A stretch of DNA of 64,000 nt from Pelagerythrobacter aerophilus (GTDB lineage: Bacteria; Pseudomonadota; Alphaproteobacteria; Sphingomonadales; Sphingomonadaceae): positions 418,501 through 482,500 of the forward strand of contig NZ_QXFK01000018.1 of the NCBI RefSeq assembly GCF_003581645.1. The letters run 5' to 3'. Under the pieces are notes generated by a model. It was given only the letters and a program-made list of their open reading frames with translations, was not told the origin of the DNA and ran no database searches. The position numbers and the translations under genes are program-made. Below, in pieces: positions 1-64,000 of this stretch (the stretch's first letter is position 1; each line of letters opens with the position of its first letter).

Positions 1-1
1 C

Positions 2-952
2 TTCGTCGCCCAGCTTTGCGAGACCGGTCCACTGGCGCAAGTCATCGGCGGCGATGCGGAGATCTTCGTCCTCAACGGCATCGATCCCGGGAGCGAAGCA
101 CTTTGCGCCGAGCGCGGTTTCGTGCCGGTGCTGAATTCCGCGACGCAAGTCGAACGCTGGCGCACGCTCGCCCGCTCGAACGGCCGGTCGCTGCCGGCAG
201 CCCTGCAAGTCGACAGCGGCATGTCGCGCCTCGGCCTGCCCTCCACTGCCGCGATCGCTTTGGCGAATGATCCGGCGTTCGCGCGCGAAGTCGACCTTCG
301 TCTCGTCATGACCCATCTCGCCTGTGCGGACGAACCGGCGCGCCCTGCCAACGCGGAGCAGCTCGCGCGGTTTCGTATGGTCCACGCGCATTTCCCGGGT
401 GTGCCCGGCTCGATCGCAAACAGCGGTGGCATATTCCTTCCCGGCGAGTTTCACGGCGAGCTCGCGCGGCCCGGCGTCGCCTTGTTCGGAGTCGATCCAG
501 GGCCCCATGCCGAGGGGCTCCAGCCCGTCGTCCGGCTCGATGCGCGCGTCCTCCAGATCCGCACGATCGAGGCGGGTGCCGGCGTCGGCTACGGCTTCGA
601 GCACATCGCAAGGGGGCAGCAACGGCTGGCGACAATCGCCATCGGTTATGCGGACGGCTGGCCGCGTTGTCTCGGCGGTGTCGGTGCCGCTTGGCATAGC
701 GGCACGCGGCTTCCCATCGTCGGGCGCGTATCGATGGACAGCACGACCGTCGACATCGGCGCGCTCCCCGAAGGGGCGTTGCGCGAGGGCGACTTCGTCG
801 AACTCATCGGCCCTTCGCAGTCGCTTGACAACGTCGCACGCGATGCCGGGACGATCGCCTACGAGATCCTGACGCAATTGGGTGCGCGGCATGCGCGCAT
901 CTATCTCGAAAACGGCGCCGCGCAGGTGCGGGCGCCTGGGAGCTACCCATGA
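2..952 (+). CDS. alr: Alanine racemase, 5'-truncated by the window edge
   Basis: PLP-dependent interconversion of L- and D-alanine. The reading frame is open from base 2, so the N-terminal part with the PLP-binding lysine lies outside the window; 316 residues remain. Visible family landmarks are the substrate-site stretch [12 protein letters not shown], the catalytic-tyrosine region GVGYGF, the following [11 protein letters not shown] block, and GRVSMD in the C-terminal beta domain. The stop overlaps the dadA start by 4 bp (ATGA), so the two are translationally coupled. This pairing with a D-amino-acid dehydrogenase points to a catabolic (DadX-type) racemase rather than the one serving cell-wall synthesis, although the sequence alone does not separate the two roles. 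Confidence 0.93.
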
Positions 953-2205
953 GAGTGATCGTTCTGGGCGCCGGCGTGGTCGGCGTGACCTCGGCCTATT
1001 ACCTGGCCGAAGCCGGGCATGAAGTCGTGCTGCTCGACCGCCAGTCGGGGCCCGCGCTGGAGACCAGCTTCGCCAATGCGGGCGAAATCTCGCCCGGCTA
1101 CGCCTCCCCCTGGGCGGCGCCCGGCATTCCGCTGAAGGCACTACGGTGGCTGCTCATGAAGCATGCCCCGCTGATCCTGCAGCCGCAGCTCGACATGGCG
1201 ATGCTGCGCTGGATCCTGGCGATGTTGCGCAACTGCACCGCGGCGCGCTACGCGCTCAACAAGAGCCGCATGGTCCGCCTCGCGGAGTTCAGCCGGGACG
1301 AGCTGATCGCGCTGCGCGGCAAGCTCGGGCTTCAGTACGATCAGCGATCGCTCGGTACGCTTCAACTCTTCCGCACGCAGAAGCAGCTCGACGCGAGCGC
1401 GAGCGATATTGCCGTGCTGGAGCAGTACGGCGTTGCCTACGAGCTGCTCGACCGCGACGGCTGCGTCGGCGCCGAACCGGGCCTCGGCGCCTCGCGCGAT
1501 CGCTTCATGGGCGGCCTGCGCCTGCCAGGGGACGAGACCGGCGACTGCCACGTGTTCACGCGCCTGCTCGCGGAGCGGCTGCCGGGCATGGGCGTGGACA
1601 TGCAGTACGGCACGACGATCGAGGCTCTGGAGCGGGACGGCGATCGCGTCAGGGGTGTCCGCACCGACCGCGGCCTCGTGCGCGGCGATGCCTATGTCGT
1701 CGCGCTCGCCAGCCATTCGCCCGGGCTGCTGCACCCGCTCGGGCTTCGCCTGCCGGTCTATCCGGTGAAGGGCTATTCGATCACGTTGCCGGTGGCCGAC
1801 CCGGCCCGCGCGCCGGTCTCGACCCTGCTCGACGAGAGCTACAAGATCGCGATCACCCGGCTTGGCGATCGCATCCGGGTCGGCGGAATGGCCGAGCTTG
1901 CCGGCTTCGACCGCACTCTGCGCCCGCGGCGCGAGGCGACGTTGCGCCATTCCATAAACGATCTCTTCCCCGGCGCCGCGGCGAACCATGAGCCGCCCAA
2001 CTTCTGGAGCGGATTGCGTCCGATGACGCCCGACAGCACGCCCGTGGTGGGCGCAACGCCGGTGCCGAATCTGTTCCTCAACACCGGTCACGGTACGCTG
2101 GGCTGGACCATGGCGTGCGGTTCCGGCCGCCTGGTCTCCACGATCGTCGGCGGCGAGACCCCGCCGATCGACCCAGGTGGGCTCGGTCTCGCGCGCTATC
2201 TCTGA
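949..2205 (+). CDS. dadA: D-amino acid dehydrogenase small subunit (DadA)
   Basis: FAD enzyme that oxidatively deaminates D-alanine and other D-amino acids to 2-oxo acids and passes electrons to the respiratory chain at the inner membrane. It has 418 residues, the usual length. The FAD-binding Rossmann motif is at the extreme N-terminus ([19 protein letters not shown]), followed by the DadA-typical [17 protein letters not shown] segment, and the C-terminal FAD signature [14 protein letters not shown] is present. With the overlapping alanine racemase gene it converts L-alanine through D-alanine to pyruvate. Its 3' end overlaps the convergent reductase gene by 10 bp, so the two transcripts meet without a spacer. 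Confidence 0.95.
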
Positions 2206-3674
2206 TCGCGAACCGCCGCCGTAAGGGTTGCGGCGGCGCCGCTCCGAACCAGGTCTCCGAGCCAGCGGGCGATTTCGCCCGCTGCGGGGCTTTGGGCCAG
2301 CACCGGCGGAAAGATCGCGTCGAGCGCCAGTAGCCGGCGCGCCGCGTCATCCGGATCGGCAGCGGCCGCCCAGGCAGCCGCGGTACGATCGGCCAGGGGA
2401 TCGTCGACCGCATGCCGCGTGCCGTCATCGCCGCGCCCCGCCTGCCAGCGCATCCAGGCAGCGATCGCAAGGCTCGTCATCGGCGAAGCGAGCCCCATCT
2501 CCTGCCGTGCCATAAGCGAGGCGACCAGCCGCTGCGGCAGCTTCTGGGATCCGTCCATCGCGATCTGGCGAGTCCGATGCCCGAGCGCGCGATTGGCGAA
2601 GCGCGCCATCAGCGCCCGGCGATAGGCGGCAATGTCGAGTTCCGCCGGCGGGACCAGCGCGGCCTCCGCCTCATCCCACAGTGTCTCGACGAAGGCCGAG
2701 CCCGCGCGGGTAGCTACAAAACGGTCGACAAATTCGACCCCGGCCAGCGCACCGAGATAGGCGATCCCCGAATGCGCGCCGTTGAGGAGGCGGAGCTTGG
2801 CCGTCTCCCAGGGCGCGACGTCGGCGGTCATCTGAACGCCCACCGCGTCGAAGTTGGGCCGCTCGCCTGCGAAGCGGTCTTCGATGACCCACTGCGTGAA
2901 CGGCTCGGTCTTGACCATCGCGCGGTCGAGAAGCCCGGTCCGGGCGGCCAGCCGCTTGATATCCTCTTCGTCGGTCGCCGGCACGATGCGGTCGACCATC
3001 GTCTGCGGAAAGGCGCCCTTTTCGGCGATCCAGTCGCGAAGCGCCGGGTCGCGGCGCCCGGCCATGGCAAGCACCGCCGCTTCGAGCCGGCGCCCGTTCT
3101 CGGGAAGGTTGTCGCACGAGATCGCCGTGAATGGTGCGAGCCCTCGCTCCCGCCGCCGCGCGAGAGCGGCGACGAGGAATCCCGGTGCCGTCTTCGGCGT
3201 ATCGGGGCCGGCGAGGTCGGAGGCCACCTCGGCGTCCGCTTCGATCAGCGCCCCCGTCGCGGGATCGAGCTTGTAGCCCTTCTCGGTCACCGTGAGTGTC
3301 ACGATATGCGTCTCGGGCGCCGCCAGCGTCTCCACCAGCGCGGCGGGATTTTCGGGCGCCACCAACACGTCCCTGACGGAGCCGATGACGCGCACCCGCT
3401 CTTCGGGCCCGTTGCGCACCACGAGGCCGTAGAGCCCGTCCTGCGGCGCCATCGCATCCCGGGTGGCAGGCGAACGAAGCGAAGCGGCGCGAATGCCCCA
3501 TCGCCTATCACCGCGCGCGAGAAGGTCGTCGAACACCACTGCCTGATGCGCACGGTGGAAGGCGCCGATGCCGAGATGGACGACACCCGGTTGCACCGCC
3601 GAACGATCGTACCCCGGCCGTTCGATGTCGTCCGGCAATCGCTCGACCGTGGCATTGGTCAGCCGCAACGTCAC
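2196..3674 (-). CDS. Mannitol-dehydrogenase-family reductase, probable tagaturonate/fructuronate reductase (UxaB/UxuB type)
   Basis: NAD(P)H-dependent reductase of the polyol-specific long-chain dehydrogenase family, 492 residues. The N-terminal signature [15 protein letters not shown] and the later [26 protein letters not shown] and [10 protein letters not shown] blocks are typical. It is the last gene of the TonB receptor-GH43-esterase-PL10 unit, 7 bp after the pectate lyase, and begins with GTG. Family members reduce tagaturonate to altronate (UxaB) or fructuronate to mannonate (UxuB). The locus contains altronate dehydratase (UxaA) and no mannonate dehydratase, so the altronate branch is the likelier one; that is inference from context. 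A mannitol or other polyol dehydrogenase role cannot be excluded. Confidence 0.85.
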
Positions 3675-3681
3675 TCCCGCA

Positions 3682-5241
3682 TCACCGGTCGGAAACCAGC
3701 GCCTCGATAAGGCGGCTCATGTTGGCGATATAGGTCGCGGTCGAGATGCCGATGACCGGCGTATCGGTCGTATAAGGCGAGGTATCGGTCGCATCACCGA
3801 CGTGGGTCGAGCGGAAATCGCCCGGCGCCGGTTCGGCGGGCCCGTCGCCGCGGTAGGGATTGCTCGTCGCGCGGAGTGGTGTGGGCCACCAGCCATCCTC
3901 GTTCAGCGTGCGGACGAGATCGGTGGGCGCGGCCGCGCCCCGCGCGTTGAGGTCGGAGCCGGTGGCTAGATCGACCACGAAATAGCGGGGTAGCGGTGTG
4001 GCCTCCGTCGCATAGAGCGGCGAGTTGCGGACTGCTTCTTCGGGTGGCAGGGCCCTCAGTGCCTCGTACTCACGCCGCAGCGCCGCGACATCGATGGCAC
4101 GGTAGGCGGAATAGTGGCCAAGCGGCGCTTCGGGATTGTAATCCCAGTAATATTCGCCGTTCACGACGTTCGAGCCGCGGCGGTGGACATAGATCGGCCG
4201 GTTGGTGCCGATCTCGATGAATGTCGGGAAATGACGGTCGCCGCTTCCCTGCCCCTCCGGCAGGCGCACCGATTCCAGCCAGTCCAGCGCTTCCGGGATG
4301 CGGGCGAGGAACTTGGTTTCACCGGTCATGCGGTAAAAGTTCATAAGCTGCCGCACGTTCGCCGCCGTAGTGCTCGTGGTGAGCGCATTGGGTTCGTACG
4401 TGCGCGCGCCCGCAGGCTTCAGATCGAGGGTATATTGCAGCGCCCAGCCGGGCTGCGGCGCCCCGAGCTGCGTCACCAGGAAAGAGTTCATCGCCCGGAT
4501 GACCGGTTCCACCACGCGGGTGTCGCCGAGCGTCTGATGAACCATGAGCAGAAACTTGATGTTCTCGGCCGCGACGTCGTCGTTGAACGTGATGTAGCGC
4601 GAGTATTCCGGAAACTCGGGATCGTAGGGCCAGCGCTGCGGCCAGCCGCCGATCGGATACTGGCTCTCCAGAACGAACTGGATCGCCTTGTCGAGCGCCG
4701 GGCGATATTTGGGATCCAGCTTCTCGACATAGAGACGAAGCAGGAACTGCATCGCTTCGGAGGTGCCGGCATCGTCGAAGGTCGCGTTGTCGGCGTAGTG
4801 CTGAAATTCCTCCATCCGCCACGCGTTCTTGCCGATCGTTTCGTACCAGTGGCGGGTCGAGGCGGGCCCGGCGAAATCGATGAAATAGTTCCAGCCACCG
4901 CTCCGGTGCTGGCCGCGGATGAGCGCCGCCGCGGCCTTTTCCGCAGCCTGATAGTAATACTCGTCGCCCGTGGCGTGATAGGCGTCGAGGAACAGGTGGC
5001 CCATCGTCGCGGTACCCGGCGGCTGCACCCAGATCATGCTCGGTTTCGCCTCGAGCTCGCCCCAGCGGCGGGACATGTCGGGCAGATAGGACCAGACATA
5101 GCCGCCATTGGTCGAGGCTTCCTCGACCATGAACCGCGTCGCGCGCTTCATGGTCTGCTCGATCTCTTCCTGGCTCTGAGCCCTAGCTTGCGGCGCCGTG
5201 ACCAGGATCAGCGCGAGCGCGCAAAGCAGACGGTAGATCAT
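3682..5241 (-). CDS. Pectate lyase, family PL10
   Basis: Exported lyase that cleaves polygalacturonate by beta-elimination and releases unsaturated oligogalacturonides. It has 519 residues with a Sec signal (MIYRLLCALALILVTAPQARAQ). PL10-like blocks include PIGGWPQRWPYDPEFPEY followed by YITFNDDV, where the aspartates would bind calcium, and KPAGARTYEPNAL, where the arginine corresponds to the catalytic base of the family. A C-terminal extension of about 150 residues follows. I chose the ATG at 5241 because it makes a 4-bp ATGA overlap with the esterase stop; a GTG at 5247 is possible. The lyase product feeds the KduI/KduD branch encoded 15 kb away. Confidence 0.88.
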   Translation of the reverse strand: MIYRLLCALALILVTAPQARAQSQEEIEQTMKRATRFMVEEASTNGGYVWSYLPDMSRRWGELEAKPSMIWVQPPGTATMGHLFLDAYHATGDEYYYQAAEKAAAALIRGQHRSGGWNYFIDFAGPASTRHWYETIGKNAWRMEEFQHYADNATFDDAGTSEAMQFLLRLYVEKLDPKYRPALDKAIQFVLESQYPIGGWPQRWPYDPEFPEYSRYITFNDDVAAENIKFLLMVHQTLGDTRVVEPVIRAMNSFLVTQLGAPQPGWALQYTLDLKPAGARTYEPNALTTSTTAANVRQLMNFYRMTGETKFLARIPEALDWLESVRLPEGQGSGDRHFPTFIEIGTNRPIYVHRRGSNVVNGEYYWDYNPEAPLGHYSAYRAIDVAALRREYEALRALPPEEAVRNSPLYATEATPLPRYFVVDLATGSDLNARGAAAPTDLVRTLNEDGWWPTPLRATSNPYRGDGPAEPAPGDFRSTHVGDATDTSPYTTDTPVIGISTATYIANMSRLIEALVSDR

Positions 5242-6236
5242 GCCCACAGCCCCTGTCCCCGGCCCCAGCGATGGAAGAGATGCTCCCAGCCCTCGACCGT
5301 CTTTCCTTTCGCAAGCCGGAGCCCGAAGCCATGCCCGCCATCGGCGTAGAGATGAGTCTCGGTAGCGATGCCTCGTTCGTGCAACGCGGCGCGAAGCATC
5401 AGCGTGTTCTCGACCACCACCGAGCCGTCATCCTCTGCGTGGAGAAGGAAGGCCGCCGGCGCATCGGCGGGCACGTTGAAGCTGGGCGTATGCGCCCGCT
5501 CGATCGCCGGAGAAGCCGATTCACCGATCAGATTCTTACGCGATCCGGCATGGGCCGTGGGCGCGGTCATGGAGATGACCGGATAGATCGGCGCTGCGGC
5601 ATCGGGGCGGGCCGAGAGGCGGTCGGCAGCGTCCACCGGATCGTAGACACTGGCGTCGAAGCGGGTCATCAGATCGGCGCACAAGTGGCCCCCGGCGGAA
5701 AAGCCCATCGCCGCCACGCGCTTCGGATCGAGGCCGTAAGCATCGGCGCGATGCCGGATCAGGCGCATCGCGCGCTGCGCGTCCGACAAGGCCACGTCCG
5801 GCCCCGCGGCCCAGCCCTCGTACGGCAACCTGTAGAACAGCACGAAAACCGTGATGCCGTGCCCGTTCAGCCAGCGGGCCATCTCGTAGCCTTCCTTGTC
5901 GACCACCACCCAGCTGTAACCTCCGCCGGGGGTGATCATCACCGCAGCGCCGTTCGGGTTTTCGGGGCGAAAGACCGCGAGGCGCGGGCGGGAGATGCCG
6001 AAGACGTAGCGATCGTTGAACGCCGGATCGGTGCTCCGTTCCTTCACCGTCTCGATCGGCAGCGTTTCAGGCGCTCCGGGAGCGCCTGCAGGCCACAGGT
6101 CGATTGTCTCCGTCGGATCGGGAAACGTCAGGTGAGGGGAAGTGGGCGTCGCAGGCGCAGCGGTCTGGCCTGCCGCGCGCGATGCGAGACCCAGCGCCAT
6201 GCCGCCCATCAGGGCCGTCCTACGGTCGAATCTCAT
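5238..6236 (-). CDS. Exported alpha/beta-hydrolase esterase, probably carbohydrate acetylesterase
   Basis: It has 332 residues with a leader carrying paired arginines (DRRTALMGGMALGLASRAAG) suggestive of Tat export. An alpha/beta hydrolase fold is indicated by the oxyanion-type TPGGGYSW block, the nucleophile elbow MGFSAGGH (GxSxG), and a C-terminal HAEDDGSVVVEN / YADGGHGFG pair supplying the acid and the histidine. The architecture matches BD-FAE or acetylxylan-esterase-like enzymes found beside glycan lyases. In this operon, between GH43 and PL10, removal of acetyl groups from pectin or arabinan side chains is a reasonable inference. The start overlaps the GH43 stop by 4 bp. Confidence 0.82.
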   Translation of the reverse strand: MRFDRRTALMGGMALGLASRAAGQTAAPATPTSPHLTFPDPTETIDLWPAGAPGAPETLPIETVKERSTDPAFNDRYVFGISRPRLAVFRPENPNGAAVMITPGGGYSWVVVDKEGYEMARWLNGHGITVFVLFYRLPYEGWAAGPDVALSDAQRAMRLIRHRADAYGLDPKRVAAMGFSAGGHLCADLMTRFDASVYDPVDAADRLSARPDAAAPIYPVISMTAPTAHAGSRKNLIGESASPAIERAHTPSFNVPADAPAAFLLHAEDDGSVVVENTLMLRAALHERGIATETHLYADGGHGFGLRLAKGKTVEGWEHLFHRWGRGQGLWA

Positions 6237-7873
6237 GCCAGGGCCTCATAGGTGAAATTGGAGAACCGCCCTTCCCCGCTTCCGGCAACGTAGAGCGCAG
6301 GGCGGAGGCTGAGGAAGTCGTAGGCCACGTTATGATGGTAGCCAGAGACTTCCATCTGCACGTCGAACTTCTGCCAGCTCCGGCCGCCATCCTGACTCGT
6401 ATGGATCGTGAGGATGTTGCGGTCGTTGGTCAGGCGGATTCGCATCCCCGTCACCGGTGCTCCACCCTTGTCGCGCTGACCGGGGATAGCGCCCCGCGAA
6501 CGCTGCAGACCGTAGCGGTGCATCATCAGCCCCTTGTCCCCGAAACCGAGCCCGGCATAGAGCCGCCGGTTGTAGAACAGAAGCAGCCCCGCCTCGGCGC
6601 CCGGATCGACCTCCACGTCCGCCTCGATGCGATAGCGCTGATCGCCGTTGACGAACGACAACGGTGAGCAATCGCTTGGCGTGCTTCCCTTGCCGCGCAT
6701 GTGGAGCACGCCGTTCGCCCGGCGGAGGCGTTGCACTTCGTCCGGCACGGGGTCGTAGAAGCTCCACTGGATGCCGAATTTGTCGGCCGAGAAATCGTCG
6801 CTCAGCGGCATGCCGTGCTGCTGGTCGGGGAGATCGAGCGGCTTCTCGATCGGCTCCGACAGGTCACCGCCCAGCGGCTCTATCCAGCCGTCCTCGGTCC
6901 ATTCGACCGGCTCCAGCAAGGCTTGGCGGCCGAGCGTCCAGTAGCCGTTCTCGTAACCGTGGTAGATCATCCACCACTGGCCGCCCGGTCCTTCGAACAG
7001 CGTCGCATGGCCGCGCGACCACCACTTCTCGCGCGCGCTCTTGGTGCGGATCTGGGGGTTGTTGGGGGCGTGTTCCCAAGGGCCGTGAATGGAGCGCGAA
7101 CGCGCCATGATGACCATGTGCCCGGTCGGCGGCCCCGCCGTGCCGCCCACGGCGGTGGTCATGTAGTAATAGTCGCCCCGCCGGGTGATCTTCGGCCCCT
7201 CGGGCGCGAAGGTCTCTACCACCCATTCCTCGGGATAGCGCCAGGGGTCGTAGACGTGCTCGACCTCGCCCACGACCGAAAGGCCGTCGGGCGCAAGACG
7301 CACACGATCGCCGCCGGAGAGGAACAGCCAGCGGCTGCCGTCCTCGCCAACGGCATGGCCGGGATCGATATGATCGGGAAGCTTGAGATCGATCGGATCC
7401 GACCAGGGTCCTTCGATCCGCTCCGCATGAATGACGTAGATCGACTTGTAGTCGGGGAACCGCGCGGGAATGTAGAGGAAGTAGCGGCCCTCGTGCTTGA
7501 CCAGTTCCGGCGCCCAGACCGATCCGATCGGCTTGGTAAGCGCGGCCGTCACGGGCTGCCAGTTCACCAGGTCGCGGCTGTGCCAGATGACAAGGCCCGG
7601 ATAGGCATCGAAGCTGGAGAAGGTGAGGTAGTAGTCCTCGCCGTCGCGCAGAATGGTCGGGTCCGGATGATCGCCGGCGAACACAGGGTTGAGGAACCGC
7701 CCGTCGCCGAGATCGGCCTTGCGCTGGCCTTCGAACCCCTTGCCCCACGCCATGTCCGCATAAGGGTCGAGCGATGACGTCGCGCGCGAGCCCTGCGCCA
7801 GCGCACGACCGGGAAGGAGTTGGAGGATACCGGCGGCTGCGACCGCCTTCAGGCCGGTCCTTCGATCGAACAT
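6233..7873 (-). CDS. Glycoside hydrolase family 43 with C-terminal beta-sandwich
   Basis: It has 546 residues with a signal containing DRRTGLKAVAAAG and ending around GRALAQ. The N-terminal five-bladed propeller (about residues 55-340) shows the GH43 catalytic base in HPDPTILRDG, the pKa-modulating aspartate in DHIDPGHA and the acid glutamate in VVETFAPEGPK. The C-terminal 190 residues (from LSDDFSAD) resemble the concanavalin-like domain fused to GH43 beta-xylosidases and arabinofuranosidases. Likely substrates are arabinan or xylan-type side chains of pectin; the exact specificity cannot be read. An AAGGAGG Shine-Dalgarno sequence lies just upstream, after a terminator-like hairpin that separates it from the TonB receptor gene. 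Confidence 0.9.
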   Translation of the reverse strand: MFDRRTGLKAVAAAGILQLLPGRALAQGSRATSSLDPYADMAWGKGFEGQRKADLGDGRFLNPVFAGDHPDPTILRDGEDYYLTFSSFDAYPGLVIWHSRDLVNWQPVTAALTKPIGSVWAPELVKHEGRYFLYIPARFPDYKSIYVIHAERIEGPWSDPIDLKLPDHIDPGHAVGEDGSRWLFLSGGDRVRLAPDGLSVVGEVEHVYDPWRYPEEWVVETFAPEGPKITRRGDYYYMTTAVGGTAGPPTGHMVIMARSRSIHGPWEHAPNNPQIRTKSAREKWWSRGHATLFEGPGGQWWMIYHGYENGYWTLGRQALLEPVEWTEDGWIEPLGGDLSEPIEKPLDLPDQQHGMPLSDDFSADKFGIQWSFYDPVPDEVQRLRRANGVLHMRGKGSTPSDCSPLSFVNGDQRYRIEADVEVDPGAEAGLLLFYNRRLYAGLGFGDKGLMMHRYGLQRSRGAIPGQRDKGGAPVTGMRIRLTNDRNILTIHTSQDGGRSWQKFDVQMEVSGYHHNVAYDFLSLRPALYVAGSGEGRFSNFTYEALA

Positions 7874-7893
7874 GCTTGGAGGAGCCTCCTTGG

Positions 7894-7936
7894 CAGGAAA
7901 GAAATGGCCGGCCGCGCCAATCGCACGGGCCGGCCA
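7894..7936 (-). terminator. Rho-independent terminator-like hairpin after the TonB receptor gene
   Basis: On the minus strand a 9-bp GC-rich stem (TGGCCGGCC at 7928-7936 pairing with 7905-7913, 14-nt loop) is followed by a pyrimidine run TTTCTTTCC. It lies 27 bp after the receptor stop and 21-32 bp before the GH43 start, so it would trim or attenuate the receptor-enzyme transcript. Confidence 0.65.
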
Positions 7937-7962
7937 AGGGGGGAGTTACCTGGCGAAGCGCA

Positions 7963-10776
7963 TCACAGCTTGAAGCGCACGCCTGCCATGATCACGCGGC
8001 CGAAGTGGTTGTTCTCGTAATTCCGGCGCGCAAAGTCGTCGGTCCAGCGATAGCGGTAGTCATCCGTCAGATTGGTGCCGTCGAGCGACAGCTCGATCTG
8101 ATCGGTGAGCTGATAGCGAATCGCGGCGTCGAGGTTGAACGAGCTGCCGAACCCTTCGAAGATGTTGCTGTTGCCGCTCGTGCCGGTGATGTAACCGCCG
8201 CGATAGGCACCCGATACGCGGATCGAAAGCTTGCCGTCGTCGTAGTAGACGGTACCGTTCGCCGATTTCTTCGACAACCCGAGGAGTGGGCGAGTGTATA
8301 TCTCCGGGTTCTCGTCATCGCCGAAGTTATAGTCGACCTTGCTATCGATCAGCGTCACGTTGCCGAGCACGCCGAAATGACGCAGCATGCTCGAGTCCGA
8401 GAACGCAGAGAAAGGAAGGTTGAGACCAAACTCGACACCCTTCAGACTCGCGCCGGGACCATTGAGGGTAGTCCTGAACTCAAATTCGCGATCGGGATTG
8501 GTCCCGTTGACGATCGCGTCGTAAACAGGTGTGCCCGGTGTCAGAAGAGACGTAGGCAACCCACTGTCCGCCCAGGTGCCCTCTTCCGAATCCGCCAGCG
8601 GGAAGCTCACGATATCCTTGGCAAAGAGCGCCACGGATGCGAGCGCTCCCGGGGCGAAATACCACTCAAGCGCCACGTCGTAGTTGGTCGCACGATAGGG
8701 ATCGATGTAGGGATTGCCGGTCGAGATGCGGAAATTGAACTGATCGACCGACCCACCCGGTGTCAGCGAGCCTAGGCTCGGCCGGGTCATCACCTTGGCG
8801 ATGGCGCCGCGCAGGATCAGATTGTCCGCCGGGAAGATGTTGACATTCATGGCCGGCAGCCAGTCGTCATAGGTGCGCTCTATGGTCCTGTAGGTGCCAC
8901 TCAGGAACCCTTCGGACGTCTGATCGGTCTTGGCATAGCGCATGCCCGCATTACCCGTGACACGCATGCCGAACAGCGATGTTTCGTAGTTCGCCTGGAG
9001 CCAGCCACCGGTCACCTCCTCGGTGACCGAGCGCTGCCCCCCTTGATCCAGCACGGCTTCGCGGTTGTAGAGGTCGATCAAATCGGTGGCGGCGTCGAGG
9101 TTCGGCACAACCCACTGGTTGGTGTTGCCTTGCGGCTGCCCCGCCTTGCCGAGTTCGAAGATATCGGCAAGATCGTCGGTTACCGGCGCACCGGAAGCGC
9201 CCGGCGCACAGTCGAATGCCTGACAGTAGACGCCGTCGCGCCGGTATCCGATCGTATCGAAGTTGAAGCGGCGATAGAAGGCGCCACCCGCGAACTGGAA
9301 GCCATCTGCCACATCCCATTCGAGATCGAGCGCGGCCGTACGGAACTTGTTGGTGAGCGATGACGGCCGGTCGCGGAACTCGGCGAATTCAAACGCTGCC
9401 GGATCATCGATTCCGGGGCCGAAGACCAGGAGCGGCGACTTCATGTCGGTGTAGTCGTAGGTGTAGCCGTCCGCGCGGTCGTCGAACATCAGCGAGGTTT
9501 CGATCGGAATGTCTGCGTCCGACCGCGAGAGGCCGCCCCGAAGCGTTCCCCGGAACATATCGCTGAACTCGTGATCGATGTTGGCCGAGATCTGATAGAA
9601 CTCGGTCTCGCTCTCACGATGATAGCGCTCGGTGCGGACGTAGGCGTTGTCCAACTCGGCCGAGATGATGTTGTTGTCGCCGTCGATCACATAGTTGGAG
9701 ATATCGATGGTGTCTTCATTGCTGCGCAGCAACACCTCGCCCCAGAACTCGTCGCGATCCTCCTTGAAGTTCGAATAGAGGCCGTCGATCGAGATATTGG
9801 TGCGGTCGGTCGGCTTGAACTGGATCGACGCGGTCGCGCCCAGACGTTCGCGATCATGGTCGACGAGGCCATAGCGCGGGATGCGCGGGTGAAAAGCGTC
9901 GGCAACCTCCGCGCACTCGCCGGTCGGATTGTCGAGGTCGCATGCGACGCCGTTGACCGAACGGAACGGATCCTGAGCCCAGCGCACCGAGTTGTTGCCG
10001 AGCTCCGAGGTCTTGTACTGCGAGTAGGCGACCGAGGCGGACACGCCGAACGTCTCGGCGTCGTTGGTCCAGCCGATGAGGCCGGCGAGGCGCGGGCCGA
10101 CATTGTCGTTGAGGTCGTTGTAGCGGGCCTGCGCCGAAGCGGTGAGCGTCAGGCCGGCGCCATAGTTGATCGGGTTGCCGGTGTTGAGATCCACCACCGC
10201 GCCCAGCGACCCCTCGTCGAGCGATGCCGATGCGGTCTTGTGCACAACGATCGAGTTGAACAGCTCCGACGCGAAGACGTTGAAGTCGAACGCGCGGTCG
10301 CGGTTGGCGGACGCGCCGTCGGTCGAGGTCGCAATGGTCTCCATGCCGTTCACCCGAACCCGGGTGAACTGCGCCCCCAGACCACGTACGGTGATCGCAC
10401 GCCCTTCGCCCGCGTCGCGCTCGATGGCGACGCCCGGGATACGCTGCAGCGATTCGGCCAGGTTCTGGTCGGGGAACTTCGCAATGTCCTCGGCCACGAT
10501 GACGTCGATCGCCGATACCGATTCGCGCTTCATGTCGAGCGCCGCGTCGAGCGAGGCGCGGAAGCCGCTGACGACGATCACATTGCCCTCTTCCCCGATC
10601 GCTTCCTCGGCGACAGCTTCATCGGCGGCCCCGCTGGTCGTGCTGGGGGACGTGTCCGTCTCCTGCGCACTTGCCACGGAAGGCAGCGCGGCCGTCGCCA
10701 GCACTAGAAACGAAGTGGCTCCCATGAGCCGCGTCAGCGCGCGCTTCCGCCGCTCGATGTCCTGATCCTTGCGCAT
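7963..10776 (-). CDS. TonB-dependent outer-membrane receptor of the pectin locus
   Basis: It has 937 residues. A signal peptide ends near ASAQE, and the plug domain begins around EGNVIVVSGFRASL with the conserved NLAESLQRIPGV and RGLGAQFTRVRVNGM segments. A long beta-barrel ends in the terminal aromatic strand GRVIMAGVRFKL, whose last residues (FKL) suit BAM recognition. There is no N-terminal STN signalling domain. This type (NLAESLQRIPGVAIERD, with a GSLGAVVDLNTGNP segment) is common in sphingomonad and Caulobacter glycan-utilisation loci, so import of oligogalacturonides or side-chain oligosaccharides is inferred. A LacI-type operator lies about 48 bp upstream of the start. Confidence 0.93.
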   Translation of the reverse strand: MRKDQDIERRKRALTRLMGATSFLVLATAALPSVASAQETDTSPSTTSGAADEAVAEEAIGEEGNVIVVSGFRASLDAALDMKRESVSAIDVIVAEDIAKFPDQNLAESLQRIPGVAIERDAGEGRAITVRGLGAQFTRVRVNGMETIATSTDGASANRDRAFDFNVFASELFNSIVVHKTASASLDEGSLGAVVDLNTGNPINYGAGLTLTASAQARYNDLNDNVGPRLAGLIGWTNDAETFGVSASVAYSQYKTSELGNNSVRWAQDPFRSVNGVACDLDNPTGECAEVADAFHPRIPRYGLVDHDRERLGATASIQFKPTDRTNISIDGLYSNFKEDRDEFWGEVLLRSNEDTIDISNYVIDGDNNIISAELDNAYVRTERYHRESETEFYQISANIDHEFSDMFRGTLRGGLSRSDADIPIETSLMFDDRADGYTYDYTDMKSPLLVFGPGIDDPAAFEFAEFRDRPSSLTNKFRTAALDLEWDVADGFQFAGGAFYRRFNFDTIGYRRDGVYCQAFDCAPGASGAPVTDDLADIFELGKAGQPQGNTNQWVVPNLDAATDLIDLYNREAVLDQGGQRSVTEEVTGGWLQANYETSLFGMRVTGNAGMRYAKTDQTSEGFLSGTYRTIERTYDDWLPAMNVNIFPADNLILRGAIAKVMTRPSLGSLTPGGSVDQFNFRISTGNPYIDPYRATNYDVALEWYFAPGALASVALFAKDIVSFPLADSEEGTWADSGLPTSLLTPGTPVYDAIVNGTNPDREFEFRTTLNGPGASLKGVEFGLNLPFSAFSDSSMLRHFGVLGNVTLIDSKVDYNFGDDENPEIYTRPLLGLSKKSANGTVYYDDGKLSIRVSGAYRGGYITGTSGNSNIFEGFGSSFNLDAAIRYQLTDQIELSLDGTNLTDDYRYRWTDDFARRNYENNHFGRVIMAGVRFKL

Positions 10777-10823
10777 TCCTCTCTCCCTTGTCCGTTTCGC
10801 TTATGGAGGCGAATAAAACCGTA

Positions 10824-10837
10824 TGACACCGGTGTCT
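10824..10837. promoter_or_regulatory. LacI-type operator, site 1 (TonB receptor promoter)
   Basis: TGACACCGGTGTCT is a near-perfect palindrome centred on CG. It is one of six copies in the window and lies 48 bp upstream of the TonB receptor start, in the divergent region shared with the PL1 gene. Confidence 0.8.
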
Positions 10838-10961
10838 AAGCTAGACGACGGCATGGCTGGAGAGAACGAACTCTGGAGTTGAGGCAATGACGGCGCCCCT
10901 TCACTCTCTCCCACCGATGCTGTGCTTATCCGCCCAGTCATCATCCCGGTTGTAAGATGTA

Positions 10962-10975
10962 AGTAACCGGTGTCA
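10962..10975. promoter_or_regulatory. LacI-type operator, site 2 (PL1 pectate lyase promoter)
   Basis: AGTAACCGGTGTCA keeps the half-site GGTGTCA and the ACCGGT core. It lies 54 bp upstream of the PL1 start. TTGTAA at 10950-10955 and CATAAG at 10974-10979 are weak -35 and -10 candidates that it would overlap. Confidence 0.78.
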
Positions 10976-11029
10976 TAAGAGTGCGCCCGGCGCGAGACGC
11001 TGTCAAGACCGGTGATTGGGAGAGAGACA

Positions 11030-12382
11030 ATGATGCGTGTTCTGATACCCCTTCTGTTGCTGATTGTGGCCTCGCCGCTACGCGCGGAAGCCTTCCCCGG
11101 CGCGACGGGATGGGCCGCGACGACCGAGGGCGGGCGCGGCGGCACGATCATACGAGTCACCAATCTCGATGCGGACGGGCCCGGTTCGCTCAAAGCCGCC
11201 CTTGAAGCGTCCGGACCGCGAATCGTCGTCTTCGAGGTGGGCGGGGTGATCGATCTGGGCCTCACCACCGTGAATATCGACGAGCCGTACCTCACAATTG
11301 CAGGGCAGACCGCACCATCGCCGGGCATCACCATCATTCGCGGCGGCTTCGATATCCGCACGCACGATGTCATCGTTCGCCATATCCGTATCCGCTCCGG
11401 CGTTTCCGGAAAGCCGAAACGGAGCGATTGGGAAGCCGACGCCATCTCCACCGTCGCCGCCAGCAATGTGATCGTCGACCACTGCTCGGTCACCTGGGCT
11501 GTCGATGAGAACCTGTCTGCCTCCGGCCCCCGCTTCACGGGCGGCACCGTCGAGGAGTGGCGAGCGGGAACATCGCGCAATATTACGTTCTCCTACAACA
11601 TCATCGCCGAAGGCCTCGCCCACGCCAGCCATCCGAAGGGAGAGCACAGCAAAGGCTCCCTGATCCACGACAACGCGACCGGCATCCTCATCTACCGCAA
11701 CCTCTATGCCCACAATTACGAGCGCAACCCGATGCTGAAGGGCGGTGTCCAGGCAGCGGCGGTGAACAACTTCATCTTCGATCCGGGCGCGCAGGCGATC
11801 CATTACAACCTGATGGACCTGGAGTGGGGCGACCATCCGCATCAGACCGGAGAACTGTCTGCCGTCGGCAATGTCCTACGCGCCGGCTTCTCCACCCGCG
11901 ACGACATCGCCTTCCTCTCGATCGGCGGCGTCGGCGATCTGCGCTACTACGGACGCGACAATGTCGCGGTCGGCCGACTGGGCGAATCGCTGCCGATGTT
12001 CGGCCGCTACACCACCAGCCCCGCGAAGATCGTCGAAACCGACGAGCCGCCCGTCTGGCCCGAGGGCCTGGACGTGCTGCCCGCGAATCAGGTGGAGACG
12101 CATGTCCTGCGATATGCCGGCGCCCGCCCCTGGGATCGCGACGCGCATGACATCCGCGTGATATTCGACGTTGCCGAGGGGCGCGGCGAGATCATCGACA
12201 GCGAGGCGGAAGTCGGCGGCTATCCGGTGGTCGAACCCACCCGCGCGCGGTTTGTCGCGGAGGAATGGAACCTCGATACGATGGAGCCCAAGTCCGGGCG
12301 CTATCCCGGCCAGAAGGACGATTTCGTCCAGCAGCCGACCAGCACGCGCGACCGGCTGATGCGGCAGCAGGAGGGGAACTGA
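11030..12382 (+). CDS. Pectate lyase, family PL1-like
   Basis: Secreted parallel beta-helix lyase of 450 residues with a Sec signal (MMRVLIPLLLLIVASPLRAEA). Characteristic blocks are AFPGATGWAATTEGGRGG at the mature N-terminus, ITIRG-like ITIIRGGFDIRTHDVIVRH, the calcium-binding region SDWEADAIS, and DHCSVTWAVDENLS, which matches the family vDHcS-x-sWa-x-DE signature. RNPML further on supplies a family-conserved arginine. I chose ATG 11030 because GGGAGAGA lies 5-12 bases upstream; a GTG at 11012 also keeps the frame. The gene is followed 2 bp later by the ThuA-cupin gene. It cuts polygalacturonate to unsaturated oligomers and complements the PL10 enzyme across the divergent promoter. Confidence 0.9.
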   Translation: MMRVLIPLLLLIVASPLRAEAFPGATGWAATTEGGRGGTIIRVTNLDADGPGSLKAALEASGPRIVVFEVGGVIDLGLTTVNIDEPYLTIAGQTAPSPGITIIRGGFDIRTHDVIVRHIRIRSGVSGKPKRSDWEADAISTVAASNVIVDHCSVTWAVDENLSASGPRFTGGTVEEWRAGTSRNITFSYNIIAEGLAHASHPKGEHSKGSLIHDNATGILIYRNLYAHNYERNPMLKGGVQAAAVNNFIFDPGAQAIHYNLMDLEWGDHPHQTGELSAVGNVLRAGFSTRDDIAFLSIGGVGDLRYYGRDNVAVGRLGESLPMFGRYTTSPAKIVETDEPPVWPEGLDVLPANQVETHVLRYAGARPWDRDAHDIRVIFDVAEGRGEIIDSEAEVGGYPVVEPTRARFVAEEWNLDTMEPKSGRYPGQKDDFVQQPTSTRDRLMRQQEGN

Positions 12383-12384
12383 CG

Positions 12385-13506
12385 ATGAAGGCAATGGCGG
12401 CACGAATCCTCGGCGCGCTCGCGTTGGTCCTCGCCCTCGCGTCCAATCCCGCGGCGGCGTGGGCAGCGCCGAAGGTCCTGCTGTTCAGCCATACGACCGG
12501 CTATCGCCACGCCTCGATCGAACCCGCCATCGTCGCGATTCGGTCGCTCGCCGAACGAGAAGGCTTCGCCCTCGTCGCTTCAGAAGATCCGGCGGTTTTC
12601 GAGGAGGACGGACTGGACGGCTTCACCGCGATCATCCTGCTCAGCACCACGACCGATCGGAAGGACCCGGCGTCCGAATGGCTCGTCGGCCCGCGCCGCG
12701 CCGGATTGCAGGCATTCGTTCGGGGCGGAGGCGGCGTGGTCGGCATCCATGCCGCAGCCGACTCGCACGCGCACTGGCCCTGGTACCGGCGGATGATCGG
12801 CGGGCAGTTCGCCCGTCATCCGGAAGGGACGCCAACGGCCGAGCTTCACCGCACCGATGCCGATCACCCGGCCGCGCGCGTGTTCCCCGAGAGCTTCCGG
12901 CGCACGGACGAGTACTACCTGTTCGAGGATTTCGACCCGACGGTCACCCTCCTCGCCACCTTCGACCCGGCATCCATTGGCGAGCCGGCGGCCAACCCCA
13001 AACCGGTCGCCTGGGCGCACCATTTCGAGGGCGGCCGCGTCTTCTACACCGCGATGGGGCACACACCGGAAAGCTATTCCGAGCCGCTGTTTCTCGCGCA
13101 CCTTGCCGCGGGGCTCCGCTGGGCGGCCAGCCTGCCGCGACCGGCCGCGCGGGGCGTAGTGATCGACGAGCAGGAGGTTGTCCGGCAAGAGCCGCCACCG
13201 CACGGCGCCATCGGCATGAGCACCGCCTACCGGATTAGCGATGCTGCTCCGCGGCGAACGATGGAATTTCGCAAACGTGTTCTCCACCCCGGCGCCGCGA
13301 TCGGCGTCCACCCGATCAGCCACGACGAGGTCTACTACGTACTCTCCGGCGAAGGCGAGCTCGAGAGTGACGGACAGAAGCAACGGCTGGGACCCGGCAT
13401 GGCCGCCTATCTCTACGCCGATGCGGAAGTCGGCATTCGGCAAGTCGGCAGCGAGCCGCTGGAGCTGATCATCTCCTATCCGCTACCCACCCGAACGCAG
13501 GATTAG
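12385..13506 (+). CDS. ThuA-like domain fused to a C-terminal cupin
   Basis: It has 373 residues with a signal peptide (ARILGALALVLALASNPAAAWA). Residues about 30-260 form a ThuA-like glutamine-amidotransferase-type fold: KVLLFSHTTGYRHASIEPA, the GGGGVVGIHAAADS block, IGGQFARHPEG, and the closing GRVFYTAMGHTPESY. Residues about 285-365 are a cupin with GVHPISHDEVYYVLSGEGEL as the putative metal site (HxxxHxE). ThuA homologues act on disaccharides and keto-sugar derivatives in rhizobia, but the reaction is poorly defined. Being exported, in the PL1 operon and under the pectin operator suggests a role on a pectin-derived sugar. The 3' end overlaps the convergent carboxylesterase gene by 3 bp. 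Confidence 0.85.
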   Translation: MKAMAARILGALALVLALASNPAAAWAAPKVLLFSHTTGYRHASIEPAIVAIRSLAEREGFALVASEDPAVFEEDGLDGFTAIILLSTTTDRKDPASEWLVGPRRAGLQAFVRGGGGVVGIHAAADSHAHWPWYRRMIGGQFARHPEGTPTAELHRTDADHPAARVFPESFRRTDEYYLFEDFDPTVTLLATFDPASIGEPAANPKPVAWAHHFEGGRVFYTAMGHTPESYSEPLFLAHLAAGLRWAASLPRPAARGVVIDEQEVVRQEPPPHGAIGMSTAYRISDAAPRRTMEFRKRVLHPGAAIGVHPISHDEVYYVLSGEGELESDGQKQRLGPGMAAYLYADAEVGIRQVGSEPLELIISYPLPTRTQD

Positions 13507-15083
13507 GTTCCGGGCTGGATGTAGGGGACACGTCCGAAAAGCTCGCGCTCCCACTGCCGGGGATCGTTCGCGATGCGCACCTCCGTATCGAACAGCATGG
13601 TCTCCCGGCGGGGCAAGGTATGGACCGGCCAATCCGGTATGCTCGCATGATTGGGATCGCCCTTGCGCGCGAGGGCGATGAAGGCATCCATCATTTTCCC
13701 GCTCAATTCCTGCGCCTCTCGGCCGGTGCCGGTGATTGATCCCTCGGCATCGAGCGTACCGAATGCGAGCGGAATATCGATCGTGTGCGGTGCGCCGCGG
13801 CGCGGCTCGATTGGCGACTGGTAGTCCACCCGATAGACCCAAGTCGGCGCGCCGGCCTGCGCCCGCTCGTCCGCCTCGATCACTTGCCCGCGCCAGCTCC
13901 GCCCTGCGGTCGTGGCGGCGTAGAAGACCTGCTCGGGAGTGTAGGCGGGATAGCGTTCGCGGAACTGCGCCACGACCCATTCGGGGTGGATGTCGATGCG
14001 AAGCTCCGGCGCCATGCGCTCGGCGATGTTCGACCAGTCGAGGCCGGCGACCTTCGGCCCGTCCGGATCGATGAAGGCACGAGTCTCGTCGAGCGTGTTG
14101 CCGAGGATCATCGGGATGTGGTTCGACTGCGGGTTGGCGTCCGGCCAGAACGGGTGGCGGATGAGCCATTTCATATCCAGCACCGGGCCGAAATAGACGC
14201 CGCCGCCAAGCACGGGATCGGTCGCATCGAGCCCCTCCACCAATGCCTCCGTTGGCACGGTAAGCAAGCGGCCGAGGTCGCTCTCCGGAACGCCGACATC
14301 GGCGAGAAAGGCGCGGGTGCGCGCGGTGGCGTTGAGCGGGCCGGAGGCGGTGACCTGCTGACCGCTCATGGTTGCGGCACTGTGAAACAGGCCCTTGGCT
14401 GCGGGCATGCCCATCATCGTCGCGATCTTGGCGCCGCCGCCCGACTGGCCGAACACCATGACCTGCCCCGGATCGCCGCCGAAGCTCGCAATATTGTCGC
14501 GGATCCATTCCAGGGCGAGGATCTGGTCGAGTTGACCGGCATTGCCGCTGTCCGGGAAGCGCGGATCGAGGCGCGAGAGGTAGAGATAACCGAACGCGTT
14601 GAGACGGTGGTTCAGCGTAACGACGACCACGTCGCCGCGCGCGGCGAGATGATGGCCGTAGTTCAGCGGATCGACCACGCTTCCCGATGAATAGGCGCCG
14701 CCGTGGATATAGACCATCACCGGCCGCTTCGCGCGCGGGTCCGGCTCCGGCGTCCAGACGTTGAGGAACAGGCAGTCCTCGCTGGTCGAGGCGTAGCGAT
14801 CGCTCCGCTGCGGGCAGGACGGCGCGAAGGCGGTCGCATCGGCGATGCCGCTCCACGGTTCCGGAGCGCGCGGTGCCTGAAAGCGGTGCGGCCGCGTGTC
14901 CTGTCCGTAGCGAAGGCCGCGAAACACGTGGAGGCCGTCTTCGACGGTGCCGCGCGCGCGGCCCTTGGTCGTCGGGACGACGCTCTCCCGTCCCTGCGCG
15001 GCATAGGCAGCCCCGGGCAGCGAGAGGGCTGCGGCGGCCAGGGTCGAGTTGCCCAGAAAGCGGCGGCGGTCGAGCTTGTCCAT
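13503..15083 (-). CDS. Type-B carboxylesterase, Tat-exported
   Basis: It has 526 residues with a clear twin-arginine leader (DRRRFLGNSTLAAAALSLPG). The type-B carboxylesterase/lipase fold shows SEDCLFLNVWTPE, the oxyanion-hole block VYIHGGAYSSGS and the nucleophile elbow FGQSGGGAK (GxSxG). It is the last gene of the long uronate-xylose operon and overlaps the xylA stop (TGATG; a GTG start at 15086 is also possible). Esterification is common in pectin and xylan (acetyl, methyl, feruloyl), so debranching of these polymers is a plausible role, but the family is broad and the specificity is unknown. Confidence 0.87.
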   Translation of the reverse strand: MDKLDRRRFLGNSTLAAAALSLPGAAYAAQGRESVVPTTKGRARGTVEDGLHVFRGLRYGQDTRPHRFQAPRAPEPWSGIADATAFAPSCPQRSDRYASTSEDCLFLNVWTPEPDPRAKRPVMVYIHGGAYSSGSVVDPLNYGHHLAARGDVVVVTLNHRLNAFGYLYLSRLDPRFPDSGNAGQLDQILALEWIRDNIASFGGDPGQVMVFGQSGGGAKIATMMGMPAAKGLFHSAATMSGQQVTASGPLNATARTRAFLADVGVPESDLGRLLTVPTEALVEGLDATDPVLGGGVYFGPVLDMKWLIRHPFWPDANPQSNHIPMILGNTLDETRAFIDPDGPKVAGLDWSNIAERMAPELRIDIHPEWVVAQFRERYPAYTPEQVFYAATTAGRSWRGQVIEADERAQAGAPTWVYRVDYQSPIEPRRGAPHTIDIPLAFGTLDAEGSITGTGREAQELSGKMMDAFIALARKGDPNHASIPDWPVHTLPRRETMLFDTEVRIANDPRQWERELFGRVPYIQPGT

Positions 15084-16399
15084 CACGCGAACCTGTTCAC
15101 CAGATTTTCGAGGTATTCCTGCCGGCCCGAAGCAGGCCGCTTGTCGCTGCCCGATTGCAGCGCATGGTCGGAGAGATCGGTCAGGCTCAGCTCGCCCAAC
15201 GCTTTCCGTCCGAACTCGCCTTTCCAGCCGGCATAGCGATCCTCGACGAATTGCCCGAGCCGCCCGTCCTCGATGATCGCGGCCGCATTGAGCAGCGCGC
15301 GGGCGAGAACGTCGATGCCGCCGATATGGCCATGGAACAGGTCGACCGGATCGATCGACTGCCGGCGCACTTTCGCGTCGAAGTTGAAGCCGCCGGTGGT
15401 GAAACCGCCGCCTTTCAGGATCTCGAGCAAAGCCAGCGTGAGCCCCGGAATGTCGTTGGGAAACTGGTCGGTGTCCCAGCCGTTCTGCGGATCGCCGCGA
15501 TTGATGTCGATCGATCCGAAAATGCCGAGCGCCATCGCGGTCGCGATCTCGTGCTCGAAGCTGTTGCCGGCGAGCGTCGCGTGATTGGCCTCGATGTTGA
15601 CCCGAACCTCGTCGACCAGCCCGTAGCGTTCGAGGAAGCCGTACACGGTCGCCGTGTCGCGGTCGTACTGATGCTTGGTCGGTTCGTGGGGCTTGGGCTC
15701 GATCAGGATCGTACCGGGAAAGCCGATTTTGTGCTTGTGCTCGACGACGAGGTTCAGAAAGCGGCCGAGCTGATCCATCTCCTGCCGGAGATCGGTGTTG
15801 AGGATCGTGTCGTAGCCTTCACGGCCGCCCCACAGCACGTAGTTCGCGCCGCCGAGCCGGTGCGTTGCCTCCAGCATCTCGCGGACCTGGAACGCCGCCC
15901 AGGCGAAGATTTCGGGGTCGGGACTGGTCGCACCGCCCGCCGCGTAGCGCGGGTGGGAGAAGAGATTGGCGGTGCCCCACAGCAACTTCATCCCGCCCGT
16001 TTCCATCCGCCGCGCCATCTGCTCGACGATGTCGGACAGGTTGCGGCGATGCTCCTCCGGCGTCGCGGCGGTCGCCATCGCGTCGACGTCGTGGAAGCAG
16101 AAGAACGGCGCGCCCAGCCGTTCGAAGAAGTCGAACGCGTTTTCCAGCTTCAGCGATGCCCGCTCAGGCGTGCAGATCTCACCCGGCATCCATGGCCGGT
16201 CGAACGTGCCGGCCCCGAAGATGTCGGCGCCGGGCCAGGCGAAGCTATGCCAATAGCAGACCGCGAGACGAAGGTGCTCCGCCATCGTCTTGCCCAGCAC
16301 GATCCTGCCCGGGTCGTAGTGGCGGAAGGCGAGCATGTTGTCGCTGTCTTCGCCTTCGTAGGCGATCGGGGCGATGTCTGCGAAAATCCGGTCGGTCAT
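15083..16399 (-). CDS. xylA: Xylose isomerase
   Basis: Interconverts D-xylose and D-xylulose in the cytoplasm. It has 438 residues, the group-II size. The catalytic histidine lies in FFCFHDVD, metal and substrate ligands in [34 protein letters not shown] and [18 protein letters not shown], and the late aspartate in [13 protein letters not shown]. The start at 16399 gives MTDRIFADI and overlaps the xylB stop by 4 bp (ATGA). The open frame continues far upstream but that part is the shadow of xylB. Confidence 0.97.
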
Positions 16400-17850
16400 G
16401 GGTGGCCTCGAAAGTGGGGTTGGAGGGCGGAGTAGAGCGCGCGGAAGAGCTGCTGGCGTTCGGCGAAGTCGGCGGCGCGGTCGGGGTCCGGCTCTTCCAC
16501 GCCGGTGACGGCGGGAGGCTGGATCACGGCATCCGCATGCCCTTCCGCGCAGAGCCGGGCGAGCCGCGCGGCGCCGAAGGCCGGTCCGACCGCGCCCGCT
16601 TCCCTGAACACGAGCGGCCGATCGAGCGCGGCGGCAATGATCGCGCCCCAGAACGAGGAGCGCGAACCGCCGCCCGCCATGGTAATCGCGTCGGGTGACG
16701 AGCCCGCAGCGACGATCGTATCCAGCCCGTCGCGCAGGCCCATGGCGACACCTTCCAGCACGGCCAAGGCAAGCTCCGGCGCGCCGGTGGTTGCGGTCAT
16801 GCCGAAGAAGACGCCCTGCGCGTGCGGATCGGCGTGTGGCGTCCGTTCGCCGCTGAGGTAGGGAAGGAAGATCGGCCGCGAGCGATCCATGCGCGCCTGT
16901 TCGGCGGCCGCGAGCAATGCCGGCACGTCGTCCAAGCCGAGCAGGGCCGCCGCCCAGTCCAGGCATGCGGCGGCGCTCAGCATGACCGACATCTGATGCC
17001 AGCGCCCGGGCAGGGCATGGCAGAAGGCGTGCAGGCCGTTGTCGGGTGCCGCCCGAAGCCGGTCGGTCGCGACGAAGCAAACGCCCGAGGTGCCGAGCGA
17101 GAGGAAGCAATCGCCCGGATCAACGACGCCGAGCCCGACGGCGGCCGCGGCATTGTCGCCCCCGCCGGCCGCAACGGACACCTCGTCCATTCCCCAGCGG
17201 GCAGCGACGCTTGGCCGCAGCGTTCCCGTCACCTCCGGCCCTTCGTGCACGCTCGGCATGGCTTCCACGTCGAGGCCCGTTGCAGCCAGCATCGCCGGCG
17301 ACCATGCCCGCGCCTCGACATCGAGCCATAGCGTTCCGCTGGCGTCCGATAGGTCGGTCGCCTTCTCGCCGGTCATCTGCAGGCGGACGTAGTCCTTGGG
17401 CAGCAACACGGTGCGGGTGCGCACAAACAGATCCGGCTCGTGCTCGCGTACCCAGAGGAGCTTCGGCGCTGTGAAGCCAGCCATGGCGGCATTGCCCGTG
17501 ATGCTGCGCGTCCGAGGCTCCGCTTCCTCCAGCAGGCGGCACTCGGCGCCCGAGCGGCCGTCGTTCCACAGGATGGCGGGGCGGAGCGGCCGGTCGGTCT
17601 CGTCGAGCAAAGTCGCGCCGTGCATCTGGCCCGCGAGACCGACCGCGCGGACCGCGCGCCGGTCCGCGGCCGGCAAGGACAGCACGGCCGCCTCGGTCGC
17701 CCGCCACCAGTCGTCGGGGTCCTGCTCCGACATCAGCGGCCCGGGCCGGGAGACCGACAAGGGCGCCGAGCCTTCGCCGCGCAGCCGCCCTTCCCCGTCG
17801 AGGAGAACGGCCTTCACAGCCGAAGTGCCGATATCGATCCCGAGATACAT
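16396..17850 (-). CDS. xylB: Xylulokinase
   Basis: Phosphorylates D-xylulose to xylulose 5-phosphate for the pentose phosphate pathway. It is a FGGY-family sugar kinase of 484 residues with the N-terminal phosphate-1 motif [31 protein letters not shown], the catalytic aspartate region [22 protein letters not shown] and the C-terminal adenosine motif [13 protein letters not shown]. The start ATG at 17850 shares one base with the stop of the upstream permease gene (TGATG), so the three xylose genes are translationally linked. Confidence 0.96.
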
Positions 17851-19277
17851 CAGGGGCGCTCTTCCGCCTTCCACAGCAGGCCCATCTCCTCGAGCGTCCG
17901 GCCCTTGGTCTCGGGCAGCATCTTCCACACGAAGAGCGCCGCGAGGACCGACATGGCGCCATAGAGCCAGTAGGCGAAGCCGTGGTTGAACATCGCCACC
18001 AGCGTCGGGTCGCCGTCGAGAACCTTGAACGACCACGAGACGAGGAAGTTGGAAATCCACTGCGCGGTAACGGCAAGCGCCATCGCCTGCCCCTTCACCG
18101 GATTGGGGAAGATCTCGGCCAGCAGGACCCAGACCACCGGCCCCCAACTCAGCGCGAAGCCAGCGATATAGACGAGCATCGCGAGGAGCGCTCCGAGCCC
18201 AAGGCTGTCGACGTAGAACAGCGTGCCGAGCGTCCCCATCGAAAGCGCCATGACCACCGCGCCGGTGATCATCAGCGGCTTGCGCCCCCAGCGGTCGACG
18301 GTGAGCATGGCGAGCACGGTGAAGCCGAGATTGATCGCGCCGACAGCAATCGTCTGCAATAGCGCAGTGTCGGTCGAGGAACCCATGCTCTTGAAGATGA
18401 AGGGGGCGTAGTAGAGCACCACGTTGATCCCGACGAACTGTTGGAAGACCGACAGCAGCAGGCCGACCACGATCAGCGCCGCGCCGTAGGAGAACAGCGG
18501 CCGGCGCGGGATCACCAGCGACTGGCGGATCTCGTCGAGAAGGCCCGGACGGCGGAGCCCCAGCGAATGGAGCACCCTCACCGCGCCTTCCTCATCCCCC
18601 TTCTGGACCAGCCAGCGCGGGCTTTCCGGGATGAAGAAGAGCATGCCGAAAAACAGCACGGCCGGAATGCATTCGGACGCGAACATCAGCCGCCAGCCGG
18701 TCGACAGCACCCATTGCTCGTCGCCCTGCCGGGCAATGCCCCAGTTGACGAAATAGACGACCAGCATGCCGCCGATGATGGCGAGCTGCTGCCAGGTGAC
18801 GAGCTGCCCGCGCCGCTCCGATGGCGCGATCTCGGCAATGTACATGGGCGAGATCATCGAGGCGAGCCCGACCCCGATCCCGCCCAATATGCGATAGACG
18901 TTGAACAGGGTGAGCGCGTCCGGCCCCATCGATCCGGGCGCGCCGAAGCCGATTTCGGGCCATGCGGAGCCAAGGGCCGAGGCAAAGAACAAGGCCGCCG
19001 CGAGAATTAGCGAGCGGCGGCGGCCGAACCGCGTCGCCAGCATACCGGCCATGGCGGCGCCAATGACCGTGCCGATCAGCGCGCTGGCGACGGTGAAGCC
19101 GGACAGGCTGTCGCGGACGTTCGGCGCCAGACCGCGCGGGTCGATAAAATTGACGTCGATCGCCTCGATCGCGCCCGAAATGACCGCCGTGTCGTATCCG
19201 AACAGCAGGCCGCCCAGTGTCGCGGTCAGCACCGCGAAGGTGATGGAGCCGCTCTTTTCTGCCACCTTCTGGTGCAT
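17850..19277 (-). CDS. MFS sugar:proton symporter (XylE/GLUT-type)
   Basis: Twelve-helix sugar porter of 475 residues. Family signatures are GGLLFGYDTAVISGAI in TM1, GRRRSL in loop 2-3, IAEIAPSERRGQL, PESPRWLVQKG before the central loop, QQFVGINVVLYYAP in TM7 and the C-terminal PETKGRTLEEM. Its position directly before xylB and xylA suggests D-xylose as substrate. It lies 53 bp after kdgK in the same direction with no convincing terminator between, so it is probably co-transcribed with the uronate genes. Confidence 0.92.
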   Translation of the reverse strand: MHQKVAEKSGSITFAVLTATLGGLLFGYDTAVISGAIEAIDVNFIDPRGLAPNVRDSLSGFTVASALIGTVIGAAMAGMLATRFGRRRSLILAAALFFASALGSAWPEIGFGAPGSMGPDALTLFNVYRILGGIGVGLASMISPMYIAEIAPSERRGQLVTWQQLAIIGGMLVVYFVNWGIARQGDEQWVLSTGWRLMFASECIPAVLFFGMLFFIPESPRWLVQKGDEEGAVRVLHSLGLRRPGLLDEIRQSLVIPRRPLFSYGAALIVVGLLLSVFQQFVGINVVLYYAPFIFKSMGSSTDTALLQTIAVGAINLGFTVLAMLTVDRWGRKPLMITGAVVMALSMGTLGTLFYVDSLGLGALLAMLVYIAGFALSWGPVVWVLLAEIFPNPVKGQAMALAVTAQWISNFLVSWSFKVLDGDPTLVAMFNHGFAYWLYGAMSVLAALFVWKMLPETKGRTLEEMGLLWKAEERP

Positions 19278-19330
19278 CCATTTCCCTCCCGAAGGGCCGC
19301 TTTTTGCGGCTCCCGATTGTCGGTTGAGCG

Positions 19331-20338
19331 TTATCGGCGGACGTCGAACCCTCCCGCCAGGAACGCGTCGATATCCTTCTGACCGAACACGCTCGCGTCG
19401 CCCGGCAGGCTGTGTTTCAAGCAGGTGAGCGCGAGACCCGTGCGGGCGGCGCCGCTGATGTCCTGCCCCGTGCGCAAGGCGTGGAGCACGCCCGCTGTGA
19501 AGGCATCGCCGGCGCCGATCCGGTCGACGATACCCGCCACGCTCACTTCGTCGGTCTGCACCGCGCCGTCGCGCGCATCGATGCGCGCCGAAAGGCGATG
19601 GTGATCGACATCGTCCAGATGCCGCGCGGTCGATGCGATGAGCTGGAGCTGCGGGAAGGCCTCGAACGCCGCCTCGGCCGCCTCACGCCGCCGATCAGGG
19701 CCATCGCCGTCGAACCTTTCGCCGAGCAGCAGCGAGATGTCGCGGTGATTGCCGAACAGGATGTCGGCTTTCGAAATCAGCCGGGTCAGCGTCGCCCTGG
19801 GATCGCTGTCCCATGCCTCCCACAGCCGCGCGCGGTAATTGCCGTCGAACGAGATCGGCACGCCCCGCGCTTCTGCGGCGTCGGCAGCGCGAAGGGCGGC
19901 CGCGGTGCCTTGCGGCCCGAGAGCGGGTGTGATGCCGGAGAGGTGGAGCCGGTCCGCACCGTCGAGCAGCCGGTCCCAGTTCCAGTCCTCCGGCGGGGTT
20001 TCCGCGAAGGCGGAACCCGCGCGGTCGTAGATCACGTCGGTTGCGCGCAGGCCAGCCCCGGTCGTCACGAAGTAGAGGCCCATGCGCCCTTCGCGCCGCT
20101 GGATCCCGCGGGTGTCGACGCCGAAGCCGCGAAGCGCGCGCACCGGCGCATCGCCGAGCGGCGTCGGCGGCACCGCGCTGACCATCGCACTGTCATGGCC
20201 GAGGCAGGCCAGCGCGGTGGCCACGTTGGCTTCCGCGCCCGCCGTCCAGACGTCGAACTTCGGCGTCTGGAGCAGCAGTTCCCGCCCGGGCGGCGAGAGG
20301 CGGAGCATGATCTCGCCGAAGGCGACGAAGCGGCCCAT
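19331..20338 (-). CDS. kdgK: 2-keto-3-deoxygluconate kinase
   Basis: PfkB/ribokinase-family kinase of 335 residues that phosphorylates 2-keto-3-deoxygluconate (KDG) to KDPG. It begins MGRFVAFGEIMLRLSPPG, has GAEANVATALACLG as the sugar-binding segment, and ends with the PfkB signature DRIGAGDAFTAGVLHAL carrying the catalytic aspartate. KDG is the meeting point of both uronate branches encoded here: KduI/KduD from unsaturated uronate and UxaC/reductase/UxaA from galacturonate. The KDPG aldolase gene eda is not in this window. The start is 5 bp after the kduD stop. Confidence 0.94.
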   Translation of the reverse strand: MGRFVAFGEIMLRLSPPGRELLLQTPKFDVWTAGAEANVATALACLGHDSAMVSAVPPTPLGDAPVRALRGFGVDTRGIQRREGRMGLYFVTTGAGLRATDVIYDRAGSAFAETPPEDWNWDRLLDGADRLHLSGITPALGPQGTAAALRAADAAEARGVPISFDGNYRARLWEAWDSDPRATLTRLISKADILFGNHRDISLLLGERFDGDGPDRRREAAEAAFEAFPQLQLIASTARHLDDVDHHRLSARIDARDGAVQTDEVSVAGIVDRIGAGDAFTAGVLHALRTGQDISGAARTGLALTCLKHSLPGDASVFGQKDIDAFLAGGFDVRR

Positions 20339-20343
20339 CGCTC

Positions 20344-21099
20344 TCAGCGCGCCAGCCAGCCGCCGTCCACGGCGAGCACGTGGCCCTGCACGTAGTCTGA
20401 CGCCGAGGAAGCGAGGAACACCGCCGCGCCGCCGAGATCGGACGGGTCGCCCCAGCGTCCCGAGGGGATGCGCTCGAGGATCTGCCGGTTGCGGCCCTCG
20501 TCCGCCTGCAGGGCCGCGGTGTTGTTGGTCGCGATATAGCCGGGCGCGATGGCATTCACGTTGATGCCCTTGCCCGCCCATTCGTTCGCGAGAAGCTTCG
20601 TGAGGCCCGCAACGCCGCTCTTGGAAGCGGTGTAGCTCGGCACGCGAATGCCCCCCTGAAAGCTCAGCATCGAGGCGATGTTGATGATCTTGCCCCCGCC
20701 CTGCCCGATCATGTGCCGACCGGCGGCCTGACAGAGGAAGAATACCGACTTGAGGTTGGTGTCAACGACCGCGTCCCAATCCTCCTCGGTGAACTCGACC
20801 GCGTCGGCGCGCCGGATAATGCCGGCGTTGTTGACGAGGATGTCGAGCCCGCCGAGCTCGGACAGGGTGCGGTCCACCACCTCCTGCACCGGTTCGATAG
20901 TCGAAAGATCGGCGCGGATCAGAGCAGCCTTGCGCCCGAGCGCGCGGATCTTCTCGGCCGTCTCATCGGCGCTGGAGCGGCCGACCAGCGCCACGTCGGC
21001 CCCGGCCTGAGCCAGGGCAGTGGCGATTCCCTGACCGATGCCGGTGTTGGCGCCGGTCACGATGGCGGTTTTCCCGCTGAGATCGAACATGGCGGTCAC
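20344..21099 (-). CDS. kduD: 2-deoxy-D-gluconate 3-dehydrogenase / 2,5-diketo-3-deoxygluconate reductase (KduD)
   Basis: Short-chain dehydrogenase of 251 residues that reduces 2,5-diketo-3-deoxygluconate to KDG. It has the cofactor motif [18 protein letters not shown], the catalytic serine in NIIASM-like [13 protein letters not shown], and YTASKSG (YxxxK). The first 12 residues and the C-terminal [14 protein letters not shown] match KduD closely. The GTG at 21099 overlaps the kduI stop by 4 bp; an ATG at 21090 is the alternative start. It acts directly after KduI, its upstream neighbour. Confidence 0.94.
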
Positions 21100-21938
21100 T
21101 GGAGCTGGCAGATGTCGAGGACGTTCATGTCGGTGTAGTCCTGGTTCTCACCGGCCATGGCCCAGATGAAGGCATAGGCCTTCGTGCCCGCGCCCATATG
21201 GATCGACCAGGGCGGCGAGATCACCGCCTCGTCGTTCTGCATCACGATGTGCCGGGTGGCCTCGCCCTCGCCCATGAAGTGCATCACGCGGTCGGTCTCG
21301 ACATCGTCGAGCTCGAAGTAGAAATAGATCTCCGACCGCCGCTCGTGGATGTGCGGCGGCATCGTATTCCAGACGCTGCCGGGCTTGAGCACCGTCAGGC
21401 CCATGACGAGCTGCGCACTTTCGCACACGCCCGGAATCACGAGCTGATAGATCGTCCGCTCGTTCGATTCCTCGAGGCTCCCGCGATCCAGCGCATTGGC
21501 CTCCGCTATCGAGAGCTTGCGGGTCTGGAACGCCTTGTGCGCCGGGCAGGAGGCGAGATAGAACTTCGCGCCCTGGCCGGAGAAGGTCACGTCCTTCGCG
21601 CCCATGGTGACGTAGAGGCAGTCCTTGTTGCCGAGTGTGAAGGTTTCGCCGTCCACGGTAACTGTACCTTCGACCTTGCCGACGTTGACGACCGCGAGCT
21701 CGCGCCGCTCCAGGAACGGATGCCCCGCAGCGGACGGCGGCTCGGTCTGGTCGGGCAGCTTCACGGTGCCCGAACCCACCAGCACGCCGCCGATCACGAA
21801 ACGGTCCGCGTGGGTGTAGTTGAGGACGCACTCGCCCTCGGTGAACAGGTTCTGGATCAGGTAACGCTCGCGCAGTTCATCGTTGGAGACGCACTCCATC
21901 ATATCCGGGTGCGTGGCGTAGTAGGTTCGTTCAAACAT
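21096..21938 (-). CDS. kduI: 5-keto-4-deoxyuronate isomerase
   Basis: Cupin-type zinc isomerase of 280 residues (family length about 278) that converts 5-keto-4-deoxyuronate, the rearranged product of pectate lyase monomers, to 2,5-diketo-3-deoxygluconate. The N-terminus [18 protein letters not shown] and GGVLVGSG are family hallmarks. The metal site is [15 protein letters not shown] (HxHxxxxE) with a further histidine in [10 protein letters not shown]. The start at 21938 follows a GGAGAAGG ribosome-binding site; the longer open frame upstream overlaps uxaC and is not used. Confidence 0.96.
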
Positions 21939-21951
21939 ATCCTTCTCCTGT

Positions 21952-23388
21952 TCAGGCGGCTTGCGCGCGCGGCTCGTCGAGCCGGTAGGCGCGCTTGGCC
22001 AAGTCATAGCTGAGTTCGCGGGCGAGTTCGGCCGCTTCCCAGTCCTCGATCCGGTGCTCGGTGACGAGGCGGGCGAGGAAGGCACAGTCGACCCGGCGGG
22101 CGACATCGTGGCGCGCGGGGATCGAGAGGAACGCCCGCGTATCGTCGTTGAAACCGACGGTGTTGTAGAAGCCCGCCGTCTCGGTGGTCATCTCGCGGAA
22201 GCGGCGCATGCCTTCCGGGCTGTCGTGGAACCACCACGCCGGCCCGAGCTTGAGACACGGGTAATGGCCGGCCAGTGGGGCAAGCTCCCGCGCATAACTG
22301 CTCTCGTCGAGCGTGAAGAGAATGATCGAGAGGCCGGGTTCATTGCCGAACCGCTCGAGCAAAGGCTTGAGCGCGCGGACATAATCGGTGCGTGCAGGAA
22401 TGTCGGCGCCCTTGTCCCGGCCGTATGCTTCGTGGAGCCAGCGGTTGTGATTGCGGAACGCGCCGGGGTGGATCTGCATGACCATGCCGTCCTCAACGCT
22501 CATCGCGGCCATTTCGGTCAGCATCTGGGCGCGGAAAAGTTCGGCGTCATCCTTGGTCCATCCCCCGCCGACGACGCGCGCGAACAGCGCTTCCTTCTCC
22601 GCCTGCGGCAGGTCCCCAGTCAGCGCCGTCGGATGGCCGTGGTCGGTCGCGGTTGCGCCGGCCGCGCGGAAGTCCGCCCGCCGCTTCCGGTGGGCGGCGA
22701 GATAGCCTGGCCAGCTATGCACGTCCTCGCCGGTCAGGTCGCCGAAGCGAGCCAGCGCGGCCGCAAAGTCTTCATGCTCCGGATCGACCACGGCATCGGG
22801 ACGATAGGTGGTTATCACCTGCCCGCCCCAGCCCGACGCACGGATCGCGGCGTGATGATCCAGATCGTCCTGCGCCCCCTCGGTGGTGGCCAGCCATTCG
22901 ATACCGAAGCGGTCGAAGAGCGCGCGGGGCCGGAACGCCGACGTCGCGAGCGCTTCCGTGATCCGGTCGAAATAGTGATCCGCCGTGGCGGCGTCGAGCC
23001 GCACGTCGAGGCCGAACACCTCCGCGAACACGTGGTCGAGCCAGAGCCGCGACGGCGTGCCGCGGAAGAGGTGATAGTGGGATGCGAAGAGCCGCCACGC
23101 CGCCCGCGGATCGGCGGCGGAAGGACCGGCCTTGCTCGGCACGCCAAGCGCCTCCAGCGAGACGCCCTGGCTGTAGAGCATGCGGTAAAGGTAGTGATCC
23201 GGCGCGAGGAGCAGGTCCGCCGGATTGGTCCAGGCAGCATCGGTGGCGAACCAGTCGGGATCGGTATGGCCGTGCGGGCTCACAATGGGGAGCGCGCGCA
23301 CCTCCTCGTAGAGTGCCCGCGCGACGGAACGCGCACCCGGTTCGGCCGGGAGCAGGCGATCTGGGTCGAGATTGAGGGGGCGCTTCAT
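21952..23388 (-). CDS. uxaC: Glucuronate/galacturonate isomerase (uronate isomerase)
   Basis: Amidohydrolase-superfamily isomerase of 478 residues that converts D-galacturonate to tagaturonate and D-glucuronate to fructuronate. The metal-binding HxH is in [12 protein letters not shown] near residue 40. Other family blocks are [35 protein letters not shown] and the C-terminal [25 protein letters not shown]. It is the first gene of the long leftward operon, 43 bp downstream of a LacI-type operator, and starts the galacturonate branch that the MDH-family reductase and UxaA complete. Confidence 0.96.
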
Positions 23389-23431
23389 TCCAATCCTTCT
23401 CGGGCGGCAATCGATGTCGCCTTGGCTCTTT

Positions 23432-23445
23432 GGTAACCGGTGTCA
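23432..23445. promoter_or_regulatory. LacI-type operator, site 3 (uxaC operon promoter)
   Basis: GGTAACCGGTGTCA lies 44 bp upstream of uxaC. On the minus strand it contains a consensus TTGACA, so it may overlap the -35 region of the operon promoter; no clear -10 is seen 17 bp further. Confidence 0.8.
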
Positions 23446-23488
23446 AACTTCGATGCAAGGTGCCTTCGCGTGCGTTCGGGCGAGTCCT

Positions 23489-24547
23489 TTATTGTCGCGG
23501 CGGCGCGACCGATGCCCGGCGGACGAGACTGGATAGAAAGAACGAGGGTTCGGCAGCAGCCTTGGTGCGGTCGCCGGGGCTTCCGACCAGCTTCAGAGCG
23601 GCCGAACGGGCCATCGGAATAATCGGCCAGCGAACCGTCGTGAGCGGCGGCCAGATATGCGCGGCGATCGCGGTGTCGTCGAAGCCGATGACCGAGAGAT
23701 TTTCGGGTACGGACAGGCCGCGCTGGTTGGCGGCGTGCACGACACCGGCGGCCATCTCGTCGTTCGAGGCAAAGATGGCGGTCGGGGGCGGTCCGAGATC
23801 CAGCAGCCGGTTGGCGGCTTCGATGCCCGATTCAAAGGTGTAGTTGCCTTCCGCTATGTAGTTTCTCGGCAGCTCGATGCCTGCCGCCTCGATCGCCTGT
23901 TCGAAGCCCGCGCGGCGCTCCGCGGCCGAGCGGAAGCCGCGCGGCCCCTCGATGAGGGCGATGAGGCGATGGCCTTGATCGACGAGATAGGTGGTGGCCT
24001 CCCGAACCGCTTCGCGATCGTTCGAGGCGACGAGATGCTCGGGATCGTCGAGTTGCGCCGAACCCATGCGTACGTAGCGGCAGCCGAGTTCGTCGCAGAG
24101 GTTCGCGAGCACATCGTTCTCCGAGATCGGCGGCAGCAGCAGCACGCCGAACAGGCGCTGGCGGTTGAGAAAGGCCCGCACGTCCTCGAGCATCAGCGGT
24201 GAGCGGCGGTCGACCGGGCGCACCACCAGTTCGAACTCGGTCCCCTGCAAGGCTTCGAGTATGCCCTGCTGAACGTTCAAGACCGTCTGCGCGTTCGGAT
24301 TGTCGTGGATGAGGCCAATCAGAAAGTTGCGGCGGAGCGCCAGGGCTCGTGCCTGTGGGTTGGGGACATAGCCGAGTTCCGCGATCACCTGCTCCACGCG
24401 CTCGCGCGTCTCGCTGTTGAGAAGCGTCGAGCGGTTGATGACGCGGCTCACCGTTTTCTTCGATACCCCGGCAAGGCGCGCCACATCGTTGATCGTCGGC
24501 TTGGCGGCGCGTTTCGCCGTCGACGATGCTTTATCCTGTTCCGCCAA
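23489..24547 (-). CDS. LacI-family transcriptional regulator of the pectin/uronate regulon
   Basis: It has 352 residues. The N-terminal HTH is TINDVARLAGVSKKTVSRVI, followed by the hinge helix region NPQARALALRR that inserts in the minor groove at a central CG. A periplasmic-binding-like effector domain fills the rest (FASNDEMAAGVVHAANQ, LSVIGFDDTAIA). The start is TTG, preceded by GAGAGGGA at 6 bp. The gene is the only LacI regulator in the window, lies in the middle of the uronate genes and shares an intergenic region with uxaA that carries operator site 4. I infer that it binds the six CACCGGT-type sites and responds to a KDG- or uronate-type effector, and may autoregulate. Confidence 0.9.
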   Translation of the reverse strand: MAEQDKASSTAKRAAKPTINDVARLAGVSKKTVSRVINRSTLLNSETRERVEQVIAELGYVPNPQARALALRRNFLIGLIHDNPNAQTVLNVQQGILEALQGTEFELVVRPVDRRSPLMLEDVRAFLNRQRLFGVLLLPPISENDVLANLCDELGCRYVRMGSAQLDDPEHLVASNDREAVREATTYLVDQGHRLIALIEGPRGFRSAAERRAGFEQAIEAAGIELPRNYIAEGNYTFESGIEAANRLLDLGPPPTAIFASNDEMAAGVVHAANQRGLSVPENLSVIGFDDTAIAAHIWPPLTTVRWPIIPMARSAALKLVGSPGDRTKAAAEPSFFLSSLVRRASVAPPRQ

Positions 24548-24609
24548 CGCCGTTCCCTCTCTTCACGACCCGCATAACCACTCCTCTCCCCCTCGCCAAG
24601 GCATGGCTC

Positions 24610-24638
24610 TTGCGAGGGATCGAGGGTGAGCATACACT
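24610..24638 (+). promoter_or_regulatory. Putative sigma-70 promoter of uxaA
   Basis: TTGCGA at 24610-24615 and TACACT at 24633-24638 are separated by exactly 17 bp. The predicted start of transcription, near 24645, falls inside operator site 4 and only about 11 bases before the uxaA ATG. Confidence 0.5.
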
Positions 24639-24651
24639 GACACCGGTTTCC
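24638..24651. promoter_or_regulatory. LacI-type operator, site 4 (lacI/uxaA divergent region)
   Basis: TGACACCGGTTTCC ends 4 bp before the uxaA start codon and overlaps the predicted +1 of uxaA. It is about 90 bp upstream of the regulator gene, so it could serve both directions. Confidence 0.8.
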
Positions 24652-24655
24652 AAGT

Positions 24656-26164
24656 ATGCAAGCTCCATTCGTCCCTTCCGCAGACGTGCTCTCGCTGCTG
24701 CACCTCCATCCCCGCGACGACGTCGCAGTGGCTCTGCGGCCGATCGCGGCCGGAGAGGCGCTATCGGCGGGCGGGCGAAGCGTCGTCGCGGCGGAGCCGG
24801 TGCCTCATGGACACAAGATTGCGCTGACCAGCATCGCGGCGGGGACGGACGTGTACAAGTTCGGCTGGCCGATCGGGCGCACCACGATGGATATCGCGCC
24901 CGGCGCGCACGTCCATACCCATAATGTCGAAACCCGGCTCAAGGGCGTGCAAGGCTACGCATACGATCCGGCGGAGCACCAGCCGCTGCCGTCCGCCGAC
25001 GCCGAGTTCCTCGGGTATCGCCGGGCCGACGGCCGCGTGGGCACGCGCAACGAAATCTGGATCCTGCCCACGGTCGGCTGCGTCGGCCGTACGGCGGAAC
25101 GGATCGCCGGCATCGCCGCGGCGCGCCACGGGGGGGCAGTCGACGGCATCCACGCCTTCCCGCATCCGCACGGCTGCTCGCAGCTCGGCAGCGACCTCGA
25201 AAGCACCCGTGCCGTTCTTGCCGCGCTCGCCTGCCACCCCAACGCCGGCGGGGTGCTGCTGGTCGGGCTCGGGTGCGAATCGAATCAGCTGGACGATCTC
25301 GTTGCCGCCATACCGGAGGCATTGCGGAGCCGCGTTCGAACACTCCGGGCACAAGGCGTGGAGGACGAGGTCGAGCATGGTCTGGCGTTGATCGACGAAC
25401 TCGTCAGCCAGGCTTCGTGCGCAGAGCGGCACCCGGCGCCTCTCGGCGAGCTCGTCCTCGGCCTCAAATGTGGGGGATCGGACGGGTTCAGCGGTCTCAC
25501 AGCCAATCCGCTCGTCGGCCGCATGGCCGACTTGGTCGTCGGATCGGGCGGATCGGCAATCCTGACCGAAATCCCCGAAATCTTCGGGGCAGAGCACCTC
25601 TTGATGGCCCGGGCGCGCGGTACAGACGTGTTCGATCGCGTCGTAGCGCTCGTGAACGATTTCAAGTGCTACTTCCTCGAAAGCGGCCAACCAGTTTCCG
25701 AAAACCCCTCCCCCGGCAACCTCGCCGGCGGGATCACGACGCTGGAGGAGAAATCGCTCGGTGCGGTGCAGAAAGCCGGGCAGTCGCCGGTCGGCGACGT
25801 GCTCCGCTATGGCGAACGAGTGCGCCTGCGGGGGCTGACCCTGTTGGAAGCGCCGGGCAACGACGCGGTTTCTTCCACCGCGCTTGCGGCCGCGGGTGCG
25901 ACCCTGATCCTGTTCACCACCGGCCGCGGCACGCCGCTGGGCTTTCCGGCGCCGACGGTGAAGATCGCGTCGAACTCCGAGCTGGCGACGCGCAAGCCGC
26001 GATGGATCGACTTCGACGCCGGAGAGGTGCTGACAAGCGGCCCCGATACGGCTGCCGCGGCGCTGTTGAGCCGCATTCTCGCGCTCGCATCCGGCGAGCC
26101 GACTGCGTCCGAACGGAACGACGAACGCGAAATCGCGATCTGGAAACGCGGCGTGACCCTCTGA
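24656..26164 (+). CDS. uxaA: Altronate dehydratase
   Basis: Converts D-altronate to 2-keto-3-deoxygluconate in the cytoplasm. It has 502 residues, a full-length fusion: an N-terminal SAF-type domain (about residues 12-90, LHPRDDVAVAL to IAPGAHVHTHNV) and a C-terminal UxaA/GarD catalytic domain with FLGYRRADGRVGTRNEIW, HPHGCSQLGSD, GLGCESNQ, LKCGGSDGFSGLTANPLVG and ILTEIPEIFGAEHLL. The cysteines probably hold the metal. No Shine-Dalgarno sequence precedes ATG 24656, which abuts the operator; either the mRNA is nearly leaderless or translation begins at the in-frame GTG 24686. UxaA defines the branch used in this locus (altronate, not mannonate). Confidence 0.95.
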   Translation: MQAPFVPSADVLSLLHLHPRDDVAVALRPIAAGEALSAGGRSVVAAEPVPHGHKIALTSIAAGTDVYKFGWPIGRTTMDIAPGAHVHTHNVETRLKGVQGYAYDPAEHQPLPSADAEFLGYRRADGRVGTRNEIWILPTVGCVGRTAERIAGIAAARHGGAVDGIHAFPHPHGCSQLGSDLESTRAVLAALACHPNAGGVLLVGLGCESNQLDDLVAAIPEALRSRVRTLRAQGVEDEVEHGLALIDELVSQASCAERHPAPLGELVLGLKCGGSDGFSGLTANPLVGRMADLVVGSGGSAILTEIPEIFGAEHLLMARARGTDVFDRVVALVNDFKCYFLESGQPVSENPSPGNLAGGITTLEEKSLGAVQKAGQSPVGDVLRYGERVRLRGLTLLEAPGNDAVSSTALAAAGATLILFTTGRGTPLGFPAPTVKIASNSELATRKPRWIDFDAGEVLTSGPDTAAAALLSRILALASGEPTASERNDEREIAIWKRGVTL

Positions 26165-26231
26165 GCCTCGGCTCTCGCGCGGTCCATACAACACCGACGG
26201 TGGTCCGAGATGGAAAAACCACTGTTGCTTA

Positions 26232-26245
26232 TGACACCGGTTTCC
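26232..26245. promoter_or_regulatory. LacI-type operator, site 5 (FAH-type hydratase promoter)
   Basis: TGACACCGGTTTCC is identical to site 4 over all 14 bases. It lies 36 bp upstream of the GTG chosen for the hydratase gene, in the 116-bp gap after uxaA, which shows that the hydratase has its own regulated promoter. Confidence 0.8.
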
Positions 26246-26280
26246 AATATCAAATGGACGAAGTTCTTCAGGGGTTTGAC

Positions 26281-27066
26281 GTGACGGTGAATGAAGATGC
26301 CGCGGCCATCGCCAGCCGCTTTCTCGCGGCGCGGCGGACAGCGAACGGGCTGAGCGATTATCCCGGCACGCTTCCCGATACTCTGGCCGCCGCCTACGCG
26401 GTTCAGGACCGCGCCATCGACGAGTGGCCGCACCCCATCATCGGCTGGAAAGTCGGGCGGATCATGCCGCCGCAGAGCGACCGCTTTCAGGCGGATCGCC
26501 TGGCCGGCCCAATCTTCCTCAGCCGGAACGATGGCGACGACATGCCGATCTTCGCGAAGGGATTCGCAGCAGGCGAGGCCGAGTTCCTGTTGCGGATCGG
26601 CGCCGCGCCTGCGGCAGGGAAGAAGACGTTCACGCTGGAGGAAGCGGCGGATCTCATCGATGCGGTCCATGTCGGCCTCGAGATCGCAAGCTCACCTCTC
26701 GGCGCGATCAACGCCATCGGGCCGATGGCGGTCATATCCGATTTCGGCAACAACAACGGCCTGGTGATCGGGTCGGCCATTCCGAACTGGCGCGATAGCG
26801 GGTTCGAGGAATGGGAGGTCCGGACTCTCATCGACGGCGAGGAAGTCGGAACCGGGAAAGCCGCCGCGTTCCCCGACGGGGCGATCGGCTCCGCGCGTTT
26901 CCTGTTCGAACTGATGGCGGAACGCGGCATAGCCCTCACCCCCGGCCAGTGGATCTCAAGCGGCGCCGTGACGGGCGTTCACGACGCCCGGCCCGATCAG
27001 ACGGTCGAGGGGCGGTTCAACGGCTACTCGGTCGAATGCCGACTGGTCGAGGCGCGGCCGGAATAA
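26281..27066 (+). CDS. FAH-family hydratase (2-keto-4-pentenoate hydratase-like)
   Basis: It has 261 residues, the length of MhpD-type 2-hydroxypentadienoate hydratases. The fumarylacetoacetase-like C-terminal fold shows YAVQDRAIDEWPH, IIGWKVGRIM, GEAEFLLRIG for the acidic metal ligands, and the closing GQWISSGAVTGVHDA. GTG 26281 is preferred because AGGGG lies 6 bp upstream; ATG 26254 (adding nine residues) is the alternative. Family members hydrate or decarboxylate 2-keto-enoic acids. No aromatic meta-cleavage genes are near, and the uronate operator upstream assigns it to sugar-acid breakdown. A 2-keto-3-deoxy sugar acid derivative is a plausible substrate, but this is inference. Confidence 0.83.
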   Translation: MTVNEDAAAIASRFLAARRTANGLSDYPGTLPDTLAAAYAVQDRAIDEWPHPIIGWKVGRIMPPQSDRFQADRLAGPIFLSRNDGDDMPIFAKGFAAGEAEFLLRIGAAPAAGKKTFTLEEAADLIDAVHVGLEIASSPLGAINAIGPMAVISDFGNNNGLVIGSAIPNWRDSGFEEWEVRTLIDGEEVGTGKAAAFPDGAIGSARFLFELMAERGIALTPGQWISSGAVTGVHDARPDQTVEGRFNGYSVECRLVEARPE

Positions 27067-27077
27067 CGTCCCGTCGG

Positions 27078-27098
27078 CGAGCGGTCCTCCGCTCGTCT
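27078..27098. terminator. Possible bidirectional terminator hairpin between convergent genes
   Basis: CGAGCGG (27078-27084) pairs with CCGCTCG (27089-27095) around a TCCT loop, between the convergent hydratase and PepSY-lipoprotein genes. The T-tract is weak (TCTGT). Confidence 0.4.
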
Positions 27099-27105
27099 GT
27101 AGGCC

Positions 27106-27633
27106 CTAGTGCTTCCATTCCTGCGTCAGCAGTTCGGCGCTCTCGCCGTCCCATTTCACTTCGACCTTGCGGCCTTGCGGATCATCGCCATCCGGCCCGT
27201 AGAGCTCGTAGATGACGATGCCGTCCGCCTGCACGCTCTCGATGATCCGGGCAGGTGTAAAAGCGGCATCATGATCGGCCAACGCATCGCGGACCGGCAC
27301 CGGCGTCTCCGCAAGGATGATGTCGCGCTGGATTTCGACGACGCGCCATTCGCCGTCATCCTGCATAATATCGAACTCGATCTCGGTTCCATCGGCCAGC
27401 GTTCCGCCGATATCGTAGTACGATCGCCCATCCCGCGTTTCCGCCTCGGCCTCGCGGATAGTGAACCCATCCCGTTCGGCTTTGGCGGCAGCGAGAACCT
27501 CGGCAGGGACGTCCTCCACGGGCACGTCGCGCTTGCCGGACGTTGCCACCGTCGCCGGGTCGGATGGCGCTTCCGACGGACCCGAGCACGCGGCGACGGC
27601 GGACAGCAGCAGGATTGGGTAAGCGCGAGACAT
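27106..27633 (-). CDS. PepSY-like lipoprotein at the end of the TRAP operon
   Basis: It has 175 residues with a lipoprotein signal (MSRAYPILLLSAVAACSG, lipobox SAVAAC). Residues about 36-100 resemble the PepSY-like/DUF2874 fold: VPAEVLAAAKAERDGFTI, then EAETRDGRSYYDIGG and DGTEIEFDI, a repeating strand pattern seen in periplasmic sensor and inhibitor proteins. It starts 10 bp after the DctM stop, so it is co-transcribed with the TRAP transporter. The function is unknown. A periplasmic accessory to uptake or to signalling of substrate status is possible. Confidence 0.75.
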   Translation of the reverse strand: MSRAYPILLLSAVAACSGPSEAPSDPATVATSGKRDVPVEDVPAEVLAAAKAERDGFTIREAEAETRDGRSYYDIGGTLADGTEIEFDIMQDDGEWRVVEIQRDIILAETPVPVRDALADHDAAFTPARIIESVQADGIVIYELYGPDGDDPQGRKVEVKWDGESAELLTQEWKH

Positions 27634-27643
27634 CGCCTTCTCC

Positions 27644-28924
27644 TCAGTTGAAATAGTTCGGCAGCGCCATCGAGAGCTCGGGAATATATGTGATCAGCAG
27701 CAATGCGAGGACGAGCGCACCATAGAAAGGCCAGATCGTCTTCACAGTCCGTTCGACCGGAATCTTGCCGATCGCGGAGCTCACGAACAGGACCGAGCCC
27801 ACGGGCGGAGTGACCAGCCCGATGCCGAGGTTGAGCATCAGGATGATTCCGAAATGCACCGGATCGATGCCCAGCGGCATCAGGATCGGCAGGAAGATGG
27901 GCGTCGTGATCACGATCAGCGGCGCCATGTCCATGAACGTGCCGAGCAGGAGCAGTATGACGTTGATGAGGAGGAGAATCAGGATCGGATTGTCGGTGAT
28001 GATACCGATCAGGTTCGCCAGCTCCGCAGGTACCTCGAGGATCGCCAGCGCGAACCCGAAGCCCGTGGCCGAAGCGATGATGAGAAGCACCATAGCGGTG
28101 GTCTTCACCGACTGGATGGCGGCCGCCATGAACTCCGCCAGTCCGAGCGTCCGATAGACCAGCGCGCCGACCAGAATGGTATAGATGACCGCGATCGCGG
28201 AGCTTTCCGTCGCGGTGAAGATGCCGCTCAGGATGCCGCCCATGATGATAATCGCCGTCAGCAAGCCCGGTAGCGCGTAAACCGCCGCGCGAAGGAAGGG
28301 GCGCCAGCCGGGAAAGATGCCGCGGGGATAGCCCCTCCGGCGCGCCACCACGTAAGTGGCGATCATCAGCAGAAGCCCGGTTAGAATGCCGGGAAAGACC
28401 CCCGCGAGGAACAGATCGCCGATGGAAACCCCGGTGCCCGACGCCGCCGCGTAGATGATCATGTTGTGCGAAGGCGGAATCAGCAGCCCGACGATCGCGC
28501 CGGTCGCGGTTACGTTCACCGCATAGTCGGCGTCGTACCCCTTCTCCTTCATCAGCGGGACGAGCGTGGAGCCCATGGCAGAGGCACAGGCGATGGCGGA
28601 GCCCGATACCGCACCGAACAGCATCGATGCACCGACATTCACCTGCCCCAACCCGCCGCGCGTGCGGCCGAACGTCGCTTCGGCCACCTGGACCAGCCGG
28701 GTCGCTATCCCGGCGCGGTACATGAGGTCGCCGGCGAAGATGAAGAACGGAATGGCCATCAGGCTGAACACGCTGATCCCCGCCGCCATTCGCTGGAACA
28801 CGACGACCAGGGGAAGGTCGATGGCAAGGAATGCCGCGATCGTTGCGCCGAGAAGAGCGAAGGCGACCGGCACGCCGATCAGCAGCAACACCACCAGCGT
28901 GAGGAAGAGGACTGCTAGCTCCAC
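27644..28924 (-). CDS. TRAP transporter large permease (DctM family)
   Basis: Inner-membrane ion-coupled permease of 426 residues with about 12 hydrophobic helices. Typical blocks are LLIGVPVAFALLGATIAAFL, MAIPFFIFAGDLMYRAG, LFGAVSGSAIACASAMGSTLVP, LIPPSHNMIIYAAASGTGVS and GLVTPPVGSVLFV near the C-terminus. It begins with GTG, overlapping the DctQ stop by 10 bp. With DctQ and the DctP-type receptor it makes a complete tripartite transporter, probably for uronates or short oligouronides given the upstream operator. Confidence 0.95.
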   Translation of the reverse strand: MELAVLFLTLVVLLLIGVPVAFALLGATIAAFLAIDLPLVVVFQRMAAGISVFSLMAIPFFIFAGDLMYRAGIATRLVQVAEATFGRTRGGLGQVNVGASMLFGAVSGSAIACASAMGSTLVPLMKEKGYDADYAVNVTATGAIVGLLIPPSHNMIIYAAASGTGVSIGDLFLAGVFPGILTGLLLMIATYVVARRRGYPRGIFPGWRPFLRAAVYALPGLLTAIIIMGGILSGIFTATESSAIAVIYTILVGALVYRTLGLAEFMAAAIQSVKTTAMVLLIIASATGFGFALAILEVPAELANLIGIITDNPILILLLINVILLLLGTFMDMAPLIVITTPIFLPILMPLGIDPVHFGIILMLNLGIGLVTPPVGSVLFVSSAIGKIPVERTVKTIWPFYGALVLALLLITYIPELSMALPNYFN

Positions 28925-29430
28925 TGGCCGTCCTCCACATCCGCGCTGTCTTCGCCCATGCCGTCCTCGAGGATCAGCTCCACCGCGAAGAAAGCCATCA
29001 AGGCACCCGACAACGGCAGCGGCAGGTAAGCGACCCCGCGTGGCAGGCCCAGCGTGGGGATCACGTGGCTCCAGGTCCGCGCCACCAGCTCACCGCCCCA
29101 GACGAGAAGAGCGATCCCGCTCAGTCCCACAATCACATGCGCGGCCAGGCGCAACAGACGGCGCCCCGCTGAGGGGAGTGCCGTCTGAACGGCTACGATG
29201 CGGATATGGAAGCCCTCGCGAACGCCGGCGGCCGCGGCGAAGAACACGTACCAGATCATGAGGATCAGCGCCAACTGCTCCGCCCATGAGGGGCTGTCGT
29301 TCAGCACGAAACGTCCGAACACCTGCCAGCCGATGACCGCCGTCATCACGATCAGCCCCGCCGCGCCGGCATGAAGCAGGGCGGCGCTGGCCGCTCGGTT
29401 CACCCGTTTCAATCCATCAAGCATTGCCAT
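28915..29430 (-). CDS. TRAP transporter small permease (DctQ family)
   Basis: It has 171 residues with four hydrophobic segments: LLHAGAAGLIVMTAVIGWQV, AEQLALILMIWYVFFAAAAG, LAAHVIVGLSGIALLVWGG and PLPLSGALMAFFAVELILED. EGFHIRI after TM2 is a common DctQ motif. It overlaps the DctP gene by 14 bp and DctM by 10 bp, fitting the 1:1:1 transporter operon. Confidence 0.92.
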   Translation of the reverse strand: MAMLDGLKRVNRAASAALLHAGAAGLIVMTAVIGWQVFGRFVLNDSPSWAEQLALILMIWYVFFAAAAGVREGFHIRIVAVQTALPSAGRRLLRLAAHVIVGLSGIALLVWGGELVARTWSHVIPTLGLPRGVAYLPLPLSGALMAFFAVELILEDGMGEDSADVEDGQWS

Positions 29431-30409
29431 CCCCCATCGCCAGCGCCGCGCGCATGATTTCCTTCTGCGCGTCGCTCGTGACGAAACTCTCCCACACCGG
29501 GTGCATTCTGCGGCGGAAGGGCTCGGAATCGACTTCGTTCACCCGGACGCCGTCCGCGACCAGCGCTTCCTGCGCCGCCGCCACGCGCGCATCCCACAAT
29601 CCGCGCATGTACGGCACCGACTCGCGCGCGCTCTCCATCACGATCTCGCGGTCCGCGGCGCTGAGGTTGTCCCAGCTCACCTTGGACATCAGCAGCACTT
29701 CGGGCGCCATGACGTGGCGCGTGAGACTGTAGTAAGGCGCGACTTCGTAGTGCCGCCCGCTCTCGTAGGAAGGCCAGTTGTTCTCCGCCCCGTCGATCAC
29801 CCCTTGAACCAGGCCCTGATAGACTTCGCCGAGATCCATCGGTGTCGCGTCGGCACCAAGGCCGCGGATCATCGCCACATAGAGGTCGGAATTCTGGACC
29901 CTGATCTTCATCCCGCGCATGTCGCTCGGGCGTTCGATCGGCCCCCTTGTGTTGTAGAAGGACCGCGCACCGGAATCGTAGAAGCAGAGGCCGATCATGT
30001 CGTGCGGCGCGAGCGAGGCGAGCACACGCTCGCCCGGCTTTCCGTCCAGTACCCGCCGCAAATGCGCTTCGCTGTCGAACAGGAAGGGCAGCGAGAAGAT
30101 CGTGGTGAGAGGCTCGATCGAATTGAGCGGCGCGAGATTGACCCGGTTGAAATCGAGCCCGCCGAAGCTCGTTATCTCCAGCGTATCGCGCTCCGCGCCG
30201 AGCTGGCCGCCGGGGAAGATCTTTACCCGCAGCCTGCCGCCGCTGCGCTGCTCCACCAGATCGCCGAAGTATCGAAAGGCCCGAACTGTGGGATACTCGG
30301 CAGGATGGGTATCGGTGCCGAACAGCGTCGACCGGCCGCCCCGACCGCACCCGGCCAGGCCCATCGCGAGCGCCCCGCCGACGAAGATGCGCCGGCTGAC
30401 TCTCAACAT
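29417..30409 (-). CDS. TRAP transporter substrate-binding protein (DctP family)
   Basis: Periplasmic binding receptor of 330 residues. The leader MLRVSRRIFVGGALAMGLAGC has a twin-arginine start and ends in a lipobox, so the protein may be membrane-anchored. Family blocks include FRYFGDLVEQRSGGRLRVKIFPGGQLG, FLFDSEAHLRRV, MRGMKIRVQNSDLY and the basic/acid ligand region QGVIDGAENNWPSY. I chose ATG 30409, which gives the cleanest signal; a GTG at 30436 adds nine residues. Operator site 6 lies about 106 bp upstream, placing the transporter under the uronate regulator. Confidence 0.92.
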   Translation of the reverse strand: MLRVSRRIFVGGALAMGLAGCGRGGRSTLFGTDTHPAEYPTVRAFRYFGDLVEQRSGGRLRVKIFPGGQLGAERDTLEITSFGGLDFNRVNLAPLNSIEPLTTIFSLPFLFDSEAHLRRVLDGKPGERVLASLAPHDMIGLCFYDSGARSFYNTRGPIERPSDMRGMKIRVQNSDLYVAMIRGLGADATPMDLGEVYQGLVQGVIDGAENNWPSYESGRHYEVAPYYSLTRHVMAPEVLLMSKVSWDNLSAADREIVMESARESVPYMRGLWDARVAAAQEALVADGVRVNEVDSEPFRRRMHPVWESFVTSDAQKEIMRAALAMGDGNA

Positions 30410-30514
30410 TGCGTTTCGCGGCTGGAAACCTTGCACGCGCCTGCGCCCACGACCTCACCTCTCCCAACTTTGCCGCATCTCGTGGCGACCAATTGGGTCA
30501 GGTTTTGCATATTA

Positions 30515-30528
30515 TGACACCGGTTACC
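30515..30528. promoter_or_regulatory. LacI-type operator, site 6 (TRAP operon promoter)
   Basis: TGACACCGGTTACC. On the minus strand CATAAT (30511-30516) overlaps its edge and is a good -10 for the TRAP operon. Confidence 0.8.
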
Positions 30529-30613
30529 AGTGGGAATTTACGCGTGCCCGGAGCGGAGCTGAAGGAATGGCAACCCGGCTTACCGCGCCAGCCGCAGTAA
30601 TTCGGGGCCGGGC

Positions 30614-31795
30614 CTACCCGCCGCGGCCGGGACTTTCCGCGAGCGAAGTCCACTTGGCCTCTCCGGCGCTGTTCTCGATCATGGCCTCGACGAACGCCAT
30701 TGTCCGCAAGCCGTCATGAACACCGGGAAACCAGTCGGCTGCGCCGGGGGGCGGGGAACTCGCGGCGTCGGCGTGCAGGGCTCGGCCGAAGCTGCGGTAC
30801 AGATTGGCAAAGGCTTCGATATAGCCCTCGGGATGGCCCGCGGGAACGCGCAGACGTCCCATCGTCGACGCATCGAGGCCCGGGCCGCCCGCACGGACGA
30901 TCTCTGCCGGCCGATCGAGCCAGCGCAGCGTCAGCGTGTTCGGCTCCATCTGCGACCAGTCGAGGCCGCCTTTTTCGCCGTGGATACGCAGGCGGAGCCC
31001 GTTCTCATCACCCGCCGCAACCTGGCTCGCCTTGAGCACCCCGCGCGCACCGCCTTCGAAGCGCAGGAGCGCAGCCACGTCGTCGTCGAGACGGCGACCC
31101 GGCACATGGGCAGTCAGGTCCGCGCTCAGTTGCTCGACCTTCAGGCCGGAAACATGTTCGGCAAGCTGAAAGGCGTGCGTGCCGATGTCGCCGAGGCAGC
31201 CGCCCAGGCCAGCTCGCGCGGGATCGGTGCGCCACTCGGCCTGCTTGTTGCCTTCACGGTCGATCGGCTCGCTCAGCCAGCCTTGCGAGTATTCGACCTG
31301 CACCAGCCTGATCGCGCCGAAATCGCCCCGCGCCACGCGCACGCGCGCCTCCTCGATCAGCGGATAGCCGCTATAGGTGAAGGCCAGACCGTAGAGCTTG
31401 CCGCTGCGAGCAACCGCCTCCGCGATCGCCCGCGCTTCGGCGAGGTTCAGCGCCATCGGCTTTTCGGACATGACGTGAAAACCGGCGTCGAGCGCCGCGA
31501 TCGCCATGGGGGCGTGCAGGTGATTCGGCGTTACGATCGCCAGCGCTTCCATCCGCTGATCCTCCGGCACCGCCCCCTCGGCCGCAAGCAACGCATCGAG
31601 CGTGGCGTAGGCGCGCGCGGGGTCGAGCCCGAGCGCCTCGGCGCTCCGCCGGTTGCGTTCCGCGTCGCTACTGAATGCGCCGCAGACCAAGGCAAACTCG
31701 CCGTCGAGCGCCGCCGCCATCCGGTGCACCGCACCGATAAAGGCACCCTCACCACCGCCGGCCATGCCGTAACGAATTTTTGGCTGACCACTCAT
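30614..31795 (-). CDS. Gfo/Idh/MocA-family NAD(P)-dependent oxidoreductase
   Basis: It has 393 residues and is cytoplasmic, with no signal. The N-terminal dinucleotide motif is [16 protein letters not shown], a segment [18 protein letters not shown] leads to the conserved lysine-proline SEKPMAL, and the C-terminal half has [20 protein letters not shown] with the family histidine. It is divergent from the cytochrome c-to-FG-GAP operon across a 98-bp gap. Enzymes of this family oxidise or reduce hydroxyl or keto groups at various positions of sugars, so reduction of an imported keto-sugar is a reasonable role. Start 31795 is chosen with a GGGGA site upstream; the longer frame has no support. 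Confidence 0.88.
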
Positions 31796-31842
31796 CCCAT
31801 TCCCCACTTTCTTAATTCCGAAAAATGATTGCATAATTCGAT

Positions 31843-31856
31843 TGTGAACGGTTACA
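31843..31856. promoter_or_regulatory. Possible operator between the Gfo/Idh gene and the cytochrome c operon
   Basis: TGTGAACGGTTACA is an imperfect palindrome (10 of 14 positions symmetric) with a CG centre, typical of LacI-family sites but different from the six CACCGGT sites. It lies 48 bp upstream of the oxidoreductase and 37 bp upstream of the cytochrome gene. No matching regulator gene is adjacent. Confidence 0.45.
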
Positions 31857-31893
31857 TGTCTGGACCGGCTGTTTCCAGACGGGGAGAGGATAA

Positions 31894-32286
31894 ATGAAGT
31901 TTCTTGTCGGGCTACCTCCGGTGGCCGCGATACTGGCCGCTTTGGCGCTGGCGCCATCGTCTCAGGTGCGCGCGGATCCAGCGCCCAATGCCGGTGCTCA
32001 GGCATTCGCCGCCTGCCGCGCCTGCCACACGCTGAATGCCGGCGGCAAAAGCGGCGTGGGCCCCAACCTTCATGGTCTGTTCGGCCGCCAGGCGGGCTCC
32101 GCCCCCGGATTCAACTATAGCCCTGCGCTCAAGGCCTCGAAAATCCGCTGGGATGAAAAGACGCTCAACGAGTATCTGGCCGCGCCGACCAAGAAGGTTC
32201 CGGGCACGCGGATGTTCGTCAAGGTTGCCGATCCCGCTCGCCGTGCTGCACTGATCGATTATCTCAAGACCGAAACGTCCAAGTGA
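31894..32286 (+). CDS. Periplasmic c-type cytochrome (class I)
   Basis: It has 130 residues with a cleavable signal ending near VRADPA. There is one haem-binding motif CRACH around residue 48, GVGPNLHGLFGR, and the distal methionine in PGTRMFVKV. The size and motifs match soluble c2/c552-type carriers. As first gene of the glycoside-oxidation operon it probably accepts electrons from the GMC flavoprotein encoded later and passes them to the terminal oxidase. The sugar isomerase-like gene follows after 20 bp. Confidence 0.93.
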   Translation: MKFLVGLPPVAAILAALALAPSSQVRADPAPNAGAQAFAACRACHTLNAGGKSGVGPNLHGLFGRQAGSAPGFNYSPALKASKIRWDEKTLNEYLAAPTKKVPGTRMFVKVADPARRAALIDYLKTETSK

Positions 32287-32306
32287 TTCGGAAAGGGGGC
32301 GGCGGC

Positions 32307-33350
32307 ATGAAGGGCCCGGCAGTTTTCCTCGCGCAGTTCATGAGCGACTCCGCGCCGTTCGACACGCTGCCCTCCGCCGCCCGGTGGATGGCCGAGGCCG
32401 GCTATATAGGAATTCAGGTTCCCACCACGGACAGCCGCTGCATGGATCTGCGCCTGGCGGCCGAGAGCCAGGACTACTGCGACGAACTCGCCGGCACCTG
32501 CCGCGAGGCAGGAGTCGAGATCACCGAACTTTCGACCCACCTGCAAGGCCAGCTGGTCGCGGTTCACCCGGCCTACGATGTGGCATTCGACGGCTTTGCG
32601 CCCGAGGCGGTGCGAGGGAAGCCGGCGGAACGGCAAGCATGGGCGGTCGAACAGCTCCATCTCGCGGCCAAGGCGAGCCGGCGGCTGGGCCTCAAGGCGC
32701 ATGCGACGTTCTCGGGCGCGCTGGCTTGGCCCTATCTCTATCCTTGGCCGCAACGCCCCGCCGGACTGGTCGAGGAGGCGTTCGCCGAGCTCGCTAAGCG
32801 CTGGCGTCCGATCCTCGATGCGTTCGAGGAACAGGGGGTCGACCTCGCCTACGAGATTCATCCCGGCGAGGATCTGCACGACGGGGTGACGTTCGAGCGT
32901 TTCCTGGCGGCGGTGGACAACCACCCGCGCGCCAACATTCTCTACGATCCCAGCCACTACGTGCTGCAGGCGCTCGACTATCTCGAGTTCATCGACATTT
33001 ATCACGAACGTATCCGGATGTTCCACGTCAAGGACGCGGAGTTCAATCCGAACGGACGCTCGGGCGCCTACGGCGGCTACCAGGACTGGGTGAACCGGCC
33101 GGGCCGTTTCCGCTCGCTGGGCGACGGACAGGTGGATTTCTCGGGCATTTTTTCGAAGCTGACTCAGTACGGCTATGACGGTTGGGCGGTGCTGGAGTGG
33201 GAGTGCTGCCTGAAGCACCCTGAGGACGGCGCCCGCGAAGGTGCGCCGTTCATCGCCGCGCACATGATCCGCCAGCCCGAACGCGCGTTCGACGATTTCG
33301 CGGCGGGCAGCGATCCCGCGCTCAATCGCGCACTGCTGGGACTGGATTGA
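32307..33350 (+). CDS. Sugar phosphate isomerase/epimerase-like TIM barrel (cytoplasmic)
   Basis: It has 347 residues of the xylose-isomerase-like / AP-endonuclease-2 superfamily, with no export signal. Metal-ligand type residues are in LAYEIHPGEDLHDG (glutamate and histidine), ILYDPSHYVLQ, RMFHVKDAEFN and VLEWECCLK. Start 32307 is chosen because GAAAGGGGG lies 7 bp upstream. It is the first of three such barrels in this operon and the only one lacking a leader, so it may work on imported keto-sugars together with the divergent Gfo/Idh enzyme. Confidence 0.87.
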   Translation: MKGPAVFLAQFMSDSAPFDTLPSAARWMAEAGYIGIQVPTTDSRCMDLRLAAESQDYCDELAGTCREAGVEITELSTHLQGQLVAVHPAYDVAFDGFAPEAVRGKPAERQAWAVEQLHLAAKASRRLGLKAHATFSGALAWPYLYPWPQRPAGLVEEAFAELAKRWRPILDAFEEQGVDLAYEIHPGEDLHDGVTFERFLAAVDNHPRANILYDPSHYVLQALDYLEFIDIYHERIRMFHVKDAEFNPNGRSGAYGGYQDWVNRPGRFRSLGDGQVDFSGIFSKLTQYGYDGWAVLEWECCLKHPEDGAREGAPFIAAHMIRQPERAFDDFAAGSDPALNRALLGLD

Positions 33351-33398
33351 CGACCCGCAAGAGCGGGCAAGAACGAGACGATTGGGAGGGAGTGCCGG

Positions 33399-34700
33399 AT
33401 GGCCGCGACATTGAATAAGGGAAGGCTGTTCTGGCTGGGCGTCCTCGCCCTGTTCACGGCCGCATCGAGCCTCGCGATCCGCGGTGCGATCGCCAGCGGG
33501 CTCAAGGCCGAGTGGATCGATCCGATCGCACCACTGCAGGCGGGCGAACTGCTTGCCGCCGCGCTGGGCGCGGCGTTCCTCAGCTTTGCGATCACCCTGT
33601 TCGTCGCCAGCGCCTTCCTCGATCAGATCGGCATGAAGGGGTGTCTGCTGGGTGCCGGCTTGTGCTTCCTCGTCGGCCCGCTGCTAATCATCACTGCGGG
33701 GGACGTTGCGACCGGCATGACGGTCTATACCCTCGTCTGGCTCGGCATGCTCCTCAGCGGCATCGGCTGGGGGCTGACAGAGGCGGCGATCAACCCGCTG
33801 ACGGCGCAGCTCTATCCTGAAGACACGACCCACCGGCTCAACGTGCTGCACGCCTGGTTTCCCGGCGGCATCATCGTCGGCGGGCTGGCCGGCTTCTTCC
33901 TCTCCGCGACCTTGCCGTGGCAGGGCATCATGGCGCTGGTGATGATCCCCGCGGCAGCAACGGTCGTGATCGCCGCGACCACGACCTTCCCGCCTCCGCT
34001 GCGCAGCGAAAGCGGCGTCACGTTCGGCGAGATGGTGAGCGAGGTGTTCCGCCGCCCCAGCTTCTTCATCTGGTTCGGGGCGATGTTCCTGACCGCCGCG
34101 TCGGAGCTGGCCCCCGGTCAATGGATCGACGTCGCCCTGTCGAACCGTGTCGGCATGCGCGGCATTCTGCTGCTGGTCTACGTCAACGCGCTGATGTTCG
34201 TGTTCCGCCATTTCGCTGGCCGGCTGGCCAACAAGATCTCCAATCCGGGGCTCCTGTGGGTGTCCAGCCTGCTCGCCGCGATCGGGCTGTTCATGCTGAG
34301 CCAGGCGCAGTCGCCGGCCGCCGCGATCCTTGCCTCGACCGTCTGGGGGCTCGGCGTGTGCGTAATGTGGCCGACGATGCTCGCTTCAGTCGCCGAACGC
34401 TATCCGCGCGGCGGCTCGTGGGCTCTCGGGCTGGTCGGCTCCGCCGGCGCTCTAGCCAGCTTCTTCGTCCTGCCCCGGCTGGGCGCCATGTTCGACGAGG
34501 CCAAGATCGAATTCGCCGGCGGCCCCGAAGCGTTCGCCCGGCTGACCGGCGCGGCGAAACTGGCGGTCGAGGACGCCGCGGCATCGGTCTCGTTCCAGCG
34601 ACTGGCGATCCTGCCGGTGATCCTCCTGGCGGTGTTCGGCTTCATTTGGCTGCGCGAACGCGGCAAGTCGCGCGCCGTGCTCGCGGGCGAGGCAGCATGA
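33399..34700 (+). CDS. MFS transporter, FucP-like sugar permease
   Basis: Inner-membrane permease of 433 residues with about 12 helices (for example LFWLGVLALFTAASSLAIRG, LGAAFLSFAITLFVASAFLD, GGIIVGGLAGFFLSATLPW). The segment GIGWGLTEAAINPLTAQLYPE, with NVLHAWFPGG, resembles FucP/glucose-galactose MFS proteins. It overlaps the next gene by 4 bp (ATGA). In this operon it most likely imports the monosaccharide or keto-sugar released in the periplasm. Confidence 0.88.
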   Translation: MAATLNKGRLFWLGVLALFTAASSLAIRGAIASGLKAEWIDPIAPLQAGELLAAALGAAFLSFAITLFVASAFLDQIGMKGCLLGAGLCFLVGPLLIITAGDVATGMTVYTLVWLGMLLSGIGWGLTEAAINPLTAQLYPEDTTHRLNVLHAWFPGGIIVGGLAGFFLSATLPWQGIMALVMIPAAATVVIAATTTFPPPLRSESGVTFGEMVSEVFRRPSFFIWFGAMFLTAASELAPGQWIDVALSNRVGMRGILLLVYVNALMFVFRHFAGRLANKISNPGLLWVSSLLAAIGLFMLSQAQSPAAAILASTVWGLGVCVMWPTMLASVAERYPRGGSWALGLVGSAGALASFFVLPRLGAMFDEAKIEFAGGPEAFARLTGAAKLAVEDAAASVSFQRLAILPVILLAVFGFIWLRERGKSRAVLAGEAA

Positions 34701-35608
34701 GCCTGTCGCGCCGCACGGTGCTGGTCGGTAGTGCAGCCACGGCCGCAGCCGCGGCAACGATGGGCAGTGGCGCCTCGGCGCAGAATGCCGCCCGGTTCTC
34801 GCTCGGCTACGCGCCGCACGAAGGGAGCTTCAAGAGCCGCGGCAACCGGCTCGAGCAGATCGCCTATGCCGCCGACATGGGCTTCACCGCCTGGGAGGAT
34901 AACGAGGCCGCCGGCCGCTCGGTCGCCGAGCAAACCGCCATGGCGCGCGCGCTGCAGCAGCGCGGCATGACCATGGGCGTGTTCGTCGCGAGCATGCCGC
35001 GATGGAGCGATTTCCGGCCGATGCTCGGCGCAGACGACGATTCCGACCGGCAGGCCTTCCTCGCCGACATCCGCGCTTCGATCGACGTCGCCAAGCGCCT
35101 CAATGCCAAGTGGATGACGGTCGTCCCCGGCTTCCTCGATCGCAAGCTGCCGGTCGAGATCCAGACCGGCCGGATCGTCGACACCATGCGCCGCGCGGCC
35201 GAGATCGTCGAGCCGCACGGCCTCGTCATGGTGATGGAGCCGCTCAACACGCTGGTGAACCACCCGGGGGTGTTCCTGCGGACTATTCCGCAGGGCTTCG
35301 CGGTCGCCAGGGGTGTGAACAGCCCGGCGGTGAAAGTCCTTGCCGATCTCTACCACGAGCAGATCCAGGCCGGGAACCTGATCAACACGATGGCGGCCTG
35401 CTGGGACGAGATCGGCTATATCCAGTTCGGCGACAATCCCGGGCGCGACGAGCCCGGCACCGGCGAGATCAACTACCGCAACGTCGTCCGCTGGCTGCGC
35501 GCCAAGAAGTTCACCGGCGTGATCGGCATGGAACACGGCAATTCGATCGAAGGCCGCGCGGGCGAGGAGCGGCTGGTCGCCGCCTATCGCGCGATCGACG
35601 CGGCATGA
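34697..35608 (+). CDS. Hydroxypyruvate-isomerase-like TIM barrel, Tat-exported
   Basis: It has 303 residues with a twin-arginine leader (MSLSRRTVLVGSAATAAAAA, then GASAQ). The mature part follows the hydroxypyruvate isomerase pattern: MVMEPLNTLVNHPGVFLRT, VKVLADLYHEQIQAGNL, IQFGDNPGRDEPGTGEINYR and IGMEHGN, so the glutamate, aspartate and histidine metal ligands are kept. Classical Hyi enzymes are cytoplasmic; export implies action on a periplasmic sugar, possibly a keto-glycoside. The exact reaction is unknown. The ATG overlaps the permease stop by 4 bp. Confidence 0.86.
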   Translation: MSLSRRTVLVGSAATAAAAATMGSGASAQNAARFSLGYAPHEGSFKSRGNRLEQIAYAADMGFTAWEDNEAAGRSVAEQTAMARALQQRGMTMGVFVASMPRWSDFRPMLGADDDSDRQAFLADIRASIDVAKRLNAKWMTVVPGFLDRKLPVEIQTGRIVDTMRRAAEIVEPHGLVMVMEPLNTLVNHPGVFLRTIPQGFAVARGVNSPAVKVLADLYHEQIQAGNLINTMAACWDEIGYIQFGDNPGRDEPGTGEINYRNVVRWLRAKKFTGVIGMEHGNSIEGRAGEERLVAAYRAIDAA

Positions 35609-35619
35609 GGAGGAAACGA

Positions 35620-36447
35620 GTGAGGCATTTCAATCTGGCGACCGCGATTGCAGTCGCGGCATTGGCAGGAGGCGCTGCCATGGCGCAGGACAAACCAGGT
35701 TTCCGCGATACGCCGACGCTGCCCGACGGCAAGTGGAAGGTCCACGACGCCGACCGGCCCCATCCCGAGGTCGTGACGCCCGGTGCCACCCCCGGCGCGG
35801 CGCCGTCCGACGCAGTGGTGCTGTTCGACGGCACCTCGCTCGACGCGTGGGAGCCGACGGGCCAGCCCTGGCACCTCGAAAACGGCGTAGTGACTGTTCC
35901 CGCGCGCGAAGAGGGCGAAGAGGCGAGCACGCTCGTCAGCAAGCAGAGCTTCGGCGACGTGCAGCTCCACCTCGAGTTCCGCTCCCCCAATCCGCCCGAG
36001 AAGAGCTCGCAGGACCGGGGCAACAGCGGCGTGTGGTTCATGGAACGCTACGAGGTCCAGATCCTCGACGGCTACGACAACCCGACCTACGCCGACGGCA
36101 CAGTGGGCGCGATCTACGGATGGAAGCCGCCGCTGGTGAACGCCTCGCGCAAGCCGGGCGAATGGCAGAGCTACGACATCGTCTTCGAACGGCCACGCTT
36201 CGCCGCCGACGGTTCGGTCGAGCGGCCCGCCTACGTCACCGTGTTCCTGAACGGCGTGCTGGTGCAGAACCGCCAGCCGTTCCTCGGCTCGACCATTTGG
36301 CGCGACGTCGGGAAGTACGAAGCGCACGCCGATGCCGCGCCGATCCAGCTTCAGGATCACGATTCGCCGGTATCGTTCCGCAATATCTGGGTCCGGCCGC
36401 TGTCCGAAGCGGCGCTGAGCCATGACGCGATGGGAGACCACCAGTGA
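35620..36447 (+). CDS. DUF1080 / 3-keto-disaccharide hydrolase family protein
   Basis: It has 275 residues with a Sec signal (FNLATAIAVAALAGGAAMAQ). The beta-sandwich family formerly called DUF1080 (PF06439) shows VVLFDGTSLDAWE, HLENGVVTVPAREEGEEAS, SFGDVQLHLEFRSP, the key block GNSGVWFMERYEVQILDG, and a closing PIQLQDHDSPVSFRNIW. GTG 35620 is the likely start because GAGGAGGAAA lies 4 bp upstream; an ATG at 35605, overlapping the previous stop, is possible. Family members hydrolyse or eliminate 3-keto-glycosides, which fits the flavin dehydrogenase encoded three genes later. Confidence 0.9.
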   Translation: MRHFNLATAIAVAALAGGAAMAQDKPGFRDTPTLPDGKWKVHDADRPHPEVVTPGATPGAAPSDAVVLFDGTSLDAWEPTGQPWHLENGVVTVPAREEGEEASTLVSKQSFGDVQLHLEFRSPNPPEKSSQDRGNSGVWFMERYEVQILDGYDNPTYADGTVGAIYGWKPPLVNASRKPGEWQSYDIVFERPRFAADGSVERPAYVTVFLNGVLVQNRQPFLGSTIWRDVGKYEAHADAAPIQLQDHDSPVSFRNIWVRPLSEAALSHDAMGDHQ

Positions 36448-37001
36448 TCGATCGCAGAGACGCCCTCGCGGGCATCGTCGCCATGTTCGGAGCCACGCTG
36501 TTCGCGCCGATCGCGCGCGCGGCCTCGGTCCAGGTCGCAGTGATCGATACCGGCCCGCCGAGCAGCGCGGTCTTCACCGCGGGACAGCGCGCGCTGGTGA
36601 GTGCGCTGAGCGAGCGGGTGATCCCCACCACCGATACGCCCGGCGCGATTGCGGCGGAAGTACCGCAGTTCATCGAGAAGCTGCTCGCCGACTGGGCCCG
36701 GCCCGAGGACAAGCAGCCGATCCTCGCCGGGCTCGAGGCGATCGAGGCGCGCAGCCTGCGCGACTACAAGATCGCTGCCGCCGAGGCGACGCCCGAGCAG
36801 CAGGACGCCCTGCTGACGCTGGCGATGAACGATCAGCTACCCGGCGGCGCGGACTTCTTCGACAAGTTCCGCCAGCTCGTCATCACCGGCTACTACACCT
36901 CCGAAATCGGCATCACGCAGGAACGCGAGTACCTCCCGGTTCCGGGCAAGTACGACGGCGCCTACCCTTATGCCAACGTCACCAAGGTCTTTTCGTCATG
37001 A
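36444..37001 (+). CDS. Gluconate 2-dehydrogenase subunit 3-like small subunit
   Basis: It has 185 residues. The leader IDRRDALAGIVAMFGATLFAPIARA contains paired arginines. The rest resembles the small subunit of membrane-linked GMC sugar dehydrogenases: ALVSALSERVIPTTDTPGAIAAEVPQF, FFDKFRQLVITGYYTSEIG and a terminal VPGKYDGAYPY. In such complexes the small subunit carries the export signal for the flavoprotein, which has none of its own. It starts with GTG overlapping the DUF1080 stop by 4 bp and overlaps the next gene by 4 bp. Confidence 0.88.
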   Translation: MIDRRDALAGIVAMFGATLFAPIARAASVQVAVIDTGPPSSAVFTAGQRALVSALSERVIPTTDTPGAIAAEVPQFIEKLLADWARPEDKQPILAGLEAIEARSLRDYKIAAAEATPEQQDALLTLAMNDQLPGGADFFDKFRQLVITGYYTSEIGITQEREYLPVPGKYDGAYPYANVTKVFSS

Positions 37002-37837
37002 GGGCGAGCAGACGTCAGATGCTCGCTGGCGGCGCAGCGCTCGCAGCCGCCTTCGCGGCCGGCCCGCTCGCCGCCCGGGGCGGCCCGGTGGGACGGATCG
37101 GCCTCCAGCTCTACACCGTGCGCGAGCTGTTCGCGCCCGATCCGATCGGCACGCTCGAGAAGGTCGCGGCGATCGGCTACCGCGAAGTCGAATACGGCGG
37201 CGGCGGGTACGAGGCGATGGATCATGCCGCGCTGCGCAAGGCGATGGACCGGCTCGGTCTCACCGCCCCGTCGATCCACGTCGGCTACGATGCGCTCGCC
37301 GGCAGATTCGACGAGACGGTGGCCATGGCCCGGACGCTCGGCGCCGATACGATCGTCGTCCCGTGGATGGAGGAGAAGTTCCGCGCAGCTGCCGCCTGGC
37401 GCGGCGCGGTGGCCGACTTCAACCGCTTCGCCGAACGGCTCAAGGCGGTGAACCTCGGCTTCGCCTATCACAACCACGACTTCGAGTTCACGCACAGGGA
37501 CGGCGACCGGACACTGTTCGACGTCCTGATCGCCGAGGGCGATCCCGAACTCCTCGGCATCGAGCTCGACCTATTCTGGGCAGTCAAGGCCGGACAGGAC
37601 CCCAAGGCGCTGATCGACCGCCTCCCGGGCCGGATCTACGCCTATCACGTGAAGGACATGACCGCCGAGGGTGCCATGACCAGCGTCGGCAAGGGCGTGA
37701 TCGATTTCGCCGACGTCTTCACGCTGAACGAGCGGGCCGGGGTCAAGCATCTCTACGTCGAGAACGACCAGTCGCCGGCGCCCTATCTGCCCGACATCAC
37801 CACCAGTTTCACCACGCTGAGCCGCCTCGGCGCCTGA
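36998..37837 (+). CDS. Sugar phosphate isomerase/epimerase-like TIM barrel, exported
   Basis: It has 279 residues with a leader MRASRRQMLAGGAALAAAFA containing RR, a Tat-type signal. The AP-endonuclease-2 fold is indicated by RIGLQLYTVREL, IGYREVEYGG, FAYHNHDFEF, GIELDLFWAVKAGQDP, AYHVKDM and LYVENDQS. It is the third TIM barrel of the operon and the second with an export signal. The gene sits between the small and large dehydrogenase subunits, which ties it to their substrate. Epimerase, isomerase or lyase action on a keto-sugar are all possible. Confidence 0.86.
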   Translation: MRASRRQMLAGGAALAAAFAAGPLAARGGPVGRIGLQLYTVRELFAPDPIGTLEKVAAIGYREVEYGGGGYEAMDHAALRKAMDRLGLTAPSIHVGYDALAGRFDETVAMARTLGADTIVVPWMEEKFRAAAAWRGAVADFNRFAERLKAVNLGFAYHNHDFEFTHRDGDRTLFDVLIAEGDPELLGIELDLFWAVKAGQDPKALIDRLPGRIYAYHVKDMTAEGAMTSVGKGVIDFADVFTLNERAGVKHLYVENDQSPAPYLPDITTSFTTLSRLGA

Positions 37838-37862
37838 ACGGATTACGCAAGGAACATTTCTC

Positions 37863-39545
37863 ATGGCAGCGACGGACCAATACGACGCAATCGTCATCGG
37901 CTCGGGCGTCAGCGGCGGCTGGGCCGCCAAGGAGCTCACCGAGAAAGGGCTGCGCGTGCTGATGCTCGACCGCGGCGTGATGGTCGAGCACGGCGCGGAC
38001 TACACTTACGACGGCGCGCCGCCCTACGAGATCCCGGCCCGCAACATGATGCCCAAACCGCTGGTCAAGAGCGACTACTTCATCGCCACCCACGGCTATG
38101 TCTCGCCCAGCAACCAGAAGTTCTACAACAACGACCGGCTCAACCCCTACGCCTACGACGAGGGTGAGAAGTTCTACTGGATCCGCCCCGGCGCCGTCGG
38201 CGGCAAGTCGCTGATCTGGGGCCGTTGGTCGTTCCGCTGGAGCCCCGAGGATTTCGAGGCCAACAAGCGCGAGAACATCGGCGGCGAGTGGCCGATCGGC
38301 TACGACGATCTCGCGCCCTGGTACGACTACGTCGAGAAGTACGTCGGCGTCTCGGGCTCCCGCGAGAACCTGCCGCAACTGCCCGACAGCCAGTTCCAGC
38401 CGCCGATCCCGATGAACGTCGCCGAAAAGTGGGTCAAGGAACGGCTCGAGACGACCTCGCCGGGACGCAAGCTGATCCACACGCGCCTCTCCAACATGAC
38501 CGAAGACAAGCCGGAACAGGGCCGCAGCAAGTGCCAGTTCCGTGCCCAGTGCGGCCGTGGCTGCTCGTTCGGCGCCTATTTCTCGACCCAGGCGGTGACC
38601 CTCCCCGCCGCGCGCGCGACCGGGCGGCTAACGCTGCGCTCGGATGCCGTGGTCAGCAATCTCGAATACGATCCCGCGACCAAGCGCGTCACCGGCGTGC
38701 GCGTGGTCGATGCCAATACGAAGCAGGCGGAGATCATTCCTGCGCGGCTGGTCTTCCTCTGCGCCTCGGCGATGGCCTCGACGCAGATCCTGATGAACTC
38801 GCGGATCCCTGGCACCGGCCGCAGCCATTTCGACAACAGCGGAACGCTGGGCCGCTATGTCATGGACCACATCTTCCGGGTCGACATCTCCGGCGATATC
38901 GCGGGCATGACCGACTACATCGAATACGGCCGGCGGCCGGGCGGGGTCTACATCCCGCGCTTCCGCAACGTCGGCGGCGAGGAGGGAGTCGGCTTCCTGC
39001 GCGGCTACGGCTATCAGGGCAGCGCCTGGCGCAGCCCGCTGCCGCCCGAGGGCTTCGGCGCTTCGATGAAGCACGGCATGCGCGGCTACGGCCCGTGGAA
39101 GTTCGGCATGGGCGCGTTCGGCGAGTGCCTGCCTTACGAGGACAACCACGTCTCGCTCCACCCCGACGAGGTCGACCGCTTCGGCATTCCCCTGATGCGC
39201 TTCAACGTGACCTTCCGCGACAACGAGCTCAAGATGATGAGCGATGCGCGAACCGAGGGCGAAAGGATGCTGCGCGCCGCCGGCCTGACCAACGTGACGA
39301 GCAATCGCCGGGAACACGTTCCGGGCGACGCGATCCACGAGATGGGCGGCGCGCGCATGGGCTCCGATCCGCGCCAGTCGGTCCTCAACAAGTGGAGCCA
39401 GGCCCACGATGCAGCCAACCTCTTCGTGACCGACGGGGCGCAGATGGCCTCCATCTCCTGCGTGAACCCGTCGCTGACCTTCATGGCATTCACCGCCCGC
39501 GCGGCGGACTATGCGGTCAAACAGTTGAAGGTCGGCGCGATCTAG
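37863..39545 (+). CDS. GMC-family FAD oxidoreductase, probable glycoside/sugar dehydrogenase large subunit
   Basis: It has 560 residues. The N-terminal FAD motif is AIVIGSGVSGGWAAKELTEKG, followed by RPGAVGGKSLIWGRWSFRW, a cysteine-containing block CQFRAQCGRGCSFGAYF that may be a cluster or structural site, and the C-terminal PGDAIHEMGGARMGSDP with the active-site His, then CVNPSLTFMAFTARAADY. No signal peptide is present, so export must ride on the small subunit encoded two genes earlier. With that subunit and cytochrome c this resembles glucoside 3-dehydrogenase or gluconate 2-dehydrogenase systems. The DUF1080 gene favours oxidation at C3. A terminal GTG-free ATG with AAGGA upstream is used. 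Confidence 0.92.
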   Translation: MAATDQYDAIVIGSGVSGGWAAKELTEKGLRVLMLDRGVMVEHGADYTYDGAPPYEIPARNMMPKPLVKSDYFIATHGYVSPSNQKFYNNDRLNPYAYDEGEKFYWIRPGAVGGKSLIWGRWSFRWSPEDFEANKRENIGGEWPIGYDDLAPWYDYVEKYVGVSGSRENLPQLPDSQFQPPIPMNVAEKWVKERLETTSPGRKLIHTRLSNMTEDKPEQGRSKCQFRAQCGRGCSFGAYFSTQAVTLPAARATGRLTLRSDAVVSNLEYDPATKRVTGVRVVDANTKQAEIIPARLVFLCASAMASTQILMNSRIPGTGRSHFDNSGTLGRYVMDHIFRVDISGDIAGMTDYIEYGRRPGGVYIPRFRNVGGEEGVGFLRGYGYQGSAWRSPLPPEGFGASMKHGMRGYGPWKFGMGAFGECLPYEDNHVSLHPDEVDRFGIPLMRFNVTFRDNELKMMSDARTEGERMLRAAGLTNVTSNRREHVPGDAIHEMGGARMGSDPRQSVLNKWSQAHDAANLFVTDGAQMASISCVNPSLTFMAFTARAADYAVKQLKVGAI

Positions 39546-39552
39546 GGCTGCC

Positions 39553-40797
39553 ATGGGTGCTCGGGCAAACAGCTGCTTTCGTCCGCTGCTCGGTACCGCC
39601 GTGCTTCTGGTTGCCGGAGCGTGCCAGGCACAGTCCCCCACGGACAGCCCGCCGACGGTCCTGCGCGATGTGACCGCCACCCACCTGCCGCAGGCGCCCG
39701 ACCTGCATGCGCTCGACATCGCTCTCGCCGATTTCGACGGCGACGGCGATCTCGATGCGGCGCTCGCGGTGGAGGGGGACGTCAACCGGCTCTACCTTAA
39801 CGACGGGCACGGCCGCTTCGCCTGGCGCAAGGGCGCATTCGGACAGCGCCCGCACGACACCGAGCATGTGCGCGCGGCCGATTTCGACCGCGACGGCCAC
39901 GTGGACGTCGTCTTCGTCGCCGAGGATGACCGGACGCATCAGTTGTTCCTCGGCCGCGGCGACGGGCGTTTTGTCGACGCGAGCGACCGGCTGCCGGCGA
40001 CGAGCGAAGGCAACGCCCTGGCAGTCGGCGACGTTAACGGTGACGGGCTGTCCGACATCGTCATCGGCAATTCGGGTGGGAAGGAAGGCGGCCGGAACTT
40101 CCTGTGGTTGAACGATCCCGACCGTCCAGGCTGGTTCGAGGATCGCACCGCAACGCACTTCCCGGCAGTCGGCAACCGGGCGCAAGGCGTCGCGCTCGTA
40201 GATCTCGACGGTGACGGCGATCTGGACATGGCGGTTGCGACCGAGACGCCGCCGACGCGGCTGCTCGTCAACGATGGCACCGGCCGCTTCGCCGAGGCGT
40301 CGGACAGGCTCGACCAGGTCACCCCGCTGGAGACGCGCGAGGTTCACGCGTTCGATGCCAACGGCGATGGACAGCCGGATCTCCTGCTGCTCAATCTCAC
40401 CAGCAATGCCGGCGAATGGGAGAAGGACCCGCAGGCGCGGCTGCTGATGCAGAACGAATCCGGCCGCTTCGTCGACGAAACGGCAACGCGCCTCCCCTCT
40501 AATCGCTTCTCGAGCTGGGGCGGCGCCGTCATGGACTTCACCGGCGACGGCCATTCCGACCTGATCGTCGGCGCCATCGAGGTCCCCGGCTTCGAACCCC
40601 TCCAGGTCCGCGCCTATGCCAACGACGGTCAGGGCCGGTTCCACGACGCCACGGTCGCCACCATCCCGAGCACGACCATCGGCCGAAGCTGGAGCATGGC
40701 CGTAGGCGACGTGAACGGCGACGGCGCGGACGACCTATTCATCGGTGGCTGGGGCACACAGGCCCGCCTGCTACTCGGCCGCCCTGTGTCGGAGTAG
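39553..40797 (+). CDS. FG-GAP/VCBS-repeat lipoprotein
   Basis: It has 414 residues with a lipoprotein-like leader (LLGTAVLLVAGACQAQ, lipobox VAGAC). Seven calcium-binding DxDGDGxxD-type motifs occur along the protein at about residues 60, 115, 163, 218, 273, 335 and 395: DFDGDGDLD, DFDRDGHVD, DVNGDGLSD, DLDGDGDLD, DANGDGQPD, DFTGDGHSD and DVNGDGADD. This predicts a seven-bladed integrin-alpha-like beta-propeller. It is 7 bp after the GMC gene and closes the operon. Such propellers bind polysaccharides or proteins or act as glycan lyases, so it may be the substrate-capturing component of the oxidation system. Confidence 0.87.
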   Translation: MGARANSCFRPLLGTAVLLVAGACQAQSPTDSPPTVLRDVTATHLPQAPDLHALDIALADFDGDGDLDAALAVEGDVNRLYLNDGHGRFAWRKGAFGQRPHDTEHVRAADFDRDGHVDVVFVAEDDRTHQLFLGRGDGRFVDASDRLPATSEGNALAVGDVNGDGLSDIVIGNSGGKEGGRNFLWLNDPDRPGWFEDRTATHFPAVGNRAQGVALVDLDGDGDLDMAVATETPPTRLLVNDGTGRFAEASDRLDQVTPLETREVHAFDANGDGQPDLLLLNLTSNAGEWEKDPQARLLMQNESGRFVDETATRLPSNRFSSWGGAVMDFTGDGHSDLIVGAIEVPGFEPLQVRAYANDGQGRFHDATVATIPSTTIGRSWSMAVGDVNGDGADDLFIGGWGTQARLLLGRPVSE

Positions 40798-41112
40798 AAC
40801 CAGTAAGCCTGCCGGAAAATGGCGCCGCCGAGACCCGAAACCGATCCCGGCGCTCCGATCCACGCCGGCGATTGCAGGGGTACAGCGCATCGCTTATGGC
40901 GCTGAGATGGCTTCGATACGTTGGTTTGTTGCGTTGATCTCGACGCTCCGCGGTGCCAGCCGCGCTCATCGACCCTATTGCGTCGATCTTGGGGTCGAAG
41001 GCTTTCTTGCGACAACGACCTGTTCTCGCGTCCGGCGTGAATCGAGCCAGCCGGACTCGTCTGCCTGCGTGTATCGCCTTCCTTCGTTTACCAGCGCGGG
41101 TTCGGACGGACG
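40798..41112. other. Intergenic region before the chloride channel gene, no gene recognised
   Basis: It is 315 bp long. I see no credible coding sequence, terminator or operator. Fragmentary open frames on the minus strand across 40840-41100 do not resemble a family convincingly. A GGACGG sequence just before the GTG at 41113 is a poor ribosome-binding site. Confidence 0.6.
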
Positions 41113-42429
41113 GTGAAAAAAAGCTGGTTTTTCCGAAAGGTACCGACCCCGGGAGAAGAACGCGGTGCGCCTTTATACGTTGTTCGCCGGCGGCTAGCTG
41201 CGGGCGCCGGCGCACTCGTGCTGGCGCTGGTCGCAATTCTGTTTGCAGCCTTGGGCGATATGGCCCAGCATGCCTTCCGAGTTCTCCAGGAGCGTTGGCC
41301 GCTTGCCCCGCTGGTGATCACCCCTGCTTTCTTCGCCGGCGTCATATACGTCACGAACACCTGGTATTCCGGTGCCAAGAGTTCCGGTATTCCTCAGGTC
41401 ATTGCAGCGGCAAAGAACCCGCAGACAGTCGACAGCCGGTCGTTGCTTTCGCTGCCCACCGCTCTTGTGAAGATGATCATGACCCTGGCGATGATGATCG
41501 TTGGCGGGTCGGTGGGGCGCGAAGGGCCTGCGGTGCAGGTGAGCGCGGCGATCATGGTGGCGTTTCATCGCCTCCTGCGCGTGCCGATCACGTCCGGCGT
41601 GGTGATCGCCGGCGGCGCTGCAGGCGTGGCGGCGGCATTCAATACGCCGCTTGCCGGCGTGGCCTTCGCGATCGAGGAGCTTGCCGCCGGTTTCGAGCAA
41701 CGCGTAGCCGTGCTGGTGATGGGAACAGTGGTTGTGGCCGGCCTGGTCAGTCTGGGTATCGCGGGCGACTACGTTTATTTCGGAGCGATGCGCAGCACAC
41801 TGCCGATAGAATCGGTCGTGGTCGTCGCGCCGGTAGCAGGCATAGTCGGCGGACTTGTGGGCGGGCTTTTCTCGAGAATGCTCCTCGCGATGACAAAGCC
41901 GCGCTACGCCTGGCAAACGGCTATCAAGTCTCGGCCGGTGTTGATGGCCGCTACCTGCGGCCTCGTCGTCGCTACGACCGGAATAATTGCAGGGGGTTCC
42001 ACATGGGGGACAGGCTATGAGGCCACTCGCGCGCTCATAGAAGGTGAAACCACCTCGCTCTGGTTCGGGCCGGCCAAGTTCCTCGCCACCCTGGCGACAG
42101 CGCTCAGTGGAGCCCCTGGCGGCATTTTTGCCCCTTCTCTGTCGGTCGGTGCGGGCTTTGGCCAACTCCTCGCCGTTGCTTTCCCGGACGATCCGACGGG
42201 AGCCGTCGTGCTCTTGGGAATGATGGGCTATTTTGTAGGCGTCGTGCGAGCGCCGTTGACAGCTGTGGTCATTCTCATGGAGACCACAGCCAGCAGAGGC
42301 ATGATCTTGCCCCTGTTCGCCACGGCGTTGGTGGCGGACGGCGTGAGTGCGCTGGTTTGCCGGGACAAACTCTATCACGGGCTCGCCACTGCGCTGATGC
42401 CCGAACCAGAACAACCGCCGAAGAGTTAG
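41113..42429 (+). CDS. ClC-type chloride channel/antiporter
   Basis: It has 438 residues and about ten hydrophobic helices. Selectivity-filter motifs are present in a variant form: SSGIPQV (usual GSGIP), GGSVGREGPAVQ containing the gating glutamate, and GAPGGIFAPSLSVG (GxFxP). Retention of the GREGP glutamate fits a Cl-/H+ antiporter or channel. It begins with GTG. The gene stands alone between two metabolic clusters with intergenic DNA on both sides, so it is not part of an operon. A role in acid or ionic homeostasis is likely. Confidence 0.93.
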   Translation: MKKSWFFRKVPTPGEERGAPLYVVRRRLAAGAGALVLALVAILFAALGDMAQHAFRVLQERWPLAPLVITPAFFAGVIYVTNTWYSGAKSSGIPQVIAAAKNPQTVDSRSLLSLPTALVKMIMTLAMMIVGGSVGREGPAVQVSAAIMVAFHRLLRVPITSGVVIAGGAAGVAAAFNTPLAGVAFAIEELAAGFEQRVAVLVMGTVVVAGLVSLGIAGDYVYFGAMRSTLPIESVVVVAPVAGIVGGLVGGLFSRMLLAMTKPRYAWQTAIKSRPVLMAATCGLVVATTGIIAGGSTWGTGYEATRALIEGETTSLWFGPAKFLATLATALSGAPGGIFAPSLSVGAGFGQLLAVAFPDDPTGAVVLLGMMGYFVGVVRAPLTAVVILMETTASRGMILPLFATALVADGVSALVCRDKLYHGLATALMPEPEQPPKS

Positions 42430-42723
42430 GGAAGCAGATTTCCCTGAGGTCGGCGAGGGCGTTGTCCCTCCGGTGCGCCCCGGGGCGATCCCTCAGGCGA
42501 GCCTTGGAGCCTGAACGCCTTCTTCACGAACTTGAGAGCAACCCAAAGCCTGTCCCGCGACTTGGTGACGTAAACCTTGAGAATCTCGCTTCTCGAGGTC
42601 GATCGCTCGCCAGCTTTTCGGCTGGACGCGGCCCCCCTGATCAGTAACATGCACTGCAGCGCTCGCCTGGCTGAACTAGGACATAATGATCCTGTTCGGG
42701 AAATTGTTAATGGGAGCCGTCGA
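42430..42723. other. Intergenic region between the ClC gene and the XRE regulator
   Basis: It is 294 bp long. Just after the ClC stop there are short inverted repeats (AGGGAA/TTCCCT, GAGGG/CCCTC) without a T-tract. The right end holds an operator-like element at 42673-42698. No gene is recognised. Confidence 0.55.
42673..42698. promoter_or_regulatory. Probable operator of the XRE-cupin regulator (site A)
   Basis: Core GACATAATGATCCT matches site B (54275-54300) in 13 of 14 positions, and the whole 26-bp element in 18. It is flanked by arms GAAC-x-AGGA and TCCTGTTC. It lies 26 bp before the chosen start of the regulator gene, a good position for autorepression. Confidence 0.6.
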
Positions 42724-43353
42724 TTGGTAGCTGTGCAAGCGAAAGCAAGAACGCTTGGCGAGGTGATACGCGAAATCCGCTCCCGTAACGAGTGGACGCT
42801 CAAGGAGATGAGCGACAAGTCCGGCATTCCGGTTTCAACGCTTTCCAAAGTCGAGCACAATCGGCTGACACTTTCCTATGACAAGCTGCAGCAACTCAGC
42901 CGCCGGCTCAATATCCGCATGTCCGACTTGTTCGCCGAGGAGGAGCCGACCGGCACGTCGCCGCGAGTGACCGGTCGCAGGAGCCTTGGCAAATTGGACA
43001 ATGCCGTCCGCGTAACCACGGATAATTACGACTACTTCTATCTCTGCACCGATCTGCGCCAGAAGCGAATGATACCGATCGTTACCCGGATTCGTGCCCA
43101 GAGCGCCAAGGAGTTCGGGGACCTGGTACGCCACAATGGCGAGGAATTCATTTACGTCATCGAAGGCGGGATCGAGGTCCACTCCGAATTCTACGATCCC
43201 GTCCGGATCAATACCGGCGAAGGTATCTACCTCGATTCATCGATGGGCCACGCCTATGTGACTGCCGAAGGCTGCGAGGAAGCAGTGGTGCTCGGCGTGT
43301 GCTCGAGCGAGGATGACGGCCTCATGGATTCGTTGCTCAGCCTGCGCGGCTGA
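42724..43353 (+). CDS. XRE-family regulator with C-terminal cupin domain
   Basis: It has 209 residues. Residues about 8-65 form an XRE-type HTH (LGEVIREIRSRNEWTLKEMSDKSGIP split around the turn, then STLSKVEHNRLTLSYDKLQQLSRRLNI), and the C-terminal half is a cupin (GEEFIYVIEGGIEVHSEFYDP, TGEGIYLDSSMGHAY) that would bind a small effector. I infer start TTG 42724 because GGGAG lies 7 bp upstream; the open frame before it is likely non-coding. Regulators of this type control nearby catabolic genes. It precedes the peptide/D-amino-acyl locus, and a shared promoter element links it to the D-aminoacylase gene. Confidence 0.88.
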   Translation: MVAVQAKARTLGEVIREIRSRNEWTLKEMSDKSGIPVSTLSKVEHNRLTLSYDKLQQLSRRLNIRMSDLFAEEEPTGTSPRVTGRRSLGKLDNAVRVTTDNYDYFYLCTDLRQKRMIPIVTRIRAQSAKEFGDLVRHNGEEFIYVIEGGIEVHSEFYDPVRINTGEGIYLDSSMGHAYVTAEGCEEAVVLGVCSSEDDGLMDSLLSLRG

Positions 43354-43386
43354 GCAACGGCGGAGGCAACGACCCATCCCGTTCCG

Positions 43387-45342
43387 TCAGGGTGTTTCGA
43401 CGTAAACATACTCGTGCTGGTTGTCGCGAACCGTAAGTGTACGGTGTCCGTCCAGTTCGCCGACCACCGCTTCGACCGGAACGAGACCGGGCCCCGCGGT
43501 TACCAACGACACGCTGCCGTCGGCGTTTTCGCGTGTGGCTATCGGTCCCTCGACGAAGCCCGCCTTCATCGCAAGGGTATCGCCCTGCCTGGTTATCCGG
43601 ATCGAGCCGATTTCCGGGTGCTCGTAGTAGGACGCGAGACCTGCCAGAACCTCGGGATCTCCAGGTACGGTCAGGCTCGCCCGTTTGACTTCGGCCTGTT
43701 TCTCCAGCCGCGCCGCCGCCGCTGCAACTTCCTGCGCAGCTTCGGGCTTGCCGTCGTAGACGACTTCGAGCAGGCGCCGCAGGAACGGCGATAGCATGGA
43801 GGCCCCTGCATCTGAATTGGTCAGGATCACCGCCCCGATTCCCGCATCTGGCAGAAGATAAAAATTGCTGTGATAGCCTTGGAGCGTACCGCCATGGGTG
43901 ACCACCGACACATCGGCGATCTTGCGCTCCATCAGCCCCATTCCGTACCAGGCATTTTCCCCGATCGGCACTCCCCGCTTGCGACGCTCGACGATGTTCT
44001 CTTCGCTCACCACTCGCACGCCTTCGGGAGAGAGCCCCTTCGAGAGCTCAAGCTGGACATATTTCGCCATGTCGGCCGCAGTCGACCACGCGCCCCCGGC
44101 CGGCCGGTGCGGCGTGATCAGGTGATTGAACCGGTTTGAAAGCAGTGTGACCTCGCCCTCTACGTCGAAGCCGTGGGGTCGAGCCCAATTGCCGCTTTCG
44201 CCGATTTCGAAGTCGAACGTGGTGTTGGACATGCCGAGCGGGTCGAAAATCCGGGTCTTCATGGCTTTGTCGAACGCGGCGCCGAGTTCCATGTCGGGAT
44301 AGGCCAATGCACCGCCAAGGTAACCCGCGGCGGATGCCATTAGATTGTTGTACTGATACAGTTCGCCGAAATCGCTGGTGGGCTCGCTCTGCGCAAGCTG
44401 GCGGAAGGTATCCGATGCAGGAGCGCCGCTATCCGCCAGAATGAAGGCATAGTCCTTGCGCGGAAGGCCCGTGCAGGCGCAGACCAGGTGGCGGACCAGC
44501 GTGGATCTGGTCGTCTCATCACTACCAAGCCGGAACTCGGGAAAGAGATCGGTCACCGGCTGTTCCCAGCGCAGCTTCCCTTCATCGGCCAGCACCGAGA
44601 GCAGGAGCGTCGCCATGCCCTTTGTGTTCGACGCAATCATAAACTTGGTATTCTCGTCGACCGGTGCGGCCTCGCCCAGCGTGCGAACGCCATAGCCCCC
44701 CTGCCAGACGACTTTACCCTTATCGATCAGGGCAATCGCGACGCCGGGCACCTCAAGGGTTTCGGCTGATACGGCAACGAAATCGCGCAGGAGCTGGACG
44801 CGCTCAGACGTGAGCGGATTGGCCGTTCGTCCGGCGAAGCTCTCGGGGGTGTAGCCAGCAGGGCGGATGCTCTGGCCTACCAGCGAGATCGCCGCTGTCC
44901 GCTTGTTCGCGACCAGTTCGGACCCGTCCGTAATCAGAACGACCCATTCGCCGCCCTCCCGCAACGCGGTCGCCGAAGCCACCGCCCGCTCGTTGGGTGA
45001 AGTCTCGTAGGAGATGTTGACCCGCTCTTCCCAACCGTCCCCGGGGGCGCCGGCGGTCACCAGCCGGACTTCGCGCTCGGCTTGCGGATTGAAGAGCGAC
45101 CACGCCTTGGCGGCAGCAGCGTTTGCATCGGCTGCACTCCCGACCTGAACGACCGCAACCTTCAGATTGCCTTCGGGCGCCGTGTAGACGGCCATGCGCC
45201 CCTGTACGGATGCGGCCCAGTCGTCGGGAGCCGTGTAAGTGATCTCGGCGGCATCCTGGGCCGCTGCCTCGGACTTGGGGGACTCTTGTGCGACCAGGGC
45301 TGCGGGTAGGCTCAACAAGGCCAGTGCAAGTGCCAGTTTCAC
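43387..45342 (-). CDS. Class-C beta-lactamase-like serine hydrolase with N-terminal extra domain
   Basis: It has 651 residues with a Sec signal (ALALALLSLPAALVAQ). Residues about 30-165 are a separate domain (YTAPDDWAASVQGRMAVYTAPE) resembling DUF1795-like folds. The catalytic domain has the SxxK motif SNTKG, the tyrosine motif YQYNN, and HGGTLQG in the KTG position. A C-terminal beta-domain from about residue 545 is typical of peptidases and esterases in this family. Actual beta-lactamase activity is not implied; D-aminopeptidase or esterase action on exported peptides is likelier here. It begins with GTG after GGGAGAAG. Confidence 0.85.
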   Translation of the reverse strand: MKLALALALLSLPAALVAQESPKSEAAAQDAAEITYTAPDDWAASVQGRMAVYTAPEGNLKVAVVQVGSAADANAAAAKAWSLFNPQAEREVRLVTAGAPGDGWEERVNISYETSPNERAVASATALREGGEWVVLITDGSELVANKRTAAISLVGQSIRPAGYTPESFAGRTANPLTSERVQLLRDFVAVSAETLEVPGVAIALIDKGKVVWQGGYGVRTLGEAAPVDENTKFMIASNTKGMATLLLSVLADEGKLRWEQPVTDLFPEFRLGSDETTRSTLVRHLVCACTGLPRKDYAFILADSGAPASDTFRQLAQSEPTSDFGELYQYNNLMASAAGYLGGALAYPDMELGAAFDKAMKTRIFDPLGMSNTTFDFEIGESGNWARPHGFDVEGEVTLLSNRFNHLITPHRPAGGAWSTAADMAKYVQLELSKGLSPEGVRVVSEENIVERRKRGVPIGENAWYGMGLMERKIADVSVVTHGGTLQGYHSNFYLLPDAGIGAVILTNSDAGASMLSPFLRRLLEVVYDGKPEAAQEVAAAAARLEKQAEVKRASLTVPGDPEVLAGLASYYEHPEIGSIRITRQGDTLAMKAGFVEGPIATRENADGSVSLVTAGPGLVPVEAVVGELDGHRTLTVRDNQHEYVYVETP

Positions 45343-45441
45343 GATGCTTCTCCCAAGACGATTTCCAATGACGACGATCGATGCAGGCGCTGCCGTTGTT
45401 CAGCTAACGCGGACATCGACCTGCGGCCTTTTCCGATCAGG

Positions 45442-46932
45442 TCAGGAGACCAGCCGGTAAAGCGTATAGGGCTGCGCTTCGAACGAGAAGCGTGTGTCGT
45501 TTCCTTCTCCGTAGAACTGGATGAGCCCCAATGGACCGTAAGGCGTGGTTTCGCCGGTAACCTGCTGGTAGATGCCCGGACCAACCTGCTCCCACAGGAT
45601 GGTCTGCCCCGCGATAGTCACGCTGAGCCCATGATCGCCCACGCGGCTGACCTGGATCAGGCTCGACGGGTGCACCCGGTGATCTGTGTAGGAGCGCCGG
45701 TTTGTGCGATAGGTGCCTTCAACGAGATCGTCGGGCGCCCCTGTCCATTTGGGCAGGCGCTTTGTGGGAACCAGCCGGTCGAGAACCAGGGCACTGATTT
45801 CCGAACGGGCCAGCGAAGCCCCATCCCCGCCTGTAACCGAGATGAAGAAGCCCACATTCTCTTCCGGAATAAGGATCAGGTTCGAATGAAACTCGCCGGT
45901 GTTGCCGCCGTGACCGACCACACGTGGATTGGACGCGCGCGCTTCCAGGAAGCCATGGGCGATACCCGGAAGGCCCGGTGAATTTGCATTCAAGCGCGTA
46001 CGCATCTGCCGCGCCGTTTCGGTCTGCAAGATGCGCGCATTGCCGAGCCGGCCATCCTGAAGGTGTGCGATCATGAAGCGCGCCATGTCGGCGCCCGTCG
46101 AAGAGAGCGAACCGGCCGGTGCGATATTGTAGATAAGCTCTGCCGGCTGCGCCTCGAACCGCCCGTCTTTCCACTCGTAGCCGATCGCGACATCATCTTC
46201 CCAAGCTGCGGGTAGCGGCTCGCGGAAGGTGCTATGGGTCATGCCGAGTGGCTGGAAGATATGGCGATCGATATAAGCGCAGAAATCTTCGCCCGAGATG
46301 TGCTCGACGATATAGCCGGCTAGTGCCGTGGAGTAATTGGAATAGGCCACCTCGACGCCGGGCTCACGCACGCGCGCCGGAATGTGCTCCGCGAGCCACG
46401 GGCCCAACTCCCGATACTCGTCGGGGGATTCGACGAACATGTCCTTGTACCCGTCTTCGAAACCGGCGCTGTGATCCAGCAGATCTCGCACGGTAATCTT
46501 CTGCGTAAACGTGTCGGGAATCGAGAAATCCAGATGGCGCTCGACGGGATCGTCGAGGCTTAACCGTCCCTGCTCCACGAGTTGCATGACCGCGGTCCAG
46601 GTGAACAGCTTCGAAACCGAGCCGGGGCGAAACAACGTTCTCGTCGGATCGACCGGCTCGCGCGCCGCCACGTCGGAAAAGCCGTAGCCGTTCTGGAAGA
46701 CGACCTCACCGTCCTTGACCAGTACGAAGACTGCACCGGCGATTTCACGATTGGCGATACCCATCGCCATGGCCCCGTCGACGAAATCCTCGAGGTCTGC
46801 CACTCGCTCTTCGAGCGTTGTAGAGACTTCGGCGCGTGGAAGTTGCACCGGATCCGCCGCCTGCGCCGGGGACGCAAGCAGCAGCGTCGGTGCGATCAGC
46901 ATCAATCCGTATCGTTCGACAGTTCCGGCCAT
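45442..46932 (-). CDS. Class-C beta-lactamase-like serine hydrolase
   Basis: It has 496 residues with a signal ending in LLLASPAQAA. The motifs are SVSK (SxxK), YSNYS in the YxN position and GHGGNTGE for the third motif. A C-terminal domain follows from about residue 370 (YRTNRRSYTDHR). It is the second serine hydrolase of this type in succession and is 110 bp after the TonB receptor gene, in the same direction. I prefer ATG 46932 as start because it gives a clean signal peptide; the frame is also open from 46992. D-aminopeptidase, DD-peptidase or esterase activities are all possible. Confidence 0.87.
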   Translation of the reverse strand: MAGTVERYGLMLIAPTLLLASPAQAADPVQLPRAEVSTTLEERVADLEDFVDGAMAMGIANREIAGAVFVLVKDGEVVFQNGYGFSDVAAREPVDPTRTLFRPGSVSKLFTWTAVMQLVEQGRLSLDDPVERHLDFSIPDTFTQKITVRDLLDHSAGFEDGYKDMFVESPDEYRELGPWLAEHIPARVREPGVEVAYSNYSTALAGYIVEHISGEDFCAYIDRHIFQPLGMTHSTFREPLPAAWEDDVAIGYEWKDGRFEAQPAELIYNIAPAGSLSSTGADMARFMIAHLQDGRLGNARILQTETARQMRTRLNANSPGLPGIAHGFLEARASNPRVVGHGGNTGEFHSNLILIPEENVGFFISVTGGDGASLARSEISALVLDRLVPTKRLPKWTGAPDDLVEGTYRTNRRSYTDHRVHPSSLIQVSRVGDHGLSVTIAGQTILWEQVGPGIYQQVTGETTPYGPLGLIQFYGEGNDTRFSFEAQPYTLYRLVS

Positions 46933-47042
46933 GTGTTTTCCCGCTGTCTTGTGGATGGGAAGGGACTGCCGCCGGGCACTCCCTTTTCGCATCGTTGTTC
47001 GTGATCTTCCTCGCCCGGGCCGCCGACGCAGGCCGGATGTGG

Positions 47043-49775
47043 TCAGAACCTGACCTTCGCGCCCACGGCGAAGTATCGTCCGATGTTATCGTAATGGGCG
47101 CTGCCCGTGGTGGTCACCAATGGCGGCTCGACGTCGAAGAGATTGCTCACGTTCCCGTAGAACGTGAAGCTGTCCATCACATCGAAGCTGACATTGAGAT
47201 CGATATAGGTGCGGGCGTCGATATCGCCGTTGACGATGTTTTGCTCGTCGTTGAAATTGCCGCCCCCCACATAGCGTGCGCGCGCGCCGATATCGAAGTC
47301 GTCAGCGTCATACCCGACGCTCAGGATCCCACGCCACTTCGGCAGGCCGTCGACGACCGAGTCCCCGACATCGCCGGCAACATCGCGACGGTTGAAGCCA
47401 GTCTGGAACACCAGCTCATGGACATAGGTCACAAGGGCACGGACATTGAGGCTTCCCGGCAGACCCAGGAAATCCGCCATCGGCGTCCGGTATGAAGCCT
47501 CGATATCTACCCCGCTGGTCTCGAACCGGGCAATGTTTTGCGCGACTACGTAGATGGTGTCGATAGTCCCGGTAGCGTCGCGAATAACGCTGTTGCAGGC
47601 GGTGGCATCACCCTGCACGCAAGCAGCCGTCACGTCCGATACGCTCGGCGTCGCGATCGCATTGTCGATTTTGATGTCGTAGTAATCGACCGAGAGGTTA
47701 AAGCCGCTCAGGAAGCTGGGCGAAAGGCTCGCCCCCACTGTCCAGTTCTGACTGACCTCCGGAACCAGGTCGGGGTTGCCGCCGCTGAAGATCGTTGCTT
47801 GCGGATTGGGATTGTAATCCGGGTGGTTGCGTCCTTCCGTGTCGTTGTCGACGACGGGACGGACGTTGATCGAGTTGACCGCGAAGAGGTTGGTGATGCT
47901 GGGCGCGCGAATATCGCGCGACCGCGTCGCACGCAGGAGCAGGTCCCTGAATAGCCGTGCGGTGCCTCCGACCTTCCACGACCAGATGCCGCCACTCAGG
48001 CTGTAGTCCGAATAGCGCGCCGCGCCATTTACATCGAGCTCCAGTCCCTCGGACTTCCACAATGGAAGGAGCACTTCCGCAAAGCCTTCCTTGACGTTGA
48101 AACCACCTTCCAGCGGGTCATTGAACACAGGTAAGCCGAAAACTCCGGCCTCATCGAGAGGGCCGATCCTCTCCGCCCGTTCTTCCCAGCGCGCTTCGGC
48201 GCCCATAGCCAGGGTGAGCGGCCCCGCCCACAGAGAGAACAGATCACCCTGCAGCCGCGCTGCGGCCGAATCCAGCTTGGTAACGCTGCCGGAGAACTGC
48301 GTTCCACTCACGTAGTCCCTTGCTTCGGCCGAGGACGCTCCATCGCCGAATGGATTGAATGGAACGCAAGCCGGATCGTCATTCGACGGATCGACATCGG
48401 CATTCACCGAACACACGATCTGGCCGTTCACCGAAGTGGCGTCGATTGCACGGGCAAAATTGTCGGGGATCGACGAGTTGAAGAAGCGCGATTCGCTATC
48501 GATCTCGCCATGGCTGAAATGCGCGTCGTACTCCCACGAGTCTCCGAACGAGCCTTCGATGCCGATGGCACCTTCCTTGGTCACTCGGTCGGAGTCGAAC
48601 GTCATGAAAAAGGTGTCGGTTAGCAGGCGACCGATCGTCAGGCTTGTTTCACCGCTAGCGGCAAGCGCATCGGCGATCGTCGGCGAGAGGAACGGGTTGG
48701 ATGCCGAAACCGTGAACACCGGGGCAGAGAAATCGGGGAAGAATGGTTGATTGGTGCGGGACCGGCCGTACATCGCATCGGCCCAGACCGTAGCCCCGCC
48801 CCCGATGTCGAAGGTCACCCGGCCGTAGGTTCCAATCCGCTCCAATGGGTTCGCGACGTACAGCAAATCGTAAAGGCTGAAGAAATCGGCCTCGCGGGAC
48901 GGTCGCAAGCTGCCGTCCGGGTTGAAGACCTGGCCGGCAAAGGGGCCGGTAAGAACCGTTCCTTCTCGCGTGATCGGCGCCAGGTCGTTGACGTCGGGCT
49001 GCAGTTCCAACTGCCCGTTTCCAATGTCCACCAGTCCGGCGCCAAGCCACGGGCGGTCGGTCCGACCGCCGGGATCGATACCGCGGTCTTTCAGATACTC
49101 GCCGCCGATCATGACATGGGCCCGGCCGTCGGCGAAATCGGTTCCGTAGGAAGCATCAAAGCCATAGCGGAAGCCGTCCCCGCGCGATGAAAAACCCGTC
49201 TGAGCACCCAGCGTCAGCCCATCGAGATCATCGTCGAGAATGATGTTCACCACGCCGGCGACCGCACCGGAGCCCCACGCCGCGGAGGCGCCCCCGGTGA
49301 CCAACTCGATCCGCTTCACAAGATTGGTCGGCACGAAGTTGAGATTGTTGTCACCGACGAACCGCCGGCCGTTGACCAAGGTGAGGGTACGTACCGAACC
49401 CAGGCCCCGCAGATCGACCGGTGCGGTACCGCTCGAAGTGTTGCCAGTGGCGGTCGAAGGCGCCACGGAATTGCGGATCTGCGGCAATTCGTTGAGAGCC
49501 TGTTGCAGGTTGACCCGTGCTGCCTGCTGGATCTCAGCGCCCCCGACAACGGTAGTAGGGGTCGGCTGGTCGAAACCCGCTCGCTCGATCCGCGACCCTG
49601 TGACGACGATCGTCTCGGGACGTGCGTCCGCGTCGGGATCAGCCTCCGGCGAGCTCCTATCCGGCTCCGCCGGGCTCACCGTCTGGGCAAGCGCTGGTGC
49701 GCCTGCCAAAAGTGCGAAGCTAGCAATCGAACCGCATAGCAAACTGCGGAGCGTAAATTGCCTTTGATACATCAT
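47043..49775 (-). CDS. TonB-dependent receptor of the peptide/D-amino-acyl locus
   Basis: It has 910 residues with a signal (FTLRSLLCGSIASFALLAGAPALAQ). The plug domain follows ETIVVTGSRIERAGFDQPTPTTVVGG, with NLQQALNELPQIRN and RGLGSVRTLTLVNGRRFVG, then LVTGGASAAWGSGAVAGVVNI. The barrel ends in the aromatic strand IGRYFAVGAKVRF. No STN domain is present. The open frame extends upstream but ATG 49775 with a GGGGG ribosome-binding site is the sound start. It probably imports peptides or amino-acyl compounds for the serine hydrolases downstream. Confidence 0.93.
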   Translation of the reverse strand: MMYQRQFTLRSLLCGSIASFALLAGAPALAQTVSPAEPDRSSPEADPDADARPETIVVTGSRIERAGFDQPTPTTVVGGAEIQQAARVNLQQALNELPQIRNSVAPSTATGNTSSGTAPVDLRGLGSVRTLTLVNGRRFVGDNNLNFVPTNLVKRIELVTGGASAAWGSGAVAGVVNIILDDDLDGLTLGAQTGFSSRGDGFRYGFDASYGTDFADGRAHVMIGGEYLKDRGIDPGGRTDRPWLGAGLVDIGNGQLELQPDVNDLAPITREGTVLTGPFAGQVFNPDGSLRPSREADFFSLYDLLYVANPLERIGTYGRVTFDIGGGATVWADAMYGRSRTNQPFFPDFSAPVFTVSASNPFLSPTIADALAASGETSLTIGRLLTDTFFMTFDSDRVTKEGAIGIEGSFGDSWEYDAHFSHGEIDSESRFFNSSIPDNFARAIDATSVNGQIVCSVNADVDPSNDDPACVPFNPFGDGASSAEARDYVSGTQFSGSVTKLDSAAARLQGDLFSLWAGPLTLAMGAEARWEERAERIGPLDEAGVFGLPVFNDPLEGGFNVKEGFAEVLLPLWKSEGLELDVNGAARYSDYSLSGGIWSWKVGGTARLFRDLLLRATRSRDIRAPSITNLFAVNSINVRPVVDNDTEGRNHPDYNPNPQATIFSGGNPDLVPEVSQNWTVGASLSPSFLSGFNLSVDYYDIKIDNAIATPSVSDVTAACVQGDATACNSVIRDATGTIDTIYVVAQNIARFETSGVDIEASYRTPMADFLGLPGSLNVRALVTYVHELVFQTGFNRRDVAGDVGDSVVDGLPKWRGILSVGYDADDFDIGARARYVGGGNFNDEQNIVNGDIDARTYIDLNVSFDVMDSFTFYGNVSNLFDVEPPLVTTTGSAHYDNIGRYFAVGAKVRF

Positions 49776-49890
49776 ATCCCCCACTCCGCTTGCTTCGTTG
49801 AGAAGCAACCAAGACCTCTTCTCCAATCGCGGCACCCGCTCTGATGCGTGCTCCACGTCATCAATCGCCATGCATTTATGTTTTAGCGAA

Positions 49891-49912
49891 AATTGTCTTG
49901 ATTAGGACAATT
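49891..49912. promoter_or_regulatory. 22-bp inverted repeat in the TonB receptor promoter
   Basis: Perfect 7-bp arms, AATTGTC at 49891-49897 and GACAATT at 49906-49912, around an 8-bp centre. It overlaps the probable -10 and the start of transcription, a repressor-type placement. Confidence 0.6.
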
Positions 49913-49935
49913 GCACTCTATCTAGAGAATGTCAA
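49907..49935 (-). promoter_or_regulatory. Putative sigma-70 promoter of the TonB receptor operon
   Basis: On the minus strand a consensus TTGACA at 49930-49935 is 17 bp from AATTGT at 49907-49912, a weak -10. Confidence 0.5.
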
Positions 49936-50301
49936 TTCGCTGTGGGTGCCTTCTGGTGCGATTGCTTTAGAGGCCTATCTCCACGCGATGCAAAGCAGCC
50001 GTGGGGAATGGCCACTCGGCATAAGTTCGATGTTCTCGTTGAAATAGTTATGGCAAACCAGCTCTTCGACTAGATCGTAAACCTCGCGAGGACAGTCAGA
50101 ACCATCGACGCCGATCTTTCACGAAAGGCGCAGCTGTCTGTCGGCATCACACGACATCGTATTCTGATCATGTCGTTATAGCCCGCCAGTTCCTGGTCTC
50201 TGATCAGGACCAAAGCGGCCTAGCAAGATGCTTTTGGCTGAAATAGAGAAGACCACTGGCGATAGCATTGGCTGCCGACCATTGGATGCCTCGCCAAGCG
50301 T

Positions 50302-52380
50302 CTACTTCGCCAGTTTCTCTTCAAAGAAGCGACGGCTCTGGTCCCAAACCTTCTGCCAGTTCGAATAGAGGATGATGTCATGCGCTTCGCCGGGCAAGAG
50401 CACCGTGCGCACATCGACGCCCCTGTCGCTCAGTTTCTGGTGTAGATCGATCGTTTCCAAGACATCCACGCTCATGTCGCGATCGCCGCTGATCAGCAGG
50501 ACCGGCGACGTCCAGTCGTCGATCGCGGCTAGTGGGGAGGATTCGAACGCCAGCGGCCGATCGGCATCGCCTACACCGAAAATGTAACTGGGGTTCTGGT
50601 GACCGGGCGTGGGCGATGGCCAGCTCCAGTCGAACACACCGTGAAGCGCGACCCCCGCGGCAAACAGGTCTGAATCCCGCGCCAGAGCATGGGCGGTAAG
50701 CAACCCGCCGTATGATCCACCCCAAATGCCGATACGTTCGGGATCGACGTCCTCGCGCTGTTGGAGCCAGCGCCCTGCGCCGAGTACATCGGCATATTCC
50801 GATGCGCCGCGCCATGCACGGCCCGGTGCCTCGCGGAAGTCGCGCCCGTAGCCGGTGCCGGAGCGATAATTGATGCTGACGACGACATAGCCGAGCTCCG
50901 CCATCCGCCGATTCACAGCGAAATCCTTGGCGTAATAGCTGGCGAAGTGGAAACCGGGAAACATCTGCCGCGGCGGACCACCATGGACGTAGACGATGGC
51001 TGGATGAGGGCCTTCCGTCGCCGGGAGAAGCAGTTGCCCCGGCACCGTTCCGCCGTCGCTGGCCTTGATCCGCACAAGCTGCGGCGGCGGTGCGGTGAAT
51101 GTGTGGGAATAGCCGTAGCTTTCCGGCTCTTCCGCAAGAGCGAGCTGGTTTGTATTCAGGTCCAGCACGCGCAGCAGCGGCGCATCTTCATCGTCGCCGC
51201 CGGTGAACGCCACGTAACGACCGTCGCCTGTGGAACGGGCAAGACCCATCACGATGTCCGCGCTCGGAATCGCCTGCTCCCGCCCGGTCGAGACCTGGAT
51301 CCGGGACAGCTGTCTCGTGTCGATATCGGCGCAATTGTGAATGACGAAGAGGCTGTCTGCAACGGCCAGTTCGGTTTCAGCTACCTCGCAGCCCGTCGGT
51401 GTCAGGGCGCGCGCAGGTCCCCCGGCGCGGGGGATGGCATAAAGCCGCGCCCAGCCGTCCTCCTCCGACCGCACGACGATGTTGCGGTCGTCGGCCCAGC
51501 GCAGATGTCCTTCCGGGTCGTCCGATAATTGCGACCCCGCTTTTCCGGCAGGTTCGTAAAGCGTCCGCACCTGTCCCGAAGCGATGTCGACCGTCTCGAC
51601 CGCGAAAGGTTGATTCTCGGTCAGGTCATAGGAAATCGTATGTTGGCGAGCGGGCCAGCGCAAATAGGCGATCGTCCGGCCGTCGGGAGAGATTTCCGGA
51701 GAGCTCAGGCGATTGGGCCCGGTGACCAGCCACTTCACCTGCTCGTCGCCCAACGTGTACTGGCCGAGGAACGACCACCCGCCGCGATCCTGCACGAAAT
51801 AGAGCGTCTGCCCGTCCTGGGACCAAATCCCCTGATTGAACCCGCCACCGCCGGGCACCAGAACCGTCGGCTCCGCCGTTGGTTGTTCAAGGTCCACCGA
51901 CCACAGATCCCGCCCCTTGCGATAAACCATTCGCTTGCCATCGGGCGAGAATTTGGGACTGAAGCCGGCACCGATTTCGATGGGCTTCGCGCCGGGCCGG
52001 ACGCTCATCAGCCAGAGCGTCGCCGATGGCGCCTGGAGAAGGTCCGCCGGGTTGAAGGCGTCCCCGGCGCCATTGAACGGCACACCGGTCTGGTAGGCGA
52101 CGTAATCGCCTCTTGGTGAAGCGAAGATGCTTGTGATCGGCTGCCCCGCGACATCGGACTGGCTAATGAGCTTGACCGGCTTGAAGTCCGGGGCCCGCGC
52201 GAACATCAGGTGAGTCTCGTCGCCTTGCGCCACGAGCCACGCGATGGCCGATGAATCGGATGCGCTTACTTCCGTCGCAATGGGAAATTCGAGGAACTCG
52301 TCGGCATCGGCGACTTGCGCCGATAACGGCATGGCCGTGAGCAAGGTCGCGACCGCCAGAAAAAGCTTTGTTGCAGGCAT
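50302..52380 (-). CDS. S9 family prolyl-oligopeptidase-like peptidase
   Basis: It has 692 residues with a signal (TKLFLAVATLLTAMPLSAQ). The N-terminal beta-propeller of about 400 residues uses WD40-like PD40 repeats (FSPKFSPDGKRMVY, SSPEISPDGRTIAYL). The C-terminal alpha/beta hydrolase has YVHGGPPRQMF, the nucleophile elbow GIWGGSYGGLL, the aspartate in SGDRDMSVD and the histidine in PGEAHDI. It is an exported dipeptidyl or acylaminoacyl-type peptidase acting on short peptides. It lies 92 bp after the D-aminoacylase-family gene in the same direction and is probably its operon partner. Confidence 0.93.
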   Translation of the reverse strand: MPATKLFLAVATLLTAMPLSAQVADADEFLEFPIATEVSASDSSAIAWLVAQGDETHLMFARAPDFKPVKLISQSDVAGQPITSIFASPRGDYVAYQTGVPFNGAGDAFNPADLLQAPSATLWLMSVRPGAKPIEIGAGFSPKFSPDGKRMVYRKGRDLWSVDLEQPTAEPTVLVPGGGGFNQGIWSQDGQTLYFVQDRGGWSFLGQYTLGDEQVKWLVTGPNRLSSPEISPDGRTIAYLRWPARQHTISYDLTENQPFAVETVDIASGQVRTLYEPAGKAGSQLSDDPEGHLRWADDRNIVVRSEEDGWARLYAIPRAGGPARALTPTGCEVAETELAVADSLFVIHNCADIDTRQLSRIQVSTGREQAIPSADIVMGLARSTGDGRYVAFTGGDDEDAPLLRVLDLNTNQLALAEEPESYGYSHTFTAPPPQLVRIKASDGGTVPGQLLLPATEGPHPAIVYVHGGPPRQMFPGFHFASYYAKDFAVNRRMAELGYVVVSINYRSGTGYGRDFREAPGRAWRGASEYADVLGAGRWLQQREDVDPERIGIWGGSYGGLLTAHALARDSDLFAAGVALHGVFDWSWPSPTPGHQNPSYIFGVGDADRPLAFESSPLAAIDDWTSPVLLISGDRDMSVDVLETIDLHQKLSDRGVDVRTVLLPGEAHDIILYSNWQKVWDQSRRFFEEKLAK

Positions 52381-52472
52381 GCTAGGCCCCCTTCCCATTG
52401 TTGCGTTGGCCGCAGCCGGCAGAAATCAGCTGAAGATGGCTCCCGCCTCAGCTGGAAAAGACCGAAGACAAT

Positions 52473-54200
52473 TCAGCCCTCGCAGGCACCGCCATCAGGC
52501 CATCCGGTCCATCCAGGTCCTCGAACGACACGCCCCGGCTTCGCACCGGTATGTTCTCCAGCGGACAGCACCTGCACGCCGTTGATGAATACCTCGGTCA
52601 CGCCGGTCGCATATTGGTGCGGCTGCTCGTAGGTCGCGTGATCGGCGATGGTGGCCGGATCGAAGATCACGATGTCGGCAAAGTTGCCGACGGTCAGGCT
52701 GCCGCGCTGGCGCAGGCCGAGATTCGAAGCCGGCAAGGACGTCAGCCCACGTATCGCCTGGGCCAGCGGCACCGCCTTTTCCTCGCGCACATATTTGCCG
52801 AGCAGCCGAGCGAAGTTCCCATAGGTCCGAGGATGTGCCGCACTGTTCAGCACTTCCCCCTCGGCGGCAGGAGCCGCCGCATCGGATCCGAAGCTCATAT
52901 ACGGAAGGCTGGCCTGGCGGACGACGTTGTCTTCGGACATCATGAAGTAGATTGCGCCGATCTCGCCATCCTCAAGCACGAGGTCGATGGCAGTCTCCTC
53001 CGCGCCCTTTCCGCGCATTGTGGCGATCTCGGCCAGCGTCTTGCCCATCAGCGGCTTCAGCGCGGGACTCTCCGAACTCACCAGCAGAATACCCTCGGCG
53101 CCGGCAGCGCGCAGGAGGTTCTCCCAATCGCTTTCGGTTGCGCGCATCTCCTTCAGCACCCTGGCGCGGGTTGCGGGATCCTTCAGCCGCTCGACCATGG
53201 CGTCGCGGCCCCCGTCCTGCACCCAAGGGGGAATCACCGCATCCAGACCGGTTCCGCCCGCCGTGTAGAGATACATGTTGGTGGTAAGCCTGACGCCCGA
53301 ACGACGCGCCTCTTCTATCTGCGCCACGATTTCGGGCAGCCGGCCCCAGTTGCGTTTTCCCGCAAGCTTGAGGTGATAGATCTCCGCCGGAAGGTTCCCT
53401 TCCCGCGCAATCGTGATCACCTCATCGATGGCGCTGCCGATATCGTCGGCTTCGGAGCGCATATGGCTGATATACATCCCGCCACAGCGGCCCGCTTCTT
53501 CGGCCAGGGCAACGAGTTCGCGCGTCTCGGCGTAGTTGCCGGGGGCATAGATCAGCGCGGATCCGACCCCCATCGCCCCCTCTTCCATGGCATTGCGGAC
53601 GAGCGCGCGCATCCGGCCAAGCTGTTCGGCATCGGGATCGACGTCCCGTTCGCCAAGTTCGTGAATCCGCACGGTAGTCGCACCGACGAAGCTTGCGACG
53701 TTGGGCGAAACGCCTTTCCTTTCCAGGAATTCGAGATACTCGCCCAAGGTGGTCCAGCCGACGGTGCCGCTTTCACCGATCTGCGATTGGAGGTCCTCAC
53801 GCATCGCGTCATTGATCGGCCCCATGGTCCAGCCTTCGCCGAACACTTCGAGTGTCACCCCCTGGCGGATGTCGGACATACCGCGGCCATCCTCGATCAG
53901 GGAGCGATTGGCCCAACTCAGCATGTTGATGAAGCCGGGGGCGACCGCGTTCCCGGCGGCGTCGATCTCCTTGCGCCCCTGACCGCGGACCATCCCGATC
54001 GCCACGATGCGATCGCCTTCGACAGCCAGGTCGCCGGGGTACGGTGCGTCGCCGCTGCCGTCATAGATTGACCCGTTGCGGATCACGAGATCGTAGACCG
54101 TCGGATCCTGCAAGGTCTCAGGCGTCGTACAGCCCGCGATGGTTGCGAGAAGCAGTGTGGCCGCAGACAAGCGCGCGGTCCTGGATGATAATTTTTTCAT
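52473..54200 (-). CDS. D-aminoacylase-family amidohydrolase (lipoprotein), without the HxH motif
   Basis: It has 575 residues with a lipoprotein signal ending LLLATIAGCTTPE. The metal-dependent amidohydrolase fold of N-acyl-D-amino-acid deacylases shows YDLVIRNGSIYDGSGD, GDRIVAIG, GMYISHMRSEADD, EIYHLKLAGKRNWGR and, near the C-terminus, LTSLPASNLGLRQRGSLTVGNFADIVIFDP. The usual N-terminal metal motif PGFIDxHxH is replaced by PGFINMLSWANRSLIEDG, and the late aspartate block reads GSDAAAPA. The later two histidines are kept. It may release D-amino acids or act on other amides. GGAGGGGG lies upstream of ATG 54200. Confidence 0.85.
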   Translation of the reverse strand: MKKLSSRTARLSAATLLLATIAGCTTPETLQDPTVYDLVIRNGSIYDGSGDAPYPGDLAVEGDRIVAIGMVRGQGRKEIDAAGNAVAPGFINMLSWANRSLIEDGRGMSDIRQGVTLEVFGEGWTMGPINDAMREDLQSQIGESGTVGWTTLGEYLEFLERKGVSPNVASFVGATTVRIHELGERDVDPDAEQLGRMRALVRNAMEEGAMGVGSALIYAPGNYAETRELVALAEEAGRCGGMYISHMRSEADDIGSAIDEVITIAREGNLPAEIYHLKLAGKRNWGRLPEIVAQIEEARRSGVRLTTNMYLYTAGGTGLDAVIPPWVQDGGRDAMVERLKDPATRARVLKEMRATESDWENLLRAAGAEGILLVSSESPALKPLMGKTLAEIATMRGKGAEETAIDLVLEDGEIGAIYFMMSEDNVVRQASLPYMSFGSDAAAPAAEGEVLNSAAHPRTYGNFARLLGKYVREEKAVPLAQAIRGLTSLPASNLGLRQRGSLTVGNFADIVIFDPATIADHATYEQPHQYATGVTEVFINGVQVLSAGEHTGAKPGRVVRGPGWTGWPDGGACEG

Positions 54201-54274
54201 CTTGATGGTACGCCCCCTCCCGCCTGAACCTGTCCTCCGCGTTCGAGAGGCGCTCATTATGTAGAATATATCTA

Positions 54275-54300
54275 CAATTGAGACATTATGATCCTAATTG
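54275..54300. promoter_or_regulatory. Probable XRE-cupin operator in the D-aminoacylase promoter (site B)
   Basis: Core GACATTATGATCCT, bounded by CAATT and AATTG arms. It matches site A at 42673-42698 in the same orientation. It lies 75-100 bp upstream of the D-aminoacylase start, next to the predicted -10. Confidence 0.6.
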
Positions 54301-54508
54301 GAGACGTGTCAAACGTTGGCGCACTGGCGAAAACTTCGCATGCGGTTGACCACTGGTAGCGAATGTCTGCTGCAAACAAACGATCCGAATGGCTTCACCG
54401 GTGCCACACGGTTTCATGACGAATGTCGATCCCGCTCGAAACAGCAAGTTCCCCCATGCCTCATGCGCAGTGCAGAGGCCGGAGCTTGCGAATGAGGGCA
54501 GCCGAAAT

Positions 54509-54542
54509 GGCGGCTCGGATCATATGATGGACCGAGCCCGCC
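54509..54542 (-). terminator. Terminator-like hairpin after the M16 peptidase gene
   Basis: On the minus strand, immediately after the M16 stop, GGCGGGCTCGG pairs with CCGAGCCGCC (one bulge) around a 13-nt loop. The T-run is short (ATTTCGG). Confidence 0.5.
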
Positions 54543-54545
54543 GGA

Positions 54546-57269
54546 TCAGCGCAGCTTGCGACCTTCGGCATCCCAGACTTCGACCGGTCCGAGGCCGAGG
54601 TCACGAACGTTCTGTTCGATCTTCGAAAGGTCGCCGACGACCACCCAGGTCATCGCATCAGGCCGGAGTTCGGTCAGGGCCGTGCGCGTCACGACTTCCG
54701 GCGTTAGCGCCTCGTACTGGGCGGCCAGACCGGTCAACCATTCGTAAGGATGCTCGAAACGATCGACGTACCGTAGATAGCTGACCAACGCCTGGTTCGT
54801 TTCCAGCCGCCCAGGAAGGGCGAGAACTTCGCCTTTCGCAATCAGGGCCAGCTCATCCACGGTAGCAGGGCGATCACCGCCGATCTGGTTCAGCTCGCTC
54901 CGGATCTCTGCGATGGCCGCCGCTGTCTGGTCTGTCTGCACGCTGGTGGCGACACCGAAGGTCTGGGGGCCCCGACTCCCGCTGATGTAGCTGCTGGCGC
55001 CATAGGTCCAGCCCTTGTCCTCGCGCAGGTTCATGTTGAGCCGCGCGGTGAAGCCGCCGCCCAACACGTCGTTCATGGAGTTCAGTTCGAACGCGCCCTC
55101 CGCAAGGCCGCTGGGCATCAGTTCACCGACGCGAATGACTGATTGTATGGCGCCTGGTTTGTCCACCAGAACAACGCGGCTTTGCGCAGGATAGGAAATC
55201 GTATCGAGCGTCTTGGCGCCCTTGGGCGCTGCGGGCGGCTGCCAGTCGCCGAAAGCCTCTTCCAGTGTCGCGGTCAGCTCTTCGAGCGAGGTGTCGCCGG
55301 CGACATAGATCGTGGCGTTGTCCGGCCGGATCCAGGTCTGGTGAAAAGCGTTCAGATCCTTGCGGGTGAAAGAGCGGATCGTGTCGGCGCGGCCGGCAAG
55401 GATCGTGCCGTACGCATGATCCTCGCCGTAGATCAAATACTGGAACGTTCGCTGGGCAATGCTATCCGGATTGACGAGCGATTGCGAAAGGCCTGACAGC
55501 GCCGTCTCGCGCTCGCGCTCGATATCCTCGCTGCGGAAACCGGGGTTACGGATATAGTCTGCCCAGAGGCCGACGGATTCGTCGAGCTCGCGGGTCAGGC
55601 TCGAAAGATGGAAGCTCGTCTCGTCGCTATTGCCCGAAGATGCTATCCGCGCACCGAGTTCTGCCTGACGATCGGCAAACTCGGTCGCGGTGAGGCTCTG
55701 CGTGCCTTCATCCATCAGACCGGTGGTGAAGTTCAGGATACCGCGCGAGGCGTGCTGCTCCGCGGCAGAACCGGCATCGAAGACCATAGCGAACTCGGCC
55801 AGCTTGGTGCCTTCCTTGCGGATGAAGTTGACCTCGATCCCGTTCGACAACGTCGCCTGTTCCAGCGTCGGCATCGTGAGTTCCGGCGAAGGAGCGAGAT
55901 CGGGCAACTTGCTGCGATCGACCGTCTCAGTCGCCGTCTGGAAGCGTCCGTAGGGAAGGACGGTGAGCGTGTAGGATGGTTTCCCGAGCCAGGTTTTCGC
56001 CGTCGTATGCGCCGCTTCCGCTGTCACAGCGGCGAACTCGCGCTCGCTCTCGGCGTACCTGCCTGGATCGTCGGCGAAGATCATTCCGTCCGCTAGAGCC
56101 ATGGCGCGAACATAGATCGATTCGAACGCCCGGACGGTGTCGGCATAGGCGGTTGTCTTGGCCTGCTCGATCTCCTCGAGGGTAGGCCCCTCGGCAAGAT
56201 AATCGCTCACCACGGCCGCTATCGCGCTCCTGGCCTGCTCGGGATCCGCTCCTTCCTTGAGCCGGACGCTGATGCTGAACACGCCGGCCACAGCCATCGA
56301 CGTGTAGTTCGCGCTTGCCGAGGTGGCGATCTGCCGGTCCTTCACCAGCGCCTCGTACAGGCGGCTGTTCTTGCCCCTGCCGAGGACATGCGCGGCCATG
56401 CGCAGGGCGGCGCTTTCGGGCATGTCGCGGCCGGGCACGACCCAATCCCGCGAGATGGCGATCTGCGGCACGTCGTCGAGCATCGTGTCCTTGCGCTCGT
56501 CCGTCAGCACGGGCACCCATTTCTCGATGCGCTCGGTCGGCGGCCCTGCCGGGATGGCGCCGAAATACTTGCTCACGAGCTCGCGCCCCCGCTCGGCGGT
56601 TATATCGCCCGACAGGGCCACGACAGCATTGGCGGCGCCGTAATACTGGCGGAACCATTCCTTCACGTCATCGAGCGAGGCGGCGTTGAGGTCCTCCATC
56701 GAGCCGATCACCGAGTCGTGATAGGGATGCCCGAGCGGGAAGATCGCGGCCATTTCCCGGTTGTTCATCCGCCCGTAGGGCCGGTTTTCGTAAGTGCGCT
56801 TCTCGTTCTGGACAACCGAGCGTTGCTCGTCGAGCTTCTCCTGTGTCACCGCTCCCAGCATGTGCCCCATGCGATCGGATTCCAGCCAGAGCACCCGCTC
56901 CAACCCTCCAGTGGGCACGATCTCGTAGTAGTAGGTCTGGTCGAGCGAAGTCGCGCCGTTGACGCTCGAAGCACCGATTTCCTGGAGCGGAGGAAACCAT
57001 TCGCTATCGTGATTTTCCGACCCGTTGAACATCAGGTGTTCGTAGAGATGGGCGAAGCCGGAGCGCCCCTCGGGCTCGTTCATGGCCCCGACGTTGTACC
57101 AGACGGCAACCGCGACCTTTGGTGTGGAGTGGTCTTCGTGAACCACCACCCGAAGGCCATTGGGGAGCGTGAAGTGCTCGAATGGGATGGCTTCCTGCGC
57201 GGTTGCCGTGGAAGCCGACAGGACTGCGGCAAATATACCGTAGGCGACGAGGGATTTGACAATGTTCAT
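54546..57269 (-). CDS. M16 family zinc metallopeptidase (two-module)
   Basis: It has 907 residues with a signal (AYGIFAAVLSASTATAQ). The first module carries the inverted zinc motif HLYEH in GFAHLYEHLMFNGSEN and the downstream glutamate region; the second, starting near residue 470, is the inactive-type module (LSNGIEVNFIRKEG, FHQTWIRPDNATIYVAGD). Two copies in one chain form the closed shell used to degrade small peptides. The gene lies 63 bp after the FecA-like receptor gene and shares its direction, so it is induced with that receptor and probably handles its peptide cargo. Confidence 0.94.
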   Translation of the reverse strand: MNIVKSLVAYGIFAAVLSASTATAQEAIPFEHFTLPNGLRVVVHEDHSTPKVAVAVWYNVGAMNEPEGRSGFAHLYEHLMFNGSENHDSEWFPPLQEIGASSVNGATSLDQTYYYEIVPTGGLERVLWLESDRMGHMLGAVTQEKLDEQRSVVQNEKRTYENRPYGRMNNREMAAIFPLGHPYHDSVIGSMEDLNAASLDDVKEWFRQYYGAANAVVALSGDITAERGRELVSKYFGAIPAGPPTERIEKWVPVLTDERKDTMLDDVPQIAISRDWVVPGRDMPESAALRMAAHVLGRGKNSRLYEALVKDRQIATSASANYTSMAVAGVFSISVRLKEGADPEQARSAIAAVVSDYLAEGPTLEEIEQAKTTAYADTVRAFESIYVRAMALADGMIFADDPGRYAESEREFAAVTAEAAHTTAKTWLGKPSYTLTVLPYGRFQTATETVDRSKLPDLAPSPELTMPTLEQATLSNGIEVNFIRKEGTKLAEFAMVFDAGSAAEQHASRGILNFTTGLMDEGTQSLTATEFADRQAELGARIASSGNSDETSFHLSSLTRELDESVGLWADYIRNPGFRSEDIERERETALSGLSQSLVNPDSIAQRTFQYLIYGEDHAYGTILAGRADTIRSFTRKDLNAFHQTWIRPDNATIYVAGDTSLEELTATLEEAFGDWQPPAAPKGAKTLDTISYPAQSRVVLVDKPGAIQSVIRVGELMPSGLAEGAFELNSMNDVLGGGFTARLNMNLREDKGWTYGASSYISGSRGPQTFGVATSVQTDQTAAAIAEIRSELNQIGGDRPATVDELALIAKGEVLALPGRLETNQALVSYLRYVDRFEHPYEWLTGLAAQYEALTPEVVTRTALTELRPDAMTWVVVGDLSKIEQNVRDLGLGPVEVWDAEGRKLR

Positions 57270-57332
57270 GTGAACTTCCGCAAAGTTGGTGAGGCGGCCG
57301 CTTGGGCGAGCGGCCGAAGCTGGGAATTCGGT

Positions 57333-60300
57333 TTAGAAGGTCGCCGAGAGACCGACCTTGAAGCTGCGCCCCCCAAGATAGGTCGCGCGCGTGTAGAATT
57401 TCGGCGCGCCGTCTTGTCCGCCGAAAGTGGTTTCGAGATCGGGGTCCGAGGTATCGTTGAGCAGATCGCTCGCTTCGAAAAAGATGCGGATGTTGCCGAA
57501 ATCGGGGCGCAGATAGTACTCGGCGCGCAAGTCGAGGGTTTCGACGCTTTCGGTATAGACGCCTAGCCCGCGCGGCCGGAAGTCCAGTAGCGCGCGCGAC
57601 TGATAACCGTAGGTTAGCGTCGCATCGATGTCGTACTTGTTGTAGGTTAGCGCCGCCGTGCCCGAGTGTTTCGGTTGCTGCGAGAAGGGCAGATCATCGA
57701 ACTCGTAGACGTGGTCGGGATCGGGATCGTAGGCCCAATTGTAGCGATCGGTCCGAGAGCTGTCCGTGAAGGTATAATTCAGATAGACGCCGAAACCGCC
57801 CCACAGACCGGGCAGGAAATCGAAGCGGCGCTCGGCATGAGCCTCGATACCCCAGAGCTCCGCCACCTCGTCGCTGTTCACCGGGCTGCCGCCGGTGATG
57901 AACACCGAGCTCGGATTGTCGGGATCGAAATAGGGCGGACCATTGAAATAGGGATGGTCGGGTAGCGTCACCGCCGCCAGCGTTGCCGGACCGTTGGTGA
58001 TGTTGGTCTGCAGCAGGTTGTCGATCCGCTTGTAGAACGCGCCCAGCTTGAAGATGCCCACGCCCGAATAGAGCTCGGCGCTTATATCGAAATTGTGCGT
58101 CGTGGCCGGCTTCAGATTGGGATTGCCGCTGTTTATCTGCAGGATCGGCTTCACCCCCTCGGGCCCGGGGATCGGGAAGTTGATGAACGAAACCCGGGTC
58201 TCGGCCGACAGTTGGCCGATCGAAGGACGCGCCACCGACAGGAAATAGCCGCCACGGAATATCAGATTGTCGGTCGCCCGGTAGTTGAACAGCACGCGGG
58301 GCAGAAAATCTTCCGCTACCGCGGTCTCCGTCACCAATTGCGTGAACGCGTTCTGGAAGATCAAGTCCACGCCAACACCGCCACCGTTTTCCGGCAGGAT
58401 CGGGCCCGTATAGACCGGAAAGCTCAGATTGGTCGCTTCCAGCTTGGTGCGATTGTAGCGCACGCCGCCGATAATCTCGAGTTTGCCGATATCGATCCGG
58501 GTCTGAATATAGGCGGCGAAATTGGCCTCTTTCGTGTTCTGTTCACCTTGGTCCGGATGAGGTTCGATCGGCGTGAGCGTGAGCCCCGAACTGCCGGCGG
58601 CGAGACTTTCGAGATCGGCTACGAAATCGCGCACCTCCCGTTCGCCGATAGTCGAAAAGCCCGGTACGTCGATGCCGATGCGGGTCAGATTCGATGGGGT
58701 GAAATCGAGGCCCAGTGCGGAGACCGGCAGCCCACCGCCGATCTGCGTGCGAACATGGTCGTCGCGAAATTCGGCCAGTTCGTAAGAAGCGCCAAGCTCG
58801 ACATAGTTCAGGAAGCCAGTGCCCGCATTCCAGCGGACGCTGCCATTGGCCGTGTAGCGGTCGTTGCTGCCGCTCGAGGTGTCGATCAGGCCACTGGCGT
58901 TCTCGATGACGAAAGCGCTCGGATCGTTGACCAGCGCCCAACCCGCGTCGCTCAGCAGCGGCAGCGGAATGCCGTTTCCACTTCGAGTGCCAAAGCCGGT
59001 GAGTATCCGCCCGGTATCGGGATCGACCGCCTCGGGCAGAAACAGGTCCGCGCTCGCGTCGCTTTCCGGCATGCGCAATTGCAGGTCGAAGGTGCTCGGA
59101 TGGGTTTCGGTGCCCCGCGCATAGCCCGCGAGATACTTGATTTCGAACGCGCCGAGAGTGGTCTTGCCGGTGAAGCTATAGGTGTCGGTCACCTGCTTCA
59201 CGTCGGGGTCGTAGCTGTACGTCTGTGACCGCGAGATGGCGGCGTTTCCCGGCGCGAGATCGAGGGCGAGCTCGGCGTTTGGGATACCGCTAGGCAGCAC
59301 ACCATATTCGGCGCCGGTCGAAAACGTGTCCGACAGCGAGAAGAAATCGGATGTCGATTCCGAGTGCTGGAAGTCCACCTTGAGGTTGGTATGGCTCGCG
59401 ATCTGCCATTCGGCCGAAAGCGTGGCGGCGATGTTTTCCGTCTGGACGTGATAGAAATTGGTCCGCAGCCCGTTGGGATAGGCTTGGTCCTCCCCTTCGA
59501 CGAAGGGAAAGATCAGCAGCGGATCGACAGCGTCGGCCTCGGTCACCGGATTGCCGCTCGCGTCTAGCGGCAACGTGCGGCCGAAATTAAGATTGCCGCC
59601 ATTGCCGCCCACGTCGTAGCCGATCGTGCGATTGCCATGATTGCGGTACTGGACCGAGGCGCTCAGGCCAAAGTTCTCGCTCGCGCCGAAGGTCCCCGCG
59701 ACCGTCCCTGAGGCGAGAAAGTCGTCGCCGAAATCCTTTGGCGTCATGCCGCCTTCGACGAGCAGATTGACGTAACGGTGCGGCCGGTCGAGGGGGGAGA
59801 GCGTCTCGATCTCGATCAGCCCGCCCGTGCCGGAGCTGTCCTGGCTGGGCAGTAGCGATTTGTGGATCGTGATACGGCCGACGGAATCGGCGAGCAGGTT
59901 TGACAAGTCGGCAGACCGACCAAGGCCGCTGCCCACCGGCAGGTTGAGACCGTTGAGCTTGACCGCGTTCATGTCCGGTTCCAACCCGCGCACAATCACA
60001 TTGGTGCCGTCGCCGGTCACTGCATTGCGCTGAAATGCGACACCCGGGGCGCGGCGGAGCGCTTCGGAAATGGTGGTACCGGTGAAGTTGCCGAGATCGT
60101 CGGCGGCGAGGACATCGGAGTTGTTTTCCGCCGTTCGCTGCAGATTGAGGGCGATGGCGCGCGCACTGCGTGAGCCATAGACGACGATCTGGCTATCCGC
60201 CTGCGCGGTGGCGCTGATCGTCACTATCGCCAAGCTGGTTCCCCCAGGATCGACAGTGACGAGCTGCCTTACCGGGCGATAGCCGAGAAAGGAGACTTCC

Positions 60301-60827
60301 AACGTGTATTCGCCCGGCCGTACGGATGGAAACCGGAATTCGCCCAGTTCGTCCGAGCGGGTTTCGGCGCCGGTCTCGAGGATCTTGACGAGCGCACCGG
60401 CGACATTGCGGCCGCTGTCGGCCTTGACGACCTGCCCATCGAGCTGGCCCTGCTCGCCCTGCGCGGCGGATACCGGTCGGGTGCTGGCCGGCCCGCTCGC
60501 GCCGCCCACTATGAAAGCTCCGCTCGGTGTCGTGCGGATCGCCAGGCCGGTCGATGCGACAAGCCGCCGCAGCGCGGCCTCGGCATTGAACTCGCCCTTC
60601 AGCGCAGGAGCGCGGCGTTCGCCGATTTCAGCTTTGTCGAAGACGATGTTGGCGCCGCTATGCTGGGCGACGGCGAGGAGGGAGTCGGCCAAGGGCTGCG
60701 CTGGAAGATCGAAGCGATATTTATCTTGCGCAACCTGTCCTGTCGCCGGCTTCGCCTGCACCGGATTGGCAATCGCGAGTGCAAGGCAGGATGCCGCGCC
60801 CCCCAGAGCAATCATCTTCGATCCCAT
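57333..60827 (-). CDS. TonB-dependent receptor with STN signalling domain (FecA-like)
   Basis: It has 1164 residues with a signal ending near PVQAKP. Residues about 38-108 are an STN (secretin/TonB) domain (RFDLPAQPLADSLLAVAQHSG to AFIVGG), followed by a carboxypeptidase-regulatory-like fold (about 130-205, VRPGEYTLEVSFLGYRPV). The plug begins near residue 235 (ISEALRRAPGVAFQRN) and the barrel ends in GRSFKVGLSATF. The STN domain allows cell-surface signalling through the FecR-sigma pair encoded next upstream. The substrate is unknown; the M16 peptidase downstream suggests peptides. Confidence 0.94.
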   Translation of the reverse strand: MGSKMIALGGAASCLALAIANPVQAKPATGQVAQDKYRFDLPAQPLADSLLAVAQHSGANIVFDKAEIGERRAPALKGEFNAEAALRRLVASTGLAIRTTPSGAFIVGGASGPASTRPVSAAQGEQGQLDGQVVKADSGRNVAGALVKILETGAETRSDELGEFRFPSVRPGEYTLEVSFLGYRPVRQLVTVDPGGTSLAIVTISATAQADSQIVVYGSRSARAIALNLQRTAENNSDVLAADDLGNFTGTTISEALRRAPGVAFQRNAVTGDGTNVIVRGLEPDMNAVKLNGLNLPVGSGLGRSADLSNLLADSVGRITIHKSLLPSQDSSGTGGLIEIETLSPLDRPHRYVNLLVEGGMTPKDFGDDFLASGTVAGTFGASENFGLSASVQYRNHGNRTIGYDVGGNGGNLNFGRTLPLDASGNPVTEADAVDPLLIFPFVEGEDQAYPNGLRTNFYHVQTENIAATLSAEWQIASHTNLKVDFQHSESTSDFFSLSDTFSTGAEYGVLPSGIPNAELALDLAPGNAAISRSQTYSYDPDVKQVTDTYSFTGKTTLGAFEIKYLAGYARGTETHPSTFDLQLRMPESDASADLFLPEAVDPDTGRILTGFGTRSGNGIPLPLLSDAGWALVNDPSAFVIENASGLIDTSSGSNDRYTANGSVRWNAGTGFLNYVELGASYELAEFRDDHVRTQIGGGLPVSALGLDFTPSNLTRIGIDVPGFSTIGEREVRDFVADLESLAAGSSGLTLTPIEPHPDQGEQNTKEANFAAYIQTRIDIGKLEIIGGVRYNRTKLEATNLSFPVYTGPILPENGGGVGVDLIFQNAFTQLVTETAVAEDFLPRVLFNYRATDNLIFRGGYFLSVARPSIGQLSAETRVSFINFPIPGPEGVKPILQINSGNPNLKPATTHNFDISAELYSGVGIFKLGAFYKRIDNLLQTNITNGPATLAAVTLPDHPYFNGPPYFDPDNPSSVFITGGSPVNSDEVAELWGIEAHAERRFDFLPGLWGGFGVYLNYTFTDSSRTDRYNWAYDPDPDHVYEFDDLPFSQQPKHSGTAALTYNKYDIDATLTYGYQSRALLDFRPRGLGVYTESVETLDLRAEYYLRPDFGNIRIFFEASDLLNDTSDPDLETTFGGQDGAPKFYTRATYLGGRSFKVGLSATF

Positions 60828-60911
60828 GTGCCCCCCGAAATGAAATGCTACTTCGTCTCCCTATGAAGCAGACGCACGGAGGCCCCAAAACCGACATCGA
60901 ACTGCAAAATA

Positions 60912-61937
60912 TTACATCCCCGCGGCGTTGCGGTCTCTTCGAAGCTCCACATTTTCCCCCTCGCGGACGGCTTGGAGCCCGTGCAGCGCTGCCACTGCGT
61001 GCGCAAAGGCCACCGGCTCGCGGGTATTGAATGCGCCGGAGACACGCAGGCTCGCGAGGCCGGGGTCCGATAGCGTGATCTGCGCGCCGCCATAGCGGTT
61101 CATTTCCGCCGTCGCCTCAGCCAGGGTCGTGTCGTCGAACACAGTCTTGCCTTCCCTCCACGCCGTCGCAGCGGCGAGCGCCGGCGCGTCGACGCGCGGC
61201 GGTGCCGCGGCGGAGACCGACCAGCGTTGGCCCGGATCGAGCACAATGGGCTTGTGCTTCCCGTTTTCGGTGCTGGAAATGGCTACGCTGCCCTCGATCA
61301 GCGTAACGCTGACGCTGTCGGCAAGGTGCCTGACCACGAAACTGGTGCCGAGCGCGACGATCCGCTCGTCGCCAGCGATCACCACGAAGGGGCGGTCGGA
61401 TTCGTGCTGGACTTCGAAGAAGGCTTCGCCCTTGAGCTGCACTTCGCGCACGTCCTCGCGGTAGTCGACGGACAGATCGCTGCCCGTGTTGAGCGAAACC
61501 CTTGTGCCGTCGTCCAGAGTGGCCACCCGTTGCTCGCCGACCGGCACCGAGAACGTCTGCGGCCGATTGGCTTGCCCGATCAGGACCAAAGCGGAGACAA
61601 AGAGAACGAGACAGGCCGCGAGCAGCGCAACGCTGCGCGGGCGGCTCGGACGCCTTTCGGCCGCCGATCGCACGTCATTCCCGTGCTGTACCGCGTTGAA
61701 CGGGGGATCCGCTTCAGCCATCAGCGCCGCCCCGGGGATCAGCTCCCAAACTTCGGTTGCGCGTTCGAAAGCCTCGCGATTGCCCTCGTCGGCGTCGAGC
61801 CAGGCTCGCAGACCGGCATGAACCGCCTCGGAGCAGGAATCCGATTGCAGCCGCGCAATCCAGGCGGCAGCCTCGGCCTCTGCTCGAGAGGGGGGTGACG
61901 GGAAGGTGGAAGCGCCGCTCACCAGTCTTTCATCCAT
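60912..61937 (-). CDS. FecR-family anti-sigma/transmembrane signal transducer
   Basis: It has 341 residues. The N-terminal cytoplasmic DUF4880-like part (AAAWIARLQSDS, HAGLRAWLDADEGNREAFERA) is followed by a single transmembrane helix (SVALLAACLVLFVSALVLIG, about residues 100-120). The periplasmic FecR domain has VGEQRVATLDDGTRVSLNTGS, LKGEAFFEVQHESDRPFVV and GTSFVVRH. The C-terminal region contacts the STN domain of the receptor. The start overlaps the sigma gene by 19 bp. It regulates the ECF sigma factor in response to receptor occupancy. Confidence 0.95.
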   Translation of the reverse strand: MDERLVSGASTFPSPPSRAEAEAAAWIARLQSDSCSEAVHAGLRAWLDADEGNREAFERATEVWELIPGAALMAEADPPFNAVQHGNDVRSAAERRPSRPRSVALLAACLVLFVSALVLIGQANRPQTFSVPVGEQRVATLDDGTRVSLNTGSDLSVDYREDVREVQLKGEAFFEVQHESDRPFVVIAGDERIVALGTSFVVRHLADSVSVTLIEGSVAISSTENGKHKPIVLDPGQRWSVSAAAPPRVDAPALAAATAWREGKTVFDDTTLAEATAEMNRYGGAQITLSDPGLASLRVSGAFNTREPVAFAHAVAALHGLQAVREGENVELRRDRNAAGM

Positions 61938-62395
61938 TGCACGAGTTGCAGCGTCGCCCGCGCGACCTGCTTTTCAACAGCGGCGACGGTCATGGACTCG
62001 CGCCGCGCGATCTCCGCATAAGGGAGGTTGTCCAGCCGCCGCATGAGCAGAATGCGGCGCGTGCGGTGGGGCAGCTTGTCGATACCCTCTGCGGCGTGGA
62101 GGAGACGGATCTGCTGCTCGACGATCTGCGCCGGCCCGGGAGTCGTATCGGCGATGGATTGCAATTCGTCATTCTCACGAAAGCTCGTACGGCGAGACCG
62201 GCGCACCTTGTCGATAGCGAGATTTACGGCCGCCCGCACGAGCAAGGCTTCTTTCGAGCGCACGACATGGCGCCGCTCGTACTGATCGATCTTCAGGTAT
62301 GCTTCCTGCACGCAGTCTTCCGCGTCCTCGCGCGATACGCCCCGCCGCATCGCCGCGCTGCGCGCCTTCGCCATCATTTCAGACAAACTCGGCAT
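61919..62395 (-). CDS. ECF-family RNA polymerase sigma factor (FecI-like)
   Basis: It has 158 residues with sigma region 2 (VSREDAEDCVQEAYLKIDQY, AVNLAIDKVRR) and region 4 HTH (LPHRTRRILLMRR, PYAEIARRESMTVAAVEKQV). Start 62395 follows a GAGG site; the longer open frame upstream is not used. It is the first gene of sigma-fecR-receptor-M16 and should direct transcription of the receptor when FecR is signalled. Confidence 0.94.
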   Translation of the reverse strand: MPSLSEMMAKARSAAMRRGVSREDAEDCVQEAYLKIDQYERRHVVRSKEALLVRAAVNLAIDKVRRSRRTSFRENDELQSIADTTPGPAQIVEQQIRLLHAAEGIDKLPHRTRRILLMRRLDNLPYAEIARRESMTVAAVEKQVARATLQLVQWMKDW

Positions 62396-62538
62396 GGAAG
62401 TGTTCGACCTCCTCGTGACCAAGACGAAACTGTAAGCAGAACCCGACCAATTTATCGCATGTAATTTCGCTGCAGCCAGGCATCCCCGGAACCCTGCAAT
62501 GCAGAGCGACCGCACAGCGCGGCCGGAAAACGTCTGCC

Positions 62539-63063
62539 TCAGGCCGATCTCGTGCGCAGCCGTCCCTCGTAATCGCGCTTACCCAGCGGGACGCCACGCG
62601 AACGCAGGATGTCGTAGGCGGTCACGGCGTGGAAATGAAAGTTGGGCAGCGAGAACGAGAGGATGAAAGTCTCCGAGGTGAACGCCAGCATCCGCGGGCC
62701 AATCTGAAGGTCCAGGTCCTTGCCCGCCCATCCGTTGACCTCGTCGGGAGTGAACGCTTCCAGCGCCGCTTCCGCCTTGCCGATCATGGCCTGCAAATCG
62801 GCGAACGGGACTGGCCCGACCAAGGCAGGCGGAGCGAACACGCCGGTCTTCAGGGCTTCTACGCCCCACACCGAGTGATGCCACGCCGCTTCAATCTGAA
62901 AATGGAAGGGGGCCATGTCGTCGAACAGGCGGGCGTTCACGAAGCTATCGGGATCGATACTCGTCTCCGCACAATGAATCGCCGCACGGTCGAGGAAACC
63001 TTTGATGGCCCTTACGGTCTGAAGGAAGGTCGGTACGCTGAGGTCATAGAGCAGTGTCGACAT
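62539..63063 (-). CDS. DUF1993 family protein
   Basis: It has 174 residues in a four-helix DinB/DUF1993-like fold (DLSVPTFLQTVRAIKGFLDRA, LFDDMAPFHFQIEAAWHHSVWG, and a C-terminal FSLPNFHFHAVTAYDILRSRG with histidines in the metal-site arrangement). Start 63063 is supported by GAGGAAAA just upstream. The function is unknown. It is transcribed alone and not linked to the neighbours. Confidence 0.85.
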   Translation of the reverse strand: MSTLLYDLSVPTFLQTVRAIKGFLDRAAIHCAETSIDPDSFVNARLFDDMAPFHFQIEAAWHHSVWGVEALKTGVFAPPALVGPVPFADLQAMIGKAEAALEAFTPDEVNGWAGKDLDLQIGPRMLAFTSETFILSFSLPNFHFHAVTAYDILRSRGVPLGKRDYEGRLRTRSA

Positions 63064-63216
63064 CGGTTTTCCTCGCTTCGAACGGCCCCGCAGTCTGTCC
63101 TTCAACAGCATGTAATCGAATAGCTGCAACGGCAAGATCGGAAGCTGGACGGAGCGCACTGGCCCAAAACGCCGCCAAGACGACAACGGCCGACGTCACC
63201 CGGCGAAGAAAGCAAA

Positions 63217-63308
63217 ATGGCGGAGCGGGAGGGATTCGAACCCTCGATACGGGGTTGCCGTATACACACTTTCCAGGCGTGCGCCTTCGACCACTCGGCC
63301 ACCGCTCC
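63217..63308 (-). tRNA. tRNA-Ser (anticodon GGA), CCA encoded
   Basis: The acceptor stem GGAGCGG (5') pairs with CCGCTCC (3') followed by discriminator G and an encoded CCA. The anticodon loop CTGGAAA reads UCC and UCU, and a long variable arm TACGGCAACCCCGTA is typical of class II serine tRNAs. The T arm has GGTTCGAATC. It covers 92 nt including CCA. Confidence 0.96.
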
Positions 63309-63502
63309 GCATGCCTGTTCCTGGCAGACGCGCGCACCTAGCGGGGGATCGGGGCCGGCGCAAGGCGTAGGCTTCATGTGGGGCGGAGCGGCTGCGGGAT
63401 GGGGCGTGAAAAGGCGCTCCCGGGCGGCGCGGACTTGTGATAAGCAGGGTGCCGGTGGCGGCGCTGCGCGGATCGGCATTCCCTGCGAACGTTGCCTCCA
63501 GG

Positions 63503-63546
63503 AGCCCCTTTCCGCCCTCCAAAACGCGTGGAAAGGGGCTTTTCCT
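63503..63546 (+). terminator. Orphan Rho-independent terminator-like hairpin
   Basis: AGCCCCTTTCC (63503-63513) pairs perfectly over 11 bp with GGAAAGGGGCT (63530-63540), followed by TTTTCC. No gene reads into it on the plus strand; the tRNA upstream is on the other strand. It could end a short non-coding RNA, or lie in the 5' leader of the cyclophilin gene. Confidence 0.55.
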
Positions 63547-63574
63547 TGGGCCCCGCGGCTGGCAAGCTCGATCC

Positions 63575-64000
63575 ATGAACACCGTCGTTCTTGCGCTCGC
63601 CGCAGCCGAGCTCGCACTCGCCCCCTCGATCGTTCCCCCGACGCCGGTGCCCACGGCCGGCCAGGAGGAAGCGGCAACCCCGCTCAGTCCCGGTGAGATC
63701 GTGGCCGCGGCGCCAGAGTCCGAGTGGGTCCGGATCGCGCCCGAAGACCTGCTGGTGATGACGCTCGCTCCCGATGCGGACGGCGATCCGCGGGAGGTCG
63801 TCATCCAGTTGATGCCCGCGCCCTACGGCGAGGGATGGGTCGGGAACATCCGCACGCTCGCCCGCGAACGCTGGTACGACGGGATCGCCGTCACCCGCGT
63901 GCAGGACAACTACGTGGTCCAGTGGGGCGATCCGAATGCGGAGGACGAGTCCGCCGCGAAACCACTGCCCGCCGGGCTGCGGACAATGAAGGAAGCCGAC
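63575..64000 (+). CDS. Cyclophilin-type peptidyl-prolyl isomerase, 3'-truncated
   Basis: 142 residues are visible before the window ends. It opens with an apparent signal (NTVVLALAAAELALAPS) and a proline-rich linker. The cyclophilin core starts near residue 50 (EWVRIAPEDLLVMTLA, VVIQLMPAPYGEGWVGNIRTLAR, RWYDGIAVTRVQDNYVVQWGDP), close to the bacterial cyclophilin pattern with VQDNYVVQWGD. It should be a periplasmic folding catalyst. The C-terminal half with the rest of the active site is outside the window. Confidence 0.85.
   Translation, partial: MNTVVLALAAAELALAPSIVPPTPVPTAGQEEAATPLSPGEIVAAAPESEWVRIAPEDLLVMTLAPDADGDPREVVIQLMPAPYGEGWVGNIRTLARERWYDGIAVTRVQDNYVVQWGDPNAEDESAAKPLPAGLRTMKEAD

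Follow-up and report, generated by a model that had tools for sequence, protein, structure and literature searches.

Here we describe a ten-gene cluster of Pelagerythrobacter aerophilus, a version of the lacABC/GlycDH 3-keto-glycoside pathway that is conserved in sphingomonads and extended by one unexplained exported barrel. With good confidence, we read it as a split-compartment pathway in which glycosides would be oxidised, cleaved by elimination, hydrated and reduced. The cluster spans positions 30614-40797 of the window (the whole stretch of DNA analysed, 64,000 nucleotides). The ten-gene divergent layout of the original prediction was borne out by open reading frames and Pfam matches, which place all ten genes as follows.

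30614..31834, minus strand: Gfo/Idh/MocA oxidoreductase, proposed cytoplasmic 3-keto-sugar reductase (PF01408/PF22725)
31894..32286, plus strand: small monohaem cytochrome c, proposed to take electrons from the GMC dehydrogenase (PF00034)
32283..33350, plus strand: cytoplasmic TIM barrel (xylose-isomerase-like), putative 2-hydroxy-3-keto-glucal hydratase (8ro4 match)
33399..34700, plus strand: MFS permease, proposed keto-sugar or keto-glucal importer (PF07690)
34697..35608, plus strand: Tat-type TIM barrel of hydroxypyruvate-isomerase (Hyi) type (PF01261, RR leader)
35605..36447, plus strand: secreted DUF1080 protein, proposed periplasmic 3-keto-glycoside eliminase/hydratase or hydrolase (PF06439)
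36444..37001, plus strand: RR-leader small subunit, proposed to escort its GMC partner into the periplasm (PF13618)
36998..37837, plus strand: Tat-type TIM barrel, proposed 3-keto-O-glycoside beta-eliminase of AtOGE type (8bvk, 8tct/8tcd/8tcs)
37863..39545, plus strand: GMC flavoprotein, proposed glycoside 3-dehydrogenase of LacA/GlycDH type (PF00732/PF05199)
39553..40797, plus strand: FG-GAP repeat protein, possible lipoprotein, adjacent gene (PF13517, six stretches)

Nine genes run along the plus strand from 31894 to 40797, and the Gfo/Idh gene diverges from them on the minus strand (an alternative start is possible at 31795). Within the plus-strand run, five adjacent pairs overlap by 4 bases and the coordinates leave gaps of 48, 25 and 7 bases between the others; this tight spacing therefore reads as a single transcription unit. 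Leaders were called by visual inspection of the protein sequences. RR-type leaders are carried by the small subunit and by both exported barrels (Hyi-type and AtOGE-type), and Sec-type leaders by the cytochrome c and the DUF1080 protein; no leader was seen by eye on the hydratase barrel, the Gfo enzyme or the GMC flavoprotein. The Pfam TAT model picked out the Hyi-type barrel only, with a score slightly below its cut-off (20 versus 22.7 bits).

In the proposed pathway, the flavoenzyme formed by the GMC protein and the small subunit would oxidise a sugar at C3 in the periplasm, and electrons would pass from FAD through an iron-sulfur cluster to the small cytochrome c and on to the respiratory chain. 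Beta-elimination of the 3-keto-glycoside, releasing the aglycone and 2-hydroxy-3-keto-glucal, would then fall to the Tat-exported AtOGE-type barrel, probably together with the DUF1080 protein, which may also hydrate the 2-hydroxy-3-keto-glucal. The elimination product would be imported by the MFS permease. In the cytoplasm, the hydratase barrel would add water to give the 3-keto-sugar, which the Gfo/Idh enzyme would reduce to the free sugar. A point against the scheme is that the DUF1080 protein and the cytoplasmic barrel would be two possible, partly redundant hydratases in separate compartments. Chemistry and compartments of this kind had been predicted from the DNA, and they find good support in the solved relatives and active-site residues described below, more weakly so for the DUF1080 protein.

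Conservation of the cluster was assessed at several taxonomic depths. A DUF1080 profile was scanned against named genomes, and the best 80 loci were examined. DUF1080 and GMC genes share the fetched stretch in 38 of these 80 loci; the small subunit and the OGE-type barrel are also present in 35, the Hyi-type barrel in addition in 32, and these five together with Gfo, cytochrome c and hydratase in 28. All nine genes other than the FG-GAP gene are found in 15 of the best 80 loci, with the order and orientation of the window in every one of the 15, so the cluster is not a chance assembly. Sphingopyxis italica DSM 25229 (L069), a culturable strain, is one carrier of the nine genes. The synteny of DUF1080, small subunit, barrel and GMC genes, which the original prediction had offered as a check on itself, does recur. 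Thirty of the 32 five-gene loci (L052-L071, L073-L080, L086 and L109) have sphingomonad titles, save the metagenome-assembled genomes L063 and L065 (alike in sequence). The remaining two belong to Paracoccus laeviglucosivorans (L117) and a Gemmatimonadetes metagenome-assembled genome (L118), with different gene orders and weaker matches. DUF1080 stands without GMC in the fetched stretch in 42 of the best 80 loci (several of these stretches are short) and is therefore not diagnostic by itself.

Within the order, 54 of 246 genomes, the window's own included, encode a relative of the GMC protein (E 1e-60 or better). Twenty stretches were chosen from these GMC matches: eight contain the Hyi-type barrel, DUF1080, small subunit, OGE-type barrel and GMC genes, and four contain all nine genes in window order. 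An annotated plasmid of Sphingomonas parapaucimobilis also has these nine genes, with a LacI regulator after them. Across the class, DUF1080 proteins of the window type are rare (4 of 337 sampled genomes at E 1e-30, own genome included).

The exported barrel at 36998-37837 is proposed to be a 3-keto-O-glycoside beta-eliminase of AtOGE type. As a single sequence it matches 8bvk best (97 bits), and a nine-row profile scores 8tct, 8bvk, 8tcd and 8tcs roughly equally. The TIM barrels 8tcd, 8tcs and 8tct, which we take to belong to the 3-keto-glucal pathways of Bacteroides and Alistipes, are thus relatives of this barrel. Structure 8bvk is the Agrobacterium O-glycoside beta-eliminase AtOGE (Bitter 2023, PMC10628242), to which the window's barrel is only distantly similar by sequence. 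The available text of that paper names His132, Asp163, His189 and Glu233, a catalytic His134, and His66, Glu39 and Glu161 as alternative metal ligands. In the alignment, AtOGE His132, His134, Asp163, His189 and Glu233 correspond to H158, H160, D191, H217 and E255 of the window barrel, and His66, Glu39 and Glu161 to H94, E65 and E189, so that all eight metal-site and catalytic residues are kept. Seven of the eight are invariant in nine aligned rows, and E189 is Gln in one row.

The DUF1080 protein matches PF06439 at E 2.6e-41 (142 bits against a curated cut-off of 26.8). Its nearest structure by sequence is 4qhz (189 bits), an entry with no assigned function, which also heads the fold search, followed among others by 8v31, 3osd, 9fbe, 8rr2 and 8tda; the model used was of low confidence (mean pLDDT 61.9), and its fold matches apart from DUF1080 entries are generic beta-sandwich. 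By sequence, the characterised 8rr2 comes up only at E 0.037 and 9fbe at 0.29, and the protein is only distantly related to the solved keto-glucal hydratases and eliminases. A variant of the same pathway, with the other steps kept, would make the DUF1080 protein the main cleaver, a true 3-keto-disaccharide hydrolase; the AtOGE-type barrel would then serve only special substrates such as aryl glucosides, and free 3-keto-sugar rather than keto-glucal would be imported. Price 2022 (PMC9007349) takes the Caulobacter DUF1080 protein to hydrolyse 3'-ketolactose, and its mutant is strongly impaired on lactose; in 32 of the best 80 loci, moreover, all five periplasmic genes, DUF1080 among them, occur together. 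Hydrolysis alone, however, would leave the cytoplasmic keto-glucal hydratase idle, yet that gene accompanies the set in at least 28 of the best 80 loci; the PDB titles of 8rr2 and 9fbe name an eliminase/hydratase and those of 8v31 and 8tda a keto-glucal hydratase. We regard the hydrolase variant as possible but rather unlikely, and favour cleavage by elimination.

The GMC flavoprotein has the fructose dehydrogenase large subunit as its closest solved relative (129 bits). Three of the four cysteines of the fructose dehydrogenase motif are retained (C224, C230 and C234), and in GMC enzymes of this type three cysteines are enough for an iron-sulfur cluster. Together with H492 and N535, these cysteines are invariant in 70 of 70 aligned loci, namely those with a GMC match at E 1e-60 among 119 searched, some genomes being represented in duplicate. 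The small subunit (PF13618, E 8.5e-34) is the sole PF13618 match in the genome, and the cytochrome c has a single CxxCH motif, at residue 41. A cytochrome c is the third part of dehydrogenase systems of the LacABC/GlycDH type, and in the window all three parts, GMC flavoprotein, PF13618 small subunit and cytochrome c, lie within one unit. The best solved relatives of the GMC protein act on free fructose or glucose, so C3 oxidation of glycosides, which we infer for the GMC pair, rests on gene context. The pair might instead be a conventional respiratory dehydrogenase, of fructose or gluconate type, acting on free sugars or sugar acids, with neighbours that process a keto-aldose rather than a glycoside. 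That reading would suit the Pfam name of PF13618 (gluconate 2-dehydrogenase subunit 3) and the fructose and glucose dehydrogenases nearest to the GMC protein, but is improbable, as the co-conserved AtOGE-type eliminase, keto-glucal hydratase and DUF1080 protein act on C3-oxidised glycosides or their products and a similar gene mix occurs in the Caulobacteraceae, the family of the lactose 3-dehydrogenase organism.

The assignment of the cytoplasmic barrel at 32283-33350 as a 2-hydroxy-3-keto-glucal hydratase draws on a near full-length match to the solved enzyme 8ro4 (E 2.8e-179, 599 bits, residues 9-354 of 355), which is presumably AtHYD. The best solved relative of the Gfo enzyme, 3v5n (361 bits), is titled just 'Oxidoreductase', and its nearest NCBIfam family, at a score far below the cut-off (113.5 versus 650 bits), is levoglucosan dehydrogenase, an oxidising enzyme. 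By analogy with the Agrobacterium operon, the window's enzyme would work in the reducing direction.

Plasmid neighbourhoods of the hydratase and Gfo genes were examined in 4 of 310 plasmid records. On one Rhizobium and one Azospirillum plasmid the two genes occur without the periplasmic part and adjoin sugar ABC importers. On a Croceicoccus plasmid they adjoin GMC and small-subunit genes; a GH3 gene is present there and no DUF1080 gene is listed. Such settings suit a cytoplasmic repair module able to combine with various front ends.

The Hyi-type barrel at 34697-35608 is a new part, co-conserved in sphingomonads and without a place in the described pathways. It takes no step in the scheme proposed above either, which counts against that scheme. 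Both by sequence and by fold (model mean pLDDT 78.8), 3ngf and 1k77 are its nearest structures; in the fold list, YcjR (6wn6, titled 3-keto-D-glucoside 4-epimerase) first appears at rank 11. Residues E181, D217, Q243 and E279, which we take to be metal ligands, align with identical letters in 3ngf and 1k77, and the RR pair is invariant in nine of nine rows. We do not class it as a hydroxypyruvate isomerase, as its NCBIfam score is far too low (125.7 bits against a TIGR03234 cut-off of 353.45). The two Tat barrels are not duplicates of one another, as BLASTP finds no meaningful similarity between them. The most likely role of the Hyi-type barrel is that of a keto-sugar epimerase or isomerase. 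More tentatively, it may be a new periplasmic enzyme of this kind, acting for example at C4 or interconverting the 2-keto and 3-keto forms of an oxidised glycoside, which would let one dehydrogenase-eliminase pair handle several sugar configurations. If so, it would mark out a sphingomonad version of the 3-keto-glycoside pathway in which cleavage is periplasmic and repair cytoplasmic.

For the Caulobacter lac cluster, the source behind the account by Price and colleagues is said to be Arellano 2010. Among 119 genomes sampled from the Caulobacteraceae, to which Asticcacaulis benevestitus belongs, 19 gave a DUF1080 match at E 1e-20. Eight of these 19 loci combine DUF1080, OGE-type barrel (29-33% identity), Gfo, hydratase, GMC and small subunit, with cytochrome c in seven of the eight. 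Two more (L161 and L162) have DUF1080, small subunit, GMC, cytochrome c, hydratase, Gfo and an MFS protein of 30% identity, without the OGE-type barrel, and a third (L179) has DUF1080, small subunit, GMC and cytochrome c. In the remaining eight loci, two of which lie on short contigs, DUF1080 stands alone or with a few weakly matching partners. The gene order in the eight fullest loci is unlike that of the window, the window's MFS permease has a counterpart in two of the 19 loci (L161 and L162) and in none of those eight, and no Hyi-type barrel turned up in any of the 19.

In Caulobacter crescentus, lacABC, a DUF1080 gene, a neighbouring transporter, two epimerases and a reductase are described as important for lactose utilisation in the available text of Price 2022 (PMC9007349), which states the fate of 3-ketogalactose to be unknown and, for Pedobacter, gives no DUF1080 gene with a lactose phenotype. 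The window resembles that cluster in having DUF1080, reductase, barrels and transporter beside a dehydrogenase of LacABC/GlycDH type; it differs in that its genome has one DUF1080 gene, whereas Caulobacter has two near lacABC (PMC9007349, same text). Homology and co-location in related genomes make it likely that the two Caulobacter 'sugar epimerases' are an AtOGE-type eliminase and a keto-glucal hydratase and that the reductase is of the Gfo family. This reassignment would yield a testable account of what becomes of the keto half of lactose; for these three proteins Price 2022 could go no further than suggesting a role (PMC9007349).

The Agrobacterium operon of GlycDH, AtOGE, AtHYD and Gfo performs oxidation, elimination, hydration and reduction, according to the available text of Bitter 2023 (PMC10628242): GlycDH oxidises glycosides at C3, the product of AtOGE is 2-hydroxy-3-keto-glucal, and the AtHYD hydration step is termed preliminary. 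Common to that operon and the window are a flavin glycoside 3-dehydrogenase with a TAT-pathway partner, an AtOGE-type eliminase, a putative hydratase and a Gfo reductase (PMC10628242, same text). GlycDH has been produced by co-expression with its TAT partner. To this set the window adds the MFS permease, cytochrome c, DUF1080 protein and exported Hyi-type barrel, as well as a Tat-type leader on the eliminase; the terms DUF1080 and periplasm have zero occurrences each in the main text of Bitter 2023 (PMC10628242). The original prediction held that the combination is not a standard described operon, a view that does not stand as worded, since the Caulobacter lacABC-DUF1080 cluster (PMC9007349) and the Agrobacterium GlycDH-OGE-HYD-Gfo operon (PMC10628242), as given in the available texts, together have nearly all of its parts. 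The cluster unites these two published part-lists and points to one co-conserved exported barrel, the Hyi-type protein, as the extra part. Among the open-licence papers listed by literature searches, none showed a description of the set in sphingomonads.

Further likeness is seen with the 3-keto-glucal pathways of Bacteroides and Alistipes (PDB 8tda and 8v31; BT2157, 3osd), which share the DUF1080 fold in so far as the low-confidence model shows it. The glycoside 3-dehydrogenase of these organisms is of the BT_2158 family (an NCBIfam name), presumably a Gfo/Idh enzyme, whereas that of the window is a GMC flavoenzyme. An alternative glycan breakdown pathway was reportedly described by Nasseri and others in Nature in 2024.

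The predicted lack of a glycoside hydrolase holds within 30614-40797 and not beyond: a GH43 gene lies at 6233-7873 of the window, and four GH3 matches occur elsewhere in the genome. With these four GH3 matches and the GH43 gene, conventional hydrolysis is also available to the host, and the cluster is not necessarily its principal route. The FG-GAP lipoprotein had been counted as part of the system, and we discard it as a working part: a full-length match downstream of GMC exists just in L052 and L053 of the best 80 loci, a third match (L105, 26%) is on the opposite strand, and none was found in the 20 order stretches. The TRAP transporter upstream of the cluster was considered as importer and set aside, with no match in the 20 order stretches or the best 80 loci (E 1e-6, 35% coverage). 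This transporter adjoins a uronate/pectin gene set.

Matches to the cytoplasmic hydratase of the cluster occur at E 1e-60 in 310 plasmid records, including 54 from Pantoea and 58 from Phaeobacter. Sugar ABC importers adjoin the hydratase and Gfo/Idh/MocA oxidoreductase pair on a single plasmid each of Rhizobium and Azospirillum (L133 and L135, among the four records whose surroundings were inspected).

The gene 3' of the GMC flavoprotein gene encodes an FG-GAP repeat protein with a possible, imperfect lipobox (39553-40797). Among the best 80 DUF1080-profile loci, a full-length match to this protein downstream of the GMC gene is found, besides the window, at L052 and L053 only. The cluster copy at L040, one of the 20 picked stretches, is rearranged and has no match to the exported OGE-type barrel; a second GMC (34%) and a second Hyi-like barrel (34%) adjoin it.

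Upstream of the cluster, 2196-30436 holds a gene set for pectin/uronate utilisation, which includes:
3682-5247, pectate lyase-like
6233-7873, GH43
7963-10776, TonB receptor
12265-13506, ThuA-cupin protein
13503-15086, carboxylesterase
15083-17110, 675-aa protein with a xylose-isomerase-like barrel
17850-19277, sugar transporter
19331-20581, PfkB kinase
21096-22106, KduI/IolB
21952-23388, UxaC
23489-24547, LacI regulator
24656-26164, altronate/galactarate dehydratase
27644-30436, TRAP transporter

Three of these genes, encoding the ThuA-cupin, carboxylesterase and barrel proteins, form a stretch inside the set (12265-17110); ThuA is known from keto-sugar pathways.
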